Shown here piece after piece: positions 1 to 64,000 of a stretch of DNA of 64,000 nucleotides. The stretch is from positions 806,001-870,000 of the forward strand of contig JAUJEB010000004.1 of assembly GCA_030442055.1 (NCBI GenBank), written 5' to 3'. The notes under the pieces are model-generated. The model ran no database searches, was not told the DNA's origin, and saw nothing but the letters and a program-made list of their open reading frames with translations. Made by a program: the position numbers and the translations under genes. Position 1 is the stretch's first letter. The number at the start of each line of letters is the position of its first letter. Source of the DNA: Agaribacillus aureus. Its GTDB lineage: Bacteria; Bacteroidota; Bacteroidia; Cytophagales; Cyclobacteriaceae.

Positions 1-380
1 CAGACCTCCATCAGCTTTTCGGTTTGCTTTTCCACTCCCTTGACGCAATCAATAACCATTATCACGCTGTCAACGGCTGTTAAGGTACGATAAGTATCTT
101 CTGCAAAATCCTGGTGCCCCGGGGTATCCAGGATGTTAATTTTTTTGTCTTTATAATTAAATCCCATGACGGAGGTGGCCACCGAGATACCTCTTTGTTT
201 TTCAATCTCCATCCAATCCGAGCGGGCATGATCTTTTATCTTATTAGATTTCACGGCACCGGCTGATTGAATTGCCCCGCCAAATAAAAGTAATTTCTCG
301 GTAAGCGTGGTTTTACCGGCATCGGGGTGACTTATGATTCCGAATGTCCGTCTTTTTTCAATCTGTTTTGTTAATTCCAT
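1..380 (-). CDS. prfC: Peptide chain release factor 3 (RF3), N-terminal part, cut by window edge
   Basis: This is a translational GTPase that recycles release factors RF1/RF2 from the ribosome after termination. The ATG is at 380 on the minus strand and the frame stays open to base 1, giving about 126 residues. The P-loop reads [16 protein letters not shown]. It is followed by [11 protein letters not shown], by [14 protein letters not shown] (switch I), and by the DTPGHQDF switch II motif. The [14 protein letters not shown] wording is typical of RF3 rather than EF-G or LepA. The gene is divergent from dnaK. The rest of the protein lies outside the window, so completeness cannot be judged. The family assignment is firm. 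Confidence 0.93.
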
Positions 381-753
381 TTTTCTGTAATACTGCTTTA
401 CAATCGTCTCCTCTCCTGTTTGGTTAGGCAAACTTTACCTGCTTTACCTTCTACATAGTCAACCGGGAGTATTTGAAAACACCTGTCAAGATAAATCAAA
501 TGACATTACTCTTTTCGTAAAATAATGCCATCGACACATTTAACGGCTGCAAAAATAGGTATAATAACGACAATACTGCAATATTTTGAAGGGGATAGCT
601 ATTATATAATGTCGTATTTTGTCGGCATATTCATTATTTAAAAACAAATTCTGCCAATCTGTCACAAATGACCGTCTGAATAGCTATTGGTATAAACATT
701 GATGAAAGGTTAAAAGTTGAACAGATTATTATAACCAAAGATAATTATATAAA
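381..753. other. Divergent intergenic region between prfC and dnaK
   Basis: This 373-base AT-rich spacer should carry promoters for both divergent genes. I found no exact TTTG-N19-TAnnTTTG promoter in either direction and no CIRCE-type inverted repeat (TTAGCACTC-N9-GAGTGCTAA) that would indicate HrcA control of dnaK. A minus-strand -7-like box (CAAAAATA on the plus strand, 550-557) has no matching -33 box. No small ORF or RNA is recognisable. Confidence 0.4.
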
Positions 754-2682
754 ATGGGAAAAATTATAGGAATTGATTTAGGAACTACAAACTCTTGCGT
801 GGCCGTGATGGAAGGGAATGAGCCGGTGGTTATTCCCAATAGTGAGGGAAGAAGAACCACACCATCAATTGTGGCTTTTTTAGACAATGGGAAAGGAGAA
901 AGAAAAGTAGGTGATCCGGCCAAAAGGCAGGCTATTACCAATCCTAAAAATACCATCATGTCTGTGAAAAGATTCATGGGCAAAAAATATACGGATGTCG
1001 ATGCTGAAAGAAGGCATGTCTCCTACGATCTCGAAAAAGGTAATAACAACACAGTACGGATAAAAATCGGCGATAGACAATATACACCACAGGAAATCTC
1101 TGCTATGATTTTACAGAAAATGAAATCAACCGGCGAAGATTATCTTGGAACTTCCATTTCGGAGGCGGTGATCACAGTACCTGCTTATTTTAATGACGCC
1201 GAAAGACAGGCGACCAAAGAGGCAGGCCAAATCGCCGGTTTGGAAGTAAAAAGGATTATCAACGAACCTACGGCCGCCGCCCTGGCTTATGGCCTTGACA
1301 AAAAAAATCAGGATATGAAAATCGCCGTTTACGATTTGGGAGGCGGTACATTTGATATTTCAATCCTGGAATTGGGAGACGGTGTCTTTGAGGTAAAGTC
1401 CACCAACGGTGATGTACACCTGGGCGGTGACGATTTTGACATGGTTATTATTGACTGGCTAGCGGAAGAGTTCAAGAAAGACGAATCCATAGATCTGAGA
1501 AAAGATGCTATGGCATTACAAAGATTGAAAGAGGCTGCAGAAAAAGCAAAAATAGAATTATCAAGCTCTACCAGTACAGAAATCAACCTGCCTTATATCA
1601 TGCCGGTTGACGGAATTCCAAAACACCTTGTCAGAACATTAAGCCGGGCCAAATTTGAACAATTGGCAGATGAGTTGGTAAAACGAAGCCTGGAGCCCTG
1701 CAAAAAAGCATTAAGTGACGCCAACATGAGCACCTCGGAAATTGATGAAGTGATATTGGTAGGCGGATCTACCAGGATACCAAGGATCCAGGAAGAAGTA
1801 GAAAAATTCTTTGGCAAGAAACCATCAAAAGGTGTAAACCCTGATGAGGTAGTTGCCATAGGTGCTGCTATCCAGGGTGGGGTACTAACAGGAGAAGTAA
1901 AAGATGTGCTGTTGCTGGATGTGACGCCATTATCATTGGGGATTGAAACTATGGGAGGTGTGTTTACCAAATTAATTGAGGCCAATACTACCATCCCTAC
2001 CAAGAAATCTGAAGTATTTTCAACGGCAGCGGATAATCAGCCTACAGTGGAAATTCACGTTTTGCAAGGTGAAAGGTCAATGGCCAAGGATAACCGAACT
2101 ATTGGAAAATTTCATCTGGGTGATATTCCACCGGCACCGAGGGGAATGCCTCAGATCGAGGTAACTTTTGATATCGACGCCAATGGAATTTTAAATGTTT
2201 CTGCCAAAGATAAAGGTACAGGTAAGGAACAAAAAATTACCATCGAAGCTTCATCCGGTCTGACCGATGAAGAAATCGAAAAGATGAAAAAAGAAGCGGA
2301 AGCCAATGCTGAAGCTGATAAAAATGAAAAAGAAAAAATAGATAAAATCAACGCTGCTGATTCATTGATCTTTCAAACTGAAAAGCAGTTGAAAGAATAC
2401 GGTGACAAATTATCCGAAGGTAATAAAACGGCTATCAACGAAGCGCTTGAGAAGTTAAAAGCCGCTCACGGTGCTGCTGATATTGCCGCGATTGATGTTG
2501 CCATGGAAGGTATGAACAAAGCCTGGGAAGGCGCGGCGCAGGAAATGTACGCAGCCACGCAGGGAGCTGACGCTCCGGAAGGTGAGGCACAACCCGGACC
2601 TGATAATGCCGACGGAGGCTCTTCATCGGAAAACGGAGATGTTTCAGATGTTGAATTTGAAGAGGTAGATGACAAAAAATAA
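754..2682 (+). CDS. dnaK: Molecular chaperone DnaK (Hsp70)
   Basis: This ATP-dependent cytoplasmic chaperone binds exposed hydrophobic peptides and works with DnaJ and GrpE. At 642 residues it has normal length. The ATPase signatures are present: [14 protein letters not shown] at residues 5-18, [14 protein letters not shown] near 170, [16 protein letters not shown] near 195, and [15 protein letters not shown] near 340. The substrate-binding domain and helical lid follow. The tail is Gly/Glu/Asp rich and ends EFEEVDDKK, close to the usual EEVDDKK. No dnaJ or grpE lies beside it, which is common in Bacteroidota. A strong intrinsic terminator follows at 2706-2735, so it is probably monocistronic. 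The heat-shock control element was not identified. Confidence 0.98.
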
Positions 2683-2705
2683 CATTTTGATGTTTATTTA
2701 TATTC

Positions 2706-2735
2706 AACCCGGTAGTTAATACCGGGTTTTTTTTT
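2706..2735 (+). terminator. Rho-independent terminator of dnaK
   Basis: A perfect 9-bp stem, AACCCGGTA / TACCGGGTT, closes a 5-nt GTTAA loop and runs into a T tract, 23 bases after the dnaK stop codon. The terminator at 30777-30804 has the same AACC...GTTAA...GGTT plan. Confidence 0.93.
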
Positions 2736-2758
2736 GCCCATTTTCATATAAATATATC

Positions 2759-2831
2759 TCCCAAATTGGGAATATTATCCCGTCAAAACCTCATTCCCAA
2801 ATTGGGACACAATTTCTCTCGCAAGTTGGCA
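2759..2831. repeat. Repeated palindrome TCCCAAATTGGGA (two exact copies, one degenerate)
   Basis: The 13-bp palindrome TCCCAAATTGGGA occurs exactly at 2759-2771 and 2795-2807. A degenerate copy, TCGCAAGTTGGCA (10 of 13 matches), lies at 2819-2831. Start-to-start spacing is 36 and 24 bp. They lie between the dnaK terminator and the TerB-like gene, where operators would be expected. No regulator can be assigned. The repeats are read directly; the operator role is inferred. Confidence 0.55.
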
Positions 2832-2884
2832 CGCAAAAACCGCCAAAAAAAGCCATAAAGAGCGTTTTCTCATAAATATTCGGA

Positions 2885-3355
2885 ATGATTGATTTTTTGG
2901 CAAGCTATATGCACTACGTTCGCCAAAAACCAAGTATTATGAAAAACACTGAAACATTAACAAAATTTACAGAGAGCACATTATCACTTTGTTATCTGGT
3001 TAGTAATGTAAACGGAGACATGAATCATTACGAGTCAAGAATGTATGAATTCATTAAGCACGAAGAGAATATCTCTGAAGAAGACGCCGACTCCATTCTG
3101 AATGAAATAGAATCTTTATCACCGGAATATATCTTTGACAGAGGGATCAAGGCGCTTACTAAATGTGAAAAAACCGATCAAATCAAATGTCTGGCCTGGA
3201 TGAATAAAATCGCCAATGCCGACGGATATCTGGCTGATCAGGAGTGGTCTATTATTTATAAGACCTACAAAAAAGAGCTGGATATTACACTGGAAGAAAT
3301 ACTCGAATTTGAATTACCCGAGTTGGATTATACATTTTACATAAGCCAAAACTAA
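2885..3355 (+). CDS. TerB-like small acidic protein, copy 1
   Basis: This protein has 156 residues from the first ATG. A second ATG at 2939 (MKNTETLTKF...) aligns with the start of the paralogue at 3552 and is probably the real start, giving 138 residues. Two acidic loops are followed by helices: VNGDMNHYESRMYEFI and NADGYLADQEWSIIYKTY. This resembles the paired D-x-D-G...E pattern of the TerB/tellurite-resistance fold, which binds metal in some members. There is no signal peptide or membrane segment, so it is probably cytoplasmic. The first loop has N where the second has D. It lies behind the repeated palindromes at 2759-2831. The function is unknown, and the family call rests on pattern only. 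Confidence 0.72.
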   Translation: MIDFLASYMHYVRQKPSIMKNTETLTKFTESTLSLCYLVSNVNGDMNHYESRMYEFIKHEENISEEDADSILNEIESLSPEYIFDRGIKALTKCEKTDQIKCLAWMNKIANADGYLADQEWSIIYKTYKKELDITLEEILEFELPELDYTFYISQN

Positions 3356-3377
3356 CGGGTTATAAAATTTGCAATAT

Positions 3378-3539
3378 ATGGAGACGAAAAGCTTTGAAGA
3401 TTTAGAAAATAAACAGTATCTAATTTGCAAAATATCACATACGTATTTTCAGGTTTTATATGATATTTTATTTTCATCTCTTAAAAGGGATCTTTACATC
3501 CCAAAGTTCAAGATAATCGATATTCAATTTCACAGCTAA
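3378..3539 (+). CDS. Possible 53-residue ORF between the two TerB-like genes
   Basis: An ATG ORF (METKSFEDLENKQYL...) ends 12 bases before the second TerB-like gene. It is lysine- and aromatic-rich with no recognised domain. The only support is an open frame in a 196-base gap between paralogues; chance occurrence is likely. Confidence 0.15.
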   Translation: METKSFEDLENKQYLICKISHTYFQVLYDILFSSLKRDLYIPKFKIIDIQFHS

Positions 3540-3551
3540 AGAAATAAACTC

Positions 3552-3950
3552 ATGGTTACGCACAGCGAAAAATTTACCGAAGCCATCGCTTCACTTTATT
3601 ATTTGATTAGTTCAGCGGACGGGGAAATAAGCGATTTTGAAAAAAGGATTTGTGAGCACATGTTGGAAACAGAAAAAATCAATGAAAAAGACTTTAATCA
3701 ATTAATAGGTTCAATTGAACACTTATCACATGACGACGTTTATGCAAAATGCGTAAAGTTATTGAATGCCTGTCCAAAAGAGGAGCAGATCAGGGCATTG
3801 GCCTGGATGAGAAATATTGCCAATTCCGACGGATTCATGGCCAAAGAAGAATGGGCTTTGATATTTAAAATTTATAAAAGGGAATTGCAACTAAATCTGA
3901 AAGATATCATTGATTGTGATCTGCCAATACACGCTGGTTTAGCCGGATAA
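3552..3950 (+). CDS. TerB-like small acidic protein, copy 2
   Basis: This 132-residue protein is clearly paralogous to the product at 2885-3355. Shared blocks include KFTE near the start, SADGEISDFEKRICEHM against VNGDMNHYESRMYEFI, and RALAWMRNIANSDGFMAKEEWALIFKIYKREL against the matching block of copy 1. Both acidic loops keep D and G, closer to a metal-binding TerB pattern than copy 1. It has no signal peptide. The tandem arrangement suggests local duplication followed by divergence. The function is unknown; the family may respond to membrane or metal stress, but nothing here shows that. Confidence 0.75.
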   Translation: MVTHSEKFTEAIASLYYLISSADGEISDFEKRICEHMLETEKINEKDFNQLIGSIEHLSHDDVYAKCVKLLNACPKEEQIRALAWMRNIANSDGFMAKEEWALIFKIYKRELQLNLKDIIDCDLPIHAGLAG

Positions 3951-3969
3951 ACCTGTTCTGTTGCGATTT

Positions 3970-5307
3970 TTAAGAGTCCAGAAAATTTTTGTACCACTCT
4001 CCTGAAGATTTGATAATCCTTTTTTGGGATTGAAAATCAACATAAATCAATCCAAACCTGGGATCATAACCTTCAGCCCATTCAAAGTTGTCCAATAAGG
4101 TCCATACAAAATAACCAGCTACTTTAACGCCTTCTTTCTTCGCACGTAATACCTGGGCGATGTGGTCTTTTAAATAATTGACCCGGGATTCATCCATCAC
4201 CTTGCCGGCAATGGGTGTATCACTAAAAGCTACGCCGTTTTCGGTAATGATCAATTTTTTAATGCCGTCATAGGAATCATATTTCTTGAGCATTTTATAT
4301 ACACACGGTGGGAATATCTCCCAGCCCATAAGCGTAGTCTTTACCCCTCGTTTTTCGGCCTTTACCAGCTTGGCTTTAATGAAAGGTACAAACGGCGCAA
4401 ATTTTACAATTTCCCGGGTGTAATTTTGAATACCGATAAAATCAAAGTTGGCCTTCATCCTGTCCTCATCACCAGATTTCATATATTTTTCGATCCTATT
4501 CAGCACGGTCAGCTCCTTTGTAGGATATCCAAGTCCCAGTGCAGGCTCTATAAATAACCGGTTTAACAACGCGTCCACTCTGATCGCCGCATTGACATCA
4601 CTGACCTTGTGGCTATAAGGTTCTACGTAAGAACAGGAATAAGTAGTCCCTATCTCAGCACCTGGCGAAATTGATCTTACAACCTCTGCTCCCATGGCCT
4701 GGGCCAATGTGGCGTGATGGACGGCTGGCAAAAAATTTTTCATACCCTTTTTACCGGGAGCATGAACTCCAAGGAAGTAACCGGCCCCAACAAAAACCAT
4801 TGGCTCGTTCAGGATCATCCAGTGATTTACTTTGTCCCCAAATTCCTGCACACATAAAGCAATATAATCCTGAAACCAGGAAATAATATCCCTGTTGGTC
4901 CAACCTCCCCTGAGTTCCAGTTGGTGGGGCAAATCCCAGTGATACAAGGTTACCCACGGCTTGATACCGGCCTCCAGGCAATAATCAAATACCCGATGGT
5001 AAAAATCTATCCCTTTTTGATTGACACTGCCAATACCTTCCGGGAGAATTCTTGGCCATGACAGCGAAAGCCGAAAGTTTTTAATATGCATTTGACGCAT
5101 CAAATCGATATCCGTTTGAAACAGGTGATAAAAATCACAGGAGTGATCCCCATTTCTGCCATCCTGTATGTTACCTTTTATCCTGGTAAATTCATCCCAG
5201 ATTGACGGGCCTTTGCCATCTTTTTTAGCGGCGCCTTCGATTTGGTATGCCGCCGTTGAAACACCCCAATCAAACCGTTCTCCAAAATCAGCACTGGATA
5301 TTATCAT
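3970..5307 (-). CDS. Beta-glucosidase, glycoside hydrolase family 1
   Basis: This is a retaining beta-glycosidase with a (beta/alpha)8 barrel and 445 residues, normal for GH1. The N-terminal signature FDWGVSTAAYQIEGAA is near residues 12-27. The acid/base is E168 in ILNEP and the nucleophile is E356 in IITENG. The aglycone-site block DNFEWAEGYDPRFGL follows near 406. There is no signal peptide, so it is cytoplasmic. It is the last gene of a three-gene minus-strand group with a glycosyltransferase and an LpxH-like phosphatase, 27 bp after the glycosyltransferase. That setting leaves open whether the substrate is an imported disaccharide or a glycolipid. The family is certain; the substrate is not. 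Confidence 0.95.
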   Translation of the reverse strand: MIISSADFGERFDWGVSTAAYQIEGAAKKDGKGPSIWDEFTRIKGNIQDGRNGDHSCDFYHLFQTDIDLMRQMHIKNFRLSLSWPRILPEGIGSVNQKGIDFYHRVFDYCLEAGIKPWVTLYHWDLPHQLELRGGWTNRDIISWFQDYIALCVQEFGDKVNHWMILNEPMVFVGAGYFLGVHAPGKKGMKNFLPAVHHATLAQAMGAEVVRSISPGAEIGTTYSCSYVEPYSHKVSDVNAAIRVDALLNRLFIEPALGLGYPTKELTVLNRIEKYMKSGDEDRMKANFDFIGIQNYTREIVKFAPFVPFIKAKLVKAEKRGVKTTLMGWEIFPPCVYKMLKKYDSYDGIKKLIITENGVAFSDTPIAGKVMDESRVNYLKDHIAQVLRAKKEGVKVAGYFVWTLLDNFEWAEGYDPRFGLIYVDFQSQKRIIKSSGEWYKNFLDS

Positions 5308-5334
5308 GTACGCTTAAACACTTTAAAAATACCC

Positions 5335-6375
5335 CTACTTTAAAAAATAATCCACCTCGGGATGAATATTGTGCGATTCATCCACGTGATGGGAACTGTT
5401 TTCAATAACATGGTCAATGATTTCTTCTGTTTCATCGGGGTAGTCAACTGCTATTGACTGGTCAGATTCCAGCCAGTTATCAATTTTCAGGTGGTGTTTT
5501 GTCTTTAGAGATTTCACTACAGGTATCCCCATTTCTTTTAATGCGGCTGCGTTGCATTGCTGTTCGTATTGTCCCTTCATAGGAATAACCATTAATTTCT
5601 TTTGTAAAAACAGGGCTTCGGCGGGCGTTTCAAATCCAGCGCCACATAAAATTCCCTCGCAGGTGCGAAAACTTTCCAGAAACGCCTCATTACTCACCGG
5701 TTTGATCATCACGTTATTTAATTTTACTTCTTTATGATTGTGTTTTGAGAAAACTTCCCATTTGGTTTTTTTGAACTTTGACAAAGATTTCAACAACTTT
5801 TTATCGTCATAGGCCGGAAGGTAAACCGTATAATGCCCCTCATTGCCAGGGCTCAGGTCGCGGATTCGTTTTCTAATGATAGGCGTAAAAATATTTTGAT
5901 CATATGACTTAAAATGAAACCCATATTCCTTCGAGGTGGGTGCATATTTTTTTAGTACCATACTTCCCAGTCTGTCCTTTTTCTTAGGTTTTGGGGCCTT
6001 GCGATTTAGTACCGCCGCCTGGTGGCTTAATCCGATACATGGAATCTTTTTCAAATAAGCTGCCCAGGCCGACACAGGTTCAAAATCATTTAATATCAAA
6101 TCATAATCTTCCACCGGAATTTTTTTGATATCTATATAGAGCTTTTTGGCGTTGGATTTAAGATAGGTGCGCCACACATCCACACCACCTTTTTTTCCAA
6201 AAATAAAACTAAATCCACGAAGCTTATATTTGATGGGGTAAGGCAAGGTAACATCGGCTTGCGTTCCACTGACAACAATATCTACCTCCCCTTTTTTCTG
6301 CAAAACAGGAACTATATCCTGAGCCCGGCTTAAATGACCATTGCCGGTTCCCTGAATAGCATAAAGTATCTTCAT
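5335..6375 (-). CDS. MurG/UDPGT-like glycosyltransferase (GT-B fold)
   Basis: This 346-residue protein has an N-terminal acceptor loop, GTGNGHLSRA, at residues 9-18. The C-terminal donor-sugar region reads CGAGFETPAEALFLQKKL from about 244, followed by a YEQQCNAAAL block at 270-279. This is the arrangement of GT-B enzymes such as MurG, MGDG synthase and the MJ1255-like family. There is no signal peptide or obvious membrane segment, so it probably acts on the inner face of the membrane. Its start overlaps the stop of the LpxH-like gene by 4 bp (ATGA), implying translational coupling. The donor and acceptor are unknown. A lipid acceptor is suggested by the neighbours only. Confidence 0.85.
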   Translation of the reverse strand: MKILYAIQGTGNGHLSRAQDIVPVLQKKGEVDIVVSGTQADVTLPYPIKYKLRGFSFIFGKKGGVDVWRTYLKSNAKKLYIDIKKIPVEDYDLILNDFEPVSAWAAYLKKIPCIGLSHQAAVLNRKAPKPKKKDRLGSMVLKKYAPTSKEYGFHFKSYDQNIFTPIIRKRIRDLSPGNEGHYTVYLPAYDDKKLLKSLSKFKKTKWEVFSKHNHKEVKLNNVMIKPVSNEAFLESFRTCEGILCGAGFETPAEALFLQKKLMVIPMKGQYEQQCNAAALKEMGIPVVKSLKTKHHLKIDNWLESDQSIAVDYPDETEEIIDHVIENSSHHVDESHNIHPEVDYFLK

Positions 6376-7223
6376 TTTTTCAATAAATTAAATTCCTGCT
6401 GCAGCCTCTTAAAAAGCTGGCCGTTTTCCAGCGGTTTATCTTTGCCTGCGTTAATATTGATTAGTTTTGCATTTTCATCGTCATGGTACTGATACATCGT
6501 CCAGATACCTTTGTGACATTCCAGGGCGGTTAAATTTTCTATCCAATCGCCGGAGTTCAGGTAGGTAACCATGCCTTCCTTATTGGTCATGGTTTTTATC
6601 TCCGGCTGATGAATATGACCACATACCACATAGTCATATTTATTGGAAATAGCTATATCCGCTGCTGTCTGCTCAAAATTATTGATAAACTTAACCGCTG
6701 ATTTTACGCTATTCTTGATTTTTTTAGACATTGAGACCGGCTCTTTTCCCAACTTAATGAAGCAAAAGTTTACCGCCCTGTTAATTAATATCAACGTGTC
6801 ATAGCCAATGGCACCCAGCTGGGCCAACCATTTGGAATGCTGCATGGTCACATCAAAAACATCTCCGTGAAAAACCCAGGCACGCTTGCCATTAATCTTT
6901 AAAATAAGCTTATTTAAAATACTAAATGAGCCCAGTTTAAAGCCAACAAATTTCCTTAACAATTCATCGTGATTTCCGGTAATGTAGTACACCTTGACAC
7001 CGTTGCTAATCAGCCCCAGTAAATGCTTCAGCACCTGCATATGAGATTTTGGCCAGTAACGTTTACTAAACTGCCAGATATCAATGATATCGCCGTTTAA
7101 TATTACCTTCTTTGGTTTGATACTTTTTAAATATTGGAGTAGCTCTTTCGCATGGCAACCATAGGTACCCAGGTGGATATCGGAAATAACCACAATGTCA
7201 ATTTCTCTCTTTTTTTTTCCCAT
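6372..7223 (-). CDS. LpxH-like calcineurin-family metallophosphoesterase
   Basis: This 283-residue protein has the complete dinuclear metal site of the family. SDIHLG supplies D15 and H17, LNGDIID D46, ITGNHDE N85/H86, FHGD H120 and CGHIH H204/H206. It resembles UDP-2,3-diacylglucosamine hydrolase and its relatives in Bacteroidota. It has no signal peptide, so it acts in the cytoplasm, possibly membrane-peripheral. It is first of a coupled group with the glycosyltransferase and GH1 genes and lies downstream of a DAG-kinase-like gene. A role in lipid headgroup or lipid A chemistry is likely but not proven. No lpxA, lpxB or lpxD is nearby. Confidence 0.85.
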   Translation of the reverse strand: MGKKKREIDIVVISDIHLGTYGCHAKELLQYLKSIKPKKVILNGDIIDIWQFSKRYWPKSHMQVLKHLLGLISNGVKVYYITGNHDELLRKFVGFKLGSFSILNKLILKINGKRAWVFHGDVFDVTMQHSKWLAQLGAIGYDTLILINRAVNFCFIKLGKEPVSMSKKIKNSVKSAVKFINNFEQTAADIAISNKYDYVVCGHIHQPEIKTMTNKEGMVTYLNSGDWIENLTALECHKGIWTMYQYHDDENAKLININAGKDKPLENGQLFKRLQQEFNLLKK

Positions 7224-7490
7224 GCTCCCAGATTAAAAGAATTTCCCGATGATTCTTTTTTTCTTTCTATATGCTTTCAGTGGAGAATAAAAGGATGAGA
7301 GCCTGATCAAAAACAGGTTTACCAGCAAATTTTGATATTTAAACAGAAAAGTTTTCAATTTATTAAGGGTTTATACAAAAATAACCCCCTCATATCAACA
7401 GGATATTATCTTAACTTTAATTTTCTTTGAAGGATAGAACTGCAAAACAGCTATTTATTCACAATAATTTAACTTCAAAAACGGGTAGGA

Positions 7491-8384
7491 TCAGATTACC
7501 TCTTTACCAACGATCAGGTTCAGGCTTTTCGGTTGAATTTCCACCTGGAAATCCGCCAGGCTGCTATGGAAATCACCATCTACATGCATGGGTACCGGGT
7601 GCTCCGCTTTTAAATGAAAGTGCTTGGTTCTGTGGGTTTTAATATATCTGGAGGTGTGTAACTTTTTTGTCAGGGTCTTGAAAATCAATACCGGCCAGTA
7701 GTAAAAGGGAAAGGTTTGCACAAATACGACATCCAGGTAGCCATCCTTGATGCTGGCGCGAGGTGCTACATAAGCGTTGTTACCATATTGCTGGGAATTA
7801 GCAAAGGCAATGGTCAGGTAGCGCTGCTTAATTAACTTACCTTCCACCATAAATTCATAGCTTTCCGTTCGATAGTTATTAAAATGCTGTATCACACATT
7901 TCAAATAGGTGAGAAGCCCCCTCTCATTGCTTTCGTTAAAAACCTTGCTGATGTACGCTTCAAAGCCCACCCCTGCCATATTAACAAAAGTAACCCCATT
8001 CACCAGGCAAGTATCAATTGGCAGACATTTACCTTTGTTAATACTGTTAATCGCTTTTTTAGGATTTAGGGGAATACCTACATGCCTGCCCAGGCCGTTG
8101 CCGGAACCGAGCGGAATAATCCCCAGCTTGACTTGTGTTTTGGCCAGAACATTAACAATTTCATTAATCGTACCGTCGCCTCCAACAGCTATTACCATAT
8201 CGGTTTCGTCGCTGACCGCCTTTTGAGCCAGCTCTCTGGCATGCCCCGGAAAATTTGTTTTGAACAGCTGATATTCGTATTTATGATGATCAAGGTATTT
8301 ATCAATTAATGCTCCGATCTGGTCTTTTTTTCCGTAACCGCTGATGGGATTAACTACAAATAGCAATTTTTCCTTTCTCTGCAT
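7491..8384 (-). CDS. Diacylglycerol/sphingosine kinase-like lipid kinase (YegS/DagK family)
   Basis: This 297-residue protein has the DAGK catalytic-domain pattern. NPISG is at residues 12-16, VGGDGTINEIVN at 67-78 is the nucleotide-binding loop, and PLGSGNGLGRH is at 91-101. It would phosphorylate a membrane lipid alcohol such as diacylglycerol or a sphingoid base. It has no signal peptide. It stands 267 bp upstream of the LpxH-like/glycosyltransferase/GH1 group on the same strand. A possible promoter is CAAATATA (8412-8419, plus strand) with CAAA at 8437-8440, but the spacing is 17 rather than the usual 19 or so. The lipid substrate cannot be told from the sequence. Confidence 0.9.
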   Translation of the reverse strand: MQRKEKLLFVVNPISGYGKKDQIGALIDKYLDHHKYEYQLFKTNFPGHARELAQKAVSDETDMVIAVGGDGTINEIVNVLAKTQVKLGIIPLGSGNGLGRHVGIPLNPKKAINSINKGKCLPIDTCLVNGVTFVNMAGVGFEAYISKVFNESNERGLLTYLKCVIQHFNNYRTESYEFMVEGKLIKQRYLTIAFANSQQYGNNAYVAPRASIKDGYLDVVFVQTFPFYYWPVLIFKTLTKKLHTSRYIKTHRTKHFHLKAEHPVPMHVDGDFHSSLADFQVEIQPKSLNLIVGKEVI

Positions 8385-8615
8385 AAATTATTTAGGTTTT
8401 TTTGCCATATTCAAATATATAGATCATTTATAAATCCAAACATTAATAAATTATTTTAAAATTATCTTCTGGTTAACTTTAAGTTAATTATAGGCTACCA
8501 AGCCCGTTTCTGCGATTTTTCTGTCATCTTTGCAGGCATGTATTTCGTACATCTTTAATACACTTAAATACAAAATATTATTAATTCGTTTTACATCTAA
8601 ACCAGTTATTTTTTA

Positions 8616-9491
8616 ATGAGTTGGAGCAATTTGCATAGCCACTGTTTTTATTGTGATGGGAAATTTGAACCTGAAAGATACATTCGGCGAGCCATCGATA
8701 TGAAGGTATTTTCCTACGGTTTCAGCTCTCATGCCCCGGTGCCTTTTGAGTGCGGCTGGTCTATGCGATCACAGGATACACTAAATTACGTCAATGAAAT
8801 CAGCATACTGAAACAAAAATATGCAGATCAAATTCAGGTTTACACCGGCATGGAAGTGGACTACATCCCCGGTGTAATCTCTGTTCAACACCCCTCGATA
8901 CGCAACCTGGATTTAGATTATACAATCGGGTCTATCCACTTTATAGATCAGGACCGTCATGGAAATCCCTGGGAAATAGATGGCAAGCACAGTACATTTT
9001 TACATGGACTCAATACCATATTCAAAAATGATATCATGCAGGTGGTAAAACGCTACTTCCAATTGACCAGGGCAATGGTGAGAGAGGCCTGTCCCGATAT
9101 TATCGGGCACCTGGATAAAATCAAAATCCAAAACCGGGAAAATAAGTTTTACCACGAATTCAGCCGTTGGTATCAATATGAGATTATGCATACGCTGGAG
9201 GAAATTAAAGCTTCCGGTGCCATCCTGGAGGTCAATACACGAGGTATCTACAAAAAGAAGACTGTCCATACCTATCCCGGACGATGGATTCTGGATCAGG
9301 TAAGAAAAATGAAAATTCCCATCACCCTCAATTCTGATGCCCATCATCCCGAAGAAATCATCAATTGCTTTGAAAAAGCCGCCTATATGCTTAATGAAAT
9401 CGGCTTCAAATACGTTCGGGTATTGGTCAATGGAAAATGGACCGATGTGGAGCTGGATCCGACCGGCTTGAAAATACCAGAATATGCCTGA
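8616..9491 (+). CDS. PHP-domain histidinol-phosphatase-type phosphoesterase
   Basis: This 291-residue PHP-family metal-dependent phosphatase is of the HisK type, which converts L-histidinol phosphate to histidinol. Metal ligands are visible: H7 and H9 in LHSHC, H39 in SSHAP, E81 in GMEVDY, H109 in GSIHFI, a later IIGHLD, and the C-terminal LNSDAHHP. There is no signal peptide. No other his genes lie nearby, so histidine synthesis is the family default rather than shown by context. PHP phosphatases can act on other sugar or polyol phosphates. A hairpin shared with the convergent response-regulator gene follows the stop codon. Confidence 0.87.
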   Translation: MSWSNLHSHCFYCDGKFEPERYIRRAIDMKVFSYGFSSHAPVPFECGWSMRSQDTLNYVNEISILKQKYADQIQVYTGMEVDYIPGVISVQHPSIRNLDLDYTIGSIHFIDQDRHGNPWEIDGKHSTFLHGLNTIFKNDIMQVVKRYFQLTRAMVREACPDIIGHLDKIKIQNRENKFYHEFSRWYQYEIMHTLEEIKASGAILEVNTRGIYKKKTVHTYPGRWILDQVRKMKIPITLNSDAHHPEEIINCFEKAAYMLNEIGFKYVRVLVNGKWTDVELDPTGLKIPEYA

Positions 9492-9494
9492 TTT

Positions 9495-9547
9495 GTAAGC
9501 TATGCCAGGGTGGGCCTACTAAAATGAGCATGGCATGATCAGCTTAC
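9495..9547. terminator. Hairpin between convergent PHP and response-regulator genes
   Basis: The left arm GTAAGCTATGCCA (9495-9507) pairs with TGGCAT (9531-9536) and AGCTTAC (9541-9547). A 4-nt GATC bulge lies on the right side and the loop is 23 nt. It overlaps the stop codon of the minus-strand gene. Its place between convergent stops suggests a bidirectional terminator, but there is no clear T tract. Confidence 0.45.
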
Positions 9548-10257
9548 TGATCCAGATTAAACCGGTATCCAACGCCCTTAATGGTGCTGATGTAGTTTTT
9601 GCCAATTTTATCTCTGATCTTCCTGATATGTACGTCGATTGTACGAGGCTGAACGTCGTAATCACTGGACCAGATATTGGATAATAAATCGTCCCTGGAA
9701 AATACCCTTTGGGGGTTGGCAGCCAGGAATCGCAATAAATCAAATTCTTTCTTCGGAAAATTTAACTCTTTCTGGCCCAGAAAAACCGTATAACTATGAT
9801 GGTTAATAACCAGCTCGCCACCGGCAATCAGCTGCAGGCTGGAGCCCTTTTGCATTTTTCTGGCAAATATCTTATTCACCCTTTCTTTTAAAGCACGTAT
9901 CTTGACCGGCTTTGCCACAAAATCATCTCCTCCGCTTTCAAAGGCATCTACCTCCAGCGACTCATCATTGTTGTCAGAGAGAAACATCACATAGGCATCC
10001 CGAAATATCTCGTTTTCCTTTATGGTACGACAAAACTTCAACCCGTTCCTGTCTGACATTAAAGCATTGATTATAAATAAGTCAGGCAAAAACTCAAGAG
10101 CACTTTCCATGATAGTCTCTTCCTTATCATGTGTTCTTACCTGATACCCTTCTTTTTCAAAATAATCTTTCAACAATTCTAATAATTCAATTGCATCATC
10201 AATTATCAAAATTTTCCCTTTCAGCATTGTTTTGTAGGCATAAATTTTATAACCCAC
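9544..10257 (-). CDS. OmpR/PhoB-family response regulator lacking the phospho-acceptor Asp
   Basis: This 237-residue protein joins a receiver domain (about 13-125) to a winged-helix DNA-binding domain (about 135-235, with FPKKEFDLLRFLA and RTIDVHIRKIRDKIG). The acidic pocket D20-D21 and the conserved K116 (AKP) are kept. The position that normally carries the phosphorylated Asp (PDLILLD...) is N64 in DLFIINALMSDRNG; the codon is AAT. The following Pro is also replaced. It is therefore probably phosphorylation-independent or regulated another way. No histidine kinase is adjacent. Translation more likely starts at M11 (ATG at 10227) because MLKGKILIIDD is the usual receiver start. Target genes are unknown. 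Confidence 0.92.
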   Translation of the reverse strand: MGYKIYAYKTMLKGKILIIDDAIELLELLKDYFEKEGYQVRTHDKEETIMESALEFLPDLFIINALMSDRNGLKFCRTIKENEIFRDAYVMFLSDNNDESLEVDAFESGGDDFVAKPVKIRALKERVNKIFARKMQKGSSLQLIAGGELVINHHSYTVFLGQKELNFPKKEFDLLRFLAANPQRVFSRDDLLSNIWSSDYDVQPRTIDVHIRKIRDKIGKNYISTIKGVGYRFNLDQ

Positions 10258-10501
10258 AATTAATTAACTAAAAGTGAATAGAATTTTAACTACGGATTAA
10301 TTATTTATTAAGAATTGGAAACATTGCGTTAATTTGATAATTAAAATTTAAAATGGTTGTTGAATCAAAGACACTAAACAAAGCATCATCGTTTCCCCTT
10401 AATGACCATAAGTTGACATTTTATCATAAAAAGGGATATTATTTTATTATTCCTCTATAAACGTTATATTTACGTTTATCAAATCTGACGGGACGCCTCC
10501 A

Positions 10502-11662
10502 ATGAATGAAAAATACATAGAAAAAATCCGCACAACCTACACTTCAAACTTTTCTCAGGAGCCGACAATGATTGGTGCTCCCGGGAGAATAAATATTTTG
10601 GGAGAGCATACCGACTATAACAACGGCTTTGTATTACCCGCTGCGGTAGACAAAATGACCTATCTGGCCGTGGGTGTCAGCGGAGGCGATGTATGTGAGA
10701 TTATTGCACATGACCTCGAAGAGAAAATCACCTTTAACATTCAGGACGAATTGCATCCCAAAGATCAGCACTGGAGCAATTACATTTTAGGCGTGGTGGA
10801 CGAGATTAAAAAATTAAAAAAGCCACTACAGGGTTTTAACTGTGTCTTTGGCGGGGATATTCCCATAGGCGCAGGGATGTCCTCTTCAGCGGCGTTGGAA
10901 TGTGGCGTTATTTTCGGTTTAAACGAGTTATTTAATCTGGGATTCGACCGAATGGAAATTGCCAGGCTGGGCCAGGCAGCAGAGCACCACTTTGTTGGTG
11001 TTAAGTGCGGTATTATGGATCAGTTTGCCAACATGTACGGTCAACCAAACAGCGCCATTGAGTTGGATTGTAAAAGTATGGATTTTAAATATCATCCGTC
11101 GTCTTTTCAAAATGTCTCCCTGATGTTGTTTGATACCCGCGTTCACCACTCCCTGGGTGATTCGGAGTATAATAAAAGAAGAAAAGAGTGCGAGCAAGGT
11201 GTGAGCGCCCTGCAAAATGCATTTCCCGGAATAGAAAGCCTACGAGACGCCACCCTCGAACAGTTGGAACAAATTAAAGATCAAATCAGCGAGGTGGTAT
11301 ACCGAAGGTGCTCCTTCATCATTAAAGAAAATCAGCGGGTTTCCCAGGCGGCCAGAGCGCTGGAGGAAGGTGACTTTACAACGCTTGGTAACATTATGTA
11401 TACCACCCACAACGGGTTAAGTAGCGATTACGAAGTGAGCTGCGAAGAGCTTGATTTTTTGGTGAAGGAATCGGTAAAGTATCCGGAAATCCTAGGCGCC
11501 AGAATGATGGGCGGAGGGTTTGGAGGTTGTACCTTAAATTTGGTGCAGGACAATCATTCCCCCAATATGATCGATGAGATCGGAAAAAATTTTGCCGGGC
11601 AATTCGGACACGATATGAAGGTTTACCCAGTAAATATTGCCAGAGGAACCTCAGTTATCTGA
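10502..11662 (+). CDS. galK: Galactokinase
   Basis: This GHMP-family kinase makes galactose 1-phosphate from galactose and ATP. Its 386 residues are normal for GalK. The sugar-binding signature GRINILGEHTDYNNG is at 28-42 (E35, H36, D38). The ATP loop PIGAGMSSSAALE is at 121-133. The catalytic Asp is D173 in GIMDQF. The C-terminal motif MMGGGFGGCT is also present. No galT, galM or galE is nearby, so the rest of the Leloir pathway must be elsewhere. Upstream, TATATTTA at 10465-10472 resembles a Bacteroidota -7 box (TAnnTTTG) with one mismatch. The assignment is firm. Confidence 0.96.
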   Translation: MNEKYIEKIRTTYTSNFSQEPTMIGAPGRINILGEHTDYNNGFVLPAAVDKMTYLAVGVSGGDVCEIIAHDLEEKITFNIQDELHPKDQHWSNYILGVVDEIKKLKKPLQGFNCVFGGDIPIGAGMSSSAALECGVIFGLNELFNLGFDRMEIARLGQAAEHHFVGVKCGIMDQFANMYGQPNSAIELDCKSMDFKYHPSSFQNVSLMLFDTRVHHSLGDSEYNKRRKECEQGVSALQNAFPGIESLRDATLEQLEQIKDQISEVVYRRCSFIIKENQRVSQAARALEEGDFTTLGNIMYTTHNGLSSDYEVSCEELDFLVKESVKYPEILGARMMGGGFGGCTLNLVQDNHSPNMIDEIGKNFAGQFGHDMKVYPVNIARGTSVI

Positions 11663-12199
11663 TAAGTATAAATAAGTTCCGCAACAGCCGGCCATGTCTA
11701 TTGAAAAACCTGCGGAATAATGACCGGTCTCAAGGCTTTTGGCAGTCAATCGGTAGCCGTGAAAAAGGTCAAAAGGATAGGATCAAAAACCAGTTAAATA
11801 CTTTTAGCACAACATTTAAATGAGATTAACGCCAGGTATTTCTGAACATATTTTCCAGAAATTTTGTTTTGATTAACGTTTGAAACTGGTTACTTTTAAA
11901 ATAATCATTTCAGTGATAAAAAAATTACTTATTATTATAAATAGTGCTTTTATCACATATATTTGCTTGGTTCTACAAGGTTTAGTGGCATCACAGACAC
12001 ACTTTTCTTTGTATTTCTTCGTCTTATATAAGCAAAGGAGAGGCAAGGCATTGTAGATTAAAAAAAAATGAAGGCTAAGAAATTTATATAGTATTTAAAA
12101 ACTTATTCGTTATTATTAGCCTGTACTAAGCAAAATTTGTATTCAATATTGTTAAGCTAGTTTTAAATTAACACCATATTCTACTAAACTCTAAAATTC
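11663..12199 (+). other. Long leader/intergenic region before the SusCD operon
   Basis: These 537 AT-rich bases separate galK from the SusCD operon. TATATTTG at 11958-11965 matches the Bacteroidota -7 consensus TAnnTTTG, but no TTTG lies 19 bases upstream. If used, it gives a 5' leader of about 230 bases. A 7-bp inverted repeat, TTCCGCA/TGCGGAA (11677-11683 and 11711-11717), has a 27-nt loop and no T tract. No ORF with codon-like character was seen. Confidence 0.35.
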
Positions 12200-12967
12200 A
12201 TGACAAGACTTTACAAAAGCTTATGGTTAGTGGTTTTAGCCATATTCATCCTTTCATGCGAAGATGATGATCCCCTACCGATGGCGGTAGCAGATTTTGC
12301 CGTTGATCCGGCGGTAATAGAAGTAGGTATACCAGTAATGTTTGACAACCTTTCTACCAACGCCGCCAGATATGAATGGGATTTTGGTGATGGGCAGGAT
12401 CCCATTACCGACATATCTCCCAGCATTACCTTTACATCAACCGGAACAACAACCGTCACCCTAAGAGCCTTTACCCAGGATGAACAGATGGCGGAAAAAA
12501 CCATGGACATTACCGTGAGGGAGCGTGTTTTAACAGCCATCTCCATAATTACCTATCCCATCACAAATAATGGTGTGGCGTGGGATGACGGTGAGACTGG
12601 GGTAGACACGTTGGCCGACGTAGTCATTCTACTTCAACCTGCCGACTCTCCGTCACCGGATGAAACGGTCTTGATTGGCCCTTTGGATAACTTTACAGCC
12701 CCTGCAGGATTTACCATAAATCTTGATGTTGCCCGTATTGTTTTGGGCAATGAAGATTGGGTATTTATCGCTGATGATTTTGATGGCGTAGACATCAACA
12801 ATGCAACAGCCGATGATTTTGAGCGGATTACGGGCGTTCAGTTTAATCCCATATCAGTACCCGCCATAAAAAATGATGACGGAGATGCCGGCGCAATTTC
12901 CGTACAATTTTTTGATTCGGACGTCAACGGACTGGTACAGGTTGATTTAAGTTTCAGTTTGGAATAG
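12200..12967 (+). CDS. PKD-domain surface lipoprotein, first gene of SusCD operon
   Basis: This 255-residue lipoprotein has a type II signal ending ILSC (C20). The acidic stretch EDDDP follows, as in Bacteroidota proteins moved to the outer face of the outer membrane. Residues about 30-110 form a PKD domain (FDNLSTNAARYEWDFGDG, then TVTLRAF). The C-terminal half is beta-rich and not recognised. It lies 15 bp before susC, so it is probably a surface binding or display component of the same uptake system. In related operons such an accessory lipoprotein is often placed after susD; here it leads. The ligand is unknown. Confidence 0.82.
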   Translation: MTRLYKSLWLVVLAIFILSCEDDDPLPMAVADFAVDPAVIEVGIPVMFDNLSTNAARYEWDFGDGQDPITDISPSITFTSTGTTTVTLRAFTQDEQMAEKTMDITVRERVLTAISIITYPITNNGVAWDDGETGVDTLADVVILLQPADSPSPDETVLIGPLDNFTAPAGFTINLDVARIVLGNEDWVFIADDFDGVDINNATADDFERITGVQFNPISVPAIKNDDGDAGAISVQFFDSDVNGLVQVDLSFSLE

Positions 12968-12982
12968 AGGTTTAATACGGTT

Positions 12983-15900
12983 ATGGCTATGGTTTCCATG
13001 CGCGAACAAAATCTTAAATTTAGTAAGAAGGGCTGGGTTATATTGTTTTTTGCGTTACTCATCCAGACATTTCCTTCATTTGCTCAGGAGCAAACAATGG
13101 TTACTGGAAAAGTGACAGACAATAGTGGCGAGGCGCTCGCGGGCGTCTCCGTATTTATCGAAGGCACAACAAAAGGAACCATTTCCGGTGTAGATGGAGA
13201 CTTTTCGCTGGAGGTTGGCAAAGGCCAGGTGTTGGTATTCCAAATGTTGGGCATGGAAACAGTAAAAATGCCTGTAACAAACGGTGGCCCTCTTGCCATA
13301 AAGTTAAAGGAGGAGTCATCGATACTCAATGAGGTAGTGGTAACCGGTTTTCAGGAAGTGAACCGGAAACTATTCACAGGAGCTGCGGAAAATATCAAAA
13401 TGGAAGACATTCAGTCTATTAGTACTGTCGATGTCAGCAGGGACCTGGAAGGGCGTGCCGCCGGCGTAAGCGTTGATAATGTCTCCGGAACGTTTGGTAC
13501 CTCCCCCAGAATCAGAATACGGGGTAACGCGTCTATCAACGGTAATAATCAACCGTTGTTTGTGGTAGACGGCGTAATTCTTGAAGATCTCACAAATGTA
13601 GACACTGAAGATTTTACGTCGGGGAATTCCAATACATTGATCAGTTCCTCCATAGCAAACCTCAATCCCAACGATATAGAATCCTTTCAGATTTTGAGAG
13701 ATGCTTCCGCCACGGCTATTTATGGTGCGCGGGCTGCAAACGGGGTTATTGTCATTACCACCAAACGCGGCAGAAGTGGCAGACTCCAGGTAAATTATAC
13801 GGGTAATTTCGCCGGCAAACTCAGACCGACCTATAACCAGTTTGATTTGTTGAATTCAGCGGAGGAAATGTCAGTATACCGGGAGTTATTTGAGAAGGGA
13901 CTAATCGATATAAGCACATCCGTCCAGGCGCAAAACTATGGAGCGATGGGCAAGATGTTTACGTTGATTGCAAACCATGAGCTTGATTGGGGTCCCGGGG
14001 GCACTTTAAATGAGGAGTTCCTGAACCAGTACGAAAACGCCAACACTGACTGGTTCGATGTATTGTTCAGAGATGTGGGCCTGCAACAACAGCATTCTTT
14101 GAGTTTTACAACGGGGAATGAAAAATCCAATAACTATTATTCCGTTAGTTACCTCGACGATCAGGGACAAACTATCGCCGATAAGGTGCAGCGATTTACC
14201 GGAACGGCAAGAAATACCTATTTTATTTCAGATAAGTTTACTTTTGGACTTAAGCTTAATGCCAGCTACCGGGATCAGAAAGTACCCGGTACCAGGAACA
14301 GGGAATTTGACCCCATTACAGGTCGGTTTAGCCGAAACTTTGATATCAACCCTTTAAGTTATGCGCTAAATACCAGCCGTTCTATCAGACCTTTTGATGA
14401 AAATGGTAACCGGGAATACTTCAGACGTAATTTTGCGCCATTCAATATTCTCGACGAACTTGATCTTAACTTTATTGATATCCAGGTGGTGGATGTATCA
14501 GCCCAGGTTGATTTTGAGGTAAGACCTATGGAAAATCTGGCCATTAAGGGAGTAGCCCAGGCAAGATATGCCAACACCCAGCGCGATCATACTGTCCATG
14601 AAAATTCCAACCAGGCCGAAGCATACCGCGCCAACGAAACACAGTTTATTCAGAATGCCAACAACCTGTTATTCCGAGATCCCGATAATCCGGGCCTGAA
14701 CCCCCAGGTGGTCTTGCCACAGGGAGGTTTTAACTATCTGGATCAAAGCGAATTACTGAATTTTTTTAATAGAATAAGCGCCGAGTGGTCTCATAAATTA
14801 AATGATATTCATGAGTTTAATATTCTTGCCGGACAGGAAATGCGGTTTACTAACAGGTCCGCAACCAGCACCACTGGCATCGGTGTCGTTTATGAAAGTG
14901 GTGGTGTGGTAGTCACAGATCCGTCAATCATTGAATTCTTCAACTTACAAAATATTGATTATTTCGGCCTGAGCGAAGAACGCGACCGCTTTTTCGGGTT
15001 GTTTTTCAACGGTGGATATTCTTATAAATCGCGTTACATAGCCAATTTTACGGTCCGCTACGACGGGTCAAATCAACTGGGAGAAAGCGACGCCGCTCGC
15101 TATCTGCCAACCTGGAATGTCAGCGGTGCATGGAATGTCGATAGTGAGCCGTTCTTTCGAAATATTCGCATATTTAATTCATTTGATTATTTGAAGGTGA
15201 GAGGAACCTACGGTATCTCCGGTAACCTGCCGCCAGCTGCCAGCGCCTTACTAAATCTTCAATCCGATGTTACTATTCGCCCCACAGACGTGGAGCCCCT
15301 GCTAAATATAGTGGACCTGACCAATACTGAACTGACCTGGGAAAAACTGAGGGAATTTAATGTAGGACTGGACTTTGGGTTGAAGCGGGAGAAACTAAGC
15401 GGATCATTTAATTTCTATATCCGCGAAGCTTTTGATCTTATTGGCACGGTACAGACCAGTGGTGTCGGTGGCCAGGGCCTTAAATTCGGTAATTTTGCAG
15501 ATATGGAAGCGGTAGGATATGAGATATCATTATCATCGCTCAATTTAGAGAAAGGAGATTTCACCTGGAGTACCCAATTTAATTTTGGTTACACCAAGGA
15601 TAAGATTACAAAACTGGATTTCGGTCCTAGAATTGCAGACGCCATTGGACAGAATGGGGCAGCGGTACTGGGAGGCCCCAGAAGAGGACTATTTTCCACA
15701 AAATTTGCAGGTTTAAATTCACAGGGAATTCCCGAATTCTTTGACGAAAACGGGGAAAGAGTCTTTCAATATGACTTGCAGGAAAGGGGCAATTTGAATG
15801 AAGTCCTTCAATTTGAGGGACCTGTAGAGCCCAGAGGTACCGGAGGGTTGTCCAATACTTTTACCTACAAGGGATTTACACTGAGTGCCTTGCTGTCCTT

Positions 15901-16345
15901 TAAATTTGACTATAAAATCAGGCTCAACGATGCCTTCTTCCCTACCTATACGGACTTTGATGCGTTACCAGGTGATTTGGCGGATCGTTGGGCGGTGCCC
16001 GGTGATGAAAACCGGACTGACATTCCCGTTATCCTTGACCAGGGAGTGGCAAGAAGTGATGGAAACATAACACTTGCTTATCAGCTTTTCAATAAAAGTA
16101 CGGTTAGAGTAGCGGATGGAGATTATATAAGATTGAGAACGGTACGATTGTCATACCAGGTTCCACCTGATTTGGCCAGTCGCTTTGGGTTATCGAGTAT
16201 GGGAATGTCCATCGAAGGGCAAAACCTTGCGCTACTGTATTCCGATGACGCATTAAACGGGCAAGACCCGGAATTTTTCAGGTCGGGAGGTGTTTCGCTG
16301 CCGCAACCCAGACTAGTCACTTTTTCATTGAATATTGGACTGTAA
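12983..16345 (+). CDS. SusC/RagA-family TonB-dependent outer-membrane transporter
   Basis: This outer-membrane barrel imports a bulky ligand with TonB energy and its SusD partner. It has 1120 residues. After the signal peptide (cleavage likely after PSFAQ) comes a carboxypeptidase-regulatory-like domain, VTGKVTDNSGEALAGVSV. A TonB-box-like region (LNEVVVTGFQ) follows, then the plug with FVVDGV and the SusC signature DASATAIYGARAANGVIVITTKRG. The C-terminus, ending FSLNIGL, is typical of an outer-membrane barrel. An alternative start at 12998 (MREQNLKFSKK) gives a more compact signal peptide. susD follows after 12 bp. No glycosidase is in the operon, so the substrate need not be a polysaccharide. 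Confidence 0.95.
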   Translation: MAMVSMREQNLKFSKKGWVILFFALLIQTFPSFAQEQTMVTGKVTDNSGEALAGVSVFIEGTTKGTISGVDGDFSLEVGKGQVLVFQMLGMETVKMPVTNGGPLAIKLKEESSILNEVVVTGFQEVNRKLFTGAAENIKMEDIQSISTVDVSRDLEGRAAGVSVDNVSGTFGTSPRIRIRGNASINGNNQPLFVVDGVILEDLTNVDTEDFTSGNSNTLISSSIANLNPNDIESFQILRDASATAIYGARAANGVIVITTKRGRSGRLQVNYTGNFAGKLRPTYNQFDLLNSAEEMSVYRELFEKGLIDISTSVQAQNYGAMGKMFTLIANHELDWGPGGTLNEEFLNQYENANTDWFDVLFRDVGLQQQHSLSFTTGNEKSNNYYSVSYLDDQGQTIADKVQRFTGTARNTYFISDKFTFGLKLNASYRDQKVPGTRNREFDPITGRFSRNFDINPLSYALNTSRSIRPFDENGNREYFRRNFAPFNILDELDLNFIDIQVVDVSAQVDFEVRPMENLAIKGVAQARYANTQRDHTVHENSNQAEAYRANETQFIQNANNLLFRDPDNPGLNPQVVLPQGGFNYLDQSELLNFFNRISAEWSHKLNDIHEFNILAGQEMRFTNRSATSTTGIGVVYESGGVVVTDPSIIEFFNLQNIDYFGLSEERDRFFGLFFNGGYSYKSRYIANFTVRYDGSNQLGESDAARYLPTWNVSGAWNVDSEPFFRNIRIFNSFDYLKVRGTYGISGNLPPAASALLNLQSDVTIRPTDVEPLLNIVDLTNTELTWEKLREFNVGLDFGLKREKLSGSFNFYIREAFDLIGTVQTSGVGGQGLKFGNFADMEAVGYEISLSSLNLEKGDFTWSTQFNFGYTKDKITKLDFGPRIADAIGQNGAAVLGGPRRGLFSTKFAGLNSQGIPEFFDENGERVFQYDLQERGNLNEVLQFEGPVEPRGTGGLSNTFTYKGFTLSALLSFKFDYKIRLNDAFFPTYTDFDALPGDLADRWAVPGDENRTDIPVILDQGVARSDGNITLAYQLFNKSTVRVADGDYIRLRTVRLSYQVPPDLASRFGLSSMGMSIEGQNLALLYSDDALNGQDPEFFRSGGVSLPQPRLVTFSLNIGL

Positions 16346-16357
16346 AGATTTCATAAA

Positions 16358-17908
16358 ATGTTGTTGAGAGATAGAGACATTCCACAAAGAAAATATAAGA
16401 TCAACGGTTTCAGGCGAATCAGCCAATTTACTATGATGCTTGTGCTATTTACAGGCATATCTTGCGACAGTTTTTTGGATGAAGTACCCGACAACCGGGT
16501 AGCACTTGATGACCTGGAAAAAGCATCACAACTGCTCACAAATGCCTACTCAGCTTCAAGTTATGCTTTTACTGATTGGATGACTGATAATGTAGGCTTT
16601 ACCAGAGGTGTTAATTTGAGGCCAAATCACATTGAAGCTTATAGCTGGGAGGATTTTACAGGTGATCCCAATAATCAAGATACACCTACCTTTTACTGGT
16701 TTCAATCCTATAACGCTATCGCACACGCCAACGAAGTATTGGCTGTTTTGGAGGACCTGCCTGCTACTACCACCGAACTTGAGGAAAGAAAAGATGCTGT
16801 AGAGTCAGAAGCATTGCTGACCAGGGCCTATGCCCATTTTATGCTCGTTAATCTCTTCGGTAACCACTATGATGAAAGTTCAGCCAGCAACGATCCAGGC
16901 GTACCGTATATTGAAACACCCGAGACCGTTTTCATCGGTCAATATGAACGAAATACAGTGCAGGAGGTTTATGACAAAGTTGAGGAGGATATGCTCAGAG
17001 GTATTGCCCTTGTTAACGACAACTTTTTCCTAAACTCGGGGAAATATCATTTCAACAAAAATGCAGCCCTGGCATTTGCCTCCCGTTTTTATCTTTTCAA
17101 AGGAGATTGGAACAAATGTATTGAATACAGTGATCAAATGCTTGGTAGCGATCCTGCTGCGTTTATAAGAGATTTTACCTCCGAAGAGTTTCGCGCTGCA
17201 AGCTCATCAATACAAGGTTATCCGCAACTCTACTCCTCCCCTGAGTTACCCAGTAACCTGATGCTCATACGAAAATCTTCACTGGTACAAAGAACCGATT
17301 TTGCACATTCACCGACTAATACCATTTACAGTAATCTATTTGCAGCTCATCCTTTTACAGGTATCATTGACGACAGGGAAAATCCTTCCTTTGTGAAGGG
17401 TGTTAACGGTTCATTCCCGGTAAGATATGAGAGTCTTTTCCAAAGAAGCGGGCTCAATTCAAATACCGGCTTTCCCTATCACATAGCCCTGGCTTTCAGA
17501 GGGGAAGAGGTATTGCTTAATCGTGTTGAAGCCTACATCCGTACCGGAAGGATCTCGGATGCCATCGCTGACCTTCAGGTGCTTACCGATAACCGGTATC
17601 GCATTACAACGGCTGGTGGCAACAGAACCCTGAGCATGACACTTATAAGAAATTTCTATGGCGTGGGTGGCAATCCCTTTATTCGCGATGAGGTGGTGTT
17701 AATGGAATACTACCTTTTGGAGAAGCAAAAGGAATTTATTATGCAGGGAATGCGCTGGTTTGATATAAAAAGGTTTGATATTTCAGTACGACACGTACTT
17801 GGAGATGAGGTTACCGTCATTACATTGGAGGAGGATGATAAGCGGAAAGTATTTCAAATACCGCAGACGGCTATCGATGTGGGAGGGTTAAATCCCAATC
17901 CCAGGTAA
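16358..17908 (+). CDS. SusD/RagB-family surface lipoprotein
   Basis: This substrate-binding lid partner of the SusC transporter lies on the cell surface. It has 516 residues. The lipobox FTGISC places the cysteine at residue 36, followed by DSFLDEVPDNR, the usual SusD N-terminus. TPR-like helices follow. The C-terminal region has QKEFIMQGMRWFDIKRF, a hallmark of the RagB/SusD fold. The long N-terminus before the signal suggests that an internal ATG at 16433 (MMLVLFTGISC) could be the true start. It lies between susC and the zinc metallohydrolase gene in one operon. Confidence 0.94.
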   Translation: MLLRDRDIPQRKYKINGFRRISQFTMMLVLFTGISCDSFLDEVPDNRVALDDLEKASQLLTNAYSASSYAFTDWMTDNVGFTRGVNLRPNHIEAYSWEDFTGDPNNQDTPTFYWFQSYNAIAHANEVLAVLEDLPATTTELEERKDAVESEALLTRAYAHFMLVNLFGNHYDESSASNDPGVPYIETPETVFIGQYERNTVQEVYDKVEEDMLRGIALVNDNFFLNSGKYHFNKNAALAFASRFYLFKGDWNKCIEYSDQMLGSDPAAFIRDFTSEEFRAASSSIQGYPQLYSSPELPSNLMLIRKSSLVQRTDFAHSPTNTIYSNLFAAHPFTGIIDDRENPSFVKGVNGSFPVRYESLFQRSGLNSNTGFPYHIALAFRGEEVLLNRVEAYIRTGRISDAIADLQVLTDNRYRITTAGGNRTLSMTLIRNFYGVGGNPFIRDEVVLMEYYLLEKQKEFIMQGMRWFDIKRFDISVRHVLGDEVTVITLEEDDKRKVFQIPQTAIDVGGLNPNPR

Positions 17909-17943
17909 TTAGTGAAAGTTAGTAGAGAAAAAAAGACATCAAC

Positions 17944-18831
17944 ATGTTATACAACGTTATTTCAAGAAGCAATCTAACAAAATTAACCCTTTTTCTGGGG
18001 CTGTTTTTGATCAGTAGTTCTTGCTACGATGATGAATCTTTAAATGTGCCGGTCCGGGACGTAAACGTGGACTTAAGTGACCCGTTGGATAGATATATAC
18101 AGGAAAACTTCACCGATAAATACGGTATGGCCATCCGATATCGCTTTGTGGATCGATACGTTGATCCGGACGAACGCGTAGCGCCACCGAGGGTAGAGGT
18201 GGTCAGACCGATGCTTGATTTTATTCAAAAGTTCTGGATAGATCCCTACCTGGAAGTTGCAAACGGAGAAGCGTTTTTCAAAGATCATGTGCCTGCAGAG
18301 ATCGTATTTTTGGGAGGGTTTATTTTTAATGAAGACGGAACGGTTACTTTGGGTACCGCTGATGCCGGCGCTCAGATAACATTTACCAACGTAAATTCAA
18401 TTGATCCCGATGACGTAGATTGGAGAGCGCTTCAGTTGCAGACGGTTTATCACGAATTTGCCCATACGGTTCACCAGCGCTATAAACTTCCGGTAGCATT
18501 TGAGACGATCTCACCTACCGGTTACAGCAGTGCCGGATCCTGGTTCAATGTGCCGGAGGAAGAGGCCTTGCAAAGGGGATTTGTATCTCCGTACTCTACC
18601 AGCTCCCCAAATGAAGATTTTGCAGAAACGGTGGCTTTTTATCTCTTTGATCCCAATTTTCTGGACGATACTTTGACAGATGAACCGGATTGTGAATCAG
18701 CCGATTGCGAAAGTAGAAATGAGGGTAGAGAGCGCATACGGCAAAAGGTCAATGCCATTTCCGCTCATTATGAAAAGGTAACAGGTGTGAGCCTCCAGGC
18801 TTTGAGAGAAGCCGTTCAATCAAAACTTTAG
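17944..18831 (+). CDS. Substrate-import-associated zinc metallohydrolase lipoprotein
   Basis: This 295-residue lipoprotein has its cysteine at C27 (SSSC) with YDDE after it. The zinc site reads HEFAHTVHQ (H170, E171, H174). A downstream EDFAE (about 224-228) probably gives the third ligand, as in gluzincin-like peptidases. It matches the lipoprotein HExxH family found next to SusC/SusD pairs in Bacteroidota. It probably acts on the ligand at the cell surface, with peptide or amide cleavage the likeliest chemistry. The substrate is unknown. It lies 35 bp after susD and 7 bp before the DUF4302 gene. Confidence 0.85.
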   Translation: MLYNVISRSNLTKLTLFLGLFLISSSCYDDESLNVPVRDVNVDLSDPLDRYIQENFTDKYGMAIRYRFVDRYVDPDERVAPPRVEVVRPMLDFIQKFWIDPYLEVANGEAFFKDHVPAEIVFLGGFIFNEDGTVTLGTADAGAQITFTNVNSIDPDDVDWRALQLQTVYHEFAHTVHQRYKLPVAFETISPTGYSSAGSWFNVPEEEALQRGFVSPYSTSSPNEDFAETVAFYLFDPNFLDDTLTDEPDCESADCESRNEGRERIRQKVNAISAHYEKVTGVSLQALREAVQSKL

Positions 18832-18838
18832 AAAATTC

Positions 18839-20224
18839 ATGACTAAATTATATAATATACTGCTTTGCTTTCTTTGCTGCGGTTTGGCCATTTCCTGTAG
18901 CGATGATGACGGTCCTAAACTACCGTCGGTTGAAGAAAGGGTGGAAGAGGCTATTTCAACCTTAAGAAATGACCTGACAGCACCGGCCAACGGATGGAAA
19001 CTTGAATATCGTCCCACTCCGGAATCCGGCGTTTTTCTGATGATCCTTGATTTTGATGCCGAGGGAAATGTACGGATAAAGTCCGATGTGGTTGATAATA
19101 ACGGAGAGTTTTTGGATCAAACCATTACTTATAGAATAGATAACGCGTTGGGCCTGGAGCTGATCCTGGAGACTTATGGCGTTTTTCATTATCTGTTTGA
19201 ACAGGATCAAGCAAGTTTTGGTGCAGAGTTTGAATTTTTATTTGATAGAAAGGAAGGCGATAATTTAGTATTTGAAAGTATTTCCGACTTTTTCGTTCCG
19301 ACGGTTTTAACCTTTGAACCCGCGGCTGCAGGCGCAGAATCCGCCTTTTCCCGTGAAATCGCTGAAAACCTGGATGCTTATGGTACCATAACCACTCAAA
19401 TATTCGGAGGAGATCCTCCTATTCAGCAGCTGATTCTTGAAGACAGAAATGTCTCTGTTTTCTGGTCCATCGACCTTGAAAAAAGAAATATATTTGCCGA
19501 TGTGGCCGGTATTGGCACCACAGTCGAAGAAGTAAATGCCAATGACCGGACTACGATTGGCCAAAATAGCGGTTACGCCCTCAGAGATGGCAAAATGGTA
19601 TTGCTTAGCCCCATTACTTTCAGTTTGGGTGGTGCGCAATTTACAATTGAAGAAATCGGTTTGAGCGATTTCCAGATGACAGCACCGCCTTTGTGTACCT
19701 CAGACGTCGAATTAGGTCCCAGTTATAGCGGTCAGATTTCCGGATTGGGCAATGTCAGGTTAATTAGCAGTTTATATAATAGTAATGGCTTTGGATTCCA
19801 ACCTAACAATGCCTATACTGTCAATGTGATTTTCGTTTTTGATGGAGAGGGCAATTCACTGGCACAGGGCGGCATCATTGAAGAAAAATTTCCCGAAGCA
19901 AGCGCATTCGCATTTTTATACGAAATAAACCCTATCGACCCTAACCTGCCAGCGAATTCCATTGGATTGATTATGGAGGACGGCAGCATTTACGTAAGAG
20001 AGTTTGAGCCAACTACCACGGAAGGCAATAAGGTTTCTATTACCTTTACAGAAAACTTCTACTTTGACGATGGTTCCGTTGGCCTGGAAGATGATCTGAG
20101 GGAAATTACAGACCTGATATTTGAAGGAAGTGACCTGCACGCCTTCGAACTTCCATCCAATGCAAACACGGTTTTCCGATTGTTTAATCCCTGCAATAGG
20201 TACGAAGTATTTCTGGTTCAATAA
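18839..20224 (+). CDS. DUF4302-type lipoprotein
   Basis: This 461-residue lipoprotein has its cysteine at C20 (LAISC) followed by the acidic SDDD typical of surface-exposed lipoproteins. The body opens with EERVEEAISTLRNDLTAPANGWKLEY, a pattern I associate with the DUF4302 family. That family accompanies SusCD and zinc-metallohydrolase lipoproteins. The rest is beta-rich with no recognised catalytic motif. It closes the five-gene operon starting at 12200. The role is unknown; binding or structural support of the uptake complex is plausible. Confidence 0.78.
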   Translation: MTKLYNILLCFLCCGLAISCSDDDGPKLPSVEERVEEAISTLRNDLTAPANGWKLEYRPTPESGVFLMILDFDAEGNVRIKSDVVDNNGEFLDQTITYRIDNALGLELILETYGVFHYLFEQDQASFGAEFEFLFDRKEGDNLVFESISDFFVPTVLTFEPAAAGAESAFSREIAENLDAYGTITTQIFGGDPPIQQLILEDRNVSVFWSIDLEKRNIFADVAGIGTTVEEVNANDRTTIGQNSGYALRDGKMVLLSPITFSLGGAQFTIEEIGLSDFQMTAPPLCTSDVELGPSYSGQISGLGNVRLISSLYNSNGFGFQPNNAYTVNVIFVFDGEGNSLAQGGIIEEKFPEASAFAFLYEINPIDPNLPANSIGLIMEDGSIYVREFEPTTTEGNKVSITFTENFYFDDGSVGLEDDLREITDLIFEGSDLHAFELPSNANTVFRLFNPCNRYEVFLVQ

Positions 20225-20580
20225 CCTCCAATAATCCTATTTCGAGAGATTTAAACATATGGGATAAATTTTTCTACATTTGGGTTCATTCTGAGATTTA
20301 ATCATCAGGCAATTACGAAATATGGCCTACATTTATTCAGAGTCAATCTTGCAAAAGTATAAGATGTAGCTTCTTTGTCATTTATGAGTAGCTATTCTTT
20401 TTTAAATTGATAACCAAGACTATCTCTATTCAACTTCAATGATTTACTAGTAAAATCCAAAAAGCTAAATATTCTACAGAGGGGGTAAACTTGGATGTGA
20501 ATGGATTGATTGGCTGTTAGTTAGGATGAGAATAAGGCACAAAGAAGTGGTTTTTTAGTCTTACAGTGTCGTATCAACGG
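20225..20580. other. Intergenic region between convergent genes, nothing recognised
   Basis: These 356 AT-rich bases lie between the DUF4302 gene (plus) and the metallophosphoesterase gene (minus). I saw no convincing terminator hairpin, no ORF with coding character and no repeat. Confidence 0.4.
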
Positions 20581-21588
20581 TCAAAATATCAGATTTTTAT
20601 CCTGTTCGGCCATAGGCAGGAAGTCGATATCAAGATAACCGCCACTGGCATTATCATCGGCAACGATCTGGGGCTTTCCCTTTACGATCTCAATGGAATT
20701 GCGATGAATGTGCCCTGAGAAAATACCCATAAGGTTGGGAGTGTTAAAGACTTTTTTGTAAAATTCAAATGTTGTTCGGGTATGGCCACCTTCTGGCCAC
20801 TGTGGACGCCTTTCCACTTCAAATATCTCATCCGCTTTCGCCCCCCAATCGGGATTTCCACAACCGAAGCTAATCCCTTTTCCCGGAGCGTACATTGGAA
20901 TGTGTACCAACAGGACCAAGGGCATACCACTTGAAACCTGATCGGTAAAAAAAGCTAATTGCTCCTCATTGATCTGGTAGGTTGAATTGTCAATGGCCAC
21001 GAACCTGATTCCCTTTAGATCATAGGCTGCCATCAACGGATGGTTTCCCTGATATAGCGGCAATAGCCTTTTCCGGGTCCAAGTGTCGCGCAAGGACTCC
21101 AACGAGCCCTCCATACCTTCGTAATGCCAATCGTGGTTCCCGGCCGTATAGATATACGGAATCCCCGTTTCTTTTAACTTTGCACCTACCCATTCTATTG
21201 CCGCTTCGGAAGGAAAGCTAAAAATATCGCCTATCAAGGTAATCAGGTCTGCATTTATTTTTTTGGCATAGGCCAAGGTCTTTGCTAAGGCTTCCTCCGG
21301 GTTGGTTTCTTCAAATGTCTTAAAATGGGTGGTCCTGTTATACGCTTTTGCCATGCGGCCACTATACTGTTGGTAGGGAATACCCCTTTCATCATCCTTG
21401 AACAAATGGGTATCGGCTATATGTACCACCTTCATCGGTTCTTTAATCAAATCCGAATAAAAAGATACCTTTTCCTGGTCCATAGTGGCGCATACCTTTA
21501 CGCCTGGCGTGCCAGCAAAGGAAGTGGTGGTAAATCCCAACCCCGCCACAGCGGCCGTGGTTTCCTTAAAAAATGATCGACGTTTCAT
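20581..21588 (-). CDS. Exported calcineurin-like metallophosphoesterase (twin-arginine signal)
   Basis: This 335-residue protein has an N-terminal twin-arginine signal, MKRRSFFKETTAAVAGLGF. It is therefore probably folded with metal in the cytoplasm and exported to the periplasm. The metal-site motifs are complete: HIADTHL (D59, H61), LIGDIF (D121), TAGNHDW (N151, H152), LVHIPMY and FSGHIHRN. The substrate could be a nucleotide, a phosphodiester or another phosphate ester; sequence alone does not say. It stands alone, divergent from the Nudix-type regulator gene about 900 bp away. Confidence 0.87.
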   Translation of the reverse strand: MKRRSFFKETTAAVAGLGFTTTSFAGTPGVKVCATMDQEKVSFYSDLIKEPMKVVHIADTHLFKDDERGIPYQQYSGRMAKAYNRTTHFKTFEETNPEEALAKTLAYAKKINADLITLIGDIFSFPSEAAIEWVGAKLKETGIPYIYTAGNHDWHYEGMEGSLESLRDTWTRKRLLPLYQGNHPLMAAYDLKGIRFVAIDNSTYQINEEQLAFFTDQVSSGMPLVLLVHIPMYAPGKGISFGCGNPDWGAKADEIFEVERRPQWPEGGHTRTTFEFYKKVFNTPNLMGIFSGHIHRNSIEIVKGKPQIVADDNASGGYLDIDFLPMAEQDKNLIF

Positions 21589-21624
21589 AGTGTTCGATAA
21601 TTATAAAGATAATTTTTTCTGTTG

Positions 21625-21891
21625 TTAAAACCAATTACAGCCTAAGGGCTTGTTTAGGATCTTTGGTAGAAAAATATAGGATATTGACAAAACAAATTTG
21701 TCTATCGCATATTCTTTAAAATTGCCCATGATCAGCATATTCTCCGTATCCTTTTGGTAGTTATTATTGCAAATGATTAAACTTTGATTGCTAGGATTAG
21801 AAGTTAATGATATTAAAGTTTCAATACAGGATTTTTCGGTGTTATAACTAACCGCAGTTATTGCAATTATAAAAAGTAAAATATTTTTCAA
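21625..21891 (-). CDS. Doubtful small secreted-protein ORF
   Basis: This 88-residue ORF starts with TTG and has a hydrophobic N-terminus (KNILLFIIAITAVS) that could be a signal peptide. There is no recognised domain or ribosome-binding site, and it lies in an AT-rich gap where such ORFs arise by chance. It could be a gene remnant. Confidence 0.2.
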   Translation of the reverse strand: MKNILLFIIAITAVSYNTEKSCIETLISLTSNPSNQSLIICNNNYQKDTENMLIMGNFKEYAIDKFVLSISYIFLPKILNKPLGCNWF

Positions 21892-22485
21892 AACAGGTTC
21901 TTTATTAAGTCGAAATCATTTTAAATAGCCTCCTCACATCATTGGCTATCTGGTTTTGTCATTATCTTCATGAATGCTAACGACCTTGATATGATGAGTG
22001 GGGATTAGAAAGTACAAATCATTCCTCTCATACATAGCCACGCTTTACTTTAAATTTATTAATTGTGGCGGAATTTCCAAGCCCCACCAAAGTATCCTGA
22101 ACGATGAAAACCCATTCATAGCTCTTTTAGTATCTTCATTTTCTATGTGTTTACGTACAAAATGATATACTCATTTAAAATTATTTGTGACTTAAATGGG
22201 TAAACCTATAAATTAATTTTACACGGCTTACTTTAAGAGACTTTTTGTGTGGAAGATTCAACAGATTAAATCAGAATATGTCTTTTCTTCCTAAAATAAA
22301 GTTTCTTTTACCAAAAACAACTTTCAAGGAAGCCTCTTCTAATAGATAAGCCGGCCTTAACAGGTCCGCAATCACAAAATTAAAAATCCGAAACAAAATG
22401 GCTTTTTTATTTAAGCCAGCGCGATTTTTTTATATTTAAACTTTCATTTAAATTACCATATATCTTAACTTTTTGAACGCAGGCA
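21892..22485. other. AT-rich intergenic region before the Nudix-type regulator
   Basis: These 594 bases contain no ORF with clear coding character. A TATATTTA stretch near 22432 resembles a -7 box with one mismatch but has no -33 partner. The length suggests decayed sequence or a long regulatory leader. Confidence 0.3.
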
Positions 22486-23202
22486 ATGAAAGCTACCAAT
22501 ACCGATCATTCTTTAACTAATATTTATTACTACGGCTCTGACAAAATTCTGGTAGCCGTCGACTGCATCATTTTTGGTTTTGATATCATAGAGGAAAAAT
22601 TAAAAATTCTATTGTTCAAAAGATTAGTAGAGCCATTTGCGGGGCAATGGTCACTTGTGGGGAGTTTTGTACGCAAGGATGAAGATATCTCGTTGGCTGC
22701 ATCACGTATCTTATTTGAATTGACAGGATTGGGAGAAGTTTTTATGGAACAGTTGAGAAGTTACGGCAAACCAGACCGGGATCCTGGTTCCAGGGTAATT
22801 TCCATCGCCTATTACAGTCTGATTCAAATCAACGACCAGCTCAACAACCTGCACGATGCCCAATGGTTTGAAATTAAAGACATGCCGAAATTGGTATTAG
22901 ACCACGACGAGATGGTGCGTGATGCCCAGGAACAATTGAAACAAAATGCTATACGGAGGCCAATTGGCTTTAATTTATTGCCTGAATATTTCACCCTTCC
23001 TCAGCTATTGAAGGTTTATAAAGAGATTTATCAAAAACCGCTGGACGATCGTAACTTCAGAAAAAAAATTCTGTCAATGGATCTGTTGATCAAATCCAAC
23101 GAAAAGGATAAATCCGGCTCTAAAAAGGGAGCCTTTCTATATAAGTTCGACAAAGAAAAATATCAAAATCTGGTAAAAAAGGGCTTTTTATTCGAACTGT
23201 GA
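22486..23202 (+). CDS. Nudix-domain transcriptional regulator (NrtR/AraR-like)
   Basis: This 238-residue protein has a Nudix-fold effector domain (about 20-155) and a C-terminal winged helix (about 160-238, with YFTLPQLLKVYKEIYQKPLDDRNFRKKIL). That is the architecture of NrtR-type regulators, including the arabinose regulator of Bacteroides. The Nudix box at 59-82 is degenerate: in the RExxEE core two of three glutamates are gone (R74, I75, E78, L79). Hydrolysis is therefore unlikely and ligand sensing likely. The effector is probably a sugar or nucleotide-like metabolite. Its targets are not known; the adjacent signalling operon is a candidate only by position. Confidence 0.85.
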   Translation: MKATNTDHSLTNIYYYGSDKILVAVDCIIFGFDIIEEKLKILLFKRLVEPFAGQWSLVGSFVRKDEDISLAASRILFELTGLGEVFMEQLRSYGKPDRDPGSRVISIAYYSLIQINDQLNNLHDAQWFEIKDMPKLVLDHDEMVRDAQEQLKQNAIRRPIGFNLLPEYFTLPQLLKVYKEIYQKPLDDRNFRKKILSMDLLIKSNEKDKSGSKKGAFLYKFDKEKYQNLVKKGFLFEL

Positions 23203-23284
23203 TCATGGATACGTGCTATCAATGCAGGTTCCACGCTTACGATAACAGCTTGAAATTTCTTCACCCGAAGCATATTCGGTTCGT

Positions 23285-23315
23285 TTTGCGTTGCTACCAC
23301 CTTTCATTATCTTTG
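23285..23315 (+). promoter_or_regulatory. Bacteroidota-type promoter of the ECF sigma gene
   Basis: TTTG at 23285-23288 is followed after exactly 19 bases by TATCTTTG at 23308-23315. This matches the Bacteroidota housekeeping promoter consensus TTTG-N19-TAnnTTTG. The predicted start of transcription lies a few bases downstream, giving a very short leader before the TTG start at 23338. Confidence 0.8.
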
Positions 23316-23337
23316 GCCAGTTGAAAGATATGTTGTT

Positions 23338-23916
23338 TTGAACGAAGTCAAACTACTACAAGGGATAAAATCGGGTAATGCCAGTTGCTATGAAGAGGTT
23401 TTTCGTAGGTACTATCAACCGCTTTGTCTATTTTCCCTTAAATATGTCAAAGATCCGGATGAGGCGGAAGAAATTGTTCAAAACATGTTTGTCCGAATAT
23501 GGCAGAAAAGGAAAGAACTTGCCATCGCCACGTCGGTAAAAAGCTATCTTTATCAGTCCGTACGCAATGCCTGTTTAAATCACCTTAAACATAATAACAT
23601 AAAACTCGATTATCAAAAAAACGCGCTGGCCACAACCTCCTCTGCCAGCGCCAGCGATACGCTGGTAGCATTGGAGCTGGAAGTCAAAGTCCGGGAAACG
23701 CTGCATAAGCTTCCACCGGAAAGAAAGAAAATATTTCTGATGAGCAGAAATGAGGGTTTAAAATACCGGGAAATTGCGGAAAAGTTGAACATTTCGGTGA
23801 AGACAGTAGAAAACCAGATGAGTCAGGCGCTGAAATTTCTAAAGTCCGAGCTGGCGGATTTTCTGGGTGTGATCCTCGCTATATCTGTCCAAATAATAGA
23901 AAAGCTGTGGCCATGA
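23338..23916 (+). CDS. ECF sigma factor (FecI/RpoE-like, Bacteroidota type)
   Basis: This 192-residue sigma factor has region 2 (YEEVFRRYYQPLCLFSLKYV...EAEEIVQNMFVRIWQ) and region 4 (LHKLPPERKKIFLMSRNEGLKYREIAEKLNISVKTVENQMSQAL). The start is TTG at 23338; the ATG eight bases earlier is out of frame and soon stops. It directs RNA polymerase to a surface-signalling regulon when released by the FecR-type protein encoded next (23957). It has an excellent housekeeping promoter, so it is probably made constitutively and held inactive. Its operon continues to the TonB-dependent receptor at 30735. Confidence 0.93.
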   Translation: MNEVKLLQGIKSGNASCYEEVFRRYYQPLCLFSLKYVKDPDEAEEIVQNMFVRIWQKRKELAIATSVKSYLYQSVRNACLNHLKHNNIKLDYQKNALATTSSASASDTLVALELEVKVRETLHKLPPERKKIFLMSRNEGLKYREIAEKLNISVKTVENQMSQALKFLKSELADFLGVILAISVQIIEKLWP

Positions 23917-23956
23917 ATAGGGGTAAACTAATTGTAAATTGTCTTGTGAGTACTCC

Positions 23957-25021
23957 ATGAAAAATGATGGAAAACATATCGATTATGACAAGCTGACAGC
24001 CTATATTGCCGGCGAGGGGAGTGCGGAAGAGCGGCAGTCCATGAAAGCATGGGTAGATGCCTCAGAAGAAAACCGCCAAATCTACGAGCAATTCAAAAAA
24101 ACTTTTGAGCTGGATTATACGGCTGATCCCGGGGAATCAAATATTTCTCAGGGCAACGTTGTGTTTGACACCGATAAAGCATGGAACAAGGTGTCGCAAA
24201 TGGTCAAATTGGAAGAGGAAGAAGTTGACAATGTCATTGAGTTTTCTCCGGACATACCCGATCAGCAGTCAAACAAAATAAAGTCACTCCCCTGGTTAAA
24301 AATAGCAGCTTCGATACTTATTGGGATATCTGTGCTGTATTATTTGGTCTACACACCAGACACTGGTCAGGTAGTTATCAGTTTTAACGAAGGGGTCAAC
24401 GAGCATATGCTACCTGATAGCTCCAGGATTGTGCTACAGGGCGCTACTGAAATTGCTTATGATAAAAACTTTAACCAAAGGCATCGTTCCTTACGATTGA
24501 AGGGAAAAGCCTACTTTTCCGTTGAAAGAAATGAAGAACTACCCTTCATCGTAGATACGGAATACGGACAGGTAAAAGTGTTGGGAACTGCATTTCTGAT
24601 AGAGGAAAATGAAAAAAATATGACTGTAACAGTGGAAAGGGGAAAAGTCAGCTTTGCCTCTCAACAATCTGATCTGACATCTTCTGTTATTTTAGAGAAG
24701 GGTGAGCAGGGAATCCTGGAAATTGGAAAAGACACATTTCATGAATCCAAAATCACCAATCTCAATCATTTGTATTGGGCTAATCGTAAACTCACTTACC
24801 GGCAGGAATCATTGCAAAACGTTTTAACCGAACTGGAAGCTATATTTGATAGGGAAATTCTATATGACGCTACTGCCATCGCTGATTGCAGAATGACGGC
24901 TGTATTCAAAGATCAAAAGTTTGAAGATATTATAAAAAATATATCAGCTGCACTGCAATTCGATTACGTTATTACTGATAATCGGGTTGAAATCACGTCG
25001 AATGGTTGCATTAAGAATTAG
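23957..25021 (+). CDS. FecR-family anti-sigma factor (DUF4974 C-terminus)
   Basis: This single-pass inner-membrane anti-sigma factor holds the ECF sigma factor encoded at 23338. It has 354 residues from the ATG at 23957; an in-frame TTG at 23939 would add six residues and is less likely. An N-terminal cytoplasmic segment precedes the membrane helix at about 111-132 (LPWLKIAASILIGISVLYYL). The periplasmic FecR domain follows (LRLKGKAYFSVERNEELPFIVDT, VKVLGTAFLI). The C-terminal part fits DUF4974, which normally contacts the STN domain of an outer-membrane receptor. The next gene overlaps its end by 20 bases and encodes such an STN domain. Confidence 0.92.
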   Translation: MKNDGKHIDYDKLTAYIAGEGSAEERQSMKAWVDASEENRQIYEQFKKTFELDYTADPGESNISQGNVVFDTDKAWNKVSQMVKLEEEEVDNVIEFSPDIPDQQSNKIKSLPWLKIAASILIGISVLYYLVYTPDTGQVVISFNEGVNEHMLPDSSRIVLQGATEIAYDKNFNQRHRSLRLKGKAYFSVERNEELPFIVDTEYGQVKVLGTAFLIEENEKNMTVTVERGKVSFASQQSDLTSSVILEKGEQGILEIGKDTFHESKITNLNHLYWANRKLTYRQESLQNVLTELEAIFDREILYDATAIADCRMTAVFKDQKFEDIIKNISAALQFDYVITDNRVEITSNGCIKN

Positions 25022-26954
25022 TTTAAGCTGCTTGATTTTCTTTTTTTTCGCGCAGGTCGATACCTTTGGCCAGCAATTGGTATTGAAAAAAAAGCTGACT
25101 TTCCAGGCTGACAACGAACGCCTGGAAGACATATTATTGACCCTAGCCGAAGCCGGAGGGTTCTCATTTTCCTACAATCCCGATCTACTGCCGGTAGATA
25201 GCCTGATCTCTCTTAATGTTGAGAATTCTTCTGTTAAAACGGTACTAAACCTCCTCCTGGGAAAAGAATTGGAATATAAAATCAGCGGTAGTCTGTTGGT
25301 GATCCTGAAAACAAAGTACACAGACGACCACTATGACGAGTCTTCCATTACAAAGAAAAACTATACCATCGACGGGTATCTTCAAAACGCAGAAACCGGT
25401 GAGTACATCGGTAACACAACCGTTTATGATATCGGCGGCCTCCGGTCTACGACCACAGATTTAAATGGTTATTTCTCACTTGAGATACCTATCAGAGAAC
25501 AGGTGGTAGCCCTCAGCGTCGCCAGCAATGATTTTGAGAAATCGGCCATGGTGGTGCTTAATAAAGATCAGAATCTGAATATTCCAGTCATCCCTTCAAA
25601 GGGAATTTTAACGGCTTCCCAGGGCAACAACCGGGCAGGGGCCGCCATGGTCAACAAACTAAAAGTAGTACAATTCGTCACCTCCGAACGAGGATTAGCC
25701 CATTCTGAAAACCTTGATGTCAGCAATTACCGGTTTGCCCAGGCATCATTTGTTCCGTTCGTCGGTACCAACTTAAAAATGAGCGGAACCGTCGAAAATA
25801 GTCTTTCATTGAATGTGTTGGCCGGGTATAATGGCGCCAGTAAAGGCCTGGAATTTGGTGGCATTTTAAATATCAATCGTTTTTACTCCCGCGGGGCACA
25901 GGTTGCCGGCATTGGAAATGTGGTAGGTACCGAGACCAACGGCGTTCAGGTGGCCGGCATCTTTAACACCAATTTTGGCACAGTGAAGGGGCTGCAGATA
26001 GCGGGTATCAATAACCTGGTACTTGATTCGTTGAAAGGTGTACAATTTTCAGGTATCAATAATGTCATTATCGGCAGGACTGAGGGCATTCAGGTAGCGG
26101 GCATCAACAACCTGGCAAGAAATGATGTGGACGGTTTTCAGGTGGCCGGTGTCTCCAATGTTGCTATCAGGGATGTCAATAAATTACAGCTCGCCGGGGT
26201 AGTTAACTTTGGCGTGGATATCACCGGTGTACAGGCAGCAGGCGTAATCAATGCCAGCTACGGTCAGGTGCGTGGCATGCAGGTAGCAGGTGTCATCAAT
26301 ACCTCCAAAAGTGTCCTTTCGGTTCAGTTGTCAGGCGTTATGAATGTCGCTACCGATACGGTGTTTGGTACGCAGCTTACCTCGGTAGTCAATTTTGCCA
26401 AACATAACAAAGGCCTGCAATTAGGCCTGGTAAACATTGGCCACTCTGCTTCTGGCACCTCCATTGGTTTGCTTAATTTGTTTTTACACGGTTATAACAA
26501 ACTGGAACTATTCACCAATGAAATATTGCCACTAAATGCCCGCATAAAACTAGGCAACAGACGATTTTATAACACGATAGGCCTTGGTACCAAAGGTTTT
26601 AAATCAAACAATGTCTGGGGCTATTCGTATGGAATTGGCACCGTTATTCCGGTCGGCAAAAAACAAAATGATCTCAATTTTGACCTTTCGGTGACAGATC
26701 TGCAAGACGATGATACCTGGTTTGAAACTCTGAATTTAAATGCCCGTCTTGGTATTCACTATGGGTTTCGTATAAACCAACGACTCATGGTTTACGGTGG
26801 ACCGGTCTGGAGCCACCTGATTTATGACCCCAAAAACCTGGAAGAATCACCCTTTCTGCTGGACCTGGAGCCCTACGAAATGTATAAAACCAGTATCGGC
26901 GGTAATACGGTTCTGGGATGGATAGGCTTCGAATTCGGACTGCGTTTACTTTAA
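25002..26954 (+). CDS. STN-domain protein fused to 16-residue surface repeats
   Basis: This protein has 650 residues from the ATG at 25002; a TTG at 24987 is the alternative. A signal peptide is followed by an STN/secretin-like domain (about 30-105: LTFQADNERLEDILLTLAEAG). A carboxypeptidase-regulatory-like domain covers about 122-200. About twelve tandem repeats of 16 residues cover 282-495, with core G-x-Q-x-A-G-h-x-N. A C-terminal beta-rich domain, probably outer-membrane, ends the protein. STN domains normally sit on TonB-dependent receptors and signal to FecR. Here the receptor barrel is absent and the repeats resemble the LA_2272-type surface repeat family. It is likely the sensor of this operon; the ligand is unknown. 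Confidence 0.8.
   Translation: MVALRISLSCLIFFFFAQVDTFGQQLVLKKKLTFQADNERLEDILLTLAEAGGFSFSYNPDLLPVDSLISLNVENSSVKTVLNLLLGKELEYKISGSLLVILKTKYTDDHYDESSITKKNYTIDGYLQNAETGEYIGNTTVYDIGGLRSTTTDLNGYFSLEIPIREQVVALSVASNDFEKSAMVVLNKDQNLNIPVIPSKGILTASQGNNRAGAAMVNKLKVVQFVTSERGLAHSENLDVSNYRFAQASFVPFVGTNLKMSGTVENSLSLNVLAGYNGASKGLEFGGILNINRFYSRGAQVAGIGNVVGTETNGVQVAGIFNTNFGTVKGLQIAGINNLVLDSLKGVQFSGINNVIIGRTEGIQVAGINNLARNDVDGFQVAGVSNVAIRDVNKLQLAGVVNFGVDITGVQAAGVINASYGQVRGMQVAGVINTSKSVLSVQLSGVMNVATDTVFGTQLTSVVNFAKHNKGLQLGLVNIGHSASGTSIGLLNLFLHGYNKLELFTNEILPLNARIKLGNRRFYNTIGLGTKGFKSNNVWGYSYGIGTVIPVGKKQNDLNFDLSVTDLQDDDTWFETLNLNARLGIHYGFRINQRLMVYGGPVWSHLIYDPKNLEESPFLLDLEPYEMYKTSIGGNTVLGWIGFEFGLRLL
25845..26486 (+). 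repeat. Coding tandem repeats, 48-bp period
   Basis: The repeats encode about twelve 16-residue units of the form GVQVAGIFNTNFGTVK. Examples are GLQIAGINNLVLDSLK, GIQVAGINNLARNDVD and GMQVAGVINTSKSVL. Conservation is at protein level (Gly, Gln, Ala-Gly, Asn), with DNA divergence between units, so this is an old protein repeat rather than a fresh DNA duplication. Confidence 0.85.
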
Positions 26955-27179
26955 TAACTTAATACCCACGCATCGCACGCGACGGATCATCGGGATCCAT
27001 ATCTATTTCCTTACTTATGCTTTCCCTTTTTGCAACATTAAAATCTATTTTGTTCAAACCTTCATTTTAGCAACCTGAGGCCACGAATTGATCTTTTTGA
27101 AAAAATTTTCAAATCGCAATGGGGGTAAAATCAGCAACGGTTGTCATAGCTAGGAATTCAGGATAAACAAACAACTAAA

Positions 27180-28334
27180 ATGAACAGGTTAGAAACAAAA
27201 ATGAAAATGATAAGCAGGGTAGGTACCTTATGGGTTGCCATGCTTTATGTAGCAAGCAACTACTCATGGGTTTATGCACAAAACGAAGATCACCCTGTTA
27301 AAACCAGGCCGGCACAGCTGACATTTTTCTATCCGGTCGGATCCAATGGCCTCAATTCTTACTATTTTATAAATAATTTCTCCATCAATATGTTGGCTGG
27401 AATTTCCGCAGGGGTAAAAGGTTTGGAACTGGGAGGTCTTGGAAACTTCAATAAGGGGCATGTAACTGGAGCTCAGGCTGCCGGATTAATCAATGCATCC
27501 ACGGGTAATGTAGCGGGACTGCGAATGGCTGGCCTGGTTAACTTTAACAAGGGTTACGCCAACGCAATACAGGCTGCAGGGATCATCAACGCCACTATGG
27601 GACCGGTTAAGGGACTGCAGCTAGCCGGCCTGGCGAATACGCCCGCTAAAGATGTCATCGGGCTTCAGGTAGCAGGTATATTGAACACCAGCCTGGGGCA
27701 CCTTAACGGCTTGCAACTGGGGCTCGTCAATGTCGCTGTCAAAAGTGCTACCGGGTCTCAAATCGGTCTGGTGAACTATACCGGGAAACTTAATGGATTT
27801 CAGCTCGGTTTGGTCAATGTAGCTGACTCGGTGGGCAAAGGTGCTGGCCTGGGGCTTGTCACCTATTACCGCAATGGCTACCATAAATTTGAAATCGAAT
27901 GGAATGAAACTTTTTATCTCAATGCTACTTTTAAATCCGGGGTCGAAAAGTTTTATATGATCTATACAGTTGGTTTCAAAACCAAAAATAACCGGACCTT
28001 CTGGGCACCTGGTATCGGAGTCGGCAGCCTTTTTCAGCTTTCACAAGGATTGGCACTCAACGCCGACCTCATTACAAGCCAGGTCAACGAAGACGAATGG
28101 TGGACCAACAAACTCAATTTGCTTAATACTTTAAAGTTTAATTTTTCATTTAGCTTCACCGATGAGCTCGCCATCTTCGCAGGTCCCAGCTTCAATGTTG
28201 TGGTATCTGACCTCGAAGATGTTGAAGGCGCTGTAGTCGGAGATAGCTTTAGCCCATGGGATTTTTACGATAAAACACGCGGGGGCAGCCGGGTAAAAAT
28301 GTATATAGGTTTTAACGCTGGTATACGCTTCTAA
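27180..28334 (+). CDS. Surface-repeat protein without STN domain (paralogue of 25002-26954)
   Basis: This 384-residue protein has a signal peptide (cleavage probably after VYAQ). Residues about 81-228 form about six 16-residue repeats of type GAQAAGLINASTGNVA, then shorter units such as GLQLGLVNVAVKSAT and GFQLGLVNVADS. The C-terminal block (NGYHKFEIEWNETFYLNATFK...) aligns with NGYNKLELFTNE in the product of the preceding gene, showing the two are paralogues. It lacks the STN and carboxypeptidase-like domains. The C-terminal beta-rich part suggests outer-membrane insertion. It lies 225 bp after the STN gene and 40 bp before the TonB-receptor gene. The function is unknown. Confidence 0.75.
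   Translation: MNRLETKMKMISRVGTLWVAMLYVASNYSWVYAQNEDHPVKTRPAQLTFFYPVGSNGLNSYYFINNFSINMLAGISAGVKGLELGGLGNFNKGHVTGAQAAGLINASTGNVAGLRMAGLVNFNKGYANAIQAAGIINATMGPVKGLQLAGLANTPAKDVIGLQVAGILNTSLGHLNGLQLGLVNVAVKSATGSQIGLVNYTGKLNGFQLGLVNVADSVGKGAGLGLVTYYRNGYHKFEIEWNETFYLNATFKSGVEKFYMIYTVGFKTKNNRTFWAPGIGVGSLFQLSQGLALNADLITSQVNEDEWWTNKLNLLNTLKFNFSFSFTDELAIFAGPSFNVVVSDLEDVEGAVVGDSFSPWDFYDKTRGGSRVKMYIGFNAGIRF
27420..27863 (+). repeat. Coding tandem repeats of the second surface-repeat protein
   Basis: Six 48-bp units encode G-x-x-x-A-G-h-x-N motifs. They are followed by three shorter units with the core QhGLVN. The pattern is the same family as 25845-26486, so the two arrays descend from a common protein. 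Confidence 0.8.
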
Positions 28335-28374
28335 AACCCGCTTAAAAAAAACACAAATTTTAAAACCAGAAATA

Positions 28375-30735
28375 ATGAACTATCGAATCATAACATTCAT
28401 AGCAAGGATATTACTATATCTAATTTTACCAACATTTGCCGCACTTGGGCAGGAAACATTGCACCAGACAGTCAAAGGTACCATCACCGACCTGGACAGC
28501 AATTCACCCATTATTGGCGCCAACGTAATTGTTTTGAATTCCGACCCGATACTAGGCAGCAACACAGATATTAACGGCGACTTTCGTATTGAAAAAGTCC
28601 CTATAGGCCGCATCACGCTTGTTATCACCAGTATTGGCTATGAGCAGCGCGTTATCGCTGATATTGTCGTAGGCGCCGGAAAAGAGGTGGTTGTTAATGC
28701 TCCGCTGCAAGAGTCACTAGTTAAATTGGAAGAAATAGTGGTTACCGATCGCGCGCATAAATCCGAGGTCTCTAATGAAATGGTCCAGGTCAGTGGCCGT
28801 ACCTTTTCGGTAGAAGAGACCAATCGCTACGCTGGCACTTTCAACGACCCGGCCAGGGCAGTATCAAGTTTTGCCGGCATTCAGGGCAATGCCGAAGGCA
28901 GCAATCATATCGTGGTACGTGGTAATTCTCCAAATAATGTACAATGGAGAATGGAGGGCATTGAAATTCCAAACCCAAATCACTTTGCGGAAGAAGGGTC
29001 GTCGGGAGCATCAATTAATATCTTAAATGGGAAAATGCTGGCAAATTCGGATTTTTATACCGGCGCATTTACCTCGGATTATAGCAACGTCCTGGCCGGC
29101 GTTTTTGATATGAAAATGCGTACCGGCAACAGAGACAACCGGGAGTACTCAGTCGGCGTGGGTATCCTGGGTACCGACATAACATTGGAAGGACCCTTTG
29201 TAAAGGGCGGTAAGTCCTCTTACCTCGCCAATTACCGGTATTCAACATTAGGATTAATCGACAACCTGGGCATCGTAGATTTTGGTGGGGTGCCCAAATA
29301 CCAGGACCTGGCTTTCAAGCTTTCCTTTCCTACCAAAAATGCCGGACTTTTTACACTTTTTGGTATAGGAGGCTTAAGCTCCATTAAAGATGACATTGAA
29401 GATGAAGAAACCGATGAAATCATTGGCAAAGACGATTTTACAGCATCCATGGGGACGATAAACCTTAGTCACACCTATTTCTTTAACAGTAACAACTCCA
29501 TTGAAAGTTTTTTATCACTGTCGCAAAATGGCAGCGGTTATGAGCTAAAGGAAAACAAGACAGACCCCAATGTGTTTGAAAAAACATTTAAGGATGAATT
29601 AAATAAATTTACCATGACTGCCGGCACATCGTTCCTGACCAAAATCAACGCCAAAAATACATTAAAGACCGGTATCAATTATCAGCATTTTCTATTCGAC
29701 TTTGAACAGGAATTCCTAAACAATCAGAATGTGCTTGAAACCTGGTTAAGTGACGATGGTGATGCCGGCATGGTGCGTACATACGCTACCTGGAAGCACA
29801 GACTAAATGATGACTGGACCATTACCGGCGGACTGAATTATACAAACTTCCTGCTCAACAACAGTCAGGCGCTGGAGCCCAGGGCTTCGGTAAAATACCA
29901 GTTAAATGAAACCCAGTCAATTTCTGCCGGATTTGGGATGCATAGTCAGCTGGCGTCGCTACCTGCTTATCACTCACTGGTGGAAAATGAGGCCGGTATC
30001 AGAACCCGCCCCAATCTCGATCTGGATTTGATGAGGGCTGTCCATTACGTACTGGGATATGATAGGGTGATTAATGAAAATCTGTTTTTCAAAACTGAAA
30101 TCTACTACCAGGATCTGTATGATGTGCCCGTGGAAAATGATCCGACCAGCAGTTACTCGCTGATCAATGCTACTGACGGGTTCACCGACAGGGCCCTTGT
30201 TAATGAAGGAACCGGGGTAAACTATGGTATTGAGCTGACGCTGGAGCGGTATTTTAATAGAAATTATTACTTTCTCATCACCGGGTCTTTATATCAATCT
30301 AAATATACTGCATTGGACGGTATAGAAAGAGACAACCGTTTCAATGGGAATTACCTCACCAACTTTCTCTTTGGCAAGGAAATATATGTCGGCGGCTCAA
30401 AAAATAAGGTGTTAAGCCTGAATACCAAAGTGAGTTGGAGCGGGGGTCGTCGATTTACCAGGGTGGATCTCGAAGCCAGCAGGGAACTTGGCCGTGCAGT
30501 ATTCGATGAAGCCAATGCTTTTAGCGAACAAGGTGATGATATTTTCAAATGGGATTTATCCTTTTCCTATAGCTGGAACAAGAAAAGAACCAGACAGGAG
30601 ATCAATCTGTCCATTCAAAATGCAACCAATAATAAAGGCCAGGTCGATCAGTATTATGACGATCTGGAAAATAAAATAGAAACCAGTGAGCAATTGCCCA
30701 TGTTTCCAACCATCATGTATACATTAGAATTTTAA
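28375..30735 (+). CDS. TonB-dependent receptor with carboxypeptidase-like N-terminal domain
   Basis: This 786-residue outer-membrane receptor has a signal peptide followed by a carboxypeptidase-regulatory-like domain (VKGTITDLDSNSPIIGANVIV, about 33-115). A TonB-box-like LEEIVVTD and a plug domain (RAVSSFAGIQGNAEGSNHIVVRG) come next, then a beta-barrel ending in MYTLEF. It has no STN domain; that domain is on the protein encoded at 25002. It lacks the SusC signature and has no SusD partner. Within this operon it is the probable transporter half of a split signalling system. A terminator at 30777-30804 closes the operon. Confidence 0.9.
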   Translation: MNYRIITFIARILLYLILPTFAALGQETLHQTVKGTITDLDSNSPIIGANVIVLNSDPILGSNTDINGDFRIEKVPIGRITLVITSIGYEQRVIADIVVGAGKEVVVNAPLQESLVKLEEIVVTDRAHKSEVSNEMVQVSGRTFSVEETNRYAGTFNDPARAVSSFAGIQGNAEGSNHIVVRGNSPNNVQWRMEGIEIPNPNHFAEEGSSGASINILNGKMLANSDFYTGAFTSDYSNVLAGVFDMKMRTGNRDNREYSVGVGILGTDITLEGPFVKGGKSSYLANYRYSTLGLIDNLGIVDFGGVPKYQDLAFKLSFPTKNAGLFTLFGIGGLSSIKDDIEDEETDEIIGKDDFTASMGTINLSHTYFFNSNNSIESFLSLSQNGSGYELKENKTDPNVFEKTFKDELNKFTMTAGTSFLTKINAKNTLKTGINYQHFLFDFEQEFLNNQNVLETWLSDDGDAGMVRTYATWKHRLNDDWTITGGLNYTNFLLNNSQALEPRASVKYQLNETQSISAGFGMHSQLASLPAYHSLVENEAGIRTRPNLDLDLMRAVHYVLGYDRVINENLFFKTEIYYQDLYDVPVENDPTSSYSLINATDGFTDRALVNEGTGVNYGIELTLERYFNRNYYFLITGSLYQSKYTALDGIERDNRFNGNYLTNFLFGKEIYVGGSKNKVLSLNTKVSWSGGRRFTRVDLEASRELGRAVFDEANAFSEQGDDIFKWDLSFSYSWNKKRTRQEINLSIQNATNNKGQVDQYYDDLENKIETSEQLPMFPTIMYTLEF

Positions 30736-30776
30736 GGAATTTATTGAAAGAAAATCGTGCAGTTCTCTTTCTAATC

Positions 30777-30804
30777 AACCTGGCAGTTAATGCCAGGTTT
30801 TTTC
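30777..30804 (+). terminator. Rho-independent terminator after the TonB-receptor operon
   Basis: AACCTGGCA (30777-30785), loop GTTAA and TGCCAGGTT (30791-30799) form a perfect 9-bp stem running into a T tract. It closes the operon that starts at the ECF sigma promoter. Confidence 0.92.
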
Positions 30805-30836
30805 TCTTATAGGCCACACTGGCAGATTATTAATTT

Positions 30837-30844
30837 TAGATTTG
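30837..30844 (+). promoter_or_regulatory. Possible -7 box of the FtsX-type permease gene
   Basis: TAGATTTG matches the Bacteroidota -7 consensus TAnnTTTG, 45 bases before the ATG at 30890 and just after a terminator. No TTTG is present 19 bases upstream, so the match is partial. Confidence 0.4.
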
Positions 30845-30889
30845 CACTAATAATTTTAACTTACCTGTACATTCAGAACATAAGGGCTT

Positions 30890-33280
30890 ATGTTTAAGAA
30901 TTACATGACCATTGTACGGCGTAACTTAGCCAGTCAGCCTGTCTATACCATTTTGAACCTAACCTGCCTTACTGCGGGTATAGCGGCGGTATTGTATATT
31001 TTACTATATCTCAATTTTGAGCTTAAGTATGATCGCTTTCATACTAAGGCCGATCGGATTTTCCGTGTAGAAACCACCTCTATTAAAACGCACGAAAAGG
31101 TGATGGATGTCGAGTGGAGGTCAACACCGGCTAATCTGGGTCCTTTCATAATGCAAGATTACTCAGGAATAGAGAATTACGTGAGAATCTTTCAATTCTG
31201 GCAAAACGAAAGTGTAAAATTTCATTTTGCAAGCAAATCCCTTGAGGAAGAAGATGTTTTTGCAGTAGATGCCACAGTATTTCAAACCTTCTCATTTAAT
31301 TTAATAAGTGGAGACCCGTTAACAGCCCTTGACGGTCCAAACAAAATTGTTCTCTCCAAAGGCCTGGCTCATCGAATTTTTGGCGATGAGGATCCGGTAG
31401 GCAAAATACTGACAAGTAGCCTGGTCCATACAATTCCGGATACTGACAGGAATTACGCTCTGACGGTGACAGGAGTTTACCGTGACAATCCCAAAAACAC
31501 TCTCCTAACCGCCAAGGCTATGATTTCTTCAGAGACTGACCCACACCTGGAAGCGTACTATTTCAATTCATTCAATGTTTATACATTTCTACTGTTGGAT
31601 CATCTGACAAATCCTGGTACCATCGCCTCATGGCTGCCTGAGATATACAAAAAATACCTGAACGCTGAACGAGAGCCAGTTTTGATTAGCGCTAGTCATG
31701 AACTCGTTCCGCTTACAAAAATCCATTTGAATGAAACCGGCGGCCCCCTTTATATTTATATATTTAGTGTGGTGTCCTTGCTATTACTTCTTATTGCAGG
31801 TATTAGTTATGTCAACCTTGTGATTGCCAGGGCTAAAGGAAGAGGGGTGGAAATAGGCATCCGTAAAGTTATGGGTTCACATAGGTGGCAAATAGCTATT
31901 CAGTTCTTAAGTGAATCTTTACTTTTTACATTTGCTTCATTAGTTATAGCTATAGGAATGGTAATCGTTTCCATTGATTTCCTGAATAAAATGCTAGGTT
32001 TACAGCTGGAGATCTGGCACTTAACACAGTCTCCGATACCTTTCGGTATCATAGCCATTATGCTATTACTTGGTATTTTAGGAGGGGGTTATCCCGCTTT
32101 TTTCATGTCCTCATTTGAACCCGTGGGTGTTATGAAAGGCTTCCTGGTGAAGTCGACTCCGGTACGCACAAGTCTTGTTACCATCCAATTAATAGTTGTC
32201 ATTTTTGTAGTTACATGTACAGGCTTAATCTATGGTCAGTTGCAATATTTAAGGAATAAGAATCTCGGCTTTAATAAGGAGTTGGTGATCATGCTTACAC
32301 TTCCGGAACAAAGTGAAATCAAAGATTGGCAAGTTATGAAAAATGCCTTGGCACAAAGTCCCCTTGTTTCATCTTCCGGTACCTCAAGTTTTATTCCGGG
32401 AGCAGGTAACATGAGAATAGGGCCGGTAAGCGCAGAAAATTCTGTGGAACAGGAGCAAAGATTTGCATACATAGGTAGGATCGACTATGATTTTTTGGCT
32501 ACAATGGGCATAGAAATCGTATCGGGCAGAAATTTCTCACCGGATTTCCCTGGTGACGCCTCTCAGGCAGTTATTGTTAATGAGACCTTTGTAAATAATT
32601 TTAACATGAAGGATCCTTTGGCAAAAAAAATACGATTTGGTGGTAAGGGAAATCCCAATTTCTTTCAGGTGGTAGGAATAGTGAAAGACTTTCATCAAAA
32701 TTCCCTTTACGATTCTATCCAATCTCAAATGTTTCTATTTAGGCCCTCTAACAATCTATCCGTTAAAATTTCAAAAAATCTCCAGGCGGCAATGGATCAC
32801 ATTAAAAGAAGTTGGGAGCAAGTGTTTCCTAATTCCGCTTTTACTTATAAATTTCTTGATGATCAACTACAAAGTGTCTATGAAGCTGATCAGGTGCGGG
32901 GAAAAGTATTCTTTTCATTATCGTTGCTTACCATAGTTATATCTTTCCTGGGTCTGTTTGGGCTGGCATCTTATCTTGCAACGCAACGGGTAAGGGAAAT
33001 TGGCATTCGCAAGATTCTGGGAGCCGGGTTGCTGGATGTCATTTTGTTAATGACACGAGATTTTCTCTTAATGGTAGTTATTGCGGCCATTCCCGGTTTT
33101 ACTATCGCCTGGTTTACATTCAGCCAATGGTTAGAAAAATTCGCCTTCCGGATCCAAATAGATTATTTCCTATTTGGTATTGTGTTGTTATTCACACTTT
33201 TACTAACTTTTGTAACCACCGGCCTGCATGCTATTCGGTCCGCCCGACTCAATCCGGCCGATGCGCTGAGGCGCAATTAA
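30890..33280 (+). CDS. MacB/FtsX-family ABC transporter permease
   Basis: This 796-residue inner-membrane protein has two FtsX-type modules. A first membrane helix near 20-42 is followed by a large MacB-like periplasmic domain (KADRIFRVETTS...). A three-helix FtsX block at about 290-420 includes GIRKVMGSHRWQIAIQFLSESLL. A second periplasmic domain and a final FtsX block follow, with REIGIRKILGAGLLDVILLMTRDFL. Such duplicated permeases are common in Bacteroidota and couple ATP hydrolysis to periplasmic or lipoprotein transport by mechanotransmission. No ATPase gene is adjacent, so the partner must be encoded elsewhere. The substrate is unknown. Confidence 0.92.
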   Translation: MFKNYMTIVRRNLASQPVYTILNLTCLTAGIAAVLYILLYLNFELKYDRFHTKADRIFRVETTSIKTHEKVMDVEWRSTPANLGPFIMQDYSGIENYVRIFQFWQNESVKFHFASKSLEEEDVFAVDATVFQTFSFNLISGDPLTALDGPNKIVLSKGLAHRIFGDEDPVGKILTSSLVHTIPDTDRNYALTVTGVYRDNPKNTLLTAKAMISSETDPHLEAYYFNSFNVYTFLLLDHLTNPGTIASWLPEIYKKYLNAEREPVLISASHELVPLTKIHLNETGGPLYIYIFSVVSLLLLLIAGISYVNLVIARAKGRGVEIGIRKVMGSHRWQIAIQFLSESLLFTFASLVIAIGMVIVSIDFLNKMLGLQLEIWHLTQSPIPFGIIAIMLLLGILGGGYPAFFMSSFEPVGVMKGFLVKSTPVRTSLVTIQLIVVIFVVTCTGLIYGQLQYLRNKNLGFNKELVIMLTLPEQSEIKDWQVMKNALAQSPLVSSSGTSSFIPGAGNMRIGPVSAENSVEQEQRFAYIGRIDYDFLATMGIEIVSGRNFSPDFPGDASQAVIVNETFVNNFNMKDPLAKKIRFGGKGNPNFFQVVGIVKDFHQNSLYDSIQSQMFLFRPSNNLSVKISKNLQAAMDHIKRSWEQVFPNSAFTYKFLDDQLQSVYEADQVRGKVFFSLSLLTIVISFLGLFGLASYLATQRVREIGIRKILGAGLLDVILLMTRDFLLMVVIAAIPGFTIAWFTFSQWLEKFAFRIQIDYFLFGIVLLFTLLLTFVTTGLHAIRSARLNPADALRRN

Positions 33281-33391
33281 GAATTAGAAAGGACATATTA
33301 AACAGCAAATTCAGCATAAAAACGTATCTTTCCTTTTTGTACCCAGCCAATATTTTTATACTTAAAAAATTACCGTCACATTTCAAATTAT

Positions 33392-33982
33392 TTGGTATTG
33401 ATCTTAGCAAAAGAAACTGACCTGGCACAAGTAGTTAAACTAATAACTCGATCCTTTGACAAAAACAAGAGTGTAAACTATGTTGTAAAGCAAGATAAAA
33501 AACGTATTCGGCGTATCGAAAGACTTGCTGAATATGCATTTCGGGTATGTTATGCCTTTGGCGAAGTCTGGATGTCAGAAGATAAAAATGCTTGTGCACT
33601 TTTCCTATTCTCTGAAAAAAAACGACTGACCTTAAATGCCATTTGGTGGGATCTCAAATTAGCCTTTGGTACCATTGGAATCTCCCGGGTGTCAAAAGTA
33701 TTGACCAGGGAAGGAAAAGTCAAAAAACAACATCCTCAAAACACCCACTATTGTTACCTCTGGTTTATCGGTGTTGATCCCAATCATCAGAAAAAGGGCC
33801 TTGGAAGTCAACTTTTGCGACAACTCATTGACAAATGCCGACAATGGCAAAGGCCCATTTATCTGGAAACTTCTGTTTCATCTAATCTCAAGTGGTACAA
33901 ATCATTGGGGTTTGAGCAGTACCGGACCATCCAATTTGACTATGAATTGTTTCTGTTGAGAAAAAATGATCCGGTAACCTGA
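33392..33982 (+). CDS. GNAT-family N-acetyltransferase
   Basis: This 196-residue protein has the GNAT acetyl-CoA-binding motif A, WFIGVDPNHQKKGLGSQLLRQL (Q/R-x-x-G-x-G/A as QKKGLG). It ends with the SLGFEQYRT pattern common in the last strands of the fold. It starts with TTG at 33392 and no in-frame ATG was found nearby upstream. It is cytoplasmic. The acceptor is unknown. It lies 111 bp after the permease gene and may be an independent gene. It is convergent with the GH109-type gene. Confidence 0.82.
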   Translation: MVLILAKETDLAQVVKLITRSFDKNKSVNYVVKQDKKRIRRIERLAEYAFRVCYAFGEVWMSEDKNACALFLFSEKKRLTLNAIWWDLKLAFGTIGISRVSKVLTREGKVKKQHPQNTHYCYLWFIGVDPNHQKKGLGSQLLRQLIDKCRQWQRPIYLETSVSSNLKWYKSLGFEQYRTIQFDYELFLLRKNDPVT

Positions 33983-34017
33983 TACCTTGTAAATCTGTAG
34001 TCTACCACATAAAATTC

Positions 34018-35418
34018 TTAAAGATTAGCCATTATGCCGTAAGGTCTTTCAGCCTGCCAATTTCCCCTTGTAAAATCAGGGAATTTCACAGGAATATTGC
34101 CCAGCTCTATAGACACTTTTGAAAGTGGGGTAATCACCGACCAATCAGCACCGTCGTAAACATCCATATCGAGCGGTAATCCACGGTTAAGATTATCTAT
34201 CAACCGGTATATTTGCACAAAATCCATTCCTCCGTGTCCACCATACTGGGCTATTTCGTTTTTCAGTTTGTCCCAAATCGGATGTTTGTATTTTTCTTTC
34301 ATCTCTTTATATTCTGCCTCTGAAAGCCAGTGGTGCCCTCCTTTGACACTGTTCATTGACAGCCGGCTTGGATAACCCTCGTGATAGGCCTTGGTACCTG
34401 CTAACGCGTTTATGCGACTATAAGGCCGGGGCGTTACAACATCGTGTTGCAGTAGAATAGAGCGGCCCTTGGCTGTTTTAATAAGACAGTTATTCATGTC
34501 GCCATGAGTGAAATCCTTTCTATTATAAAATTCATTGTCACTTTCAACTGTGGCGCTATGCTCGCTTAAGGAAGCTTCAAGACTACTCATGGAAACCAGG
34601 TGGCTAAAGCGATCTCCCCTGGCGATTCCCAGATACTGGGCAACCGGTCCTAAACCATGTGTGGGATATAAGTTCCCGTCACTCTTAATATGATGGCGGA
34701 TCCGCCATTGATTATAGTAACCTGTCTTACTAAACATATTTTCCCGAAGATCGTGGATATAGGCGGCCTCGGCATAGGTTAAGGTTCCAAAAACACCTTG
34801 CTGAACCATATTGAGTATCCAAAGTTCTTCGTCCCCATAACAAACATTTTCCATCATCATACAATTTCGCTGCGTTGCCTCAGCGGTATCAACCAGGTCC
34901 CAACAACCCTCCAGGGTCACCGCTGCGGGAACTTCCAGGGCCACGTGTTTTCCCTGCTGCATAGAATAGACAGACATAGGGACATGATCATTCCAGGGCG
35001 TGGCAATAACAACGAGGTCAATGTCGTCTCGCTGCATCATTTCCTTCCAGGAATCGGCAGTTCCGGTATATACCGACGGCTTATTCTTTTCCTTTTTCAG
35101 AAATTCCATGGCCTTATCGGTCTGCGATTTTCTAATGTCACAGATGGCAGTAATTTTGGCTTTTGGATAAAGGGCGTTGACATGTCTTAAATGCCCGAAA
35201 CCGCGATTTCCCAACCCTATAAATGCTACTTTAACCTCCTTGATAGGATCCATTTTTAAACCCATCACTGACTTTCCGGCAGGCTGCCTTTTTTCGCTAA
35301 TCGCCTGTAGCCGTTCCTCTATCACATCTTTTGCGTAGGTTCCGGTAATCGGTAACCCCAGAAATGAGCCCGTTACTGCGGACAGCTTAATAAATTTTCT
35401 TCGGTTTTGCTTGTTCAT
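34018..35418 (-). CDS. Gfo/Idh/MocA-fold GH109-type glycosidase with Tat signal
   Basis: This 466-residue protein has a twin-arginine signal (NRRKFIK, R6-R7) and a Rossmann NAD-binding motif, VAFIGLGNRGFGHL, at 64-77. The block NLYPTHGLGPVAQYL at 249-263 matches the GH109 subgroup. GH109 enzymes use bound NAD to hydrolyse glycosides, classically alpha-N-acetylgalactosaminides, and the Tat route lets them be exported with cofactor in place. The nearby SGNH esterase, NahK-like kinase and sulfatases fit an N-acetylhexosamine glycan substrate. Gfo/Idh/MocA proteins can be plain dehydrogenases, so the GH109 call rests on the HGLGP block. Confidence 0.87.
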   Translation of the reverse strand: MNKQNRRKFIKLSAVTGSFLGLPITGTYAKDVIEERLQAISEKRQPAGKSVMGLKMDPIKEVKVAFIGLGNRGFGHLRHVNALYPKAKITAICDIRKSQTDKAMEFLKKEKNKPSVYTGTADSWKEMMQRDDIDLVVIATPWNDHVPMSVYSMQQGKHVALEVPAAVTLEGCWDLVDTAEATQRNCMMMENVCYGDEELWILNMVQQGVFGTLTYAEAAYIHDLRENMFSKTGYYNQWRIRHHIKSDGNLYPTHGLGPVAQYLGIARGDRFSHLVSMSSLEASLSEHSATVESDNEFYNRKDFTHGDMNNCLIKTAKGRSILLQHDVVTPRPYSRINALAGTKAYHEGYPSRLSMNSVKGGHHWLSEAEYKEMKEKYKHPIWDKLKNEIAQYGGHGGMDFVQIYRLIDNLNRGLPLDMDVYDGADWSVITPLSKVSIELGNIPVKFPDFTRGNWQAERPYGIMANL

Positions 35419-35465
35419 GGCTAATATGCTTTTATTTAAATTTCATTTCAGATTAAATTCCGAGA

Positions 35466-36437
35466 TTATTTTTTGGTTGATATTTCACGATCTAACCGCG
35501 CTACCTCCATCTCAATATCGTCAATATGATCTTGTTTCACAGTATCTTTTCTGATATACCCAACAAACTTTAACCAGCCTTCAGAGCGCAACTTCCTCCT
35601 CGCGTCAACGAGTTGAAAAAGGTTATCTGACTCGACGCTATCAGCCAGCGTTTTAATATCCTGATCAAATGTGTATCCAAAACTTTTCAAAAACTGCTGT
35701 GCTATAAAAAGATGTCCTGAAGCGGAAGGATGAATGCCATCAGTTGAATAACTGAATGATGGGTTTTGTGATCTTAGCGTCATTATCTGTGCTTTCATGG
35801 GACCGTGGACATCAATAACCCGTATATCAGCATCATTGAGCGATTGTAGCCATTCGCTATAATCACCCAGGACTGAGTCATAATTTTCGTAGGGATGTAA
35901 ATAACTAAAGTCAGTGGCACCGTCATCAACAACTCGTTCGGCAAGGGGTAATGGATCAAAAACAGGTGGCGACATCAAAATAGCCTTAGCGCCTACCCCA
36001 TTAATTTGCTGTAGCAAATGATGAATACCTTCCCGAAATCGCTCCATTCTGTCAGGAGATTGAGGGTGATAAATGCCGTCATTCATGCCGTAGCAAGCCA
36101 CCACTATATCCGGCTTAATTTTTTGAAGGGCTCTTTCAAGTCGCTCTCGCAGGCATGGGCGGGGAAAGGGATGGGCCAGCTCGCTAAGACAAGAAACCGT
36201 TTCACTACTTAACCCAATACTAATGATATCAATTCGATCAGCCGGAAATTGCTTTCGGAGGTAATATTCGATATAGCTCACATAACCACCTTGATTGGTA
36301 ATACTGTTACCCAGAAATAAAACCCTTTTATTCACCAATATAGCGGCTTCAGGAACTGTTTTCTTTTCACAGGAAATCAGAACCATCAAGAGGAGAAAAA
36401 AGGTAAAGTAAAATTTCAAAGTGATCCGTTTCATCAT
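35466..36437 (-). CDS. SGNH/GDSL-family esterase lipoprotein
   Basis: This 323-residue lipoprotein has its cysteine at C23 (VLISC). The SGNH blocks are FLGNSITNQGG (nucleophile S45), a Gly in block II, GMND in block III, and DGIHPSASGH with the catalytic Asp and His. It would remove acyl groups, often acetyl, from sugars or polysaccharides at the periplasmic or outer surface. It is followed 47 bp later by the GH109-type gene on the same strand, so the pair probably deacylates and then cleaves a glycan. The exact ester is unknown. Confidence 0.85.
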   Translation of the reverse strand: MMKRITLKFYFTFFLLLMVLISCEKKTVPEAAILVNKRVLFLGNSITNQGGYVSYIEYYLRKQFPADRIDIISIGLSSETVSCLSELAHPFPRPCLRERLERALQKIKPDIVVACYGMNDGIYHPQSPDRMERFREGIHHLLQQINGVGAKAILMSPPVFDPLPLAERVVDDGATDFSYLHPYENYDSVLGDYSEWLQSLNDADIRVIDVHGPMKAQIMTLRSQNPSFSYSTDGIHPSASGHLFIAQQFLKSFGYTFDQDIKTLADSVESDNLFQLVDARRKLRSEGWLKFVGYIRKDTVKQDHIDDIEMEVARLDREISTKK

Positions 36438-36443
36438 GGAAAA

Positions 36444-36649
36444 TTATTGCCGGCCTTTTTTCAACGTAAATGTATTTTTCGACCAATAACCCAAATGGTT
36501 GAATAAGGTATCAGTATGGCCATTGTCAATGGCATGCCAATCGTGATTTTTACAGCTGTTAGTAACCTTTATCCTGTAATTCATGATTTTGGTTTCAAAA
36601 GTATTCCCGTTTGATTCATCCGTTAATTTTCAATTTAATCTGCAGCACA
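36444..36649 (-). pseudogene. Possible broken small gene between kinase and esterase genes
   Basis: The minus strand has a 46-residue ORF (36584 to 36444) with protein-like composition: CKNHDWHAIDNGHTDTLF, then YWSKNTFTLKKG. Its stop lies 6 bases before the esterase ATG. The frame stays open upstream of this ATG, back to a TGA near 36625. Just before that TGA another frame reads NDVLQIKLK, starting next to the kinase stop codon. A one-base shift would join both into about 65 residues. It looks like either the decayed C-terminus of a larger secreted enzyme or a short gene with a frameshift. No family is recognised. Confidence 0.35.
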
Positions 36650-37759
36650 TCATTCAAATACCTCCTTTATTTCCGGCAATCTCTTCCTCATCAATTTACT
36701 CAGATGAAGCTGGCACCGGGCCCGCTGCAAATTTTGTTCGGGAAAATCTATTTTATAGTACTTATCTCCTTGCAGGTAATCTGTCAAAAACCGGAGTCCC
36801 ATTATAAAACTCATATAGATACCGGATTTGGGTAATATCGCCATTTCATCATCCGTAAATAATTTACTGGACGCATCCATGTATCCCCTTACAAAAGCTT
36901 CGACCATTATCAGATCAACATCCACTTTTTGCAGATCCAACTCGTGTTCGTCGGCGGTAGAGGCGCCTGTTCTGATGCCGTCTCCCACATCAAAATACAC
37001 ATAACCAGGCATCACTGTATCCAGGTCGATAACACATTGTCCCTTGTCATTTCCGTCCAGGAGTACATTGTTAAATTTTGTATCGTTGTGGGTAACGCGA
37101 AGGGGCATCCTGCCTCCCTTTGACATGTTATAGATTCCTATCACATAATCGGCAGTATCCTGCACATATTTTATTTCATTTTTTGCTTGTTCAAGCCGAT
37201 AGTTTTCTGCCTCATCCCTCGCAGCGAAGAACTGCTTAAACCTGAATTCCATGTTATGAAAATTGGGCAGTGTATAATGCAATTCTTCAATCGGGAAGTC
37301 AGATAAGGCATATAGGAATTCTCCAAAAGATTTTGCGCCTTCATACATTTGTTCGGGAGTATTTGGCTTATCATAAGACTTAAAATCTTTCATAAACTTA
37401 AAAACCCGCCAGTATTCACCTTCTTCCTTGTGAAAAAGACACCCCTCACGCGTATGGATCAAGGTAGCTACCATGCCATTGACGGAACCAGGGGAAAAAA
37501 GCAATTTTTTTCTGATATGCGAGGTCACCAACTCGATGTTGTTCATCATAGCCGGAATGTTTTTGAACACGTGGTGGTTTACACGTTGCAGGAGATAATC
37601 CGGCTTTTCGGCACTTTCGTTAATTAATCTGTAGGTATCATTAATGTGCCCGTTCCCAAAGGGTAAAATCTCCTTAATATCACCATCTATTGCAAAAACC
37701 TTGGTCAACAATAATTGCTTCATGTTCCTGATAGTAAAATCCATTCTCAGTTCTGACAT
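36650..37759 (-). CDS. N-acetylhexosamine 1-kinase-like phosphotransferase (NahK type)
   Basis: This 369-residue protein belongs to the APH/choline-kinase fold. The order of blocks matches bifidobacterial NahK: FGNGHINDTY at 34-43, YLLQRVNHHVF at 55-65, NIELVTSHI, and WRVFKFM. The catalytic loop LRVTHNDTKFNN is at 220-231 (D226), with VIDLDTVMPG at 243-252 and GASTADEHELDL downstream. NahK phosphorylates GlcNAc or GalNAc at C1. The start may be M13 (ATG at 37723), which has AGGA just upstream. It is divergent from the LacI gene, with a LacI-type motif at 37954 in between. The kinase family is firm; the exact sugar is inferred. Confidence 0.86.
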   Translation of the reverse strand: MSELRMDFTIRNMKQLLLTKVFAIDGDIKEILPFGNGHINDTYRLINESAEKPDYLLQRVNHHVFKNIPAMMNNIELVTSHIRKKLLFSPGSVNGMVATLIHTREGCLFHKEEGEYWRVFKFMKDFKSYDKPNTPEQMYEGAKSFGEFLYALSDFPIEELHYTLPNFHNMEFRFKQFFAARDEAENYRLEQAKNEIKYVQDTADYVIGIYNMSKGGRMPLRVTHNDTKFNNVLLDGNDKGQCVIDLDTVMPGYVYFDVGDGIRTGASTADEHELDLQKVDVDLIMVEAFVRGYMDASSKLFTDDEMAILPKSGIYMSFIMGLRFLTDYLQGDKYYKIDFPEQNLQRARCQLHLSKLMRKRLPEIKEVFE

Positions 37760-37953
37760 CCGGCATCCAGCGGCAAAAACGCCAACTTGCCATCAAGTCT
37801 TGATAGCTATAGCCATTGCTTGCCCTTTTCAACCGGAGGTCTTTTAAACCTATTTACAGCCAAAAAATTTTCGCTTCTATCTAAAATCAATACATTTTAT
37901 GCTAACACAAATTAGCAGTCCGACAGAACCGATTAGCAATATACATAATAACG

Positions 37954-37965
37954 TGCTCGTGCACA
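37954..37965 (-). promoter_or_regulatory. LacI-type operator candidate, site 1
   Basis: The minus strand reads TGTGCACGAGCA, identical to the site at 42334 and close to TGTTCACGAACA at 62212. It lies in the divergent region between the NahK-like kinase and the LacI-family gene, suggesting autoregulation and control of the kinase-esterase-GH109 group. Confidence 0.65.
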
Positions 37966-38056
37966 ATATAAATTACATAAAGTTTGCCAGGTTAATCTTT
38001 AAATAATATATTTTTTTTTACTATTTTATCAGCTTTGATCTAAGCAGAATTAATTT

Positions 38057-39103
38057 TTGGAAAAGAAGAACTATACAATCAAAGAAATCGCCAAGTTGGC
38101 CAAAGTTTCAAGAGGCACGGTCGACAGGATTTTACACCAGCGCGGCAACGTTTCTGACAAGGCAAGACAGAAAGTTGAAGATATTTTAAAAAGGATTGAC
38201 TACAGTCCGAATATCATTGCCCGATCACTTAAAGCCAACAAAAAAAACAGAGTGGTTGTCCTGCTCCCTTCCAATGAAAAAGACAGCTACTGGGATCAAT
38301 CGGTCAACGGAATATTGGAAGCCACCAAAAAGGCCAATCAGTTTAATGTTAGCATCGACATAAAAAAATTTGACGTAGACCACCCTGACAGTTTTAACAA
38401 ACTTGTCAATGAAATATTTATAGATCCGCCGGAGGGCATTCTGCTGGCACCTTTATTTTACGATCAGTCGCTTGATTTTTTAGTAAAGTGTATATCTGCC
38501 AATATTCCGTACATTTTATTCAACACACATATTGAAGATTCTCAGTCCCTATGTTTTATAGGTCAGGATTTATTTGCCAGTGGCAGGGTATCTGCAGATT
38601 TACTTAACCTCATCAAAATACCGAACAAGCGGATACTGATCATTCACTTCGATGAGGACCCCGACACGTCAAATCACTTGAAGGAGAAAGAAATCGGTTT
38701 TCGGCGCTATTTTGAAGAAAAGCGTATCAGCGTAGTCATAGAATCCATGAGACTCTCTTCGCACTTAGCCGATCATGCCGAAGAGCAGCTGCAGGAAATT
38801 TTCGGCCACGATGATATAGGTGGCATTTATGTGAGTACCTCCAAGGCACATATTATCGCGGATTTCCTGCAAAAAAAATCGCTACAGAAGATCCCCCTGG
38901 TAGGTTATGATTTAATTGCTGAAAACATCAACTATTTAAAATCGGGCGAAATTAACTTTCTGATCAATCAGAACCCAAAACTTCAGGCTTATCTTGGAAC
39001 CTCCTATTTATCGGATTTTTTGGTTTTCGGTAAAAAAATTGAACGCACTAAATTGTTACCATTGGATATTATTACCGTAGAAAACCTGGATTTCTATTTA
39101 TAA
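38057..39103 (+). CDS. LacI-family transcriptional regulator
   Basis: This 348-residue protein has a helix-turn-helix at 7-60 (TIKEIAKLAKVSRGTVDRIL, then VSDKARQKVEDILKRIDYSPN). A periplasmic-binding-protein-like sugar-sensing domain follows. The start is TTG at 38057; no upstream in-frame ATG is evident. The VSRGTVDRILHxRG recognition-helix variant is common in Bacteroidota sugar-catabolism regulators. Identical 12-bp motifs lie in its own upstream region and between the DUF5107 and DUF4434 genes, with a near-identical one before the ten-gene operon at 62 kb. It is the obvious candidate to bind them. The effector is likely a sugar or sugar acid from the pathway. Confidence 0.92.
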   Translation: MEKKNYTIKEIAKLAKVSRGTVDRILHQRGNVSDKARQKVEDILKRIDYSPNIIARSLKANKKNRVVVLLPSNEKDSYWDQSVNGILEATKKANQFNVSIDIKKFDVDHPDSFNKLVNEIFIDPPEGILLAPLFYDQSLDFLVKCISANIPYILFNTHIEDSQSLCFIGQDLFASGRVSADLLNLIKIPNKRILIIHFDEDPDTSNHLKEKEIGFRRYFEEKRISVVIESMRLSSHLADHAEEQLQEIFGHDDIGGIYVSTSKAHIIADFLQKKSLQKIPLVGYDLIAENINYLKSGEINFLINQNPKLQAYLGTSYLSDFLVFGKKIERTKLLPLDIITVENLDFYL

Positions 39104-39115
39104 TTACTTCCCCAT

Positions 39116-42100
39116 TCACGGCGTTACCACCTCGATTAAATCGTTGAGAAAGGTTTTGTCAAAATCACCCTCGGCAGCTTCCTCTGATGCCACAGGTTTA
39201 CTGCGAAATGTTGTCATCGCCCATTGAATATCTTCATGCTCACTATTCAGATATTTATCAATTAATAACTGGAGCTTTTCAGAGTTCCCTGTTCTCTTGG
39301 CAGCCAATAACTGGGCCAGTAACAGCGGGCTATTCCCACTTTCGTCATCGAAAGCGATCACTTTTTCATAATATTCATCGGCGACCTGTTTGGACCCTGA
39401 TTTTTCGTGTGCATAGGCGAGCACAAAATCCGGTAAGCGTTCATCCACCGAATAGGGTCTTCCTGCTCCCAGGTTTTCCGGCCATTGCTTTGACATTTCC
39501 AAATACTTTATGGCCTCTATCCAGTTGTTTTTCTTAACTGCTTCTAAGGCGGCTAACATGGCATTTTCATAATAGATCTTTCTACCTTCATTTGCTCCCT
39601 CATACGGGATTAACTGTTGCTTCTTCAAAAATTCAAATCCTTTCCTGTACTGCCTGTTACCAAAATAAATCCTGGCTTTGGCCAGAATAAGCTCAGGGTG
39701 GCCCGGGTTAAGTTTATAGGCTTTGTTGATGTATTGGTTGGCTATTTTTGGGGTTTGCACCGATTTAGCCGCTGCCAGATTCGTTCGCCAATCATTGCCT
39801 GATAGTTTCAGCGCTTTCTGTATATCGGCCATCTCCTTATCGGCCATAAATTGATGTCTGAAGAGATAAAAAGGAGCAAAATCAGCTTTCATGCCAATAT
39901 CCTTCAATAGCTGCCTCGCCTCCTCTTCACGCCCTAAATGGACATAAATCAACGCCCTGTAATACTGCGTTTTCCAATGATCTGTCTTTTCCGCGGCATG
40001 GGCCAATGCAGCCAGCGTTTCAAGCCGAAAAGGAAATACCATTTCAGGCGAAGCATTAAGCGCCTTGTTCAAATAATCCGCCTCTTTAGATCGATCTCCC
40101 TGATGATGATATAAATAGCTTAACCAATAAGCAATCACAGGATGGTCCGGACCGGTTTCCAGGCAGGCGATGGCTTCCTCAAACAAGCCACAACCAACAT
40201 AACTTAGCGCTAACGCTATCAGGCTTTCATGTGGTAGCTCATTGGTCAGACCTTTTGCCCGAAAATCAAATGCGCCGCCTTCCCCGGATGCAAAAAACCG
40301 CTCGAAAGCTACAAATACGTAGGTAGGATCCAGGTTGGAAATGTGGGTTAACGTGTTTTGATAGTCATCATTTTTCCCTAGTTTTCGCAATGATATGGCT
40401 TTAAGCTGCCAACCCAACAGGTTATCCTGATTACCGGAAATACTCTTTTCTGCGTATCTTAAAGCCGTTGAATAATTATTTTTGCGCAGTGCCAACCTGG
40501 CGAGATTGAGATAGGCGGCTACCCGGAAGTTACCGTCTGCGGTGGCTACTGCAAATCCGCTTCTGGCATCGTCAAAGTTCTGAAGTTGCCTATTTACCAG
40601 GCCGTATACATAGTTTGCCTCGGGGTGGTAGGTATCGTGCGATAAAGCAATTTTAGCATAACGCAACGCTTCCTCCCATATACCTTTTCGATAGTAGGCC
40701 ATGGCTAATTTGGCATAGGCCGGTGTAAATGAAGGCATCATTTTGAGTGTCTCCAGGTAAAGTGGCAAAGCATCGGCATAATTCCTCTGGGCTTCCAGCT
40801 CTGTAGCCATGACGTACTTCCCATAAGCCCCCTTCCAGTTAAAAGCTTCGTCAATCTCCAGTGGCCTTTCCAATTGCTGATGTTGTGGATCCGTGTCAAA
40901 TATCTCACCACCGGAATCCGACACCAGTTTAAAATTGCCTTCTACAGCTCCCACCGAAAGATTTGCCAACTCCAGCGGTTTCAAGTCTACATCAAACGAT
41001 TTCAATTGATCTCCGCCTTTCAGTACCGTAAGTTTCTCTTTGACATGCGCCAGGGCCATTACCTTTAGGGTCAATTGATTTTCCTTTTTTTCGATTTTAA
41101 TGACCATGTTATCGGCTACCAGATCGGCGCCTCCTGTGTTTACCAGGGGAAACCATTTTTCATGCATATGATCGGCATCTCCCGGAATAAACGTCTTGTG
41201 CTTAAATGGTGTTTTGGTACTACCGGTGGCGGCCTGGTTGAACAGTTTGCCTGATTGCCATTCCATATATTGCCCGTCACTATCCGTAAGCAAATCTTCC
41301 CATATCATCCCCTGGCGGCTCAACCCCCATATCCACAATTTTTTCCCTGGCTTTTCATCATAGCTGGTCCAATGCCCAAAACCAAAGTTGTCATCATGCC
41401 AATATCCGCCAAAAAAATCGGTGTAAGTGTTGAGAATATGATAGGATTTATAGGAGCCGAAATTATTGTTTTCATAAAAAGATATCTTGTTACCTTCCTG
41501 TTCGGGCCAGGTACCTACCTCTCCGCTATGGCCTATGTGGTGAGTTCCCGGATAAAGAAACTCGAGATTGCCGGCTGTTTTTGCGGCAGCGTTGGTCCAA
41601 TGATAATAAGAGGTAGGTATGTCCGACAGGTTAAACCAGCGGGCATCTGTAGAAAAATAGGCCTTATCCGGGTCCAGGGTTATTTCCACGTTCCAGCGTG
41701 TGCGGGAAGTCAGATCATAATTTCCAACAATACAGCTAACGCTTCCGTCCTCATTTTTCAGCATTTTATAGTCAACCGGGTTAGCTACATTTGGTGTATG
41801 CCCAATAGTACCGAAATTGAATTCCACCCCTCCCGATGTCCAGGGACCTCTCATAGCCACAGATCTGAATTTTACCACGTTATTAAAGTAAACGAAGGCT
41901 TTTCCCGTCTTTTTTTCAATGGCACCCCAGATCTTTCCTCCGATTTCAGGCGATACGTATACCTTAATGTAGTCGTTTTCCAGGACAACCATTTTCCAGG
42001 ATTTCGGTGTGCTTACCGCTGTAAAACCGGCAAATTTAAAGTACGGATAAAACCGCTCGGATTCCGGAACCGGGTTTGGGTCGGAAAAACCATAGGTTTC

Positions 42101-42205
42101 CAAAGTAAGATGCTCTTCATAAATTTTAGCGGTTTGTGCCAATGAAATATCATTGACTACTAAACCTACGGTAAATAATAGAAAAATAACGCGGTATAAA
42201 AACAT
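39116..42205 (-). CDS. DUF5107 domain protein with TPR repeats, secreted
   Basis: This 1029-residue protein has a signal peptide (cleavage near SLAQT). The N-terminal half fits DUF5107: WKMVVLENDYIKVYVSPEIGGKIWGA, then SGGVEFNFGTIGHTPN. The region resembles galactose-mutarotase-like beta-sandwich proteins. TPR helices fill about 480-1000 (YAKLAMAYYRKGIWEEALRYAKIAL and several more). Such proteins are common beside glycan-degradation genes in Bacteroidota but lack an assigned reaction. It is divergent from the DUF4434/epimerase pair, with two LacI-type motifs in the shared upstream region. It probably binds or remodels a sugar polymer in the periplasm. Confidence 0.82.
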   Translation of the reverse strand: MFLYRVIFLLFTVGLVVNDISLAQTAKIYEEHLTLETYGFSDPNPVPESERFYPYFKFAGFTAVSTPKSWKMVVLENDYIKVYVSPEIGGKIWGAIEKKTGKAFVYFNNVVKFRSVAMRGPWTSGGVEFNFGTIGHTPNVANPVDYKMLKNEDGSVSCIVGNYDLTSRTRWNVEITLDPDKAYFSTDARWFNLSDIPTSYYHWTNAAAKTAGNLEFLYPGTHHIGHSGEVGTWPEQEGNKISFYENNNFGSYKSYHILNTYTDFFGGYWHDDNFGFGHWTSYDEKPGKKLWIWGLSRQGMIWEDLLTDSDGQYMEWQSGKLFNQAATGSTKTPFKHKTFIPGDADHMHEKWFPLVNTGGADLVADNMVIKIEKKENQLTLKVMALAHVKEKLTVLKGGDQLKSFDVDLKPLELANLSVGAVEGNFKLVSDSGGEIFDTDPQHQQLERPLEIDEAFNWKGAYGKYVMATELEAQRNYADALPLYLETLKMMPSFTPAYAKLAMAYYRKGIWEEALRYAKIALSHDTYHPEANYVYGLVNRQLQNFDDARSGFAVATADGNFRVAAYLNLARLALRKNNYSTALRYAEKSISGNQDNLLGWQLKAISLRKLGKNDDYQNTLTHISNLDPTYVFVAFERFFASGEGGAFDFRAKGLTNELPHESLIALALSYVGCGLFEEAIACLETGPDHPVIAYWLSYLYHHQGDRSKEADYLNKALNASPEMVFPFRLETLAALAHAAEKTDHWKTQYYRALIYVHLGREEEARQLLKDIGMKADFAPFYLFRHQFMADKEMADIQKALKLSGNDWRTNLAAAKSVQTPKIANQYINKAYKLNPGHPELILAKARIYFGNRQYRKGFEFLKKQQLIPYEGANEGRKIYYENAMLAALEAVKKNNWIEAIKYLEMSKQWPENLGAGRPYSVDERLPDFVLAYAHEKSGSKQVADEYYEKVIAFDDESGNSPLLLAQLLAAKRTGNSEKLQLLIDKYLNSEHEDIQWAMTTFRSKPVASEEAAEGDFDKTFLNDLIEVVTP

Positions 42206-42333
42206 AAGTATTTGTAATTTAATAAAAGGAATACGAAGGCATTTTTTGTTTACAAAACATTTTTATTAACTCATATATCTATTTAAAGGTTTCAAGAACT
42301 TTTTGTCAATTTAAGAATTATTTTGGAATTTTA

Positions 42334-42345
42334 TGTGCACGAGCA
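42334..42345 (+). promoter_or_regulatory. LacI-type operator candidate, site 2
   Basis: TGTGCACGAGCA is an exact copy of site 1 (37954-37965, opposite strand), with AT-rich flanks on both sides. It would serve both the DUF5107 gene (minus) and the DUF4434-epimerase pair (plus). Confidence 0.65.
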
Positions 42346-42411
42346 AATATTAATTGGGTTCGAACAAAATGCTTGATATACATTATTTAAATACCCGGTT
42401 AAATTATGAAA

Positions 42412-42423
42412 TGTCCACGGGCA
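42412..42423 (+). promoter_or_regulatory. Weak LacI-type motif, site 2b
   Basis: TGTCCACGGGCA matches TGTKCACGARCA at 10 of 12 positions and lies 78 bp from the exact site at 42334. Paired sites allow looping by LacI-family dimers or tetramers, but this copy could be chance. Confidence 0.35.
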
Positions 42424-42621
42424 TAGTTTTGGACTTTTTCTCTAAAATAAGAATGGTATTTATCTTAAATTGTTTTTCGAAATGACGGAAAGGATCTGGG
42501 TAAGATATGAACGATCACCTTACTTTAACATACATCATTAAACTTCGCAAATTTGGCCGAATCGGATGTCGAAAAAGCGACCTTAATAATAACATGAATT
42601 GCCAAACCGGGGAAAACGCCA

Positions 42622-43563
42622 ATGAGTCATAAAAAACTATCCATAACCGGAACATTCCTGGATGAAATAAGCCACGACATCAATCATCAAAACTGGGGGG
42701 AGGCAGAATGGGAAAAGGACTTCAGTGCCATGAAGTCTATTGGTATTGATACCGTTATTTTAATCAGAGCTGGTTACAAGCGATGGATTACTTATCCCTC
42801 CAGCACCTTAATCAACCAGGAAGGGTGTTATCAACCTTACCAGGACCTGGTCGCCATGTTTTTAAGACTAAGCGAGCAGTTTGACATGCAGTTCTATTTC
42901 GGCTTATACGACTCCGGCAACTATTGGGTAAACGGCGCATATGAAAAAGAATCAGCCCTTAATATGAAAGTTATTCAAGAGGTATGGGATCAATATGGAG
43001 ATTCGCCATCTTTTGGCGGGTGGTATTTTTCCCATGAAATTAACCGGAGCAACCCGGGGATCATTGAGCAGTATGCTGTGTTGGGTAACTTTTGCAAGTC
43101 ACTTACCGACCTGCCGATTTTAATCTCCCCCTATATAGATGGCAAAAAGGCGTTAATGGCTCATGAGTCAAGCCTTACCAAAGCGGGACATATATCACTG
43201 GAACAGCACCACCGGGAATGGGATGAAATCCTGAGCCAGGTAAAAGACGCGGTGGATATCGTTGCCTTTCAGGACGGCCATGTGGACTATCATGAACTCC
43301 TGGATTTCATGAAGGTAAACAAGCAGCTATGCGATAAATACGGGTTGGCATACTGGACCAACTGCGAATCTTTCGACAGGGACATGCCCATAAAGTTTTT
43401 ACCAATTAAATGGGATAAAATGCGATTGAAGCTGGAAATTGCACAGGCGGCGGGGGTCAATAAGGCCATCACTTTTGAGTTCTCCCACTTTATGAGCCCA
43501 AATTCAAGTTTTGCCCAGGGAAGGGCGTTGTTTGACCGATACAAAGAATATATAGATGATTAA
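42622..43563 (+). CDS. DUF4434 protein (TIM-barrel, glycosidase-like)
   Basis: This 313-residue protein has the DUF4434 pattern: ITGTFLDEISHDINHQNWG, WEKDFSAMKSIGIDTVILI, FYFGLYDSGNYW and SFGGWYFSHEI. It is a beta/alpha barrel related to glycoside hydrolases, with acidic residues at strand ends. There is no signal peptide, so it acts in the cytoplasm. It is 41 bp before the epimerase gene and behind two LacI-type motifs. The reaction is unknown; hydrolysis or modification of an imported aminosugar oligomer is plausible. Confidence 0.8.
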   Translation: MSHKKLSITGTFLDEISHDINHQNWGEAEWEKDFSAMKSIGIDTVILIRAGYKRWITYPSSTLINQEGCYQPYQDLVAMFLRLSEQFDMQFYFGLYDSGNYWVNGAYEKESALNMKVIQEVWDQYGDSPSFGGWYFSHEINRSNPGIIEQYAVLGNFCKSLTDLPILISPYIDGKKALMAHESSLTKAGHISLEQHHREWDEILSQVKDAVDIVAFQDGHVDYHELLDFMKVNKQLCDKYGLAYWTNCESFDRDMPIKFLPIKWDKMRLKLEIAQAAGVNKAITFEFSHFMSPNSSFAQGRALFDRYKEYIDD

Positions 43564-43604
43564 AAAAACCTGCCATAGCCTACACACCAAACCGGAACAA
43601 TCGC

Positions 43605-44768
43605 GTGAAATCTTATAAGCTACAATATCATAAATCGCTATGGGAGGATGTCATTCCTTTCTGGGAGAAGTATTCGCCGGATTACGAAAAAGGTGGCTAC
43701 TTTACCTGCCTGGATGCGCAGGGCCAACCTTATGATACGGACAAATTTGTATGGCTGCAAGCGCGGCAGGTTTGGCTTTTTTCCACCATTTATATGCAGG
43801 AAGAAAGGAGGGATAGCTGGTTGGAAATGGCCAGGCTTGGGGCTGAATTTTTACGCAAACACGTTTTTGATCCGGAAGGTCAATGCTATTTTTCACTTGA
43901 TCACGATGGCAAACCGCTGATGGCTGCCTACAATATATTCTCGGATTGTTTTGTGACAATGGCTTTTGCCATATATGCCAAGGCAAGTGGGGAATCCTAT
44001 TACGCTGACCGGGCGCTTTCGTTGTTTGACAGCATCCTCGAAAGAGCCGATAACCCCAAGGGGAAATACAATAAAGCCATCGCCAAAAACCGGCCGCTCA
44101 AAGGACTGTCACTGCCTATGATCCTTTGTAATCTGACCCAGGAATTAGCATTTCTGTTGCCTGCAACGGTCCTGGACAATACAATCAACAATGCGTTACA
44201 TGAGGTGCTAAATCATTTTTTGGACGTCGATCGTAAAATTTTATTTGAACACGTACTTCCCGATGGCGCGCACTCGGATACTTTTGAGGGACGGCTTATC
44301 AATCCGGGACACGGACTGGAAACATCCTGGTTTTTAATGGATATCGGGGAACGCCTTAAGGATGCCGATCTCATCAGCCAAATGATAGACCTTAGCATCA
44401 GTTTGCTGGAGTTTGGATGGGATGAAAAACATGGCGGAATATTTTATTTTATGGATGAAAAAGGGCATCCACCCCAGCAATTGGAATGGGATCAAAAATT
44501 ATGGTGGGTGCATCTTGAAGCGTTGGTGGCCCTGGCAAAAGGTTACCGGCATAGCCGGGATCCACGTTGTCTTTCATGGTTTGAAAAAGTGCACCATTAC
44601 ACATGGCAACATTTCCCGGATTCCCGTGGTGGCCTGGAATGGTACGGCTATCTTAACAGGCAAGGTGAAATACTACTAAATGCCAAAGGCGGGAAATGGA
44701 AAGGTTGCTTTCATGTTCCCAGAGGACTTTATTTATGTGAAAAGGAGTTGGGGAAGATTGGTGATTAA
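43605..44768 (+). CDS. N-acylglucosamine 2-epimerase (AGE family)
   Basis: This 387-residue (alpha/alpha)6-barrel enzyme interconverts GlcNAc and ManNAc. The C-terminal block KGGKWKGCFHVPRGLYLC (His370) closely matches the corresponding GPFKGCFHVPR block of animal renin-binding protein and bacterial AGE. That favours the N-acylglucosamine epimerase branch over cellobiose 2-epimerase. DSRGGLEWYGY and GHGLETSWFLM are further family blocks. It starts with GTG at 43605 and forms a pair with the DUF4434 gene. It supports the view that this locus handles N-acetylated hexosamines. Confidence 0.88.
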   Translation: MKSYKLQYHKSLWEDVIPFWEKYSPDYEKGGYFTCLDAQGQPYDTDKFVWLQARQVWLFSTIYMQEERRDSWLEMARLGAEFLRKHVFDPEGQCYFSLDHDGKPLMAAYNIFSDCFVTMAFAIYAKASGESYYADRALSLFDSILERADNPKGKYNKAIAKNRPLKGLSLPMILCNLTQELAFLLPATVLDNTINNALHEVLNHFLDVDRKILFEHVLPDGAHSDTFEGRLINPGHGLETSWFLMDIGERLKDADLISQMIDLSISLLEFGWDEKHGGIFYFMDEKGHPPQQLEWDQKLWWVHLEALVALAKGYRHSRDPRCLSWFEKVHHYTWQHFPDSRGGLEWYGYLNRQGEILLNAKGGKWKGCFHVPRGLYLCEKELGKIGD

Positions 44769-44913
44769 TTGTTGGTTTTAAGTTCCTGGTTAGTTTTAGT
44801 CAGAGCTCCTATAAAATTGTTTTAGTATAAGAAATCTTATTTTTAGGAGGAAGGGGCATGTTTTGATGCAGTCACTTAAATCTTCCTTTCAAAAAGTCCC
44901 CTAAAGCCAGCCA

Positions 44914-44943
44914 CACGAAAATAAATTTATATTTATTTTCGTG
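44914..44943. terminator. Perfect 13-bp hairpin between convergent genes
   Basis: The left arm CACGAAAATAAAT (44914-44926), loop TTAT and right arm ATTTATTTTCGTG (44931-44943) are fully complementary. It lies between the epimerase gene (plus) and the creatininase-family gene (minus). It may be a bidirectional terminator, although there is no outside T tract; an operator or processing hairpin is possible. Confidence 0.5.
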
Positions 44944-44985
44944 AAGCCCGGCCTGTTAAAGAATCACAAACATTCATAGCATCTT

Positions 44986-45747
44986 TTAACTGGAATGTTG
45001 CCTGAGATCAAGTATTACCTGCTTTAGCGCATCGACAACTACACGGGTAATCTTAACACCCTTTTCCTTGGTGCCGGATGCCGCTTCTCCGAAAACACCG
45101 CCGGGGGTCATGGCCTTCATTGTCCGGAATAAGCTGACTTTTGGACCATGCAACATATCCGCTTCCGCCCAACTAAAAGTAGGAACATTTGTTTTTAGCC
45201 CAATTTTATCAGCCTGAACCAGATCCGGAGCAATTAGTAACATCAGAGAGGTTTCAAATTCTCCGGCATGTCCTGTGCCTCCCTTGGAGGTTTCGGTAAT
45301 CTTGATTAATTCCTCCAGACATAGGCGCCACCAGGTGATCATAGCAATTTTACACTGAGGATGTCTAAAGCCAAATGCTTCTACAAAGATTTGTCCAATA
45401 GCCTGATTTCCACCATGACTGTTTAAAACCACCAGGTTTTCAAAGTCATATTTCGCAACACATCCGGCTATATCTGTCATCTGTTTCAGCAAAGTTTCAT
45501 GCTGAACACTCAAGGAGCCCTCAAAGTCAGTATGGTGCTCCGAGCATCCAACACTTATTGTTGGAAGGATCAGTACGTCATTGGGTATTAGTTGATTGAG
45601 TTCCCTGCAAAAGTGTTCCCCAATAAGCCTGTCGGTTGCTAATGGCAGGTGATCGCCATGCTGCTCGATGGCCGCAATTGGCAAAATTACCGGATTTTTT
45701 TTATCAGATGCTTTGATTTGAGGCGATGTAAGCTGTTCCCAATACAT
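44986..45747 (-). CDS. Creatininase-family amidohydrolase
   Basis: This 253-residue protein keeps the metal-site residues of the family. AIEQHGDHLP gives E28, H30 and D32, TDR D39, NSHGGNQ H111 and HAGEFETS E163. Family members hydrolyse cyclic or linear amides (creatinine, formamidopyrimidines) or C-C bonds in ring ketones, as in the inosose hydrolase branch. There is no signal peptide. It is the last gene of an operon with the NTF2-RidA fusion, the enolase-superfamily protein and the SDR. It therefore probably opens a ring or removes an amide in a sugar-acid pathway. The substrate is unknown. Confidence 0.87.
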   Translation of the reverse strand: MYWEQLTSPQIKASDKKNPVILPIAAIEQHGDHLPLATDRLIGEHFCRELNQLIPNDVLILPTISVGCSEHHTDFEGSLSVQHETLLKQMTDIAGCVAKYDFENLVVLNSHGGNQAIGQIFVEAFGFRHPQCKIAMITWWRLCLEELIKITETSKGGTGHAGEFETSLMLLIAPDLVQADKIGLKTNVPTFSWAEADMLHGPKVSLFRTMKAMTPGGVFGEAASGTKEKGVKITRVVVDALKQVILDLRQHSS

Positions 45748-45801
45748 TTTTATAAATCGGTTAACAATATGTTTTGCTAAAATTTTATGTTAAAAGTAAT
45801 C

Positions 45802-46686
45802 TTATTTTTTTATTGCCCACATTTCGATTTCCACTAAAAAAGTATATAGCAGTGGTGTCTGGACGGCTGTGCGTACCGGCCTGGGCGCTTTAAAATAAGT
45901 CTTATAAACCTCATTAAACCGGGGCCAGTTGTCCAGATCTGTCAAATAAACGTTTACTTTAAACACGTCATTCAGACCACATCCGCCGGTCTGCAACTGC
46001 TGGAGGCAGTTTTTGATCGTGTAATGTGTCTGTTCCTCAATGGTATCTCCTACAACCTTCCCTTCCGAATCTATCGCTGCTTGACCAGAGATCACCACAA
46101 TCTGACCCGGAGTCACTTGCAATACAGGTGAATAAGGGCCCGCGGTATCATGTTGTTTTGCTCCGGCAGGTAGTTGTTTACCGGGCAGTTGTGTATCTCC
46201 GGATTGACCCATAGGATGTGGTAAATACCCAGTGAAGCCGGCAATTTTCCAGCGGCCGGCTACCTTCCGGCATCGGTAAAGTGTTTGCCAGTTTAAAGTG
46301 GCCTTTTCACCGTTTTTCTTCAAAATATGACCATCAAATTTCTTGTGAGCCAGGGCGCTGTCGCCTTCTATTTCAATGTCCCTTAATGTCGTCGCCTCAT
46401 AAATGGCCTGCTCGGGATCTTCCGCCCATTCGGTTTTGGCAAAATCGTGCGCCTGAAAGAGCCATTCTTTTTTATAGGCCCCCAAGCTGGGGAAACTCAA
46501 TTGCCACGAATCCGGGTTAGGACGTCTTCTTCCGTCAATGCCCATGAAGTTTTCGCTAACAAAATCGTCAGCTACCATCTCCCAGCTTTCCTGACAAAAA
46601 GCGATAATATCGCGCTCGACCAACATTTGCCAGATCTCATGACGGTCCGCATCTGCTTGCGGAAAAGGATTTTGATAAAAACTCAT
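45802..46686 (-). CDS. NTF2/SnoaL-like domain fused to RidA domain
   Basis: This 294-residue two-domain protein has an NTF2-like cone fold at about 1-145 (IWQMLVERDIIAFCQESWEMVADDF..., then WKIAGFTGYLP). A RidA/YjgF domain covers about 165-294 (AGPYSPVLQVTPGQIVVISGQ, then FKVNVYLTDLDNWPRFNEVY). The RidA catalytic Arg is kept (RPVRTAVQ) and a Glu is present in VEIEMW. RidA hydrolyses enamine/imine intermediates; NTF2-like domains often bind or isomerise small substrates. It has no signal peptide. The ATG overlaps the stop of the enolase-superfamily gene by one base (TAATG), so the two are translationally coupled. Confidence 0.85.
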   Translation of the reverse strand: MSFYQNPFPQADADRHEIWQMLVERDIIAFCQESWEMVADDFVSENFMGIDGRRRPNPDSWQLSFPSLGAYKKEWLFQAHDFAKTEWAEDPEQAIYEATTLRDIEIEGDSALAHKKFDGHILKKNGEKATLNWQTLYRCRKVAGRWKIAGFTGYLPHPMGQSGDTQLPGKQLPAGAKQHDTAGPYSPVLQVTPGQIVVISGQAAIDSEGKVVGDTIEEQTHYTIKNCLQQLQTGGCGLNDVFKVNVYLTDLDNWPRFNEVYKTYFKAPRPVRTAVQTPLLYTFLVEIEMWAIKK

Positions 46687-47816
46687 TACTTAAATTCTTT
46701 TTGCTGTTTTAAAAAACGACCAATAGCCTCCTCATCTGGGGTAACCCCCAGGCCGGGACCTTCGGGCAGGTGGACGAAAGGAGGTTCAATCTTCAAAGGG
46801 GTGGTCAACAGATCGTGAGAACGAATCAACCTTCCAAATATGTCACTGGGCCAGATGCAGGACTCCGCAGCTGCGGCTGAATGCACGTACATGGCCTCCA
46901 AAATACCCAGGTCAACTTCGGATCCATGCCAACAGGGCAATCCTGCCGCATTGGCAATATGATCCAGTCGTTGAAAATTGGCCAGTCCACCGTTGAAATT
47001 AAAGCCATCAACGGCCTTCGCATTCAACGCCTGGATAGCATCTTTGATCCGTTGCCCGTGTAAAATATAGGGTAAGGAAACATGTAGTACCACAGGAACG
47101 GCGCTGAATTGTCTGAGCAAGGCATATTCAGACAACATCCACCGGGGTAAAGGATCTTCAAGACAAAGCACGTTTCCCACCTCCTCCAGCGCCCTGGCTC
47201 GTTTTCTGACCTCTCCGGGATACAACCATCGCTCATTGGGATCCAAAATTACCTGCATACCCGGAGCAGCCTTTTTTATCTCCTGACACCATCCGGTTAC
47301 ATCGTCTTCCAGGTCTGTTTTGAATTTCAGGCAATCATACCCTTGCTGCGCAAAACCGGCGGCGAGTTGTCCGATTTCATCCAGGGTCCGGTGACTTGAC
47401 CATGCCCCAACTTTAACCTTTTTCTGCACGGCACCGCCCAACAGATCCACCACTTGTAAATTATGGGCCCTGGCATAGGCATCCCAGATAGCGCATTCGA
47501 AGCCGTCATATTCCCGGCAAAAATTGAAGGGGAGTTTTTGCAGGCATATCTCACGGATATCTTTTCCCAACAGACTTTGAATGATGCCCTCTACCACGGT
47601 CCAATTGTGATCTCTGTATAATTCACCCCAGCCAACAACGCCGGAATCCAGCTCCATTTTAACCAGTAATTTAGGGAGCTCATCAAATTGCATGGACCAG
47701 CCTGATTTTATGCCGACCGGCAACTTATGCAATGGTTTGTGAATACTTTCACTTTCGATAACCCCGGCGTTGGCAGGGACTATTACTTCGTAACAGGTAA
47801 AATGTTTGATGCGCAT
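46686..47816 (-). CDS. Enolase-superfamily (mandelate racemase/MLE-like) protein with altered metal site
   Basis: This 376-residue protein has the capping domain and barrel of the superfamily. The KxK motif is LKFKTD (K164, K166), the first metal ligand is D192 (ILDPNE) and the second E220 (CLEDP). The third ligand position, normally Asp/Glu near VPVALDES, reads VPVVLHVSLPY (H245, V246). A C-terminal block CWHGSEVDLG (H297, E300) may supply the other acid-base group. Members with a full site dehydrate or epimerise sugar acids. It is coupled to the NTF2-RidA gene and 23 bp after the SDR gene, which suggests sugar-acid dehydration. The altered site makes the reaction uncertain. Confidence 0.85.
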   Translation of the reverse strand: MRIKHFTCYEVIVPANAGVIESESIHKPLHKLPVGIKSGWSMQFDELPKLLVKMELDSGVVGWGELYRDHNWTVVEGIIQSLLGKDIREICLQKLPFNFCREYDGFECAIWDAYARAHNLQVVDLLGGAVQKKVKVGAWSSHRTLDEIGQLAAGFAQQGYDCLKFKTDLEDDVTGWCQEIKKAAPGMQVILDPNERWLYPGEVRKRARALEEVGNVLCLEDPLPRWMLSEYALLRQFSAVPVVLHVSLPYILHGQRIKDAIQALNAKAVDGFNFNGGLANFQRLDHIANAAGLPCWHGSEVDLGILEAMYVHSAAAAESCIWPSDIFGRLIRSHDLLTTPLKIEPPFVHLPEGPGLGVTPDEEAIGRFLKQQKEFK

Positions 47817-47839
47817 TCAGATAGCTTTTTCGTTTGTAC

Positions 47840-48631
47840 TCACCGACCTTCAATAAAACCACGATTGTGAATCATTACCGTTGTGCCGGCATCAATGTAT
47901 ATGGTTTGTCCGGTAATTGCCGCGCTAAAATCCGATAGCAAAAAGGCTACCGTATTCCCGCAATCCACCGGAAAAATATTTTTGGGTATAACCTGCTGAT
48001 CATTTATAAAATCGGCCTCCCACTGGTGCGGGTCATCGGCCCAGGTTTTAATTAAGTCATAATTCTGTTCCGCCTTTACCAATCCAGGTCCAATCGCGTT
48101 GCATCTGATATTAAAACGACCTAGTTCATAGGCCATTCCCTTGGTCAGGCCCTGCACCGCTGATTTTGCGCTGCAATACAATGCATATCTCGGTTGGGTG
48201 GCATGGGCGTGGACGGAAGAAACATTTACAATATTGCCCGTCATTTTATTTGCCAGCAACTGGTTCACAAAAAACTTGGAAACCTGCCATACAGCCCGGA
48301 TATCAATGTCATACAAATGATCAAATTCTTCCTCACTTGCCTCGTGGGCAAAACGGCTTAGTCCAACACCGGCATTGTTGACAAGACCATTGACAGGGCC
48401 CACTTTTTCTTTGATTTCCTCAAACATTCGCGCTACCTCCTCCCCTTTGCCAATATCGGCACCAACAGCTATGGCATTCGGGTACTTTTCAGCAGCAGCT
48501 TTTGCTTTATCAACATCCAAATCATTGATAACCATTGTCGCTCCAAAGTTGGCCAACGCCTCGCAAATACCGGCGCCTACCCCTGTTCCGCCACCGCCGG
48601 TAATTAACACATTCAGGTCCTTCAGATCCAT
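47840..48631 (-). CDS. Short-chain dehydrogenase/reductase (SDR)
   Basis: This 263-residue classical SDR has a Gly-rich NAD(P) loop TGGGGTGVGAGI (11-22), NNAG at 85-88 and catalytic S139, Y152 and K156 (YCSAK). The Asp in VINDLD (D37) after the second strand favours NAD over NADP. It is cytoplasmic. It starts an operon with the enolase-superfamily protein, NTF2-RidA and creatininase-family genes, in the pattern of oxidative sugar pathways (sugar to lactone or keto-sugar, then dehydration). It lies 181 bp after the sulfatase gene on the same strand. Confidence 0.92.
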   Translation of the reverse strand: MDLKDLNVLITGGGGTGVGAGICEALANFGATMVINDLDVDKAKAAAEKYPNAIAVGADIGKGEEVARMFEEIKEKVGPVNGLVNNAGVGLSRFAHEASEEEFDHLYDIDIRAVWQVSKFFVNQLLANKMTGNIVNVSSVHAHATQPRYALYCSAKSAVQGLTKGMAYELGRFNIRCNAIGPGLVKAEQNYDLIKTWADDPHQWEADFINDQQVIPKNIFPVDCGNTVAFLLSDFSAAITGQTIYIDAGTTVMIHNRGFIEGR

Positions 48632-48812
48632 ATTCTTAGCTTTTTATTTTATTTCCAGATAAACTACCGGTACAGTACCCACTTTGATCGACAGCACATA
48701 TTTTCATATCATCCAAATTTGTCATAGGTCACAAACTTCTTTTACCACTGTTAGGGTATTCCCTTCCAACCGAACAATACAAGCACTACCTGTATCACGC
48801 AAATTACCAATT

Positions 48813-50360
48813 TTATTGTTCAACCTCCGTATCACCCAAGGCTGCCATTTTGAATGTCTCCGTACCAGGAGCCGTTCTTGCTTTTTTCATAATGGCTGCC
48901 ATTTCTCTGACCACCTCCGGGTGCTGGGCTGCGACATTATCTTGTTCCCTGGGATCCTTTTCCAAATCGTACAGGGCTATATCCATTTCTCCTTCAAATA
49001 AATTCTTTCGGATGGCTTTCCAATTAGCCATTCTCACTGCTTGTTGACCTGTATTGGCTGGAAACTCCCAGTACAAATACTCGTGTTGCCGCTGAGGTTT
49101 TCCAAGCAAAGCCGGAAGAAAACTAATTCCATCGGTATTTTTAGGATCGGGAATGTCAAGTATGTCACAGATGGTAGGTAATACATCATAAAAAGCTGAG
49201 ATATGATGGCTTTCGCTGCCAGGTTTTATTTTATTGGCCCAGCTTGCGATCATGGGAACTCTTATACCTCCTTCGTGCACAAAACCTTTTCCCCATCCGT
49301 ATTCGGATTTAAAGGGTTTGGCACTATCAAAAAACGCGGCATCTACCCCGCCGGTGTACGTCGGCCCGTTATCGCTGGTGAAAATAATCAGTGTATTTTC
49401 ATAAATACCCAGTTCTTTTAATTTTTTCACCACATCCCCGACCTGCTCATCCAGATAGCTAATCATGGCAGCATAGGTAGCTCTGGGTGTTTGGTTTGGA
49501 AAATAACTTCCTTTGGTAAAGGGCTTTTCTTCCCCTAATTTCTTTGTGTAATGGTCTACCCATCGCTTTGGTGCCTGCAACGGCAGGTGCGGAACCGGGG
49601 ATGCGTAGTATAGGAAAAAAGACTGATCGCTGTTTTGTTCCATAAATTTTAAAGCCTCCTCATGCATCAGGTCCGGCGCAAAATCTGTGAGGGAAAAATC
49701 GGCGTAACTTTCGGGGTCATCGGGGTCTGCTCCTTCAGCAAGCTGGCTATGTGGGGCAACCATTTTATTGTTCAGCAAAACCCTTTCATTGTTTTTCCAC
49801 AGATGCATGGGATAATAAGTGTGCGCCTGCCTTTGACAATTGTAGCCATAAAAAAAATCAAACCCCTGTTGATTGGGAACTCCTTCAGTACCCGGCGCTC
49901 CCAGGCCCCACTTTCCCACAACACCCGTTTTATAACCAGCTGATTTCAAAATTTCCGCTATGGTAACAATGCTATCAGGAATTGGTCGCTGGCCTTCCAG
50001 TCCGGGATCATCAAACATAGCCTGGTAATTCCACACATCTCCCCTTGCCCGCCATTCATCGTTACCCCTGACATGGGCATGGCCTGTATGTTGTCCCGTC
50101 ATTAATACACATCGCGCCGGTGCACATACAGGTGCGCCGGTATAGTGTTGGGTAAATTTCATCCCTTCGCTGGCCAAAATATCAATGTTGGGAGTTTCAA
50201 TAATCTGTTGGCCGTAGGCGCCCAATTCTCCATAGCCAAGGTCATCGGCCAGAATATAGATAATGTTGGGCTTTGTTTCAATTTTTTCACCGTCTCCGAC
50301 ACAGGCCTGCATCACGACCAAAATTATTGAACATAAAAAAAAGCCAGACCTCGATATCAT
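48813..50360 (-). CDS. Arylsulfatase-family sulfatase, lipoprotein
   Basis: This 515-residue sulfatase has its lipobox cysteine at C20 (VVMQAC). The metal-binding start is LADDLGYGE (D39, D40). The formylglycine motif CAPAR has C79 as the residue to be modified, so an anaerobic or FGE-type maturase encoded elsewhere is needed. FTSDNGPTYTGG and the C-terminal DLEKDPREQDNVA are typical of the S1 family. It would remove sulfate from a glycan at the periplasmic or outer surface. The SDR operon lies downstream on the same strand. A weak LacI-type motif (50616) lies upstream. The sugar specificity cannot be assigned. Confidence 0.93.
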   Translation of the reverse strand: MISRSGFFLCSIILVVMQACVGDGEKIETKPNIIYILADDLGYGELGAYGQQIIETPNIDILASEGMKFTQHYTGAPVCAPARCVLMTGQHTGHAHVRGNDEWRARGDVWNYQAMFDDPGLEGQRPIPDSIVTIAEILKSAGYKTGVVGKWGLGAPGTEGVPNQQGFDFFYGYNCQRQAHTYYPMHLWKNNERVLLNNKMVAPHSQLAEGADPDDPESYADFSLTDFAPDLMHEEALKFMEQNSDQSFFLYYASPVPHLPLQAPKRWVDHYTKKLGEEKPFTKGSYFPNQTPRATYAAMISYLDEQVGDVVKKLKELGIYENTLIIFTSDNGPTYTGGVDAAFFDSAKPFKSEYGWGKGFVHEGGIRVPMIASWANKIKPGSESHHISAFYDVLPTICDILDIPDPKNTDGISFLPALLGKPQRQHEYLYWEFPANTGQQAVRMANWKAIRKNLFEGEMDIALYDLEKDPREQDNVAAQHPEVVREMAAIMKKARTAPGTETFKMAALGDTEVEQ

Positions 50361-50734
50361 TACTTTTTCGAATTTAAGGTTAATAATAATCGACCTGTTC
50401 TCAACTATGGGATAGACCAGATAGTTACCTGATGTTTACATGCCGGATTTACCCATCTCATCAGGTTTTGATGAGGCAGGCTATCTCATGCTTCGTAACA
50501 GATCAAAATTTCAGCTCGTACATTTTTTCAGCAAGGTGTTGATATCATAAAAAATGAAATCAATATACTTACCTTATGCTTATTAACGGACTTAAGCTAA
50601 TAAAAAATTTAATACTGTGCACCAACACAATTGATTTATTTTAACTTTTTAGAAAAAAAACAATCAAATAGCGGCTCAATTTACAGGAAACCATTTTGAA
50701 GAATAAAGTGTACATTTTCAGTATTTAAATTTGT
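50361..50734. other. Intergenic region between symporter and sulfatase genes
   Basis: These 374 bases contain a LacI-type motif with one mismatch (50616-50627) and a short 7-bp inverted repeat, CTCATCA/TGATGAG (50457-50475, 5-nt loop, no T tract). No ORF is seen. It probably holds the promoter of the sulfatase gene. Confidence 0.35.
50616..50627 (+). promoter_or_regulatory. LacI-type operator candidate, one mismatch (site 4)
   Basis: TGTGCACCAACA differs from TGTKCACGARCA at one position. It lies 256 bases upstream of the sulfatase start and just after the symporter gene, so it could extend the regulon to the sulfatase/SDR group. Confidence 0.45.
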
Positions 50735-52567
50735 TTAGGCATTTGCCGTATTATCGAGGTTGTCGTACCAGTATTTTTTCAGCAGCCAGCTGGTGATCGC
50801 AAAAACCAGGAAACTTACGATCAGGGAGGTTGTCTCACCAATCAGCAGGTAGATAGGCATAATCACCAGGGTCATTTGCCAGACGATGCCGACAATCACA
50901 TTTACCAGATCAGCTTTGAAATTCAGGTTGGGGACAAAATCCGGATCCTCCTGTTTTATGGCCTCTATTACCGGCTTCCAAAATCCCCAGGGTTTGGTCT
51001 GCCGGTAAAAATTCTTTAATATATCCATATTGTCGGGGCGATGGAAATAAGTGCCTGCCAGACAGCCGGCAAACGAGATCAACAATATTAATGGAAATAA
51101 ATATATGGCAGCGATATCGGGGAAAAGGCCTGGCACAATGGTGGAAGCAATCAATCCGCCGAGCATCCCGAAGAAATAGCCATAACCATTAAATCGCCAC
51201 CATATCCACTTCAACACATTGGCCGCAGCATAACCGCCATACAAAGCCGAGGTAATCCACAGGGTCAGTGAATTTATCGAAGCCGCAAAAAAGCCTCCTA
51301 ATACACCTATGAAGACCAACAAAAAAGAGGATAAATAACTATACTTTATGTAGGTCTTGTCACTGCCTTGTGGGTTGATATATTTTTTGTACAAGTCATT
51401 CACAATATAGGCAGGAGCGGCATTGATAAAAGCGGCAAACGTCCCCATAAAAGCAGCCAGTAATCCGGCCAGCAAAAGCCCCTTGAATCCCAGCGGCACA
51501 AACCGCTCAATGGCCAGGGGCAGCACACTCTCAAAATCTATTTCAGAACCCATGGCTTCAAATTCAGGAATGAGGTAGGCCAATGCAAGCACCGCAAATC
51601 CGGCTATCATCAGGTAACGGGGAAAGTATAGTACCAATATTGTCAAACCACTCATTTTAGCTGCCTCTGCCGGCGTTCTGGTGGAAAGTACCCGCTGCAT
51701 ATCATAGCTCGGTACCGGACCCGCAAGGCTGGCAAATATACCTTTAAAGATCATCAGCATGACCAGATACCCTATCAGTTCAAAGCCGTCGCTTTCTATC
51801 TTTTGATTTACACTATCCAGGTAGCCGGTCCAGTCAAGCCCGAGTTCCCAGCCAAAAAACAAATCTTTCCAACCGGGCGGGACAGCAGCTGTAATCTGAT
51901 CGGCCGTTACGGTAGTAAAAGCGATATAACCTATAACCACACAAGATATGGTCATAATTATAAACTGCAGAATTTCGGTAAGCACCACACTATACATACC
52001 CCCTTTAATGGCATATAGTGTTGTAATGGCAATAATAATTCCAGCGTAACTTTGCTCAGAGCTGATAGTCAGTCCGCCCAAGGTAAAGGACAGGTCCCAC
52101 GGAAAGAAGACCGTGGCAAACTTGCCGATGCCGACAAAGAAATAGGCAATGAATCCAAAAACGCTGATAACGGCAAATATCGTGACGATGATGTGGGATA
52201 GCCGTGCGCCCATTTCCTCCCCGAAACGGTGCGTAATCCATTGGGCGCCTGTCATCACGTTGGAGCGCCTTAGCCAAATTGCTAAAAAAACCATGACAAA
52301 CACCTGGTTCCAGACCGGCCACAACCAGGGTATCCAGGCGCTTTTCAGGCCATAAACAAATAAAATTGAGACTGTCCACATAGTACCGGAGATATCAAAC
52401 ATTCCCGATGCATTTGACAGGCCCAGGTAGTACCAGGGGATTTGGTTGCCACCCAGAAAATAACTATTTAAGTTTTTAGACGCTTTTTTAGAAATCCAAA
52501 ATCCGATGAATACGGTAAGTATCAAATAGAACAGAATGATACCCAGATCGACAGGGTGTAGCTTCAT
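50735..52567 (-). CDS. Sodium:solute symporter (SSS family)
   Basis: This 610-residue inner-membrane transporter has multiple hydrophobic helices in the LeuT-like arrangement (first helix VDLGIILFYLILTVFIGFWI). SSS signature stretches such as GIFASLAGPVPSYDMQRVLSTRTP and GLLLAGLLAAFMGTFAAFINAA are present. Members import sugars, sugar acids, amino acids or vitamins with sodium. It is last in the ten-gene operon of exported oxidative enzymes and is therefore the likely importer of their product. In this model that product is a keto-deoxy acid, pyruvate-like fragment or aldonate. The substrate is inferred from context only. Confidence 0.93.
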   Translation of the reverse strand: MKLHPVDLGIILFYLILTVFIGFWISKKASKNLNSYFLGGNQIPWYYLGLSNASGMFDISGTMWTVSILFVYGLKSAWIPWLWPVWNQVFVMVFLAIWLRRSNVMTGAQWITHRFGEEMGARLSHIIVTIFAVISVFGFIAYFFVGIGKFATVFFPWDLSFTLGGLTISSEQSYAGIIIAITTLYAIKGGMYSVVLTEILQFIIMTISCVVIGYIAFTTVTADQITAAVPPGWKDLFFGWELGLDWTGYLDSVNQKIESDGFELIGYLVMLMIFKGIFASLAGPVPSYDMQRVLSTRTPAEAAKMSGLTILVLYFPRYLMIAGFAVLALAYLIPEFEAMGSEIDFESVLPLAIERFVPLGFKGLLLAGLLAAFMGTFAAFINAAPAYIVNDLYKKYINPQGSDKTYIKYSYLSSFLLVFIGVLGGFFAASINSLTLWITSALYGGYAAANVLKWIWWRFNGYGYFFGMLGGLIASTIVPGLFPDIAAIYLFPLILLISFAGCLAGTYFHRPDNMDILKNFYRQTKPWGFWKPVIEAIKQEDPDFVPNLNFKADLVNVIVGIVWQMTLVIMPIYLLIGETTSLIVSFLVFAITSWLLKKYWYDNLDNTANA

Positions 52568-52692
52568 AAAGTGAATTGTATAGTTTGAGACATCAAATAA
52601 ACTTTAGCATAAATGGCTATGCACCGGTTATATTCCATCCCCATATATTATTTTTTGAAAGTGACTTGAATCGGTAAGTGTCAAAGTTATTT

Positions 52693-53388
52693 TCACTCAA
52701 CCAACGCAATGACGCCAAATGCCGACGGCACGTGAAAGTCCGGCCGCTCCGTTTTGGGGTCTACCCAGCTTATCCATCGTAAATCGGCATTTTTTCCGTT
52801 TAGCGCCACACATTCTCCCCGAAACAATCCTGCCAGCAATTTACCTTCTTTCAAAATCTCCAGCTTTTCAAGGGAAGCCAGGCTTATACTTCCTTCAACT
52901 ATGTATCCGGCATCAGTTTTGCTCCCTTTTACCGACAAGCCGTTATCCGGCCATTTCCAACCAAAATTTACCTTGCGGTAAAAATGTGCGTCATAGTCAA
53001 GCACCCTGCTCAACGGATCCATTTCCAGGCAAAAGTATGGCGTCATTTCATCGTCTTTTTTAAAAAAAATCTCCACCCGATCGGAATATACAACCTCTTC
53101 TTTGAGATCCCGATCGCGGTATACCAAAATGTGATCATCTTCTACCTCAAACCTAAACCAGAAATTATGCTCATCCCAAACAGCCTGAAAAGCAGTGGCG
53201 GAGGGTGTCTCCGCTCTCCACGGATAACTAAAATCCGTCAACTTTTGAGCTGCGGACCAGTCGGGTCCCTTGTTAACATCAATGCCTGCTTGTTTTTTAG
53301 CGAAATAAACTTTTTCTTTCTTCACATTAAATGAATTTATTACCAAAAGACCGGCTATTACCAGAGGTGTTATTGCTTTCATAAACAT
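52693..53388 (-). CDS. CBM9-like carbohydrate-binding protein, secreted
   Basis: This 231-residue protein has an N-terminal signal (AITPLVIAGLLVINSF). Its body resembles family 9 carbohydrate-binding modules: WSAAQKLTDFSYPWRAETPSATAFQAVWDEHNFWFRFEVEDD, given here as a span of about residues 44-85, and DRVEIFFKKDDEMTPYFCLE. There is no catalytic motif. It lies between the DUF5009-like gene and the symporter gene in the same operon. It probably binds a sugar or oligosaccharide in the periplasm and may feed the oxidation enzymes or the symporter. Confidence 0.78.
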   Translation of the reverse strand: MFMKAITPLVIAGLLVINSFNVKKEKVYFAKKQAGIDVNKGPDWSAAQKLTDFSYPWRAETPSATAFQAVWDEHNFWFRFEVEDDHILVYRDRDLKEEVVYSDRVEIFFKKDDEMTPYFCLEMDPLSRVLDYDAHFYRKVNFGWKWPDNGLSVKGSKTDAGYIVEGSISLASLEKLEILKEGKLLAGLFRGECVALNGKNADLRWISWVDPKTERPDFHVPSAFGVIALVE

Positions 53389-53499
53389 ACGTTAGAAAAT
53401 TATTATTTAATTATGAAAGTCAGAATCGTTTTTCATTAGCCAAAATTATTACCTGACCCTGAACCGTCCGACACGGGAACGGCAGTTCTGTTTGTGGTT

Positions 53500-54597
53500 T
53501 TATACTTTGATAAAAACCTTGTTTTGATATAGAAAATAACATAAATACCATAAGATGCCTAGCACAAAAACGGCGTTGAATACACCTAACAAAGGTTCTG
53601 ACATTCCTGTGAAACCCAGAAATCCAAAAGTCCAGATTTTACCAAAACCCCGTAACCACTGATGGCCTATTGTTTCTGAAAACACATAAATAAAAATGGA
53701 GTTCATAGACACAATCGTAAAAAAGGGCGTCCATTTTTTGTTTCCCCGGATATCGATTATCCAGTAGAAAAAGGCCATAGCCAAAAGGCACCAGCCTCCC
53801 GAGGCAAAGACGAAGGAAGTGGTAGCAATCCTTTTAACGATGGGCGTAATGCCTGTCAAATCCAGGCCATAGCCAATCGCCAGGCCTCCCAACCCCGCCA
53901 GTATAAAATACCTGACTTTCCTGTTAATGGCCATATCGGAAAGTAAAATTTCACCGCAAATAGCGCCTAAAATCGTATGTGAGGCCGTGGGGATACAATT
54001 AATCGCCACCCATCCACCACCCGGGTTGATCTTTCCCATTAATACCATATCCATCCATGAGCCAAAATTCTGGTCCTTTACAAAAGGCGCTTCGGGGTTG
54101 TAACCCCGATATAATATTTCTGTTAAAATCAAAAACCCAAAAAAGGCAAATATCTGTACTTTCAGAGGATATCGCATCAGTACAAAAGTGACTAATATTG
54201 TAAAGGACAGCTGGGTAAGCACATTCCACAGCTCCCACACCAGTTTTTGATTATAAACGCAATGCAGGCCGGTGCCTAACAAAAACAGTATTCCGCAGCG
54301 GTTGAGGATATGTCTGAAAATAGCCTTCTGAGAATGCCCTTTTTTCAGGCGGGATTTCAGCGAAAATGGCATTACTACCCCTACGATAAACATAAAAAAG
54401 GGCTGGATCAGATCCCAGAATCTAAGGCCGTTCCAGGGGTGATGGTGGAATTGTTGCATGATGAAATGTCCAAAACCCTGCTTGGGCACATAACCATCCA
54501 ATGCCTGATACAGGCTTGCTGCTTCGGCCATTAGCAAAAACATGGTAATGCCCTTATAAACATCCACAAATACCAGGCGATTGTTGTCTTTAATCAT
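53500..54597 (-). CDS. DUF5009/NagX-type membrane protein (acyltransferase-like)
   Basis: This 365-residue integral membrane protein begins RLVFVDVYKGITMFLLMAEA, like the LDVFRGL start of NagX, DUF5009 and heparan-alpha-glucosaminide N-acetyltransferase relatives. QPFFMFIVGVVMPFSL is in the second helix, and about ten helices follow. Related proteins transfer acetyl groups across the membrane to amino sugars or are linked to GlcNAc uptake. It lies in the operon of exported amino-sugar enzymes, which fits either role. The function is inferred from family and neighbours. Confidence 0.75.
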   Translation of the reverse strand: MIKDNNRLVFVDVYKGITMFLLMAEAASLYQALDGYVPKQGFGHFIMQQFHHHPWNGLRFWDLIQPFFMFIVGVVMPFSLKSRLKKGHSQKAIFRHILNRCGILFLLGTGLHCVYNQKLVWELWNVLTQLSFTILVTFVLMRYPLKVQIFAFFGFLILTEILYRGYNPEAPFVKDQNFGSWMDMVLMGKINPGGGWVAINCIPTASHTILGAICGEILLSDMAINRKVRYFILAGLGGLAIGYGLDLTGITPIVKRIATTSFVFASGGWCLLAMAFFYWIIDIRGNKKWTPFFTIVSMNSIFIYVFSETIGHQWLRGFGKIWTFGFLGFTGMSEPLLGVFNAVFVLGILWYLCYFLYQNKVFIKV

Positions 54598-54644
54598 AGT
54601 CAGCTATTGTTGCTCCCATTGCGGGTAAGCACTCATCGAAACCA

Positions 54645-55211
54645 TTAATCTTCAACTTCAACAATCATTTCAATTTCTACCGCAATATTACCCGGCAAGG
54701 CCGCCATGCCGACAGCCGCACGTGCATGTTTTCCGCGCTCCCCGAAAACTTCTACCATCAAATCGGAAAATCCATTAATTACCTTTGGTTGATCGCTAAA
54801 TTCGGGTGTACAATTTACCATGCCCAGCACTTTGACTACCCTTTTCACTTTACTGAGATCGCCTAACTCAGCTTTCAGGGTTGACAGTTGATTGACAGCG
54901 GTAACTTTAGCAGCCTCATAGCCCTGTTCAATGCTTAAATCCGCGCCCACCTTGCCGGTAATGTTTTCACCGTTGGCCTGTAACGGCCCCTTGCCGGACA
55001 AGAAGACCAAATTACCGGTTCGGACAGCATTTACATAATTGGCCACCGGGGTGGAGGGAGGTCGCAAGGTGATGCCAAGCTCCTCAAGTTTCGCTTCGGG
55101 GTTATAGTCCGAGACCTGGGCTTTTACAACCTTTTTCTCACTATCTTCAGTTGTTGCCGGTGAGCATGAAAATGCCAGCAGGATAATAATTCCGTAAATA
55201 ATTTTTCGCAT
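54645..55211 (-). CDS. RidA-family enamine/imine deaminase, lipoprotein
   Basis: This 188-residue lipoprotein has its cysteine at C16 (LLAFSC). A RidA domain fills about 50-185: GNLVFLSGKGPL, VVKVLGMVNCTPEF and ARAAVGMAALPGNIAVEIEMI. The catalytic Arg and the distal EIE are kept. RidA proteins normally work in the cytoplasm, hydrolysing reactive enamines and imines released by PLP enzymes. A membrane-anchored exported form is unusual. It is 25 bp downstream of the SelA-like PLP gene, which is exactly the enzyme type that would release such an intermediate. Confidence 0.9.
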   Translation of the reverse strand: MRKIIYGIIILLAFSCSPATTEDSEKKVVKAQVSDYNPEAKLEELGITLRPPSTPVANYVNAVRTGNLVFLSGKGPLQANGENITGKVGADLSIEQGYEAAKVTAVNQLSTLKAELGDLSKVKRVVKVLGMVNCTPEFSDQPKVINGFSDLMVEVFGERGKHARAAVGMAALPGNIAVEIEMIVEVED

Positions 55212-55236
55212 TACATTAAATAATTGATAGACTTTA

Positions 55237-56445
55237 TTAAGATTTCTTGCTTAGTATTTTTTGAATGGAGCTAGCTACTATTCTTTCCTCACCCGGGTTC
55301 ATCATCCAGGTGGTAATATCTATGGACTCATCTCCACCCACGGTCTCTATGGAAGGGTGGCCATTTCTCAACGCCTGCCTTGCTTCGTTAGGTGTCATTT
55401 TTACCTTCTTATTGTCCCAACGGATACGAAGCGAAGGCACGTGATTGGCGATATCGGGCACGTGTATTTCCGTTTCAACACCGTCTACAGTTGCGGCTGC
55501 ATCGGCAATGAGTTTGATCTGACTTTCCCACAGCTTCCAGTCGCTTTCGTGGTCGCGGGTCAAATAGTTCTCTACAGCCATCAGCATGGCTAGAATTTCT
55601 TCCTTGTTAACCTTCATACCTCTGCCAACGGTATCCCCACGGGGAGGGGCGCTTAATCTTGCAGCGGCGATCAAATCTTTCCTGCCAAGCAATAAACCGC
55701 AACTTTGAGGGCCGCGCAATCCTTTACCCCCGGAAAAACAAGCCAGGTCGAAACCCATATCCGTATATTTCCAAAGGTTTTCTACCGGCGGCACATCGGC
55801 AGCGGCATCAATCATCATCGGTATGTTATATTTTTTGCCTACTTCTACAAATTCTTTGTACTGTATTTTTCCTTTAAAATTATTGGCATTCAGAAACCAG
55901 AGCATGGCTGTCTGATCATTAATGGCTTTTTCCAGCTCTTTCCTGGTTTCAATTTCTATCACCTTTACGCCACAATTTTTTATCGCATGTGCATATCCTA
56001 TTACGTGCGACTTTTGCATGATCACCTCTGTTTTCATCCCGGAAAGATCGGTGGGAATACGGGATGCTTTTTCGGAGTCCATTCCCGATAGAACGCCTGC
56101 GGTTCCAAGCGTTATGGCAGAAGCGGCTCCTGCTGTAACGGTAGCGGCCTCGCAGCCGATCAGTTCGGCCAAACGCGCTCCTACCTTGTCTTGTAACTCG
56201 TCCAGCGCTACATATTGCCTTGTGGCGTAATTGTAAGCGTCTATGGCACTCTCTCTCATCAAGCAACCTGTTAGGGAAGTGTACGTGCCGGCTGCGTTGA
56301 TAAATGTGCGTAAACCTAATTCCTTATAATAATCACGCCTGGTAACCGGACCCGGCCAAACGGCGGCGGTTACTTCGGTGGTGGCAAATAATCCCCCTAT
56401 GAGTGGTAAGGCCGACATTTGTTTTAATAATTGCCTTCTTTTCAT
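55237..56445 (-). CDS. Exported SelA-like PLP enzyme (aminoacid/aminoaldonate lyase candidate)
   Basis: This 402-residue protein has a twin-arginine-like signal (MKRRQLLKQMSALPLIGGLF). Fold-type I PLP features are present: VTAGAASAITLG at 103-114, MIDAAAD with D213, and FSGGKGLRGPQ with Schiff-base Lys K241. The block order and SGGKGLRGPQ match the SelA-like branch that includes DgaE, the D-glucosaminate-6-phosphate ammonia-lyase. These proteins often stand beside a deacetylase-type amidohydrolase, as here. Export of a PLP enzyme is rare. The likely role is removing ammonia from a 2-amino-aldonate, with an enamine intermediate for the flanking RidA proteins. The substrate is inferred. Confidence 0.83.
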   Translation of the reverse strand: MKRRQLLKQMSALPLIGGLFATTEVTAAVWPGPVTRRDYYKELGLRTFINAAGTYTSLTGCLMRESAIDAYNYATRQYVALDELQDKVGARLAELIGCEAATVTAGAASAITLGTAGVLSGMDSEKASRIPTDLSGMKTEVIMQKSHVIGYAHAIKNCGVKVIEIETRKELEKAINDQTAMLWFLNANNFKGKIQYKEFVEVGKKYNIPMMIDAAADVPPVENLWKYTDMGFDLACFSGGKGLRGPQSCGLLLGRKDLIAAARLSAPPRGDTVGRGMKVNKEEILAMLMAVENYLTRDHESDWKLWESQIKLIADAAATVDGVETEIHVPDIANHVPSLRIRWDNKKVKMTPNEARQALRNGHPSIETVGGDESIDITTWMMNPGEERIVASSIQKILSKKS

Positions 56446-56515
56446 GATTTTATTAATTAAAGTTTTCTACAATAAAAGATAGTTTCGGCAGTGGCCCTGA
56501 TGACCGTGACCCTAC

Positions 56516-57001
56516 CTATAAGGCTGCGATGCAATCCATCTCGACCAATGAATCACCGGGTACGCCACCATAAGTAGCCACGGTAGTACGCACCGGCGGG
56601 TTCGGGCCAAAGCGACCACGAAAGACTTCGTTCATGCCATGGTAATCTGCCAGGTCGTGAAGATATACGTTCACCTTCAGCACTTTTTCCATGGAAGAGC
56701 CATTTTTGACCAACTCTTTTTCCAGCTCTTTCAGCACGTGATCTGTATGTGACTTGATGTCGCCTTCAAAGTGCGCGCCTTTGCCCGCGATGTAGAGCGT
56801 ATTTCCGTGCTTAACGGCGCCGGAAAATAGTGGTATCTTCTGGTCATCGGTGACAATTTCTCCCACCACTTTTTTTTCCGGGTATTCGGGGTCACCGTGA
56901 TCGGCGGCTTTTACCACCCCAACGCCCAAAGCAGCCAACACCGTGGCGCCAACTTTTTTAAAGATTGATCTTCGCGAACTTAATTTTTCCATAATTAACA
57001 A
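56516..57001 (-). CDS. RidA-family deaminase with twin-arginine signal
   Basis: This 161-residue protein starts MLIMEKLSSRRSIFKKVG, with the twin arginines followed by a hydrophobic stretch (VLAALGVGVVKA). It is probably exported by the Tat system. The RidA domain covers about 50-161 (GNTLYIAGKGAHFEG, VLKVNVYLHDLADYHGMNEVF, NPPVRTTVA). The catalytic Arg and a late acidic residue (VEMD) are kept. It is 70 bp upstream of the SelA-like gene. Together with the lipoprotein RidA at 54645 it flanks the PLP enzyme on both sides. Confidence 0.88.
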   Translation of the reverse strand: MLIMEKLSSRRSIFKKVGATVLAALGVGVVKAADHGDPEYPEKKVVGEIVTDDQKIPLFSGAVKHGNTLYIAGKGAHFEGDIKSHTDHVLKELEKELVKNGSSMEKVLKVNVYLHDLADYHGMNEVFRGRFGPNPPVRTTVATYGGVPGDSLVEMDCIAAL

Positions 57002-57042
57002 TATTTTGATTAATGAATAACTTCATAAAAGTGTTACAAATA

Positions 57043-57972
57043 CTACCAGGTTCTCTTTTTTAGTAACTCCTGGATCTGAGCCTTGGGTACCGGCAAATCA
57101 TCTATATGATCTTTCAGCCACTTGGAAAAGTCTTTCTCAATTTCAGCTGACCATTTACTATCGATCTGACCCGGCGTATATTTACCTTCCTTTAACCTGG
57201 TGATCCCAAACAAATCCCGGAGTCTTATCACTTCGGAGGTAACCACCACCTTTTCTGCCAGATGTGCTGGAATGAATACAACACCTTCCCTTTTTGCCAC
57301 CACAATATCGCCTGGCAACACCGTGGCGGCGCCCATTCTGATCGGCACGTTGAGTCCTGAAAGCATTACCTCCTGCAAAAACGAAGGATGCCAACCTTTT
57401 ACGAAAGCATTGAAGCCCTCGATCTCGGCCAATCCCTCCAAATCTCTGCTCGAAGCATTAAAAACAACTCCATTACCCGATTTGGCAAAAATGGAATTTC
57501 CCAGGTTATCGCCAATAAGTGTACCGTCTACAATTTTCCCAAATCCATCGGCCACGTAAACATCTCCCTTGGAAAGCATATCAATGGGCCAGGAATTAGT
57601 ATTTCCTATGCGTCCTTCTTTTTCACCTCTTTGCTTAATTTGATCAGCCACGTCGGGCCTGTTAGGCATGTATTGGGCGGTCAAGGCGCGGCCAACCACG
57701 GCAACCTCCTCATGGATCGGTTGCCAATTGCCTTCGAACTGGTTATGAAAACCTTCATTTCGCAAAACACCCCATACCTCTTCGATGGTTACATGATGCA
57801 TTCTTTCCACGATATCATCAGGCACCTTCGGCCGTCCATCGGGGAAGCGTTCACCTTCCCATTTGGCGGTGAGAAATATCATCTCCTCCCGGGATATGGT
57901 TTGAGCGAGAACGGTAGCGCCTGCCATTAAAAAAATTATTAAAATAAGTGCGGTACGTTGTGCTTTCATCAT
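57043..57972 (-). CDS. Exported RraA-like class II aldolase/decarboxylase
   Basis: This 309-residue protein has a signal peptide (cleavage likely after ATVLAQ). The RraA-like domain at about 85-240 has the aldolase motif D-X20-R-D exactly: D155 in IGDN, then R176-D177 in ASSRD. This motif marks family members that act as HMG/CHA aldolase or oxaloacetate decarboxylase and is lost in the RNase E regulator. The protein is longer than typical members, with N- and C-terminal extensions. In this operon it would be the natural enzyme to cleave a 2-keto-3-deoxy acid. The substrate is inferred. Confidence 0.86.
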   Translation of the reverse strand: MMKAQRTALILIIFLMAGATVLAQTISREEMIFLTAKWEGERFPDGRPKVPDDIVERMHHVTIEEVWGVLRNEGFHNQFEGNWQPIHEEVAVVGRALTAQYMPNRPDVADQIKQRGEKEGRIGNTNSWPIDMLSKGDVYVADGFGKIVDGTLIGDNLGNSIFAKSGNGVVFNASSRDLEGLAEIEGFNAFVKGWHPSFLQEVMLSGLNVPIRMGAATVLPGDIVVAKREGVVFIPAHLAEKVVVTSEVIRLRDLFGITRLKEGKYTPGQIDSKWSAEIEKDFSKWLKDHIDDLPVPKAQIQELLKKRTW

Positions 57973-58024
57973 TTGGTAAGTTATGAATAATAAATGTTTT
58001 TTTTAATTGGTTAATCAGACCTGG

Positions 58025-59266
58025 CTATTCGTCCCAGGCCAGACTGGAAATCCCGTTCAGGTCCCAAACAACTTTGCCTGCCTTGATAGTTAATTCACAG
58101 ACCAGCTTTTTATCTCCATCCATGCGAAACCCTTTGGTATCCACAAAACCAAATTTTCCTTTTTCCAATTTCAAAACGGCCACGTCGGCTATACCTTCGG
58201 GGCTCAGGTGTCCTAATTCCGGTCTATTTATGACTTTAGCAGGATTAAAAGTGGTTTGGGCCACTACCTCCTGAACTGTCAGGCCCATGTTTAAAAATTT
58301 GGACATTACATTGGTGATATCTTTCATGCCTGCATTCATGCTGCCTGTGTGCAGGTCCGTGCTGATGGTGTTTGGTTTTAGCCCTTGTTCGATGGCCGGC
58401 ACAGCCTGTTTAAATAAAAAACTTCCGCCACCATGCCCTACATCAAAGATGATTCCTCGTTGTTGTGCTTTGAGTGCAAAGGGTTCCAGCTTGCCATTTT
58501 CATCCACTACGGGCATCCGGCCGTTAACGTGGGCGTAGGCGTGGGTGAAAATATCTCCAGGGCGCAGCTTTTCCATAAATAAAGTTTCAAGTGACAGGGG
58601 AGGTTGATGGCCGCCGAAATCAACCATTACAGGAATATTCGCCAATTCTCCAGCCTTCACAGCCTGCTCGACCGGCGTCCATTCGCCGCCCTGATAATGC
58701 GCTACCTTAACTCCTACAATATACTGTGGAAAGGATTTGGCTTCCATGGCGGTTAGTCTACCGTCCATATCCGGCAGGTTTTGTTCGGTAGCTCCACCTT
58801 TCATCCCGGCACCAACGATATTTATAAAGCACAATACCCGCGTTTTAGAATTATCAATCACTTGTTGCTTAAAGGTTTTAAAATTCCGCCACCCCGCTCC
58901 TCCGGCATCTACAATGGTGGTCACGCCTGAACGGAAACTGAATCCATCCGGTGGCAAAGCCGAGAAGCTGTTGCTAAGGTAGCCGTATGCTTTCGTACCA
59001 AAAAAGTTATGAGCATGGAGGTCAATCAATCCGGGCACTACGTAGGATCCTTTAACATGGATGACCTTTTCCACATTGGCTACCGGAATATTGGGGGCCA
59101 CCGCTACTATTTTTCCTTCGGTCAAAGCTACATCCATGATGCCATCGATATTGTTTTTAGGATCAATGACATGCCCTCCCTTCAACAGGATCTCTACCGG
59201 CGGTTGCGCCATCGCGCCAAGGAAAGAGCAGCCAATGAATAAGATTAATAGGGTAAGCTTTTTCAT
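58025..59266 (-). CDS. Exported amidohydrolase/deacetylase-family metalloenzyme
   Basis: This 413-residue protein has a signal peptide (cleavage near GAMAQ). The amidohydrolase metal site is visible: DLHAH (H84, H86), VGVKVAH (K187, possibly carbamylated), FGGH (H220), THAY (H242) and STDLHTG (D304). It resembles the deacetylase-like branch that travels with SelA-like PLP enzymes in Firmicutes and enterics. In this operon it would remove the N-acetyl group from an N-acetyl-aminoaldonate, giving the substrate of the PLP enzyme encoded at 55237. That reaction is inferred from neighbours. Confidence 0.86.
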   Translation of the reverse strand: MKKLTLLILFIGCSFLGAMAQPPVEILLKGGHVIDPKNNIDGIMDVALTEGKIVAVAPNIPVANVEKVIHVKGSYVVPGLIDLHAHNFFGTKAYGYLSNSFSALPPDGFSFRSGVTTIVDAGGAGWRNFKTFKQQVIDNSKTRVLCFINIVGAGMKGGATEQNLPDMDGRLTAMEAKSFPQYIVGVKVAHYQGGEWTPVEQAVKAGELANIPVMVDFGGHQPPLSLETLFMEKLRPGDIFTHAYAHVNGRMPVVDENGKLEPFALKAQQRGIIFDVGHGGGSFLFKQAVPAIEQGLKPNTISTDLHTGSMNAGMKDITNVMSKFLNMGLTVQEVVAQTTFNPAKVINRPELGHLSPEGIADVAVLKLEKGKFGFVDTKGFRMDGDKKLVCELTIKAGKVVWDLNGISSLAWDE

Positions 59267-59322
59267 GCTGTGTTATTAATATTTAAAACATAGAATCTCG
59301 TTTTATAAGTCACCGGCAATTT

Positions 59323-60249
59323 TTATTGCCGCATCGCCCATTCCCTGCCGGGGTGCTCTGCCCGAAATGATTCGAGGCTGCCCCTGTCCTGCAAAGTGAC
59401 GTAACAGGTTTTACCATCATCACCCCCAAAGGTAATATTGGAAGGTTTTTTACCTGTCAGCTGAATTTCCTGCAACAGTTTCCCGTCCGGCGAGACCATG
59501 GCGACTGTTCCCTTACCATGGCGGGTAATATAAATGTTCCCTTCCACGTCACAGCGCATGCCGTCCATACCAAAATCCTCGAAACGGATCAAAAGCCTTT
59601 TACCTGATATTTCCCCGGAAGGCGACAAGTCATAAGCCCATACATTGCGCTGAACGCTTTCATTGACATACAATGTTTTTTCATCCGGACTTAATTCAAG
59701 GCCATTGGTAGTACCCATATCCGCCTCCAGCAAAACGAGTGACCGGTCATTATCTACACGCCAGAGGTTACCGGTACCTTCCTGCCAGTTGGGATCGCTG
59801 GCGTAAAGCGTTCCGTTGCTGCTGATCGCTAAATCGTTGGGTTGATTCATACTGTCTCCGTGGACATAGACATCAATTGATTTAGATATGACATCAATTT
59901 TCAAGACATTATGACCTGTATAATCGGCTACAAACATGTTGCCTTTATTATCCAACCGGATCCCATTTCCGATACTTCCCTCCGGCAGGTCCGCAAAGAG
60001 ACTGCTTTTACCCTCCTGGTTTACAATACCTATAGTTCCCTGCTTCTGAAAGTTAACAACATAAATGTTGCCATCCGAATCAGTTGCAGGCCCTTCAATG
60101 CCGGAGGTGAATTCTTCCGGTATTGTAAAATCACTGCTCTTGTATACTGCTTCTCCTTCCTCATTATTTACCTTGCCCGATTGACAGCCCCATAACAAAA
60201 ACAGTAGTAATAATCTAATAAAGTCCCTCTTAACCATATTGAAATCCAA
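59323..60249 (-). CDS. SMP-30/gluconolactonase-type lactonase, lipoprotein
   Basis: This 308-residue lipoprotein has its cysteine at C22 (LWGC). It is a six-bladed beta-propeller of the SMP-30/LRE family. The metal ligands are visible at the expected places: E52 (GIEGPA), N182 (TTNGLELS) and D229 (GMDGMRCD). It would open a sugar lactone to the aldonate. It lies directly downstream of the sugar dehydrogenase gene, 45 bp apart, which would produce such a lactone. Membrane anchoring on the outside of the cytoplasm matches that partner. Confidence 0.9.
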   Translation of the reverse strand: MDFNMVKRDFIRLLLLFLLWGCQSGKVNNEEGEAVYKSSDFTIPEEFTSGIEGPATDSDGNIYVVNFQKQGTIGIVNQEGKSSLFADLPEGSIGNGIRLDNKGNMFVADYTGHNVLKIDVISKSIDVYVHGDSMNQPNDLAISSNGTLYASDPNWQEGTGNLWRVDNDRSLVLLEADMGTTNGLELSPDEKTLYVNESVQRNVWAYDLSPSGEISGKRLLIRFEDFGMDGMRCDVEGNIYITRHGKGTVAMVSPDGKLLQEIQLTGKKPSNITFGGDDGKTCYVTLQDRGSLESFRAEHPGREWAMRQ

Positions 60250-60294
60250 TGCCCTGAATGTTTAGATTGAAAAATAATTTAGCATATTTTAAGT

Positions 60295-62052
60295 CTATTG
60301 TGTAGAAGTCCTTACCTGCTTCACTTCTTCTTCCGAAACAGCACTTGCTTCATTCCCAAAATTTTGTCTTATATAAGTTAAAATACTTGCCACTTCATCA
60401 TCCGGAAGAAAGCTATGTTGCGGCATGACGCTGTTGTATGGTTTCCCGTTTACCTCGATCCCACCTTCCAAACCATTCAGTACTACCTTGATCAATCTTT
60501 CTTTATCTCCGGTAACCCAATCCGTGTCCCGGAGGGGTGGATATCTGCCCGACGCACCTTTGCCATTTCTTTGATGACAGATGCCGCAGTATTGAAAATA
60601 CAATGCTTCTCCCGTATTTGCCAGTATTTTCAGCAAGTTATCTTGTTGTTCGTCCGGGGTTTTTATGTTTGGTTGCTGTTTTCGTTTTTCCATGGCGGCC
60701 AGTTGTTTTTCGCCAAAAGTATCCTTGTCCCCTCTAAAAGTCACCTTCCATACTTTTCCCTTTTCCGTCTCGCTAAGATACAATGAACCGTCAGGTCCCA
60801 TGGCCAAGCCCATGGGCCGGTATACCGCATCGCTTACATTAACAATTGTATCTACTTGTGCAAATCCATCGGCAAACACTTCCCACTCACCGGTTGGCGC
60901 CCCGTCTTTAAAGGGTATGAAGGCTACAAAATAGCCCGATTGTGGATAGGGCGCCCGGATGGTAGAGCCATGGAAAGCCACAAATGCTCCGTTTTTATAT
61001 CGCGCCGGAAACTGGTCTCCGGTATAAAACAATAAGCCATTAGGTGCCCAGTGGCCTGGAAAACCCATGATGGGCAGGTCATAGTCACTGCACCTTCCGA
61101 TCGAGTCGCCATCACCACCATACTCCGGTGCCAGTACTTTCTTTTCCTGCAATTGATCGTAATAACAGTAAGGCCATCCAAAATCAGTTCCCTCAGTGAC
61201 TTTCAGAAACTCCTCCGAGGGAAGCATGGCGCTCTCCCAGGCAGTGTACAGGTTGGGGAATAACCTTAAAAGATCGTCGCGGCCGTGCATCACAAGGTAC
61301 AGGTTATCATCCTGGTCATTCCAGTCCATACAAATCATACTTCTGATCCCCGAAGCAAAACGCGTCCCATCCTTCTGTGTTTGCCCGGTCTTATTGGCAT
61401 CAAAACGCCATACGCCGGCATGATGCTCCAGCTGCGGACAAGGATCCAGGCCAGGTTGTCCAGGGGTTCTTTTGGGTTCCTGACAGGCATTTGACGGTGC
61501 GCCAAACGGCACATAAAGGTTGCCTTCCTTGTCAAAAGCTATTGGCTTGCCATTGTGCTCATGATCGCCATGTTCGTGGTCATCCAGTACAATTAACTCC
61601 AGCTCACTGTCAGGGACTAATTTTTCAGGATTTAAGCGGTACCGGTACACTGCTAATTCGGTACTAAAGTATAAGTAGCCATTGTAAACCTCTACCGCCG
61701 TTTGAAACCCCCAATTGCCTTTATGCTCATATACACCAAATCTTTTAACAATATCAGCCCTTCCGTCGCCATCGGTATCTCTGAGCGCTGCAATACCGCC
61801 ATCTTCAAAAGAATATCTTAGCTTGACATAAACATCACCATTTTCATTGACGGTTATTTCCCTCGCCTTTCCTTGGAGGCTGTCCACTACCACCACGGCC
61901 TCAAAATCCTCGGGAATGAAAAGACCGCCTGTCGAGTAGCTTGGTGTCGCCTGGCTACACCCCATCAAAAAAAAACAATTAGAGAGAATAATCAGCGGGA
62001 AAATCCCGGAGAAGGCACGGTCTTTTTTTTGAGGCTTATGGTTAGTCTTCAT
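60295..62052 (-). CDS. Glucose/sorbosone dehydrogenase-like propeller fused to cytochrome c, lipoprotein
   Basis: This 585-residue lipoprotein has its cysteine at C32 (LMGC). An N-terminal beta-propeller (about 45-440) resembles soluble aldose and L-sorbosone dehydrogenases (DGDGRADIVKRFG, TEGTDFGWPYCYYD, YRPMGLAMGPDGSLYLSE). A C-terminal cytochrome c follows: heme motif CGICH at 489-493 with an axial Met candidate M543 in NSVMPQHSF. It would oxidise an aldose at C1 and pass electrons to the respiratory chain. It is first in the ten-gene operon, behind the TGTTCACGAACA motif. PQQ use is likely from family but not shown. Confidence 0.88.
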   Translation of the reverse strand: MKTNHKPQKKDRAFSGIFPLIILSNCFFLMGCSQATPSYSTGGLFIPEDFEAVVVVDSLQGKAREITVNENGDVYVKLRYSFEDGGIAALRDTDGDGRADIVKRFGVYEHKGNWGFQTAVEVYNGYLYFSTELAVYRYRLNPEKLVPDSELELIVLDDHEHGDHEHNGKPIAFDKEGNLYVPFGAPSNACQEPKRTPGQPGLDPCPQLEHHAGVWRFDANKTGQTQKDGTRFASGIRSMICMDWNDQDDNLYLVMHGRDDLLRLFPNLYTAWESAMLPSEEFLKVTEGTDFGWPYCYYDQLQEKKVLAPEYGGDGDSIGRCSDYDLPIMGFPGHWAPNGLLFYTGDQFPARYKNGAFVAFHGSTIRAPYPQSGYFVAFIPFKDGAPTGEWEVFADGFAQVDTIVNVSDAVYRPMGLAMGPDGSLYLSETEKGKVWKVTFRGDKDTFGEKQLAAMEKRKQQPNIKTPDEQQDNLLKILANTGEALYFQYCGICHQRNGKGASGRYPPLRDTDWVTGDKERLIKVVLNGLEGGIEVNGKPYNSVMPQHSFLPDDEVASILTYIRQNFGNEASAVSEEEVKQVRTSTQ

Positions 62053-62503
62053 TTTAAGGTTCAGAAAAATATTTTTGAAATCACCTGATTTTCAAAACTT
62101 CCTTCTGTATTTATTTCGTTTTCCAGCCAGAATGTTAGAAAATACAGAGAGCACCAGTTAAATATTAAAATCTAAGGAATATAAGTTAATTATTCCGCAA
62201 TTCAAATAATTTGTTCACGAACACATTAGCCCCAAAACTAAAAATTAGAATTTATGGTACTTTATTGATATTTTTTTTACTCAAGCGGGTAATGGCCGGA
62301 ACCAGGTATTAAAAAAACCTAAAAGTCCGGATTGATTCACACCTGTAGGGGCTATTTTTTTCGAATATCCGGGTTGATGAAAAGTTAAAAAATCCTTTAT
62401 AACACGTACAGATGGTTACCGCTGTCTCACAGTGGGAAGATATCAAAAGCAGAAATCAGCCATTAGTAAAGCTTCAGTCAATGAAATCTTTACCGGCCAA
62501 CGA
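62053..62503. other. Upstream region of the ten-gene oxidative operon
   Basis: These 451 AT-rich bases lie between the DUF1080 gene and the dehydrogenase gene. They hold the operator candidate at 62212 and an imperfect hairpin (CCGGA 62296-62300 with TCCGG 62326-62330, and an inner AGGT/ACCT pair) that may end the DUF1080 transcript. No ORF is seen. Confidence 0.45.
62212..62223 (+). promoter_or_regulatory. LacI-type operator candidate, site 3
   Basis: TGTTCACGAACA is a perfect inverted repeat (TGTTC-AC-GAACA) and agrees with sites 1 and 2 at 10 of 12 positions, the two changes being symmetric. It lies 160 bases upstream of the dehydrogenase start, in the right place for operon control. Confidence 0.65.
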
Positions 62504-63370
62504 TCAATAGATACATTTTGTATTGTCAGACTTCAGGTAATAGCTTTTATAATTTTTAGCTTTTTCATCGGTACACCCGCATAGGTCCAGTACCTCTATT
62601 TTTTTGAAATCTATTGGATGTGTTTCTGCCTGAATGGCAATATATCCCATGCCTAACGGCCCGGTCAGGCTTGCTTTTTCAGGGATCAATCCCGAAACAT
62701 TGCCGCCATCTACCAAAGGTTTGGTATAGGTTAATACTGGTGTACCGCCAACTATGTGCTGTAGTATTGAATCACCAAGTACCAATGCCTCTACCTCCAC
62801 CCACTGATCTCCGTGGAAGGTTTCAGAAGTTGAACTAATGCAGTGAGGTGTAAAAAGGGTATCGGCAAAGTGCACATTAGTACCCGGAGTGCATAAGTTG
62901 GCCGTAGGCCGCGAACCTTCACCGCCTCCACCCAGAAGTTGCATTTCCAGTGATATGGGAAAATCCTGGTTCAATCCCATGCTTTCCGGAGATTGGGAGT
63001 GAAGCATGAAACCATTGTTTCGAAAAGCCCATCCGGGACCTCCCTTGACCTGGTCTTCAACAAAGCGGTAGGTGGCTTTGAGGCGATAATGTGAAAACTC
63101 CTGGTTGTAAAACAAGTGGCCAAACTCTCTGTTGACAAAGCTGTCATATTCATGATAACGAACTTTCAGTAAACTATCCTCTACCTTAAAAGTATTTTTA
63201 TAATTCATGCCAAGTTCATATCCATTAAACTTGACCGACCAATTATCAATATCCTGACCATTAAACAGTTGGATCCATTCCTCCTGATCCGGATCGTTGT
63301 TTTGCGACGTGGAACAATTAAAAAGTAATGCGCTGCTTACAAAAAGTATTAATACCTGAAGTTTATACAT
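62504..63370 (-). CDS. DUF1080 (3-keto-disaccharide hydrolase-like) lipoprotein
   Basis: This 288-residue lipoprotein has its cysteine at C19 (LLFNC). The body is a concanavalin-like fold of the DUF1080 family: LFNGQDIDNWSVKFNGYEL, FGHLFYNQEFSHYRLKATYRF, NNGFMLHSQ and VEVEALVLGDS. Some members cleave 3-keto-glycosides made by Gfo/Idh/MocA dehydrogenases; others only bind sugar. It is 9 bp downstream of a sulfatase gene, so the pair is co-transcribed. The reaction here is not known. Confidence 0.85.
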   Translation of the reverse strand: MYKLQVLILFVSSALLFNCSTSQNNDPDQEEWIQLFNGQDIDNWSVKFNGYELGMNYKNTFKVEDSLLKVRYHEYDSFVNREFGHLFYNQEFSHYRLKATYRFVEDQVKGGPGWAFRNNGFMLHSQSPESMGLNQDFPISLEMQLLGGGGEGSRPTANLCTPGTNVHFADTLFTPHCISSTSETFHGDQWVEVEALVLGDSILQHIVGGTPVLTYTKPLVDGGNVSGLIPEKASLTGPLGMGYIAIQAETHPIDFKKIEVLDLCGCTDEKAKNYKSYYLKSDNTKCIY

Positions 63371-63379
63371 ATTATTTTT

Positions 63380-64000
63380 TTAGTTTAATAGCTGTTGCGG
63401 ATATGGCACCGGTGTGCCGGTTGATTTCAGCGATGGCATCTGGGCATTGCATTCCTGCAGGTAGGCAGTTAATACTGCTGCCAGCTCAGTGGCTTTGCCG
63501 GGATTTTCTTCCGCTAAATTGACAGATTCTCCAATATCATTTTTCAAATTAAAAAGCTCAACCCGTTGATCCATATGATAGTATATATATTTCCAATCAC
63601 CTAATCGAACTGCGCTAAAAGCGCCAATTCCAGGCCCTGTAGGGCCCCATTGATTGGGATAATGCCAAAACAATGGCCGTTGTGCTGTCTGCCCGGATTC
63701 ATTATTTTTCAAAAGATAAACAAAACTTTCGCCATCTACCTGCTGTACAGGCTGGTAATTTTCGACGCCCGCCATCTCCAGAATGGTGGGGTAAAAATCT
63801 TCAATAATCAGATAATTATCATTTACCGTCTGAGGTTGAACTACGCCCGGCCATTTTACGATCATAGGTTCGCGTATCCCGCCTTCATGGATCGAGCCTT
63901 TGCCACTGGATAAGGGTTTGTTGTGTGTATGTTTCTCCCCTCCCCTGGCCACGGCGCTTAGTCCGCCGTTATCGGACATAAACATAATAATAGTATTATC
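63380..64000 (-). CDS. Sulfatase, C-terminal part, cut by window edge
   Basis: The frame is open to the right window edge. The visible part contains NTIIMFMSDNGG, KGSIHEGGIREPMIVKWPG, and the C-terminal GDWKYIYYHMDQRVELFNLKND, all typical of S1-family sulfatases. The catalytic CxPxR region lies beyond the window. It is followed by the DUF1080 gene in the same operon. With the sulfatase at 48813 it gives the locus at least two sulfatases, which supports a sulfated glycan substrate. Confidence 0.92.
   Translation of the reverse strand, partial: DNTIIMFMSDNGGLSAVARGGEKHTHNKPLSSGKGSIHEGGIREPMIVKWPGVVQPQTVNDNYLIIEDFYPTILEMAGVENYQPVQQVDGESFVYLLKNNESGQTAQRPLFWHYPNQWGPTGPGIGAFSAVRLGDWKYIYYHMDQRVELFNLKNDIGESVNLAEENPGKATELAAVLTAYLQECNAQMPSLKSTGTPVPYPQQLLN

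Follow-up and report, generated by a model that had tools for sequence, protein, structure and literature searches.

The ten-gene operon

Between positions 50735 and 62052 of the window, i.e., the whole stretch of 64,000 nucleotides of Agaribacillus aureus DNA analyzed here, ten genes lie on the minus strand, separated by gaps of 25 to 125 bp (Table 1). Gene content and spacing agree with the first-pass annotation. Pfam and NCBIfam profiles place the products, from the dehydrogenase to the symporter, in the families GSDH plus cytochrome c, SMP-30/SGL, NF006689 amidohydrolase/deacetylase, RraA-like, RidA, SelA/DgaE-like, second RidA (YjgF_endoribonc), NagX-like membrane protein, CBM9, and SSS symporter. 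RidA 1 and the SMP-30 protein are listed with TTG starts and carry Met at residues 4 and 5, so the true starts of some genes, these two among them, probably lie a few codons further in.

Table 1. Genes of the operon and codons of the PLP enzyme discussed in the text (window positions)
Feature	Position	Strand	Description
Dehydrogenase (DH)	60295..62052	-	Lipoprotein-like N-terminus; AA12/PQQ-type beta-propeller fused to cytochrome c; proposed aldose C1 oxidation
SMP-30/gluconolactonase-like lipoprotein (SMP)	59323..60249	-	PF08450, 151.6 bits; proposed lactonase
Amidohydrolase/deacetylase (AMID)	58025..59266	-	Sec-like signal; NF006689; proposed aldonate N-deacetylation
RraA-like protein (RRAA)	57043..57972	-	Sec-like signal; PF03737; possible aldolase; outside conserved core
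RidA 1 (RID1)	56516..57001	-	RR signal; PF01042; proposed enamine/imine hydrolase
PLP enzyme	55237..56445	-	Predicted exported SelA/DgaE-like protein; proposed ammonia-lyase on free hexosaminate
Asn188-Asn189 codons	55879..55884	-	Equivalent of DGL His162-His163
Lys241 codon	55723..55725	-	Lysine expected to form the PLP Schiff base, from alignment with DGL; Lys in 94/94 homologues
Ser338 codon	55432..55434	-	Equivalent of phosphate-side Arg301 of DGL
RidA 2 (RID2)	54645..55211	-	Lipoprotein-like; PF14588, PF01042
NagX-like membrane protein	53500..54597	-	NF046061 below cut-off; possible transmembrane acetylation of free hexosamine
CBM9-like protein	52693..53388	-	PF06452, 72.7 bits
Sodium:solute symporter (SSS)	50735..52567	-	PF00474, 78.4 bits; proposed product importer

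The dehydrogenase matches both the GSDH and Cytochrom_C models of Pfam. Its AlphaFold model (pLDDT 74.6) has the AA12 structure 6i1t as top match (TMt 0.74), followed by PQQ aldose dehydrogenases (3das, 2g8s), in agreement with an AA12/PQQ propeller fold. The CxxCH residues are kept in 45/45 homologues, as are Arg237 (45/45) and His166 (44/45), two candidate positions for PQQ or calcium ligands. Glu52 and Asp229 of the SMP-30 protein are retained in all 19 homologues. The amidohydrolase exceeds the cut-off of NF006689 (432 versus 371 bits), which we take to be of the COG3964 type; its nearest solved structures are 2ogj and 8je0, and the metal-site residues His84, His86, His242, and Asp304 are invariant (78/78), with Lys187 in 76/78. 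A related amidohydrolase, Atu3266, is said to act on acetyl-(R)-mandelate. Conservation extends to Arg138 (60/60) and Glu154 (59/60) of RidA 1 and to Arg164 and Glu179 (both 21/21) of RidA 2. The NagX-like protein aligns with nearly the full length of NF046061 at 104.2 bits, short of the cut-off of 480, and a Pfam search gave no match for it. Sulfatases and this NagX-like gene weakly hint at amino sugars.

Conservation of the gene set

Close homologues of AMID, the PLP enzyme, and RID1 occur in the same 14 of 59 related genomes and in 0/45 of the others. The core of the operon is a trio of predicted exported proteins, namely, the amidohydrolase, the SelA/DgaE-like PLP enzyme, and RidA 1. The sugar dehydrogenase with cytochrome c is its usual partner, found in 12/14 genomes with the PLP enzyme (as a single gene it is missing in two) versus 1/45 without it. 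Within 5 kb of the PLP gene, AMID is present in 14/14 genomes and RID1 and DH in 10/14 each.

A wider collection, obtained by scanning genome contigs, comprised 316 stretches encoding a relative of the PLP enzyme, from which the best 80 by PLP similarity (L039 to L118), mostly Bacteroidota by title, were retained. Among these best 80 of 316 loci, AMID was counted in 68, RID1 in 60, DH in 42, RRAA in 28, an SBF transporter in 26, RID2 in 21, and SMP in 19. The association of the operon genes is conserved in Bacteroidota. Gene order, proposed for verification in the first pass, is preserved in part: the core AMID-RID1-PLP holds, often with DH, and the RraA, NagX-like, CBM9, and symporter genes vary. 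Even the nearest relative (L039, PLP identity of 83%) has an operon without RraA and without the NagX-like gene. A phylum survey with TIGR01437 was discarded as a count of homologues; 198/296 genomes match at E <=0.001 and about seven, A. aureus included, below 1e-30. The remaining matches were taken as related PLP enzymes, and a protein search was used instead.

More distant organisms combine the same kinds of proteins. The haloarchaeon Halosolutus has a PIG-L deacetylase, PLP enzyme, Rid protein, glucose dehydrogenase, and lactonase together, and the acidobacterium Granulicella encodes RraA, PLP enzyme, RidA, AMID, and lactonase, whose N-termini are signal-like, next to a BBE-domain protein. 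At another locus (L062), a GMC oxidoreductase and gluconate dehydrogenase subunit 3 lie downstream. The gene set exists and is conserved in a bacterial group; from it, we infer a substrate and a chemistry.

A proposed oxidative pathway in the cell envelope

Taken together, co-occurrence, signal-like N-termini, conserved residues, and gene context make an envelope-located oxidative pathway for N-acetylhexosamines reasonably probable. The lipoprotein dehydrogenase, of the PQQ type and carrying cytochrome c, would oxidize C1 and deliver electrons to the respiratory chain, the SMP-30 protein would open the resulting lactone to the N-acetylhexosaminate, and the exported amidohydrolase would remove acetate. 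The RR-bearing, DgaE-like PLP enzyme would eliminate the hydroxyl at C3 from the free hexosaminate and, because it is without the C3-protonating His of DGL, release an enamine. Co-exported RidA proteins would hydrolyze the enamine/imine to 2-keto-3-deoxyhexonate and ammonia, and we consider RidA a likely partner of the PLP enzyme. The keto acid would be imported, here through the SSS protein and elsewhere through a PanS/BASS-like or a galactonate-type MFS transporter, and then phosphorylated and split inside by 2-keto-3-deoxygalactonate kinase (DGOK) and a KDPG-type aldolase. Where RraA is present, the keto acid may alternatively be split outside into pyruvate and glyceraldehyde.

The order of reactions read in the first pass, i.e., oxidation, lactone, aldonate, deacetylation, PLP-dependent elimination, and imine hydrolysis, persists as the simplest reading, with the exception of aldol cleavage outside. 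It is supported by the other oxidoreductases and lactonases that adjoin the same PLP/Rid set. The substrate is probably an amino-sugar aldonate, with hints that point to the galacto series (GalNAc) more than to GlcNAc, and none that point to ManNAc.

Proposed fate of the keto acid

Three Chitinophagaceae loci (L097, L110, and L113), near-copies from one lineage in the tree, encode DGOK and a KDPG-type aldolase after the exported PLP enzyme and AMID in the same operon; L097 and L110 also have a galactonate-type MFS transporter. Such an operon points to import of 2-keto-3-deoxyhexonate, which we rate as somewhat probable. Across genomes, DGOK is found in 9/14 with the PLP enzyme versus 3/45 others. 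In A. aureus, DGOK and KDPG aldolase lie on another contig, beside a dihydroxy-acid/L-arabinonate dehydratase-like gene. The co-occurrence may therefore reflect other sugar-acid metabolism, which weakens it as proof of the product.

RraA was rejected as a core member since it is near the PLP gene in only 2/14 genomes, a result that takes in all 49 RRAA hits and is identical with one hit per genome (14/49). With this figure and the 28/80 loci, the first-pass proposal of aldol cleavage outside the cytoplasm is weakened; we regard such cleavage as rather unlikely, and it is the weakest step of the pathway. An alternative built on this step is complete outside catabolism, in which periplasmic RraA would cleave the keto acid and the cell would take up nothing but pyruvate and glyceraldehyde. 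It accords with the signal-like N-terminus of RraA (26/26 counted homologues), its conserved Arg176-Asp177 (27/28), and its vicinity to an SBF-family transporter, which lies within 200 bp on the same strand in 16/18 loci with both genes and is PanS/BASS-like in both cases tested. The scarcity of RraA near the PLP gene, its absence from the L039 operon, the RraA homologues in 6/45 genomes lacking the PLP enzyme, and the DGOK/aldolase route of one lineage nonetheless make this scenario an unlikely one.

Sugar acids or amino acids

The exported trio might instead degrade N-acetylated beta-hydroxy-D-amino acids, the sugar dehydrogenase and lactonase being merely clustered with it and serving a separate function. 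According to passages of PMC9537276, the substrates of OngC, an analogous deaminase, include D-serine and D-threonine, and D-aminoacylases are the nearest relatives of OngB; the two genomes without DH as one gene and the presence of SMP-30 in only 6/78 operon runs could be read likewise. Oxidoreductase and lactonase genes nevertheless adjoin PLP/Rid again in an acidobacterium and in a haloarchaeon, and one lineage has DGOK plus KDPG aldolase, a combination indicative of a keto acid with six carbons. We therefore judge a pathway for amino acids improbable and retain the amino-sugar aldonate as substrate.

The PLP enzyme

The PLP enzyme remains below the cut-offs of the corresponding NCBIfam models (TIGR01437, 188 bits; NF047797, 161.3 bits versus a cut-off of 600). 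The best fold match of its predicted structure is 7lc0 (DGL), equaled in E-value by 8t7j (Cap15); E is 1.4e-28 for both and TMt is 0.87 for 8t7j and 0.85 for 7lc0. The alignment for one structure model comprised sequences from the window and related loci only. SelA and DGL folds are of fold type I. This match to 8t7j raises the question of whether the protein is an oxygen-dependent Cap15-like enzyme and no ammonia-lyase. Cap15 catalyzes oxidative decarboxylation to a carboxamide. The sequence is nearer to DGL (123.6 versus 101.4 bits) and to the DgaE families, and both the co-exported RidA and the DGOK of one lineage would suit a keto acid rather than a carboxamide, so that Cap15-like chemistry seems very improbable and an ammonia-lyase remains our preferred reading.

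Residues were interpreted against the DGL mechanism as laid out in passages of PMC9529869. Fold, family, the PLP lysine, and the carboxylate-side Arg226 (Arg255 here) are shared with DGL, whereas the enzyme described here has a signal-like extension, no His162/His163, no Arg301, and scores under the NCBIfam cut-offs. Across 94 PLP homologues, an Asp is invariant (94/94), and the Arg226 position holds Arg in 41, Lys in 51, Gln in 1, and a gap in 1. His occurs in 0/94 at the His163 position and in 8/94 at the His162 position; at the Arg301 position, Arg occurs in 0/94, Lys in 1, and a gap in 1. The position of DGL His112 is Ser in 4 homologues. This pattern agrees with a substrate free of phosphate and an enamine that would be passed to RidA. 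Rhizobial and burkholderial homologues retain His163 and Arg301; in the two rhizobial cases with annotated neighbors, ABC transporters are present and a phosphotransferase system is absent. For this reason, His162/163 and Arg301 were rejected as unambiguous indicators of phosphate on the substrate and counted solely alongside other evidence.

Predicted export signals

All products from dehydrogenase through second RidA have signal-like N-termini as judged by eye, in line with the first-pass annotation: lipobox-like in the dehydrogenase, SMP-30, and second RidA; Sec-like in the amidohydrolase and RraA; and RR-bearing in RidA 1 and the PLP enzyme. The sequence ahead of the PLP core contains a twin-arginine pair in 93/94 homologues (a single one has no RR) versus 70/692 other genes, and eight extension-free PLP relatives have no RR before the core. 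By a simple rule, which also scored a presumably cytoplasmic enolase-superfamily protein as Sec-like, 81/92 PLP enzymes and 56/60 RID1 proteins are Tat-like versus 26/692 other genes, and nearly all counted AMID, RRAA, DH, and SMP homologues, as well as 17/21 of RID2, have Sec- or lipoprotein-like N-termini. The genome also encodes TatC of the Tat translocase, which, together with the RR motif, is expected for a Tat substrate. With E values of up to 5 allowed, 0/16 PLP sequences matched the Pfam TAT signal model.

The operon enzymes are, on these N-terminal features, very probably exported. That they act in the cytoplasm, with extensions that are no signals, would agree with the unmatched Pfam model, with judgment by eye and by a simple rule, and with the Sec-like call for the enolase-superfamily protein, but is scarcely credible given the RR conservation, the absence of RR from extension-free relatives, TatC, and the recurrent Sec- and lipoprotein-like N-termini.

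Implications

Chitin, glycosaminoglycans, and bacterial walls make amino sugars a large pool of nitrogen in marine and soil environments, and well-known routes for their use begin with import and phosphorylation. If the proposed pathway is true, ammonia and acetate would be freed outside the inner membrane, the respiratory chain would receive electrons directly, and the periplasm would become a site of action for Rid proteins and a PLP lyase. Proteins so far annotated by broad family alone would thereby gain testable functions. More tentatively, deamination of free amino-sugar acids by PLP enzymes of the envelope may be widespread, with a lyase devoid of the protonating His needing co-exported RidA and with N-acetylhexosamine oxidation, deacetylation, and ammonia release all preceding uptake; we deem this generalization conceivable, albeit short of probable.

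Comparison with known systems

An exported, phosphate-free version of this chemistry had been considered new in the first pass. Phosphate-free chemistry by itself has a precedent in the oxidative chitin utilization (ong) pathway of Pseudoalteromonas prydzensis, which, in the passages available from PMC9537276, is cytoplasmic and already phosphate-free and relies on a different deacetylase and PLP enzyme. There, a GlcNAc aldonate is deacetylated and deaminated to 2-keto-3-deoxygluconate without phosphorylation, and the ong cluster shares RidA and an SSS symporter with the operon described here. The two differ in that OngB and OngC are cytoplasmic and the ong aldonate arises from LPMO cleavage (PMC9537276), whereas a dehydrogenase within the operon is a feature of the locus described here. 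Furthermore, the relevant passage of PMC12017989 assigns OngB to the subtype V (Cys/His/His) amidohydrolases, and OngC is a fold type III PLP enzyme; their counterparts here are a predicted exported NF006689-type protein with an HxH/Lys/His/Asp site and a predicted exported SelA/DgaE-type protein, respectively.

A GlcNAc pathway predicted for the haloarchaeon Natrarchaeobius (PMC12343721) likewise invokes a deacetylase, a glucose dehydrogenase, and a DGA homologue. It differs in assuming a kinase step, and it is a prediction whose available passages contain no proposal of export. A gene set resembling it was seen in Halosolutus. NagX is a proposed transmembrane glucosamine N-acetyltransferase whose product, in the corresponding passages of PMC9007349, is imported and phosphorylated; the protein encoded here scores far below the NagX cut-off. 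A study of a marine flavobacterium (PMC5613140) was set aside as a precedent since the part available concerns a polysaccharide lyase, another subject. Among the matches listed from the open-licence literature, none described an exported DgaE-type or galactosaminate pathway. Known relatives of the pathway enzymes work inside the cell; A. aureus and its kin appear to use theirs outside the cell interior.

Operon structure and flanking genes

All ten genes that the first-pass annotation placed in one operon are present on the minus strand (50735-62052), with intergenic gaps of 25-125 bp, and that observation is sound. The host genome is 9.39 Mb and 99.56% complete (window, G000:C31:806001-870000).

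Genes of the operon, with Pfam and NCBIfam assignments
Gene	Position	Strand	Assignment
DH (sugar dehydrogenase-cytochrome c)	60295-62052	minus	GSDH + cytochrome c
SMP (lactonase-like)	59323-60249	minus	SMP-30
AMID (amidohydrolase/deacetylase)	58025-59266	minus	NF006689, 432 bits vs cut-off 371
RRAA	57043-57972	minus	RraA-like
RID1	56516-57001	minus	RidA
PLP (SelA/DgaE-like PLP enzyme)	55237-56445	minus	TIGR01437 188 bits, NF047797 161 bits; both below cut-off
RID2	54645-55211	minus	RidA
NagX-like	53500-54597	minus	104 bits vs cut-off 480
CBM9	52693-53388	minus	
SSS symporter	50735-52567	minus	

Past the operon, a 374-bp gap is followed by same-strand sulfatase, SDR, enolase-superfamily, RidA-fusion (N-terminal half without Pfam match) and creatininase genes (44986-50360). 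This set is kept in the closest relative, L039 (13094-18393), and resembles another operon, for a sugar acid or an amine. Upstream of DH, 62504-64000 carries a sulfatase-like gene and a gene whose product we take, from its sequence, to be DUF1080-like, with counterparts at L039 2620-5060. For the DUF1080 family, hydrolysis of 3'-ketolactose has been proposed (PMC9007349). At L039 11966-13088 the symporter is reduced to a 124-aa remnant and the NagX-like gene was not found, reflecting either a deletion or an assembly fault.

A conserved PLP-AMID-RID1 core

Among 59 related genomes, counting the host's own, 14 have PLP at E < 1e-100 and 22 at E up to 0.001, the weaker matches including a G011 homologue (32% identical) without N-terminal extension. 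AMID (E up to 1e-20) and exported-type RID1 (E < 1e-50) occur in the same 14 genomes and in none of the 45 others (Fisher p = 7.5e-14 for each with PLP, optimistic because the genomes are related); the next-best RID1 matches, at 1e-14, resemble general RidA proteins. A DH carrying its two domains in a single frame (E < 1e-100) was found in 12/14 and 1/45, and RRAA homologues in 14/14 and 6/45. All 14 genomes have AMID no more than 5 kb from PLP, while 10 have RID1 that close and 10 have DH; RRAA lies within 10 kb in two. The expected conserved gene association holds strongly for the PLP-AMID-RID1 core but not for RRAA.

A separate scan of named genomes returned 316 stretches encoding a PLP relative. 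In the best 80 of these 316, chosen by PLP similarity and with many short contigs, so that counts are biased and lower bounds, clustering recovered AMID in 68, RID1 in 60, DH in 42, RRAA in 28, an SBF-family transporter in 26, RID2 in 21, SMP in 19, and SusD-like and SusC-like proteins in 17 and 16 (unlabelled clusters were named from one to three scanned members each). In the same-strand runs that surround PLP, taken over 78 loci, AMID appears in 64, RID1 in 48, DH in 31, RRAA in 26, RID2 in 19, SBF in 18 and SMP in 6. A SusCD-RID1-PLP-AMID-RRAA cluster in a Thalassovita-titled record (L067) sits among Bacteroidota in the tree and is perhaps a mis-binned contig.

Export signals

N-termini were classified by a simple rule on homologues of at least 40% identity, after removal of less similar and partial rows (AMID, 3; RRAA, 1; RID1, 1; DH, 2). 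Tat-like signals were called in 81 of 92 PLP proteins (1 Sec-like; 10 none, nine of them with RR), 56/60 RID1 and 3/77 AMID, the other 74 AMID being Sec- or lipoprotein-like, as were RRAA (26/26), DH (42/43), SMP (19/20) and RID2 (17/21). The rule discriminates by Tat class only, because it called 332/692 other genes, and the enolase-superfamily gene, Sec- or lipoprotein-like vs 26/692 Tat-like. A plain RR precedes the PLP core in 93/94 homologues, the exception being on a KSB1 contig, vs 70/692 in the first 48 residues of other genes. Eight PLP relatives without signal-like extension have 1-22 residues before the core and no RR. In a quick 105-row tree with flagged long branches, the nine signal-less rows, including the known D-glucosaminate-type ammonia-lyase (DGL), lie together on the same side of a single branch (SH-aLRT 93). 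TatC is encoded in 57/59 genomes, own included. The Pfam TAT model matched 0/16 PLP sequences, which counts against export; the N-termini nonetheless strongly predict it, in line with the first-pass annotation.

The PLP enzyme and its partners

PLP is nearer by sequence to DGL (structure 7lc0) than to Cap15 (8t7j; 123.6 vs 101.4 bits). In the DGL study (PMC9529869), His163 is the C3 proton donor, and a manually docked model places His162 close to O6, Arg226 by the carboxylate and Arg301/332/346 by the phosphate; H163A retains full activity, yet a transient 293 nm intermediate builds up, and the authors hold that the enamine is released and then protonated in solution. Across 94 homologues, a set that takes in paralogues and near-copies, the equivalents of Asp189 and of the lysine (printed Lys-217 there, 213 in our chain numbering) are invariant, and position 226 holds Arg (41), Lys (51), Gln (1) or a gap (1). 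His does not occur at position 163 (Asn 41, Ala 22, Thr 11, Glu 9, others), position 162 is His in 8/94, and position 301 is Arg in none and Lys in one. His163 and Arg301 are kept by four cytoplasmic rhizobial/burkholderial homologues but not by three haloarchaeal ones. Two rhizobial ABC-transporter operons (L150, L155) encode a cytoplasmic PLP and Rid, L155 also AMID, with His162/163 and Arg301 kept.

Since three tested DGL features (His162/163, Arg301, curated cut-off) fail, PLP is not classed as DGL, but it probably works like it. With phosphate-side and proton-donor residues lost, the enamine product would be handed to RidA, whose Arg and Glu, presumably functional, are kept in 60/60 and 59/60 RID1 and both in 21/21 RID2.

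Close to the first PLP, L091 (14096-15724), L099 (13920-15554), L110 (8869-10476) and L114 (12948-14597) encode another paralogue that is longer (about 535-549 aa) and perhaps serves a second sugar epimer; L091, L099 and L114 also carry at least two amidohydrolase genes. A further PLP enzyme of comparable length is encoded in Granulicella (L149 8701-10299).

In AMID, HxH, His and Asp are conserved in 78/78 and the lysine in 76/78 (nearest solved chains, 2ogj and 8je0). The predicted DH model (pLDDT 74.6) shows a propeller of the AA12/PQQ type and a cytochrome c domain; CxxCH and Met543 are kept in 45/45. RRAA keeps Arg-Asp in 27/28, its nearest solved chains being a putative transferase (5x15) and an aldolase/oxaloacetate decarboxylase (3noj). 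Two SBF members scanned are PanS/BASS-like (PanS 251 and 242 bits, below cut-off). The own genome (C1; L159 9354-14379) has another dehydrogenase-cytochrome, which shares 62% identity with DH and is divergent from a molybdopterin aldehyde oxidoreductase-like gene pair with an RR signal by eye; a similar oxidoreductase gene lies near PLP in L078.

Substrate and product context

The same PLP/Rid set is accompanied by differing oxidising modules, such as a GMC oxidoreductase plus subunit 3 of gluconate dehydrogenase (L062). On an acidobacterial Granulicella plasmid, signal-like N-termini are visible by eye for RraA, PLP, RidA, another PLP enzyme, AMID and lactonase, and none for a BBE-domain protein also encoded there. 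A haloarchaeal plasmid encodes PIG-L deacetylase, PLP, Rid, glucose 1-dehydrogenase and lactonase, none of which shows a signal by eye; this set closely resembles the route that PMC12343721 predicts for Natrarchaeobius growing on chitin. In three near-copies of one another (L097, L110, L113), 2-keto-3-deoxygalactonate kinase (DGOK; 173-175 bits vs cut-off 25) and KDPG aldolase come after exported PLP and AMID, L097 and L110 adding a galactonate-type MFS transporter (249-250 bits, below cut-off 395). DGOK occurs in 9/14 PLP genomes vs 3/45 others; in the own genome it adjoins KDPG aldolase and a dihydroxy-acid/L-arabinonate dehydratase-like gene, so another reason for its presence is possible. 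KDPG aldolase is common in general (39/59 genomes). Taken together, the oxidising modules, DGOK/KDPG aldolase and MFS context favour import of a 2-keto-3-deoxyhexonate product, perhaps one belonging to the galacto series.

Comparison with the ong pathway

The proposed oxidation, deacetylation and deamination of amino sugars outside the cytoplasm is plausible on these contextual supports; aldol cleavage outside, with RRAA so seldom near PLP, is its weakest part. The pathway logic is already known, as the same chemistry is published for the cytoplasmic ong pathway, which has a RidA, an SSS symporter, a fold type III PLP enzyme (PMC9537276) and a subtype V deacetylase (PMC12017989). The system in the window differs from ong in its enzymes, location and built-in oxidation.
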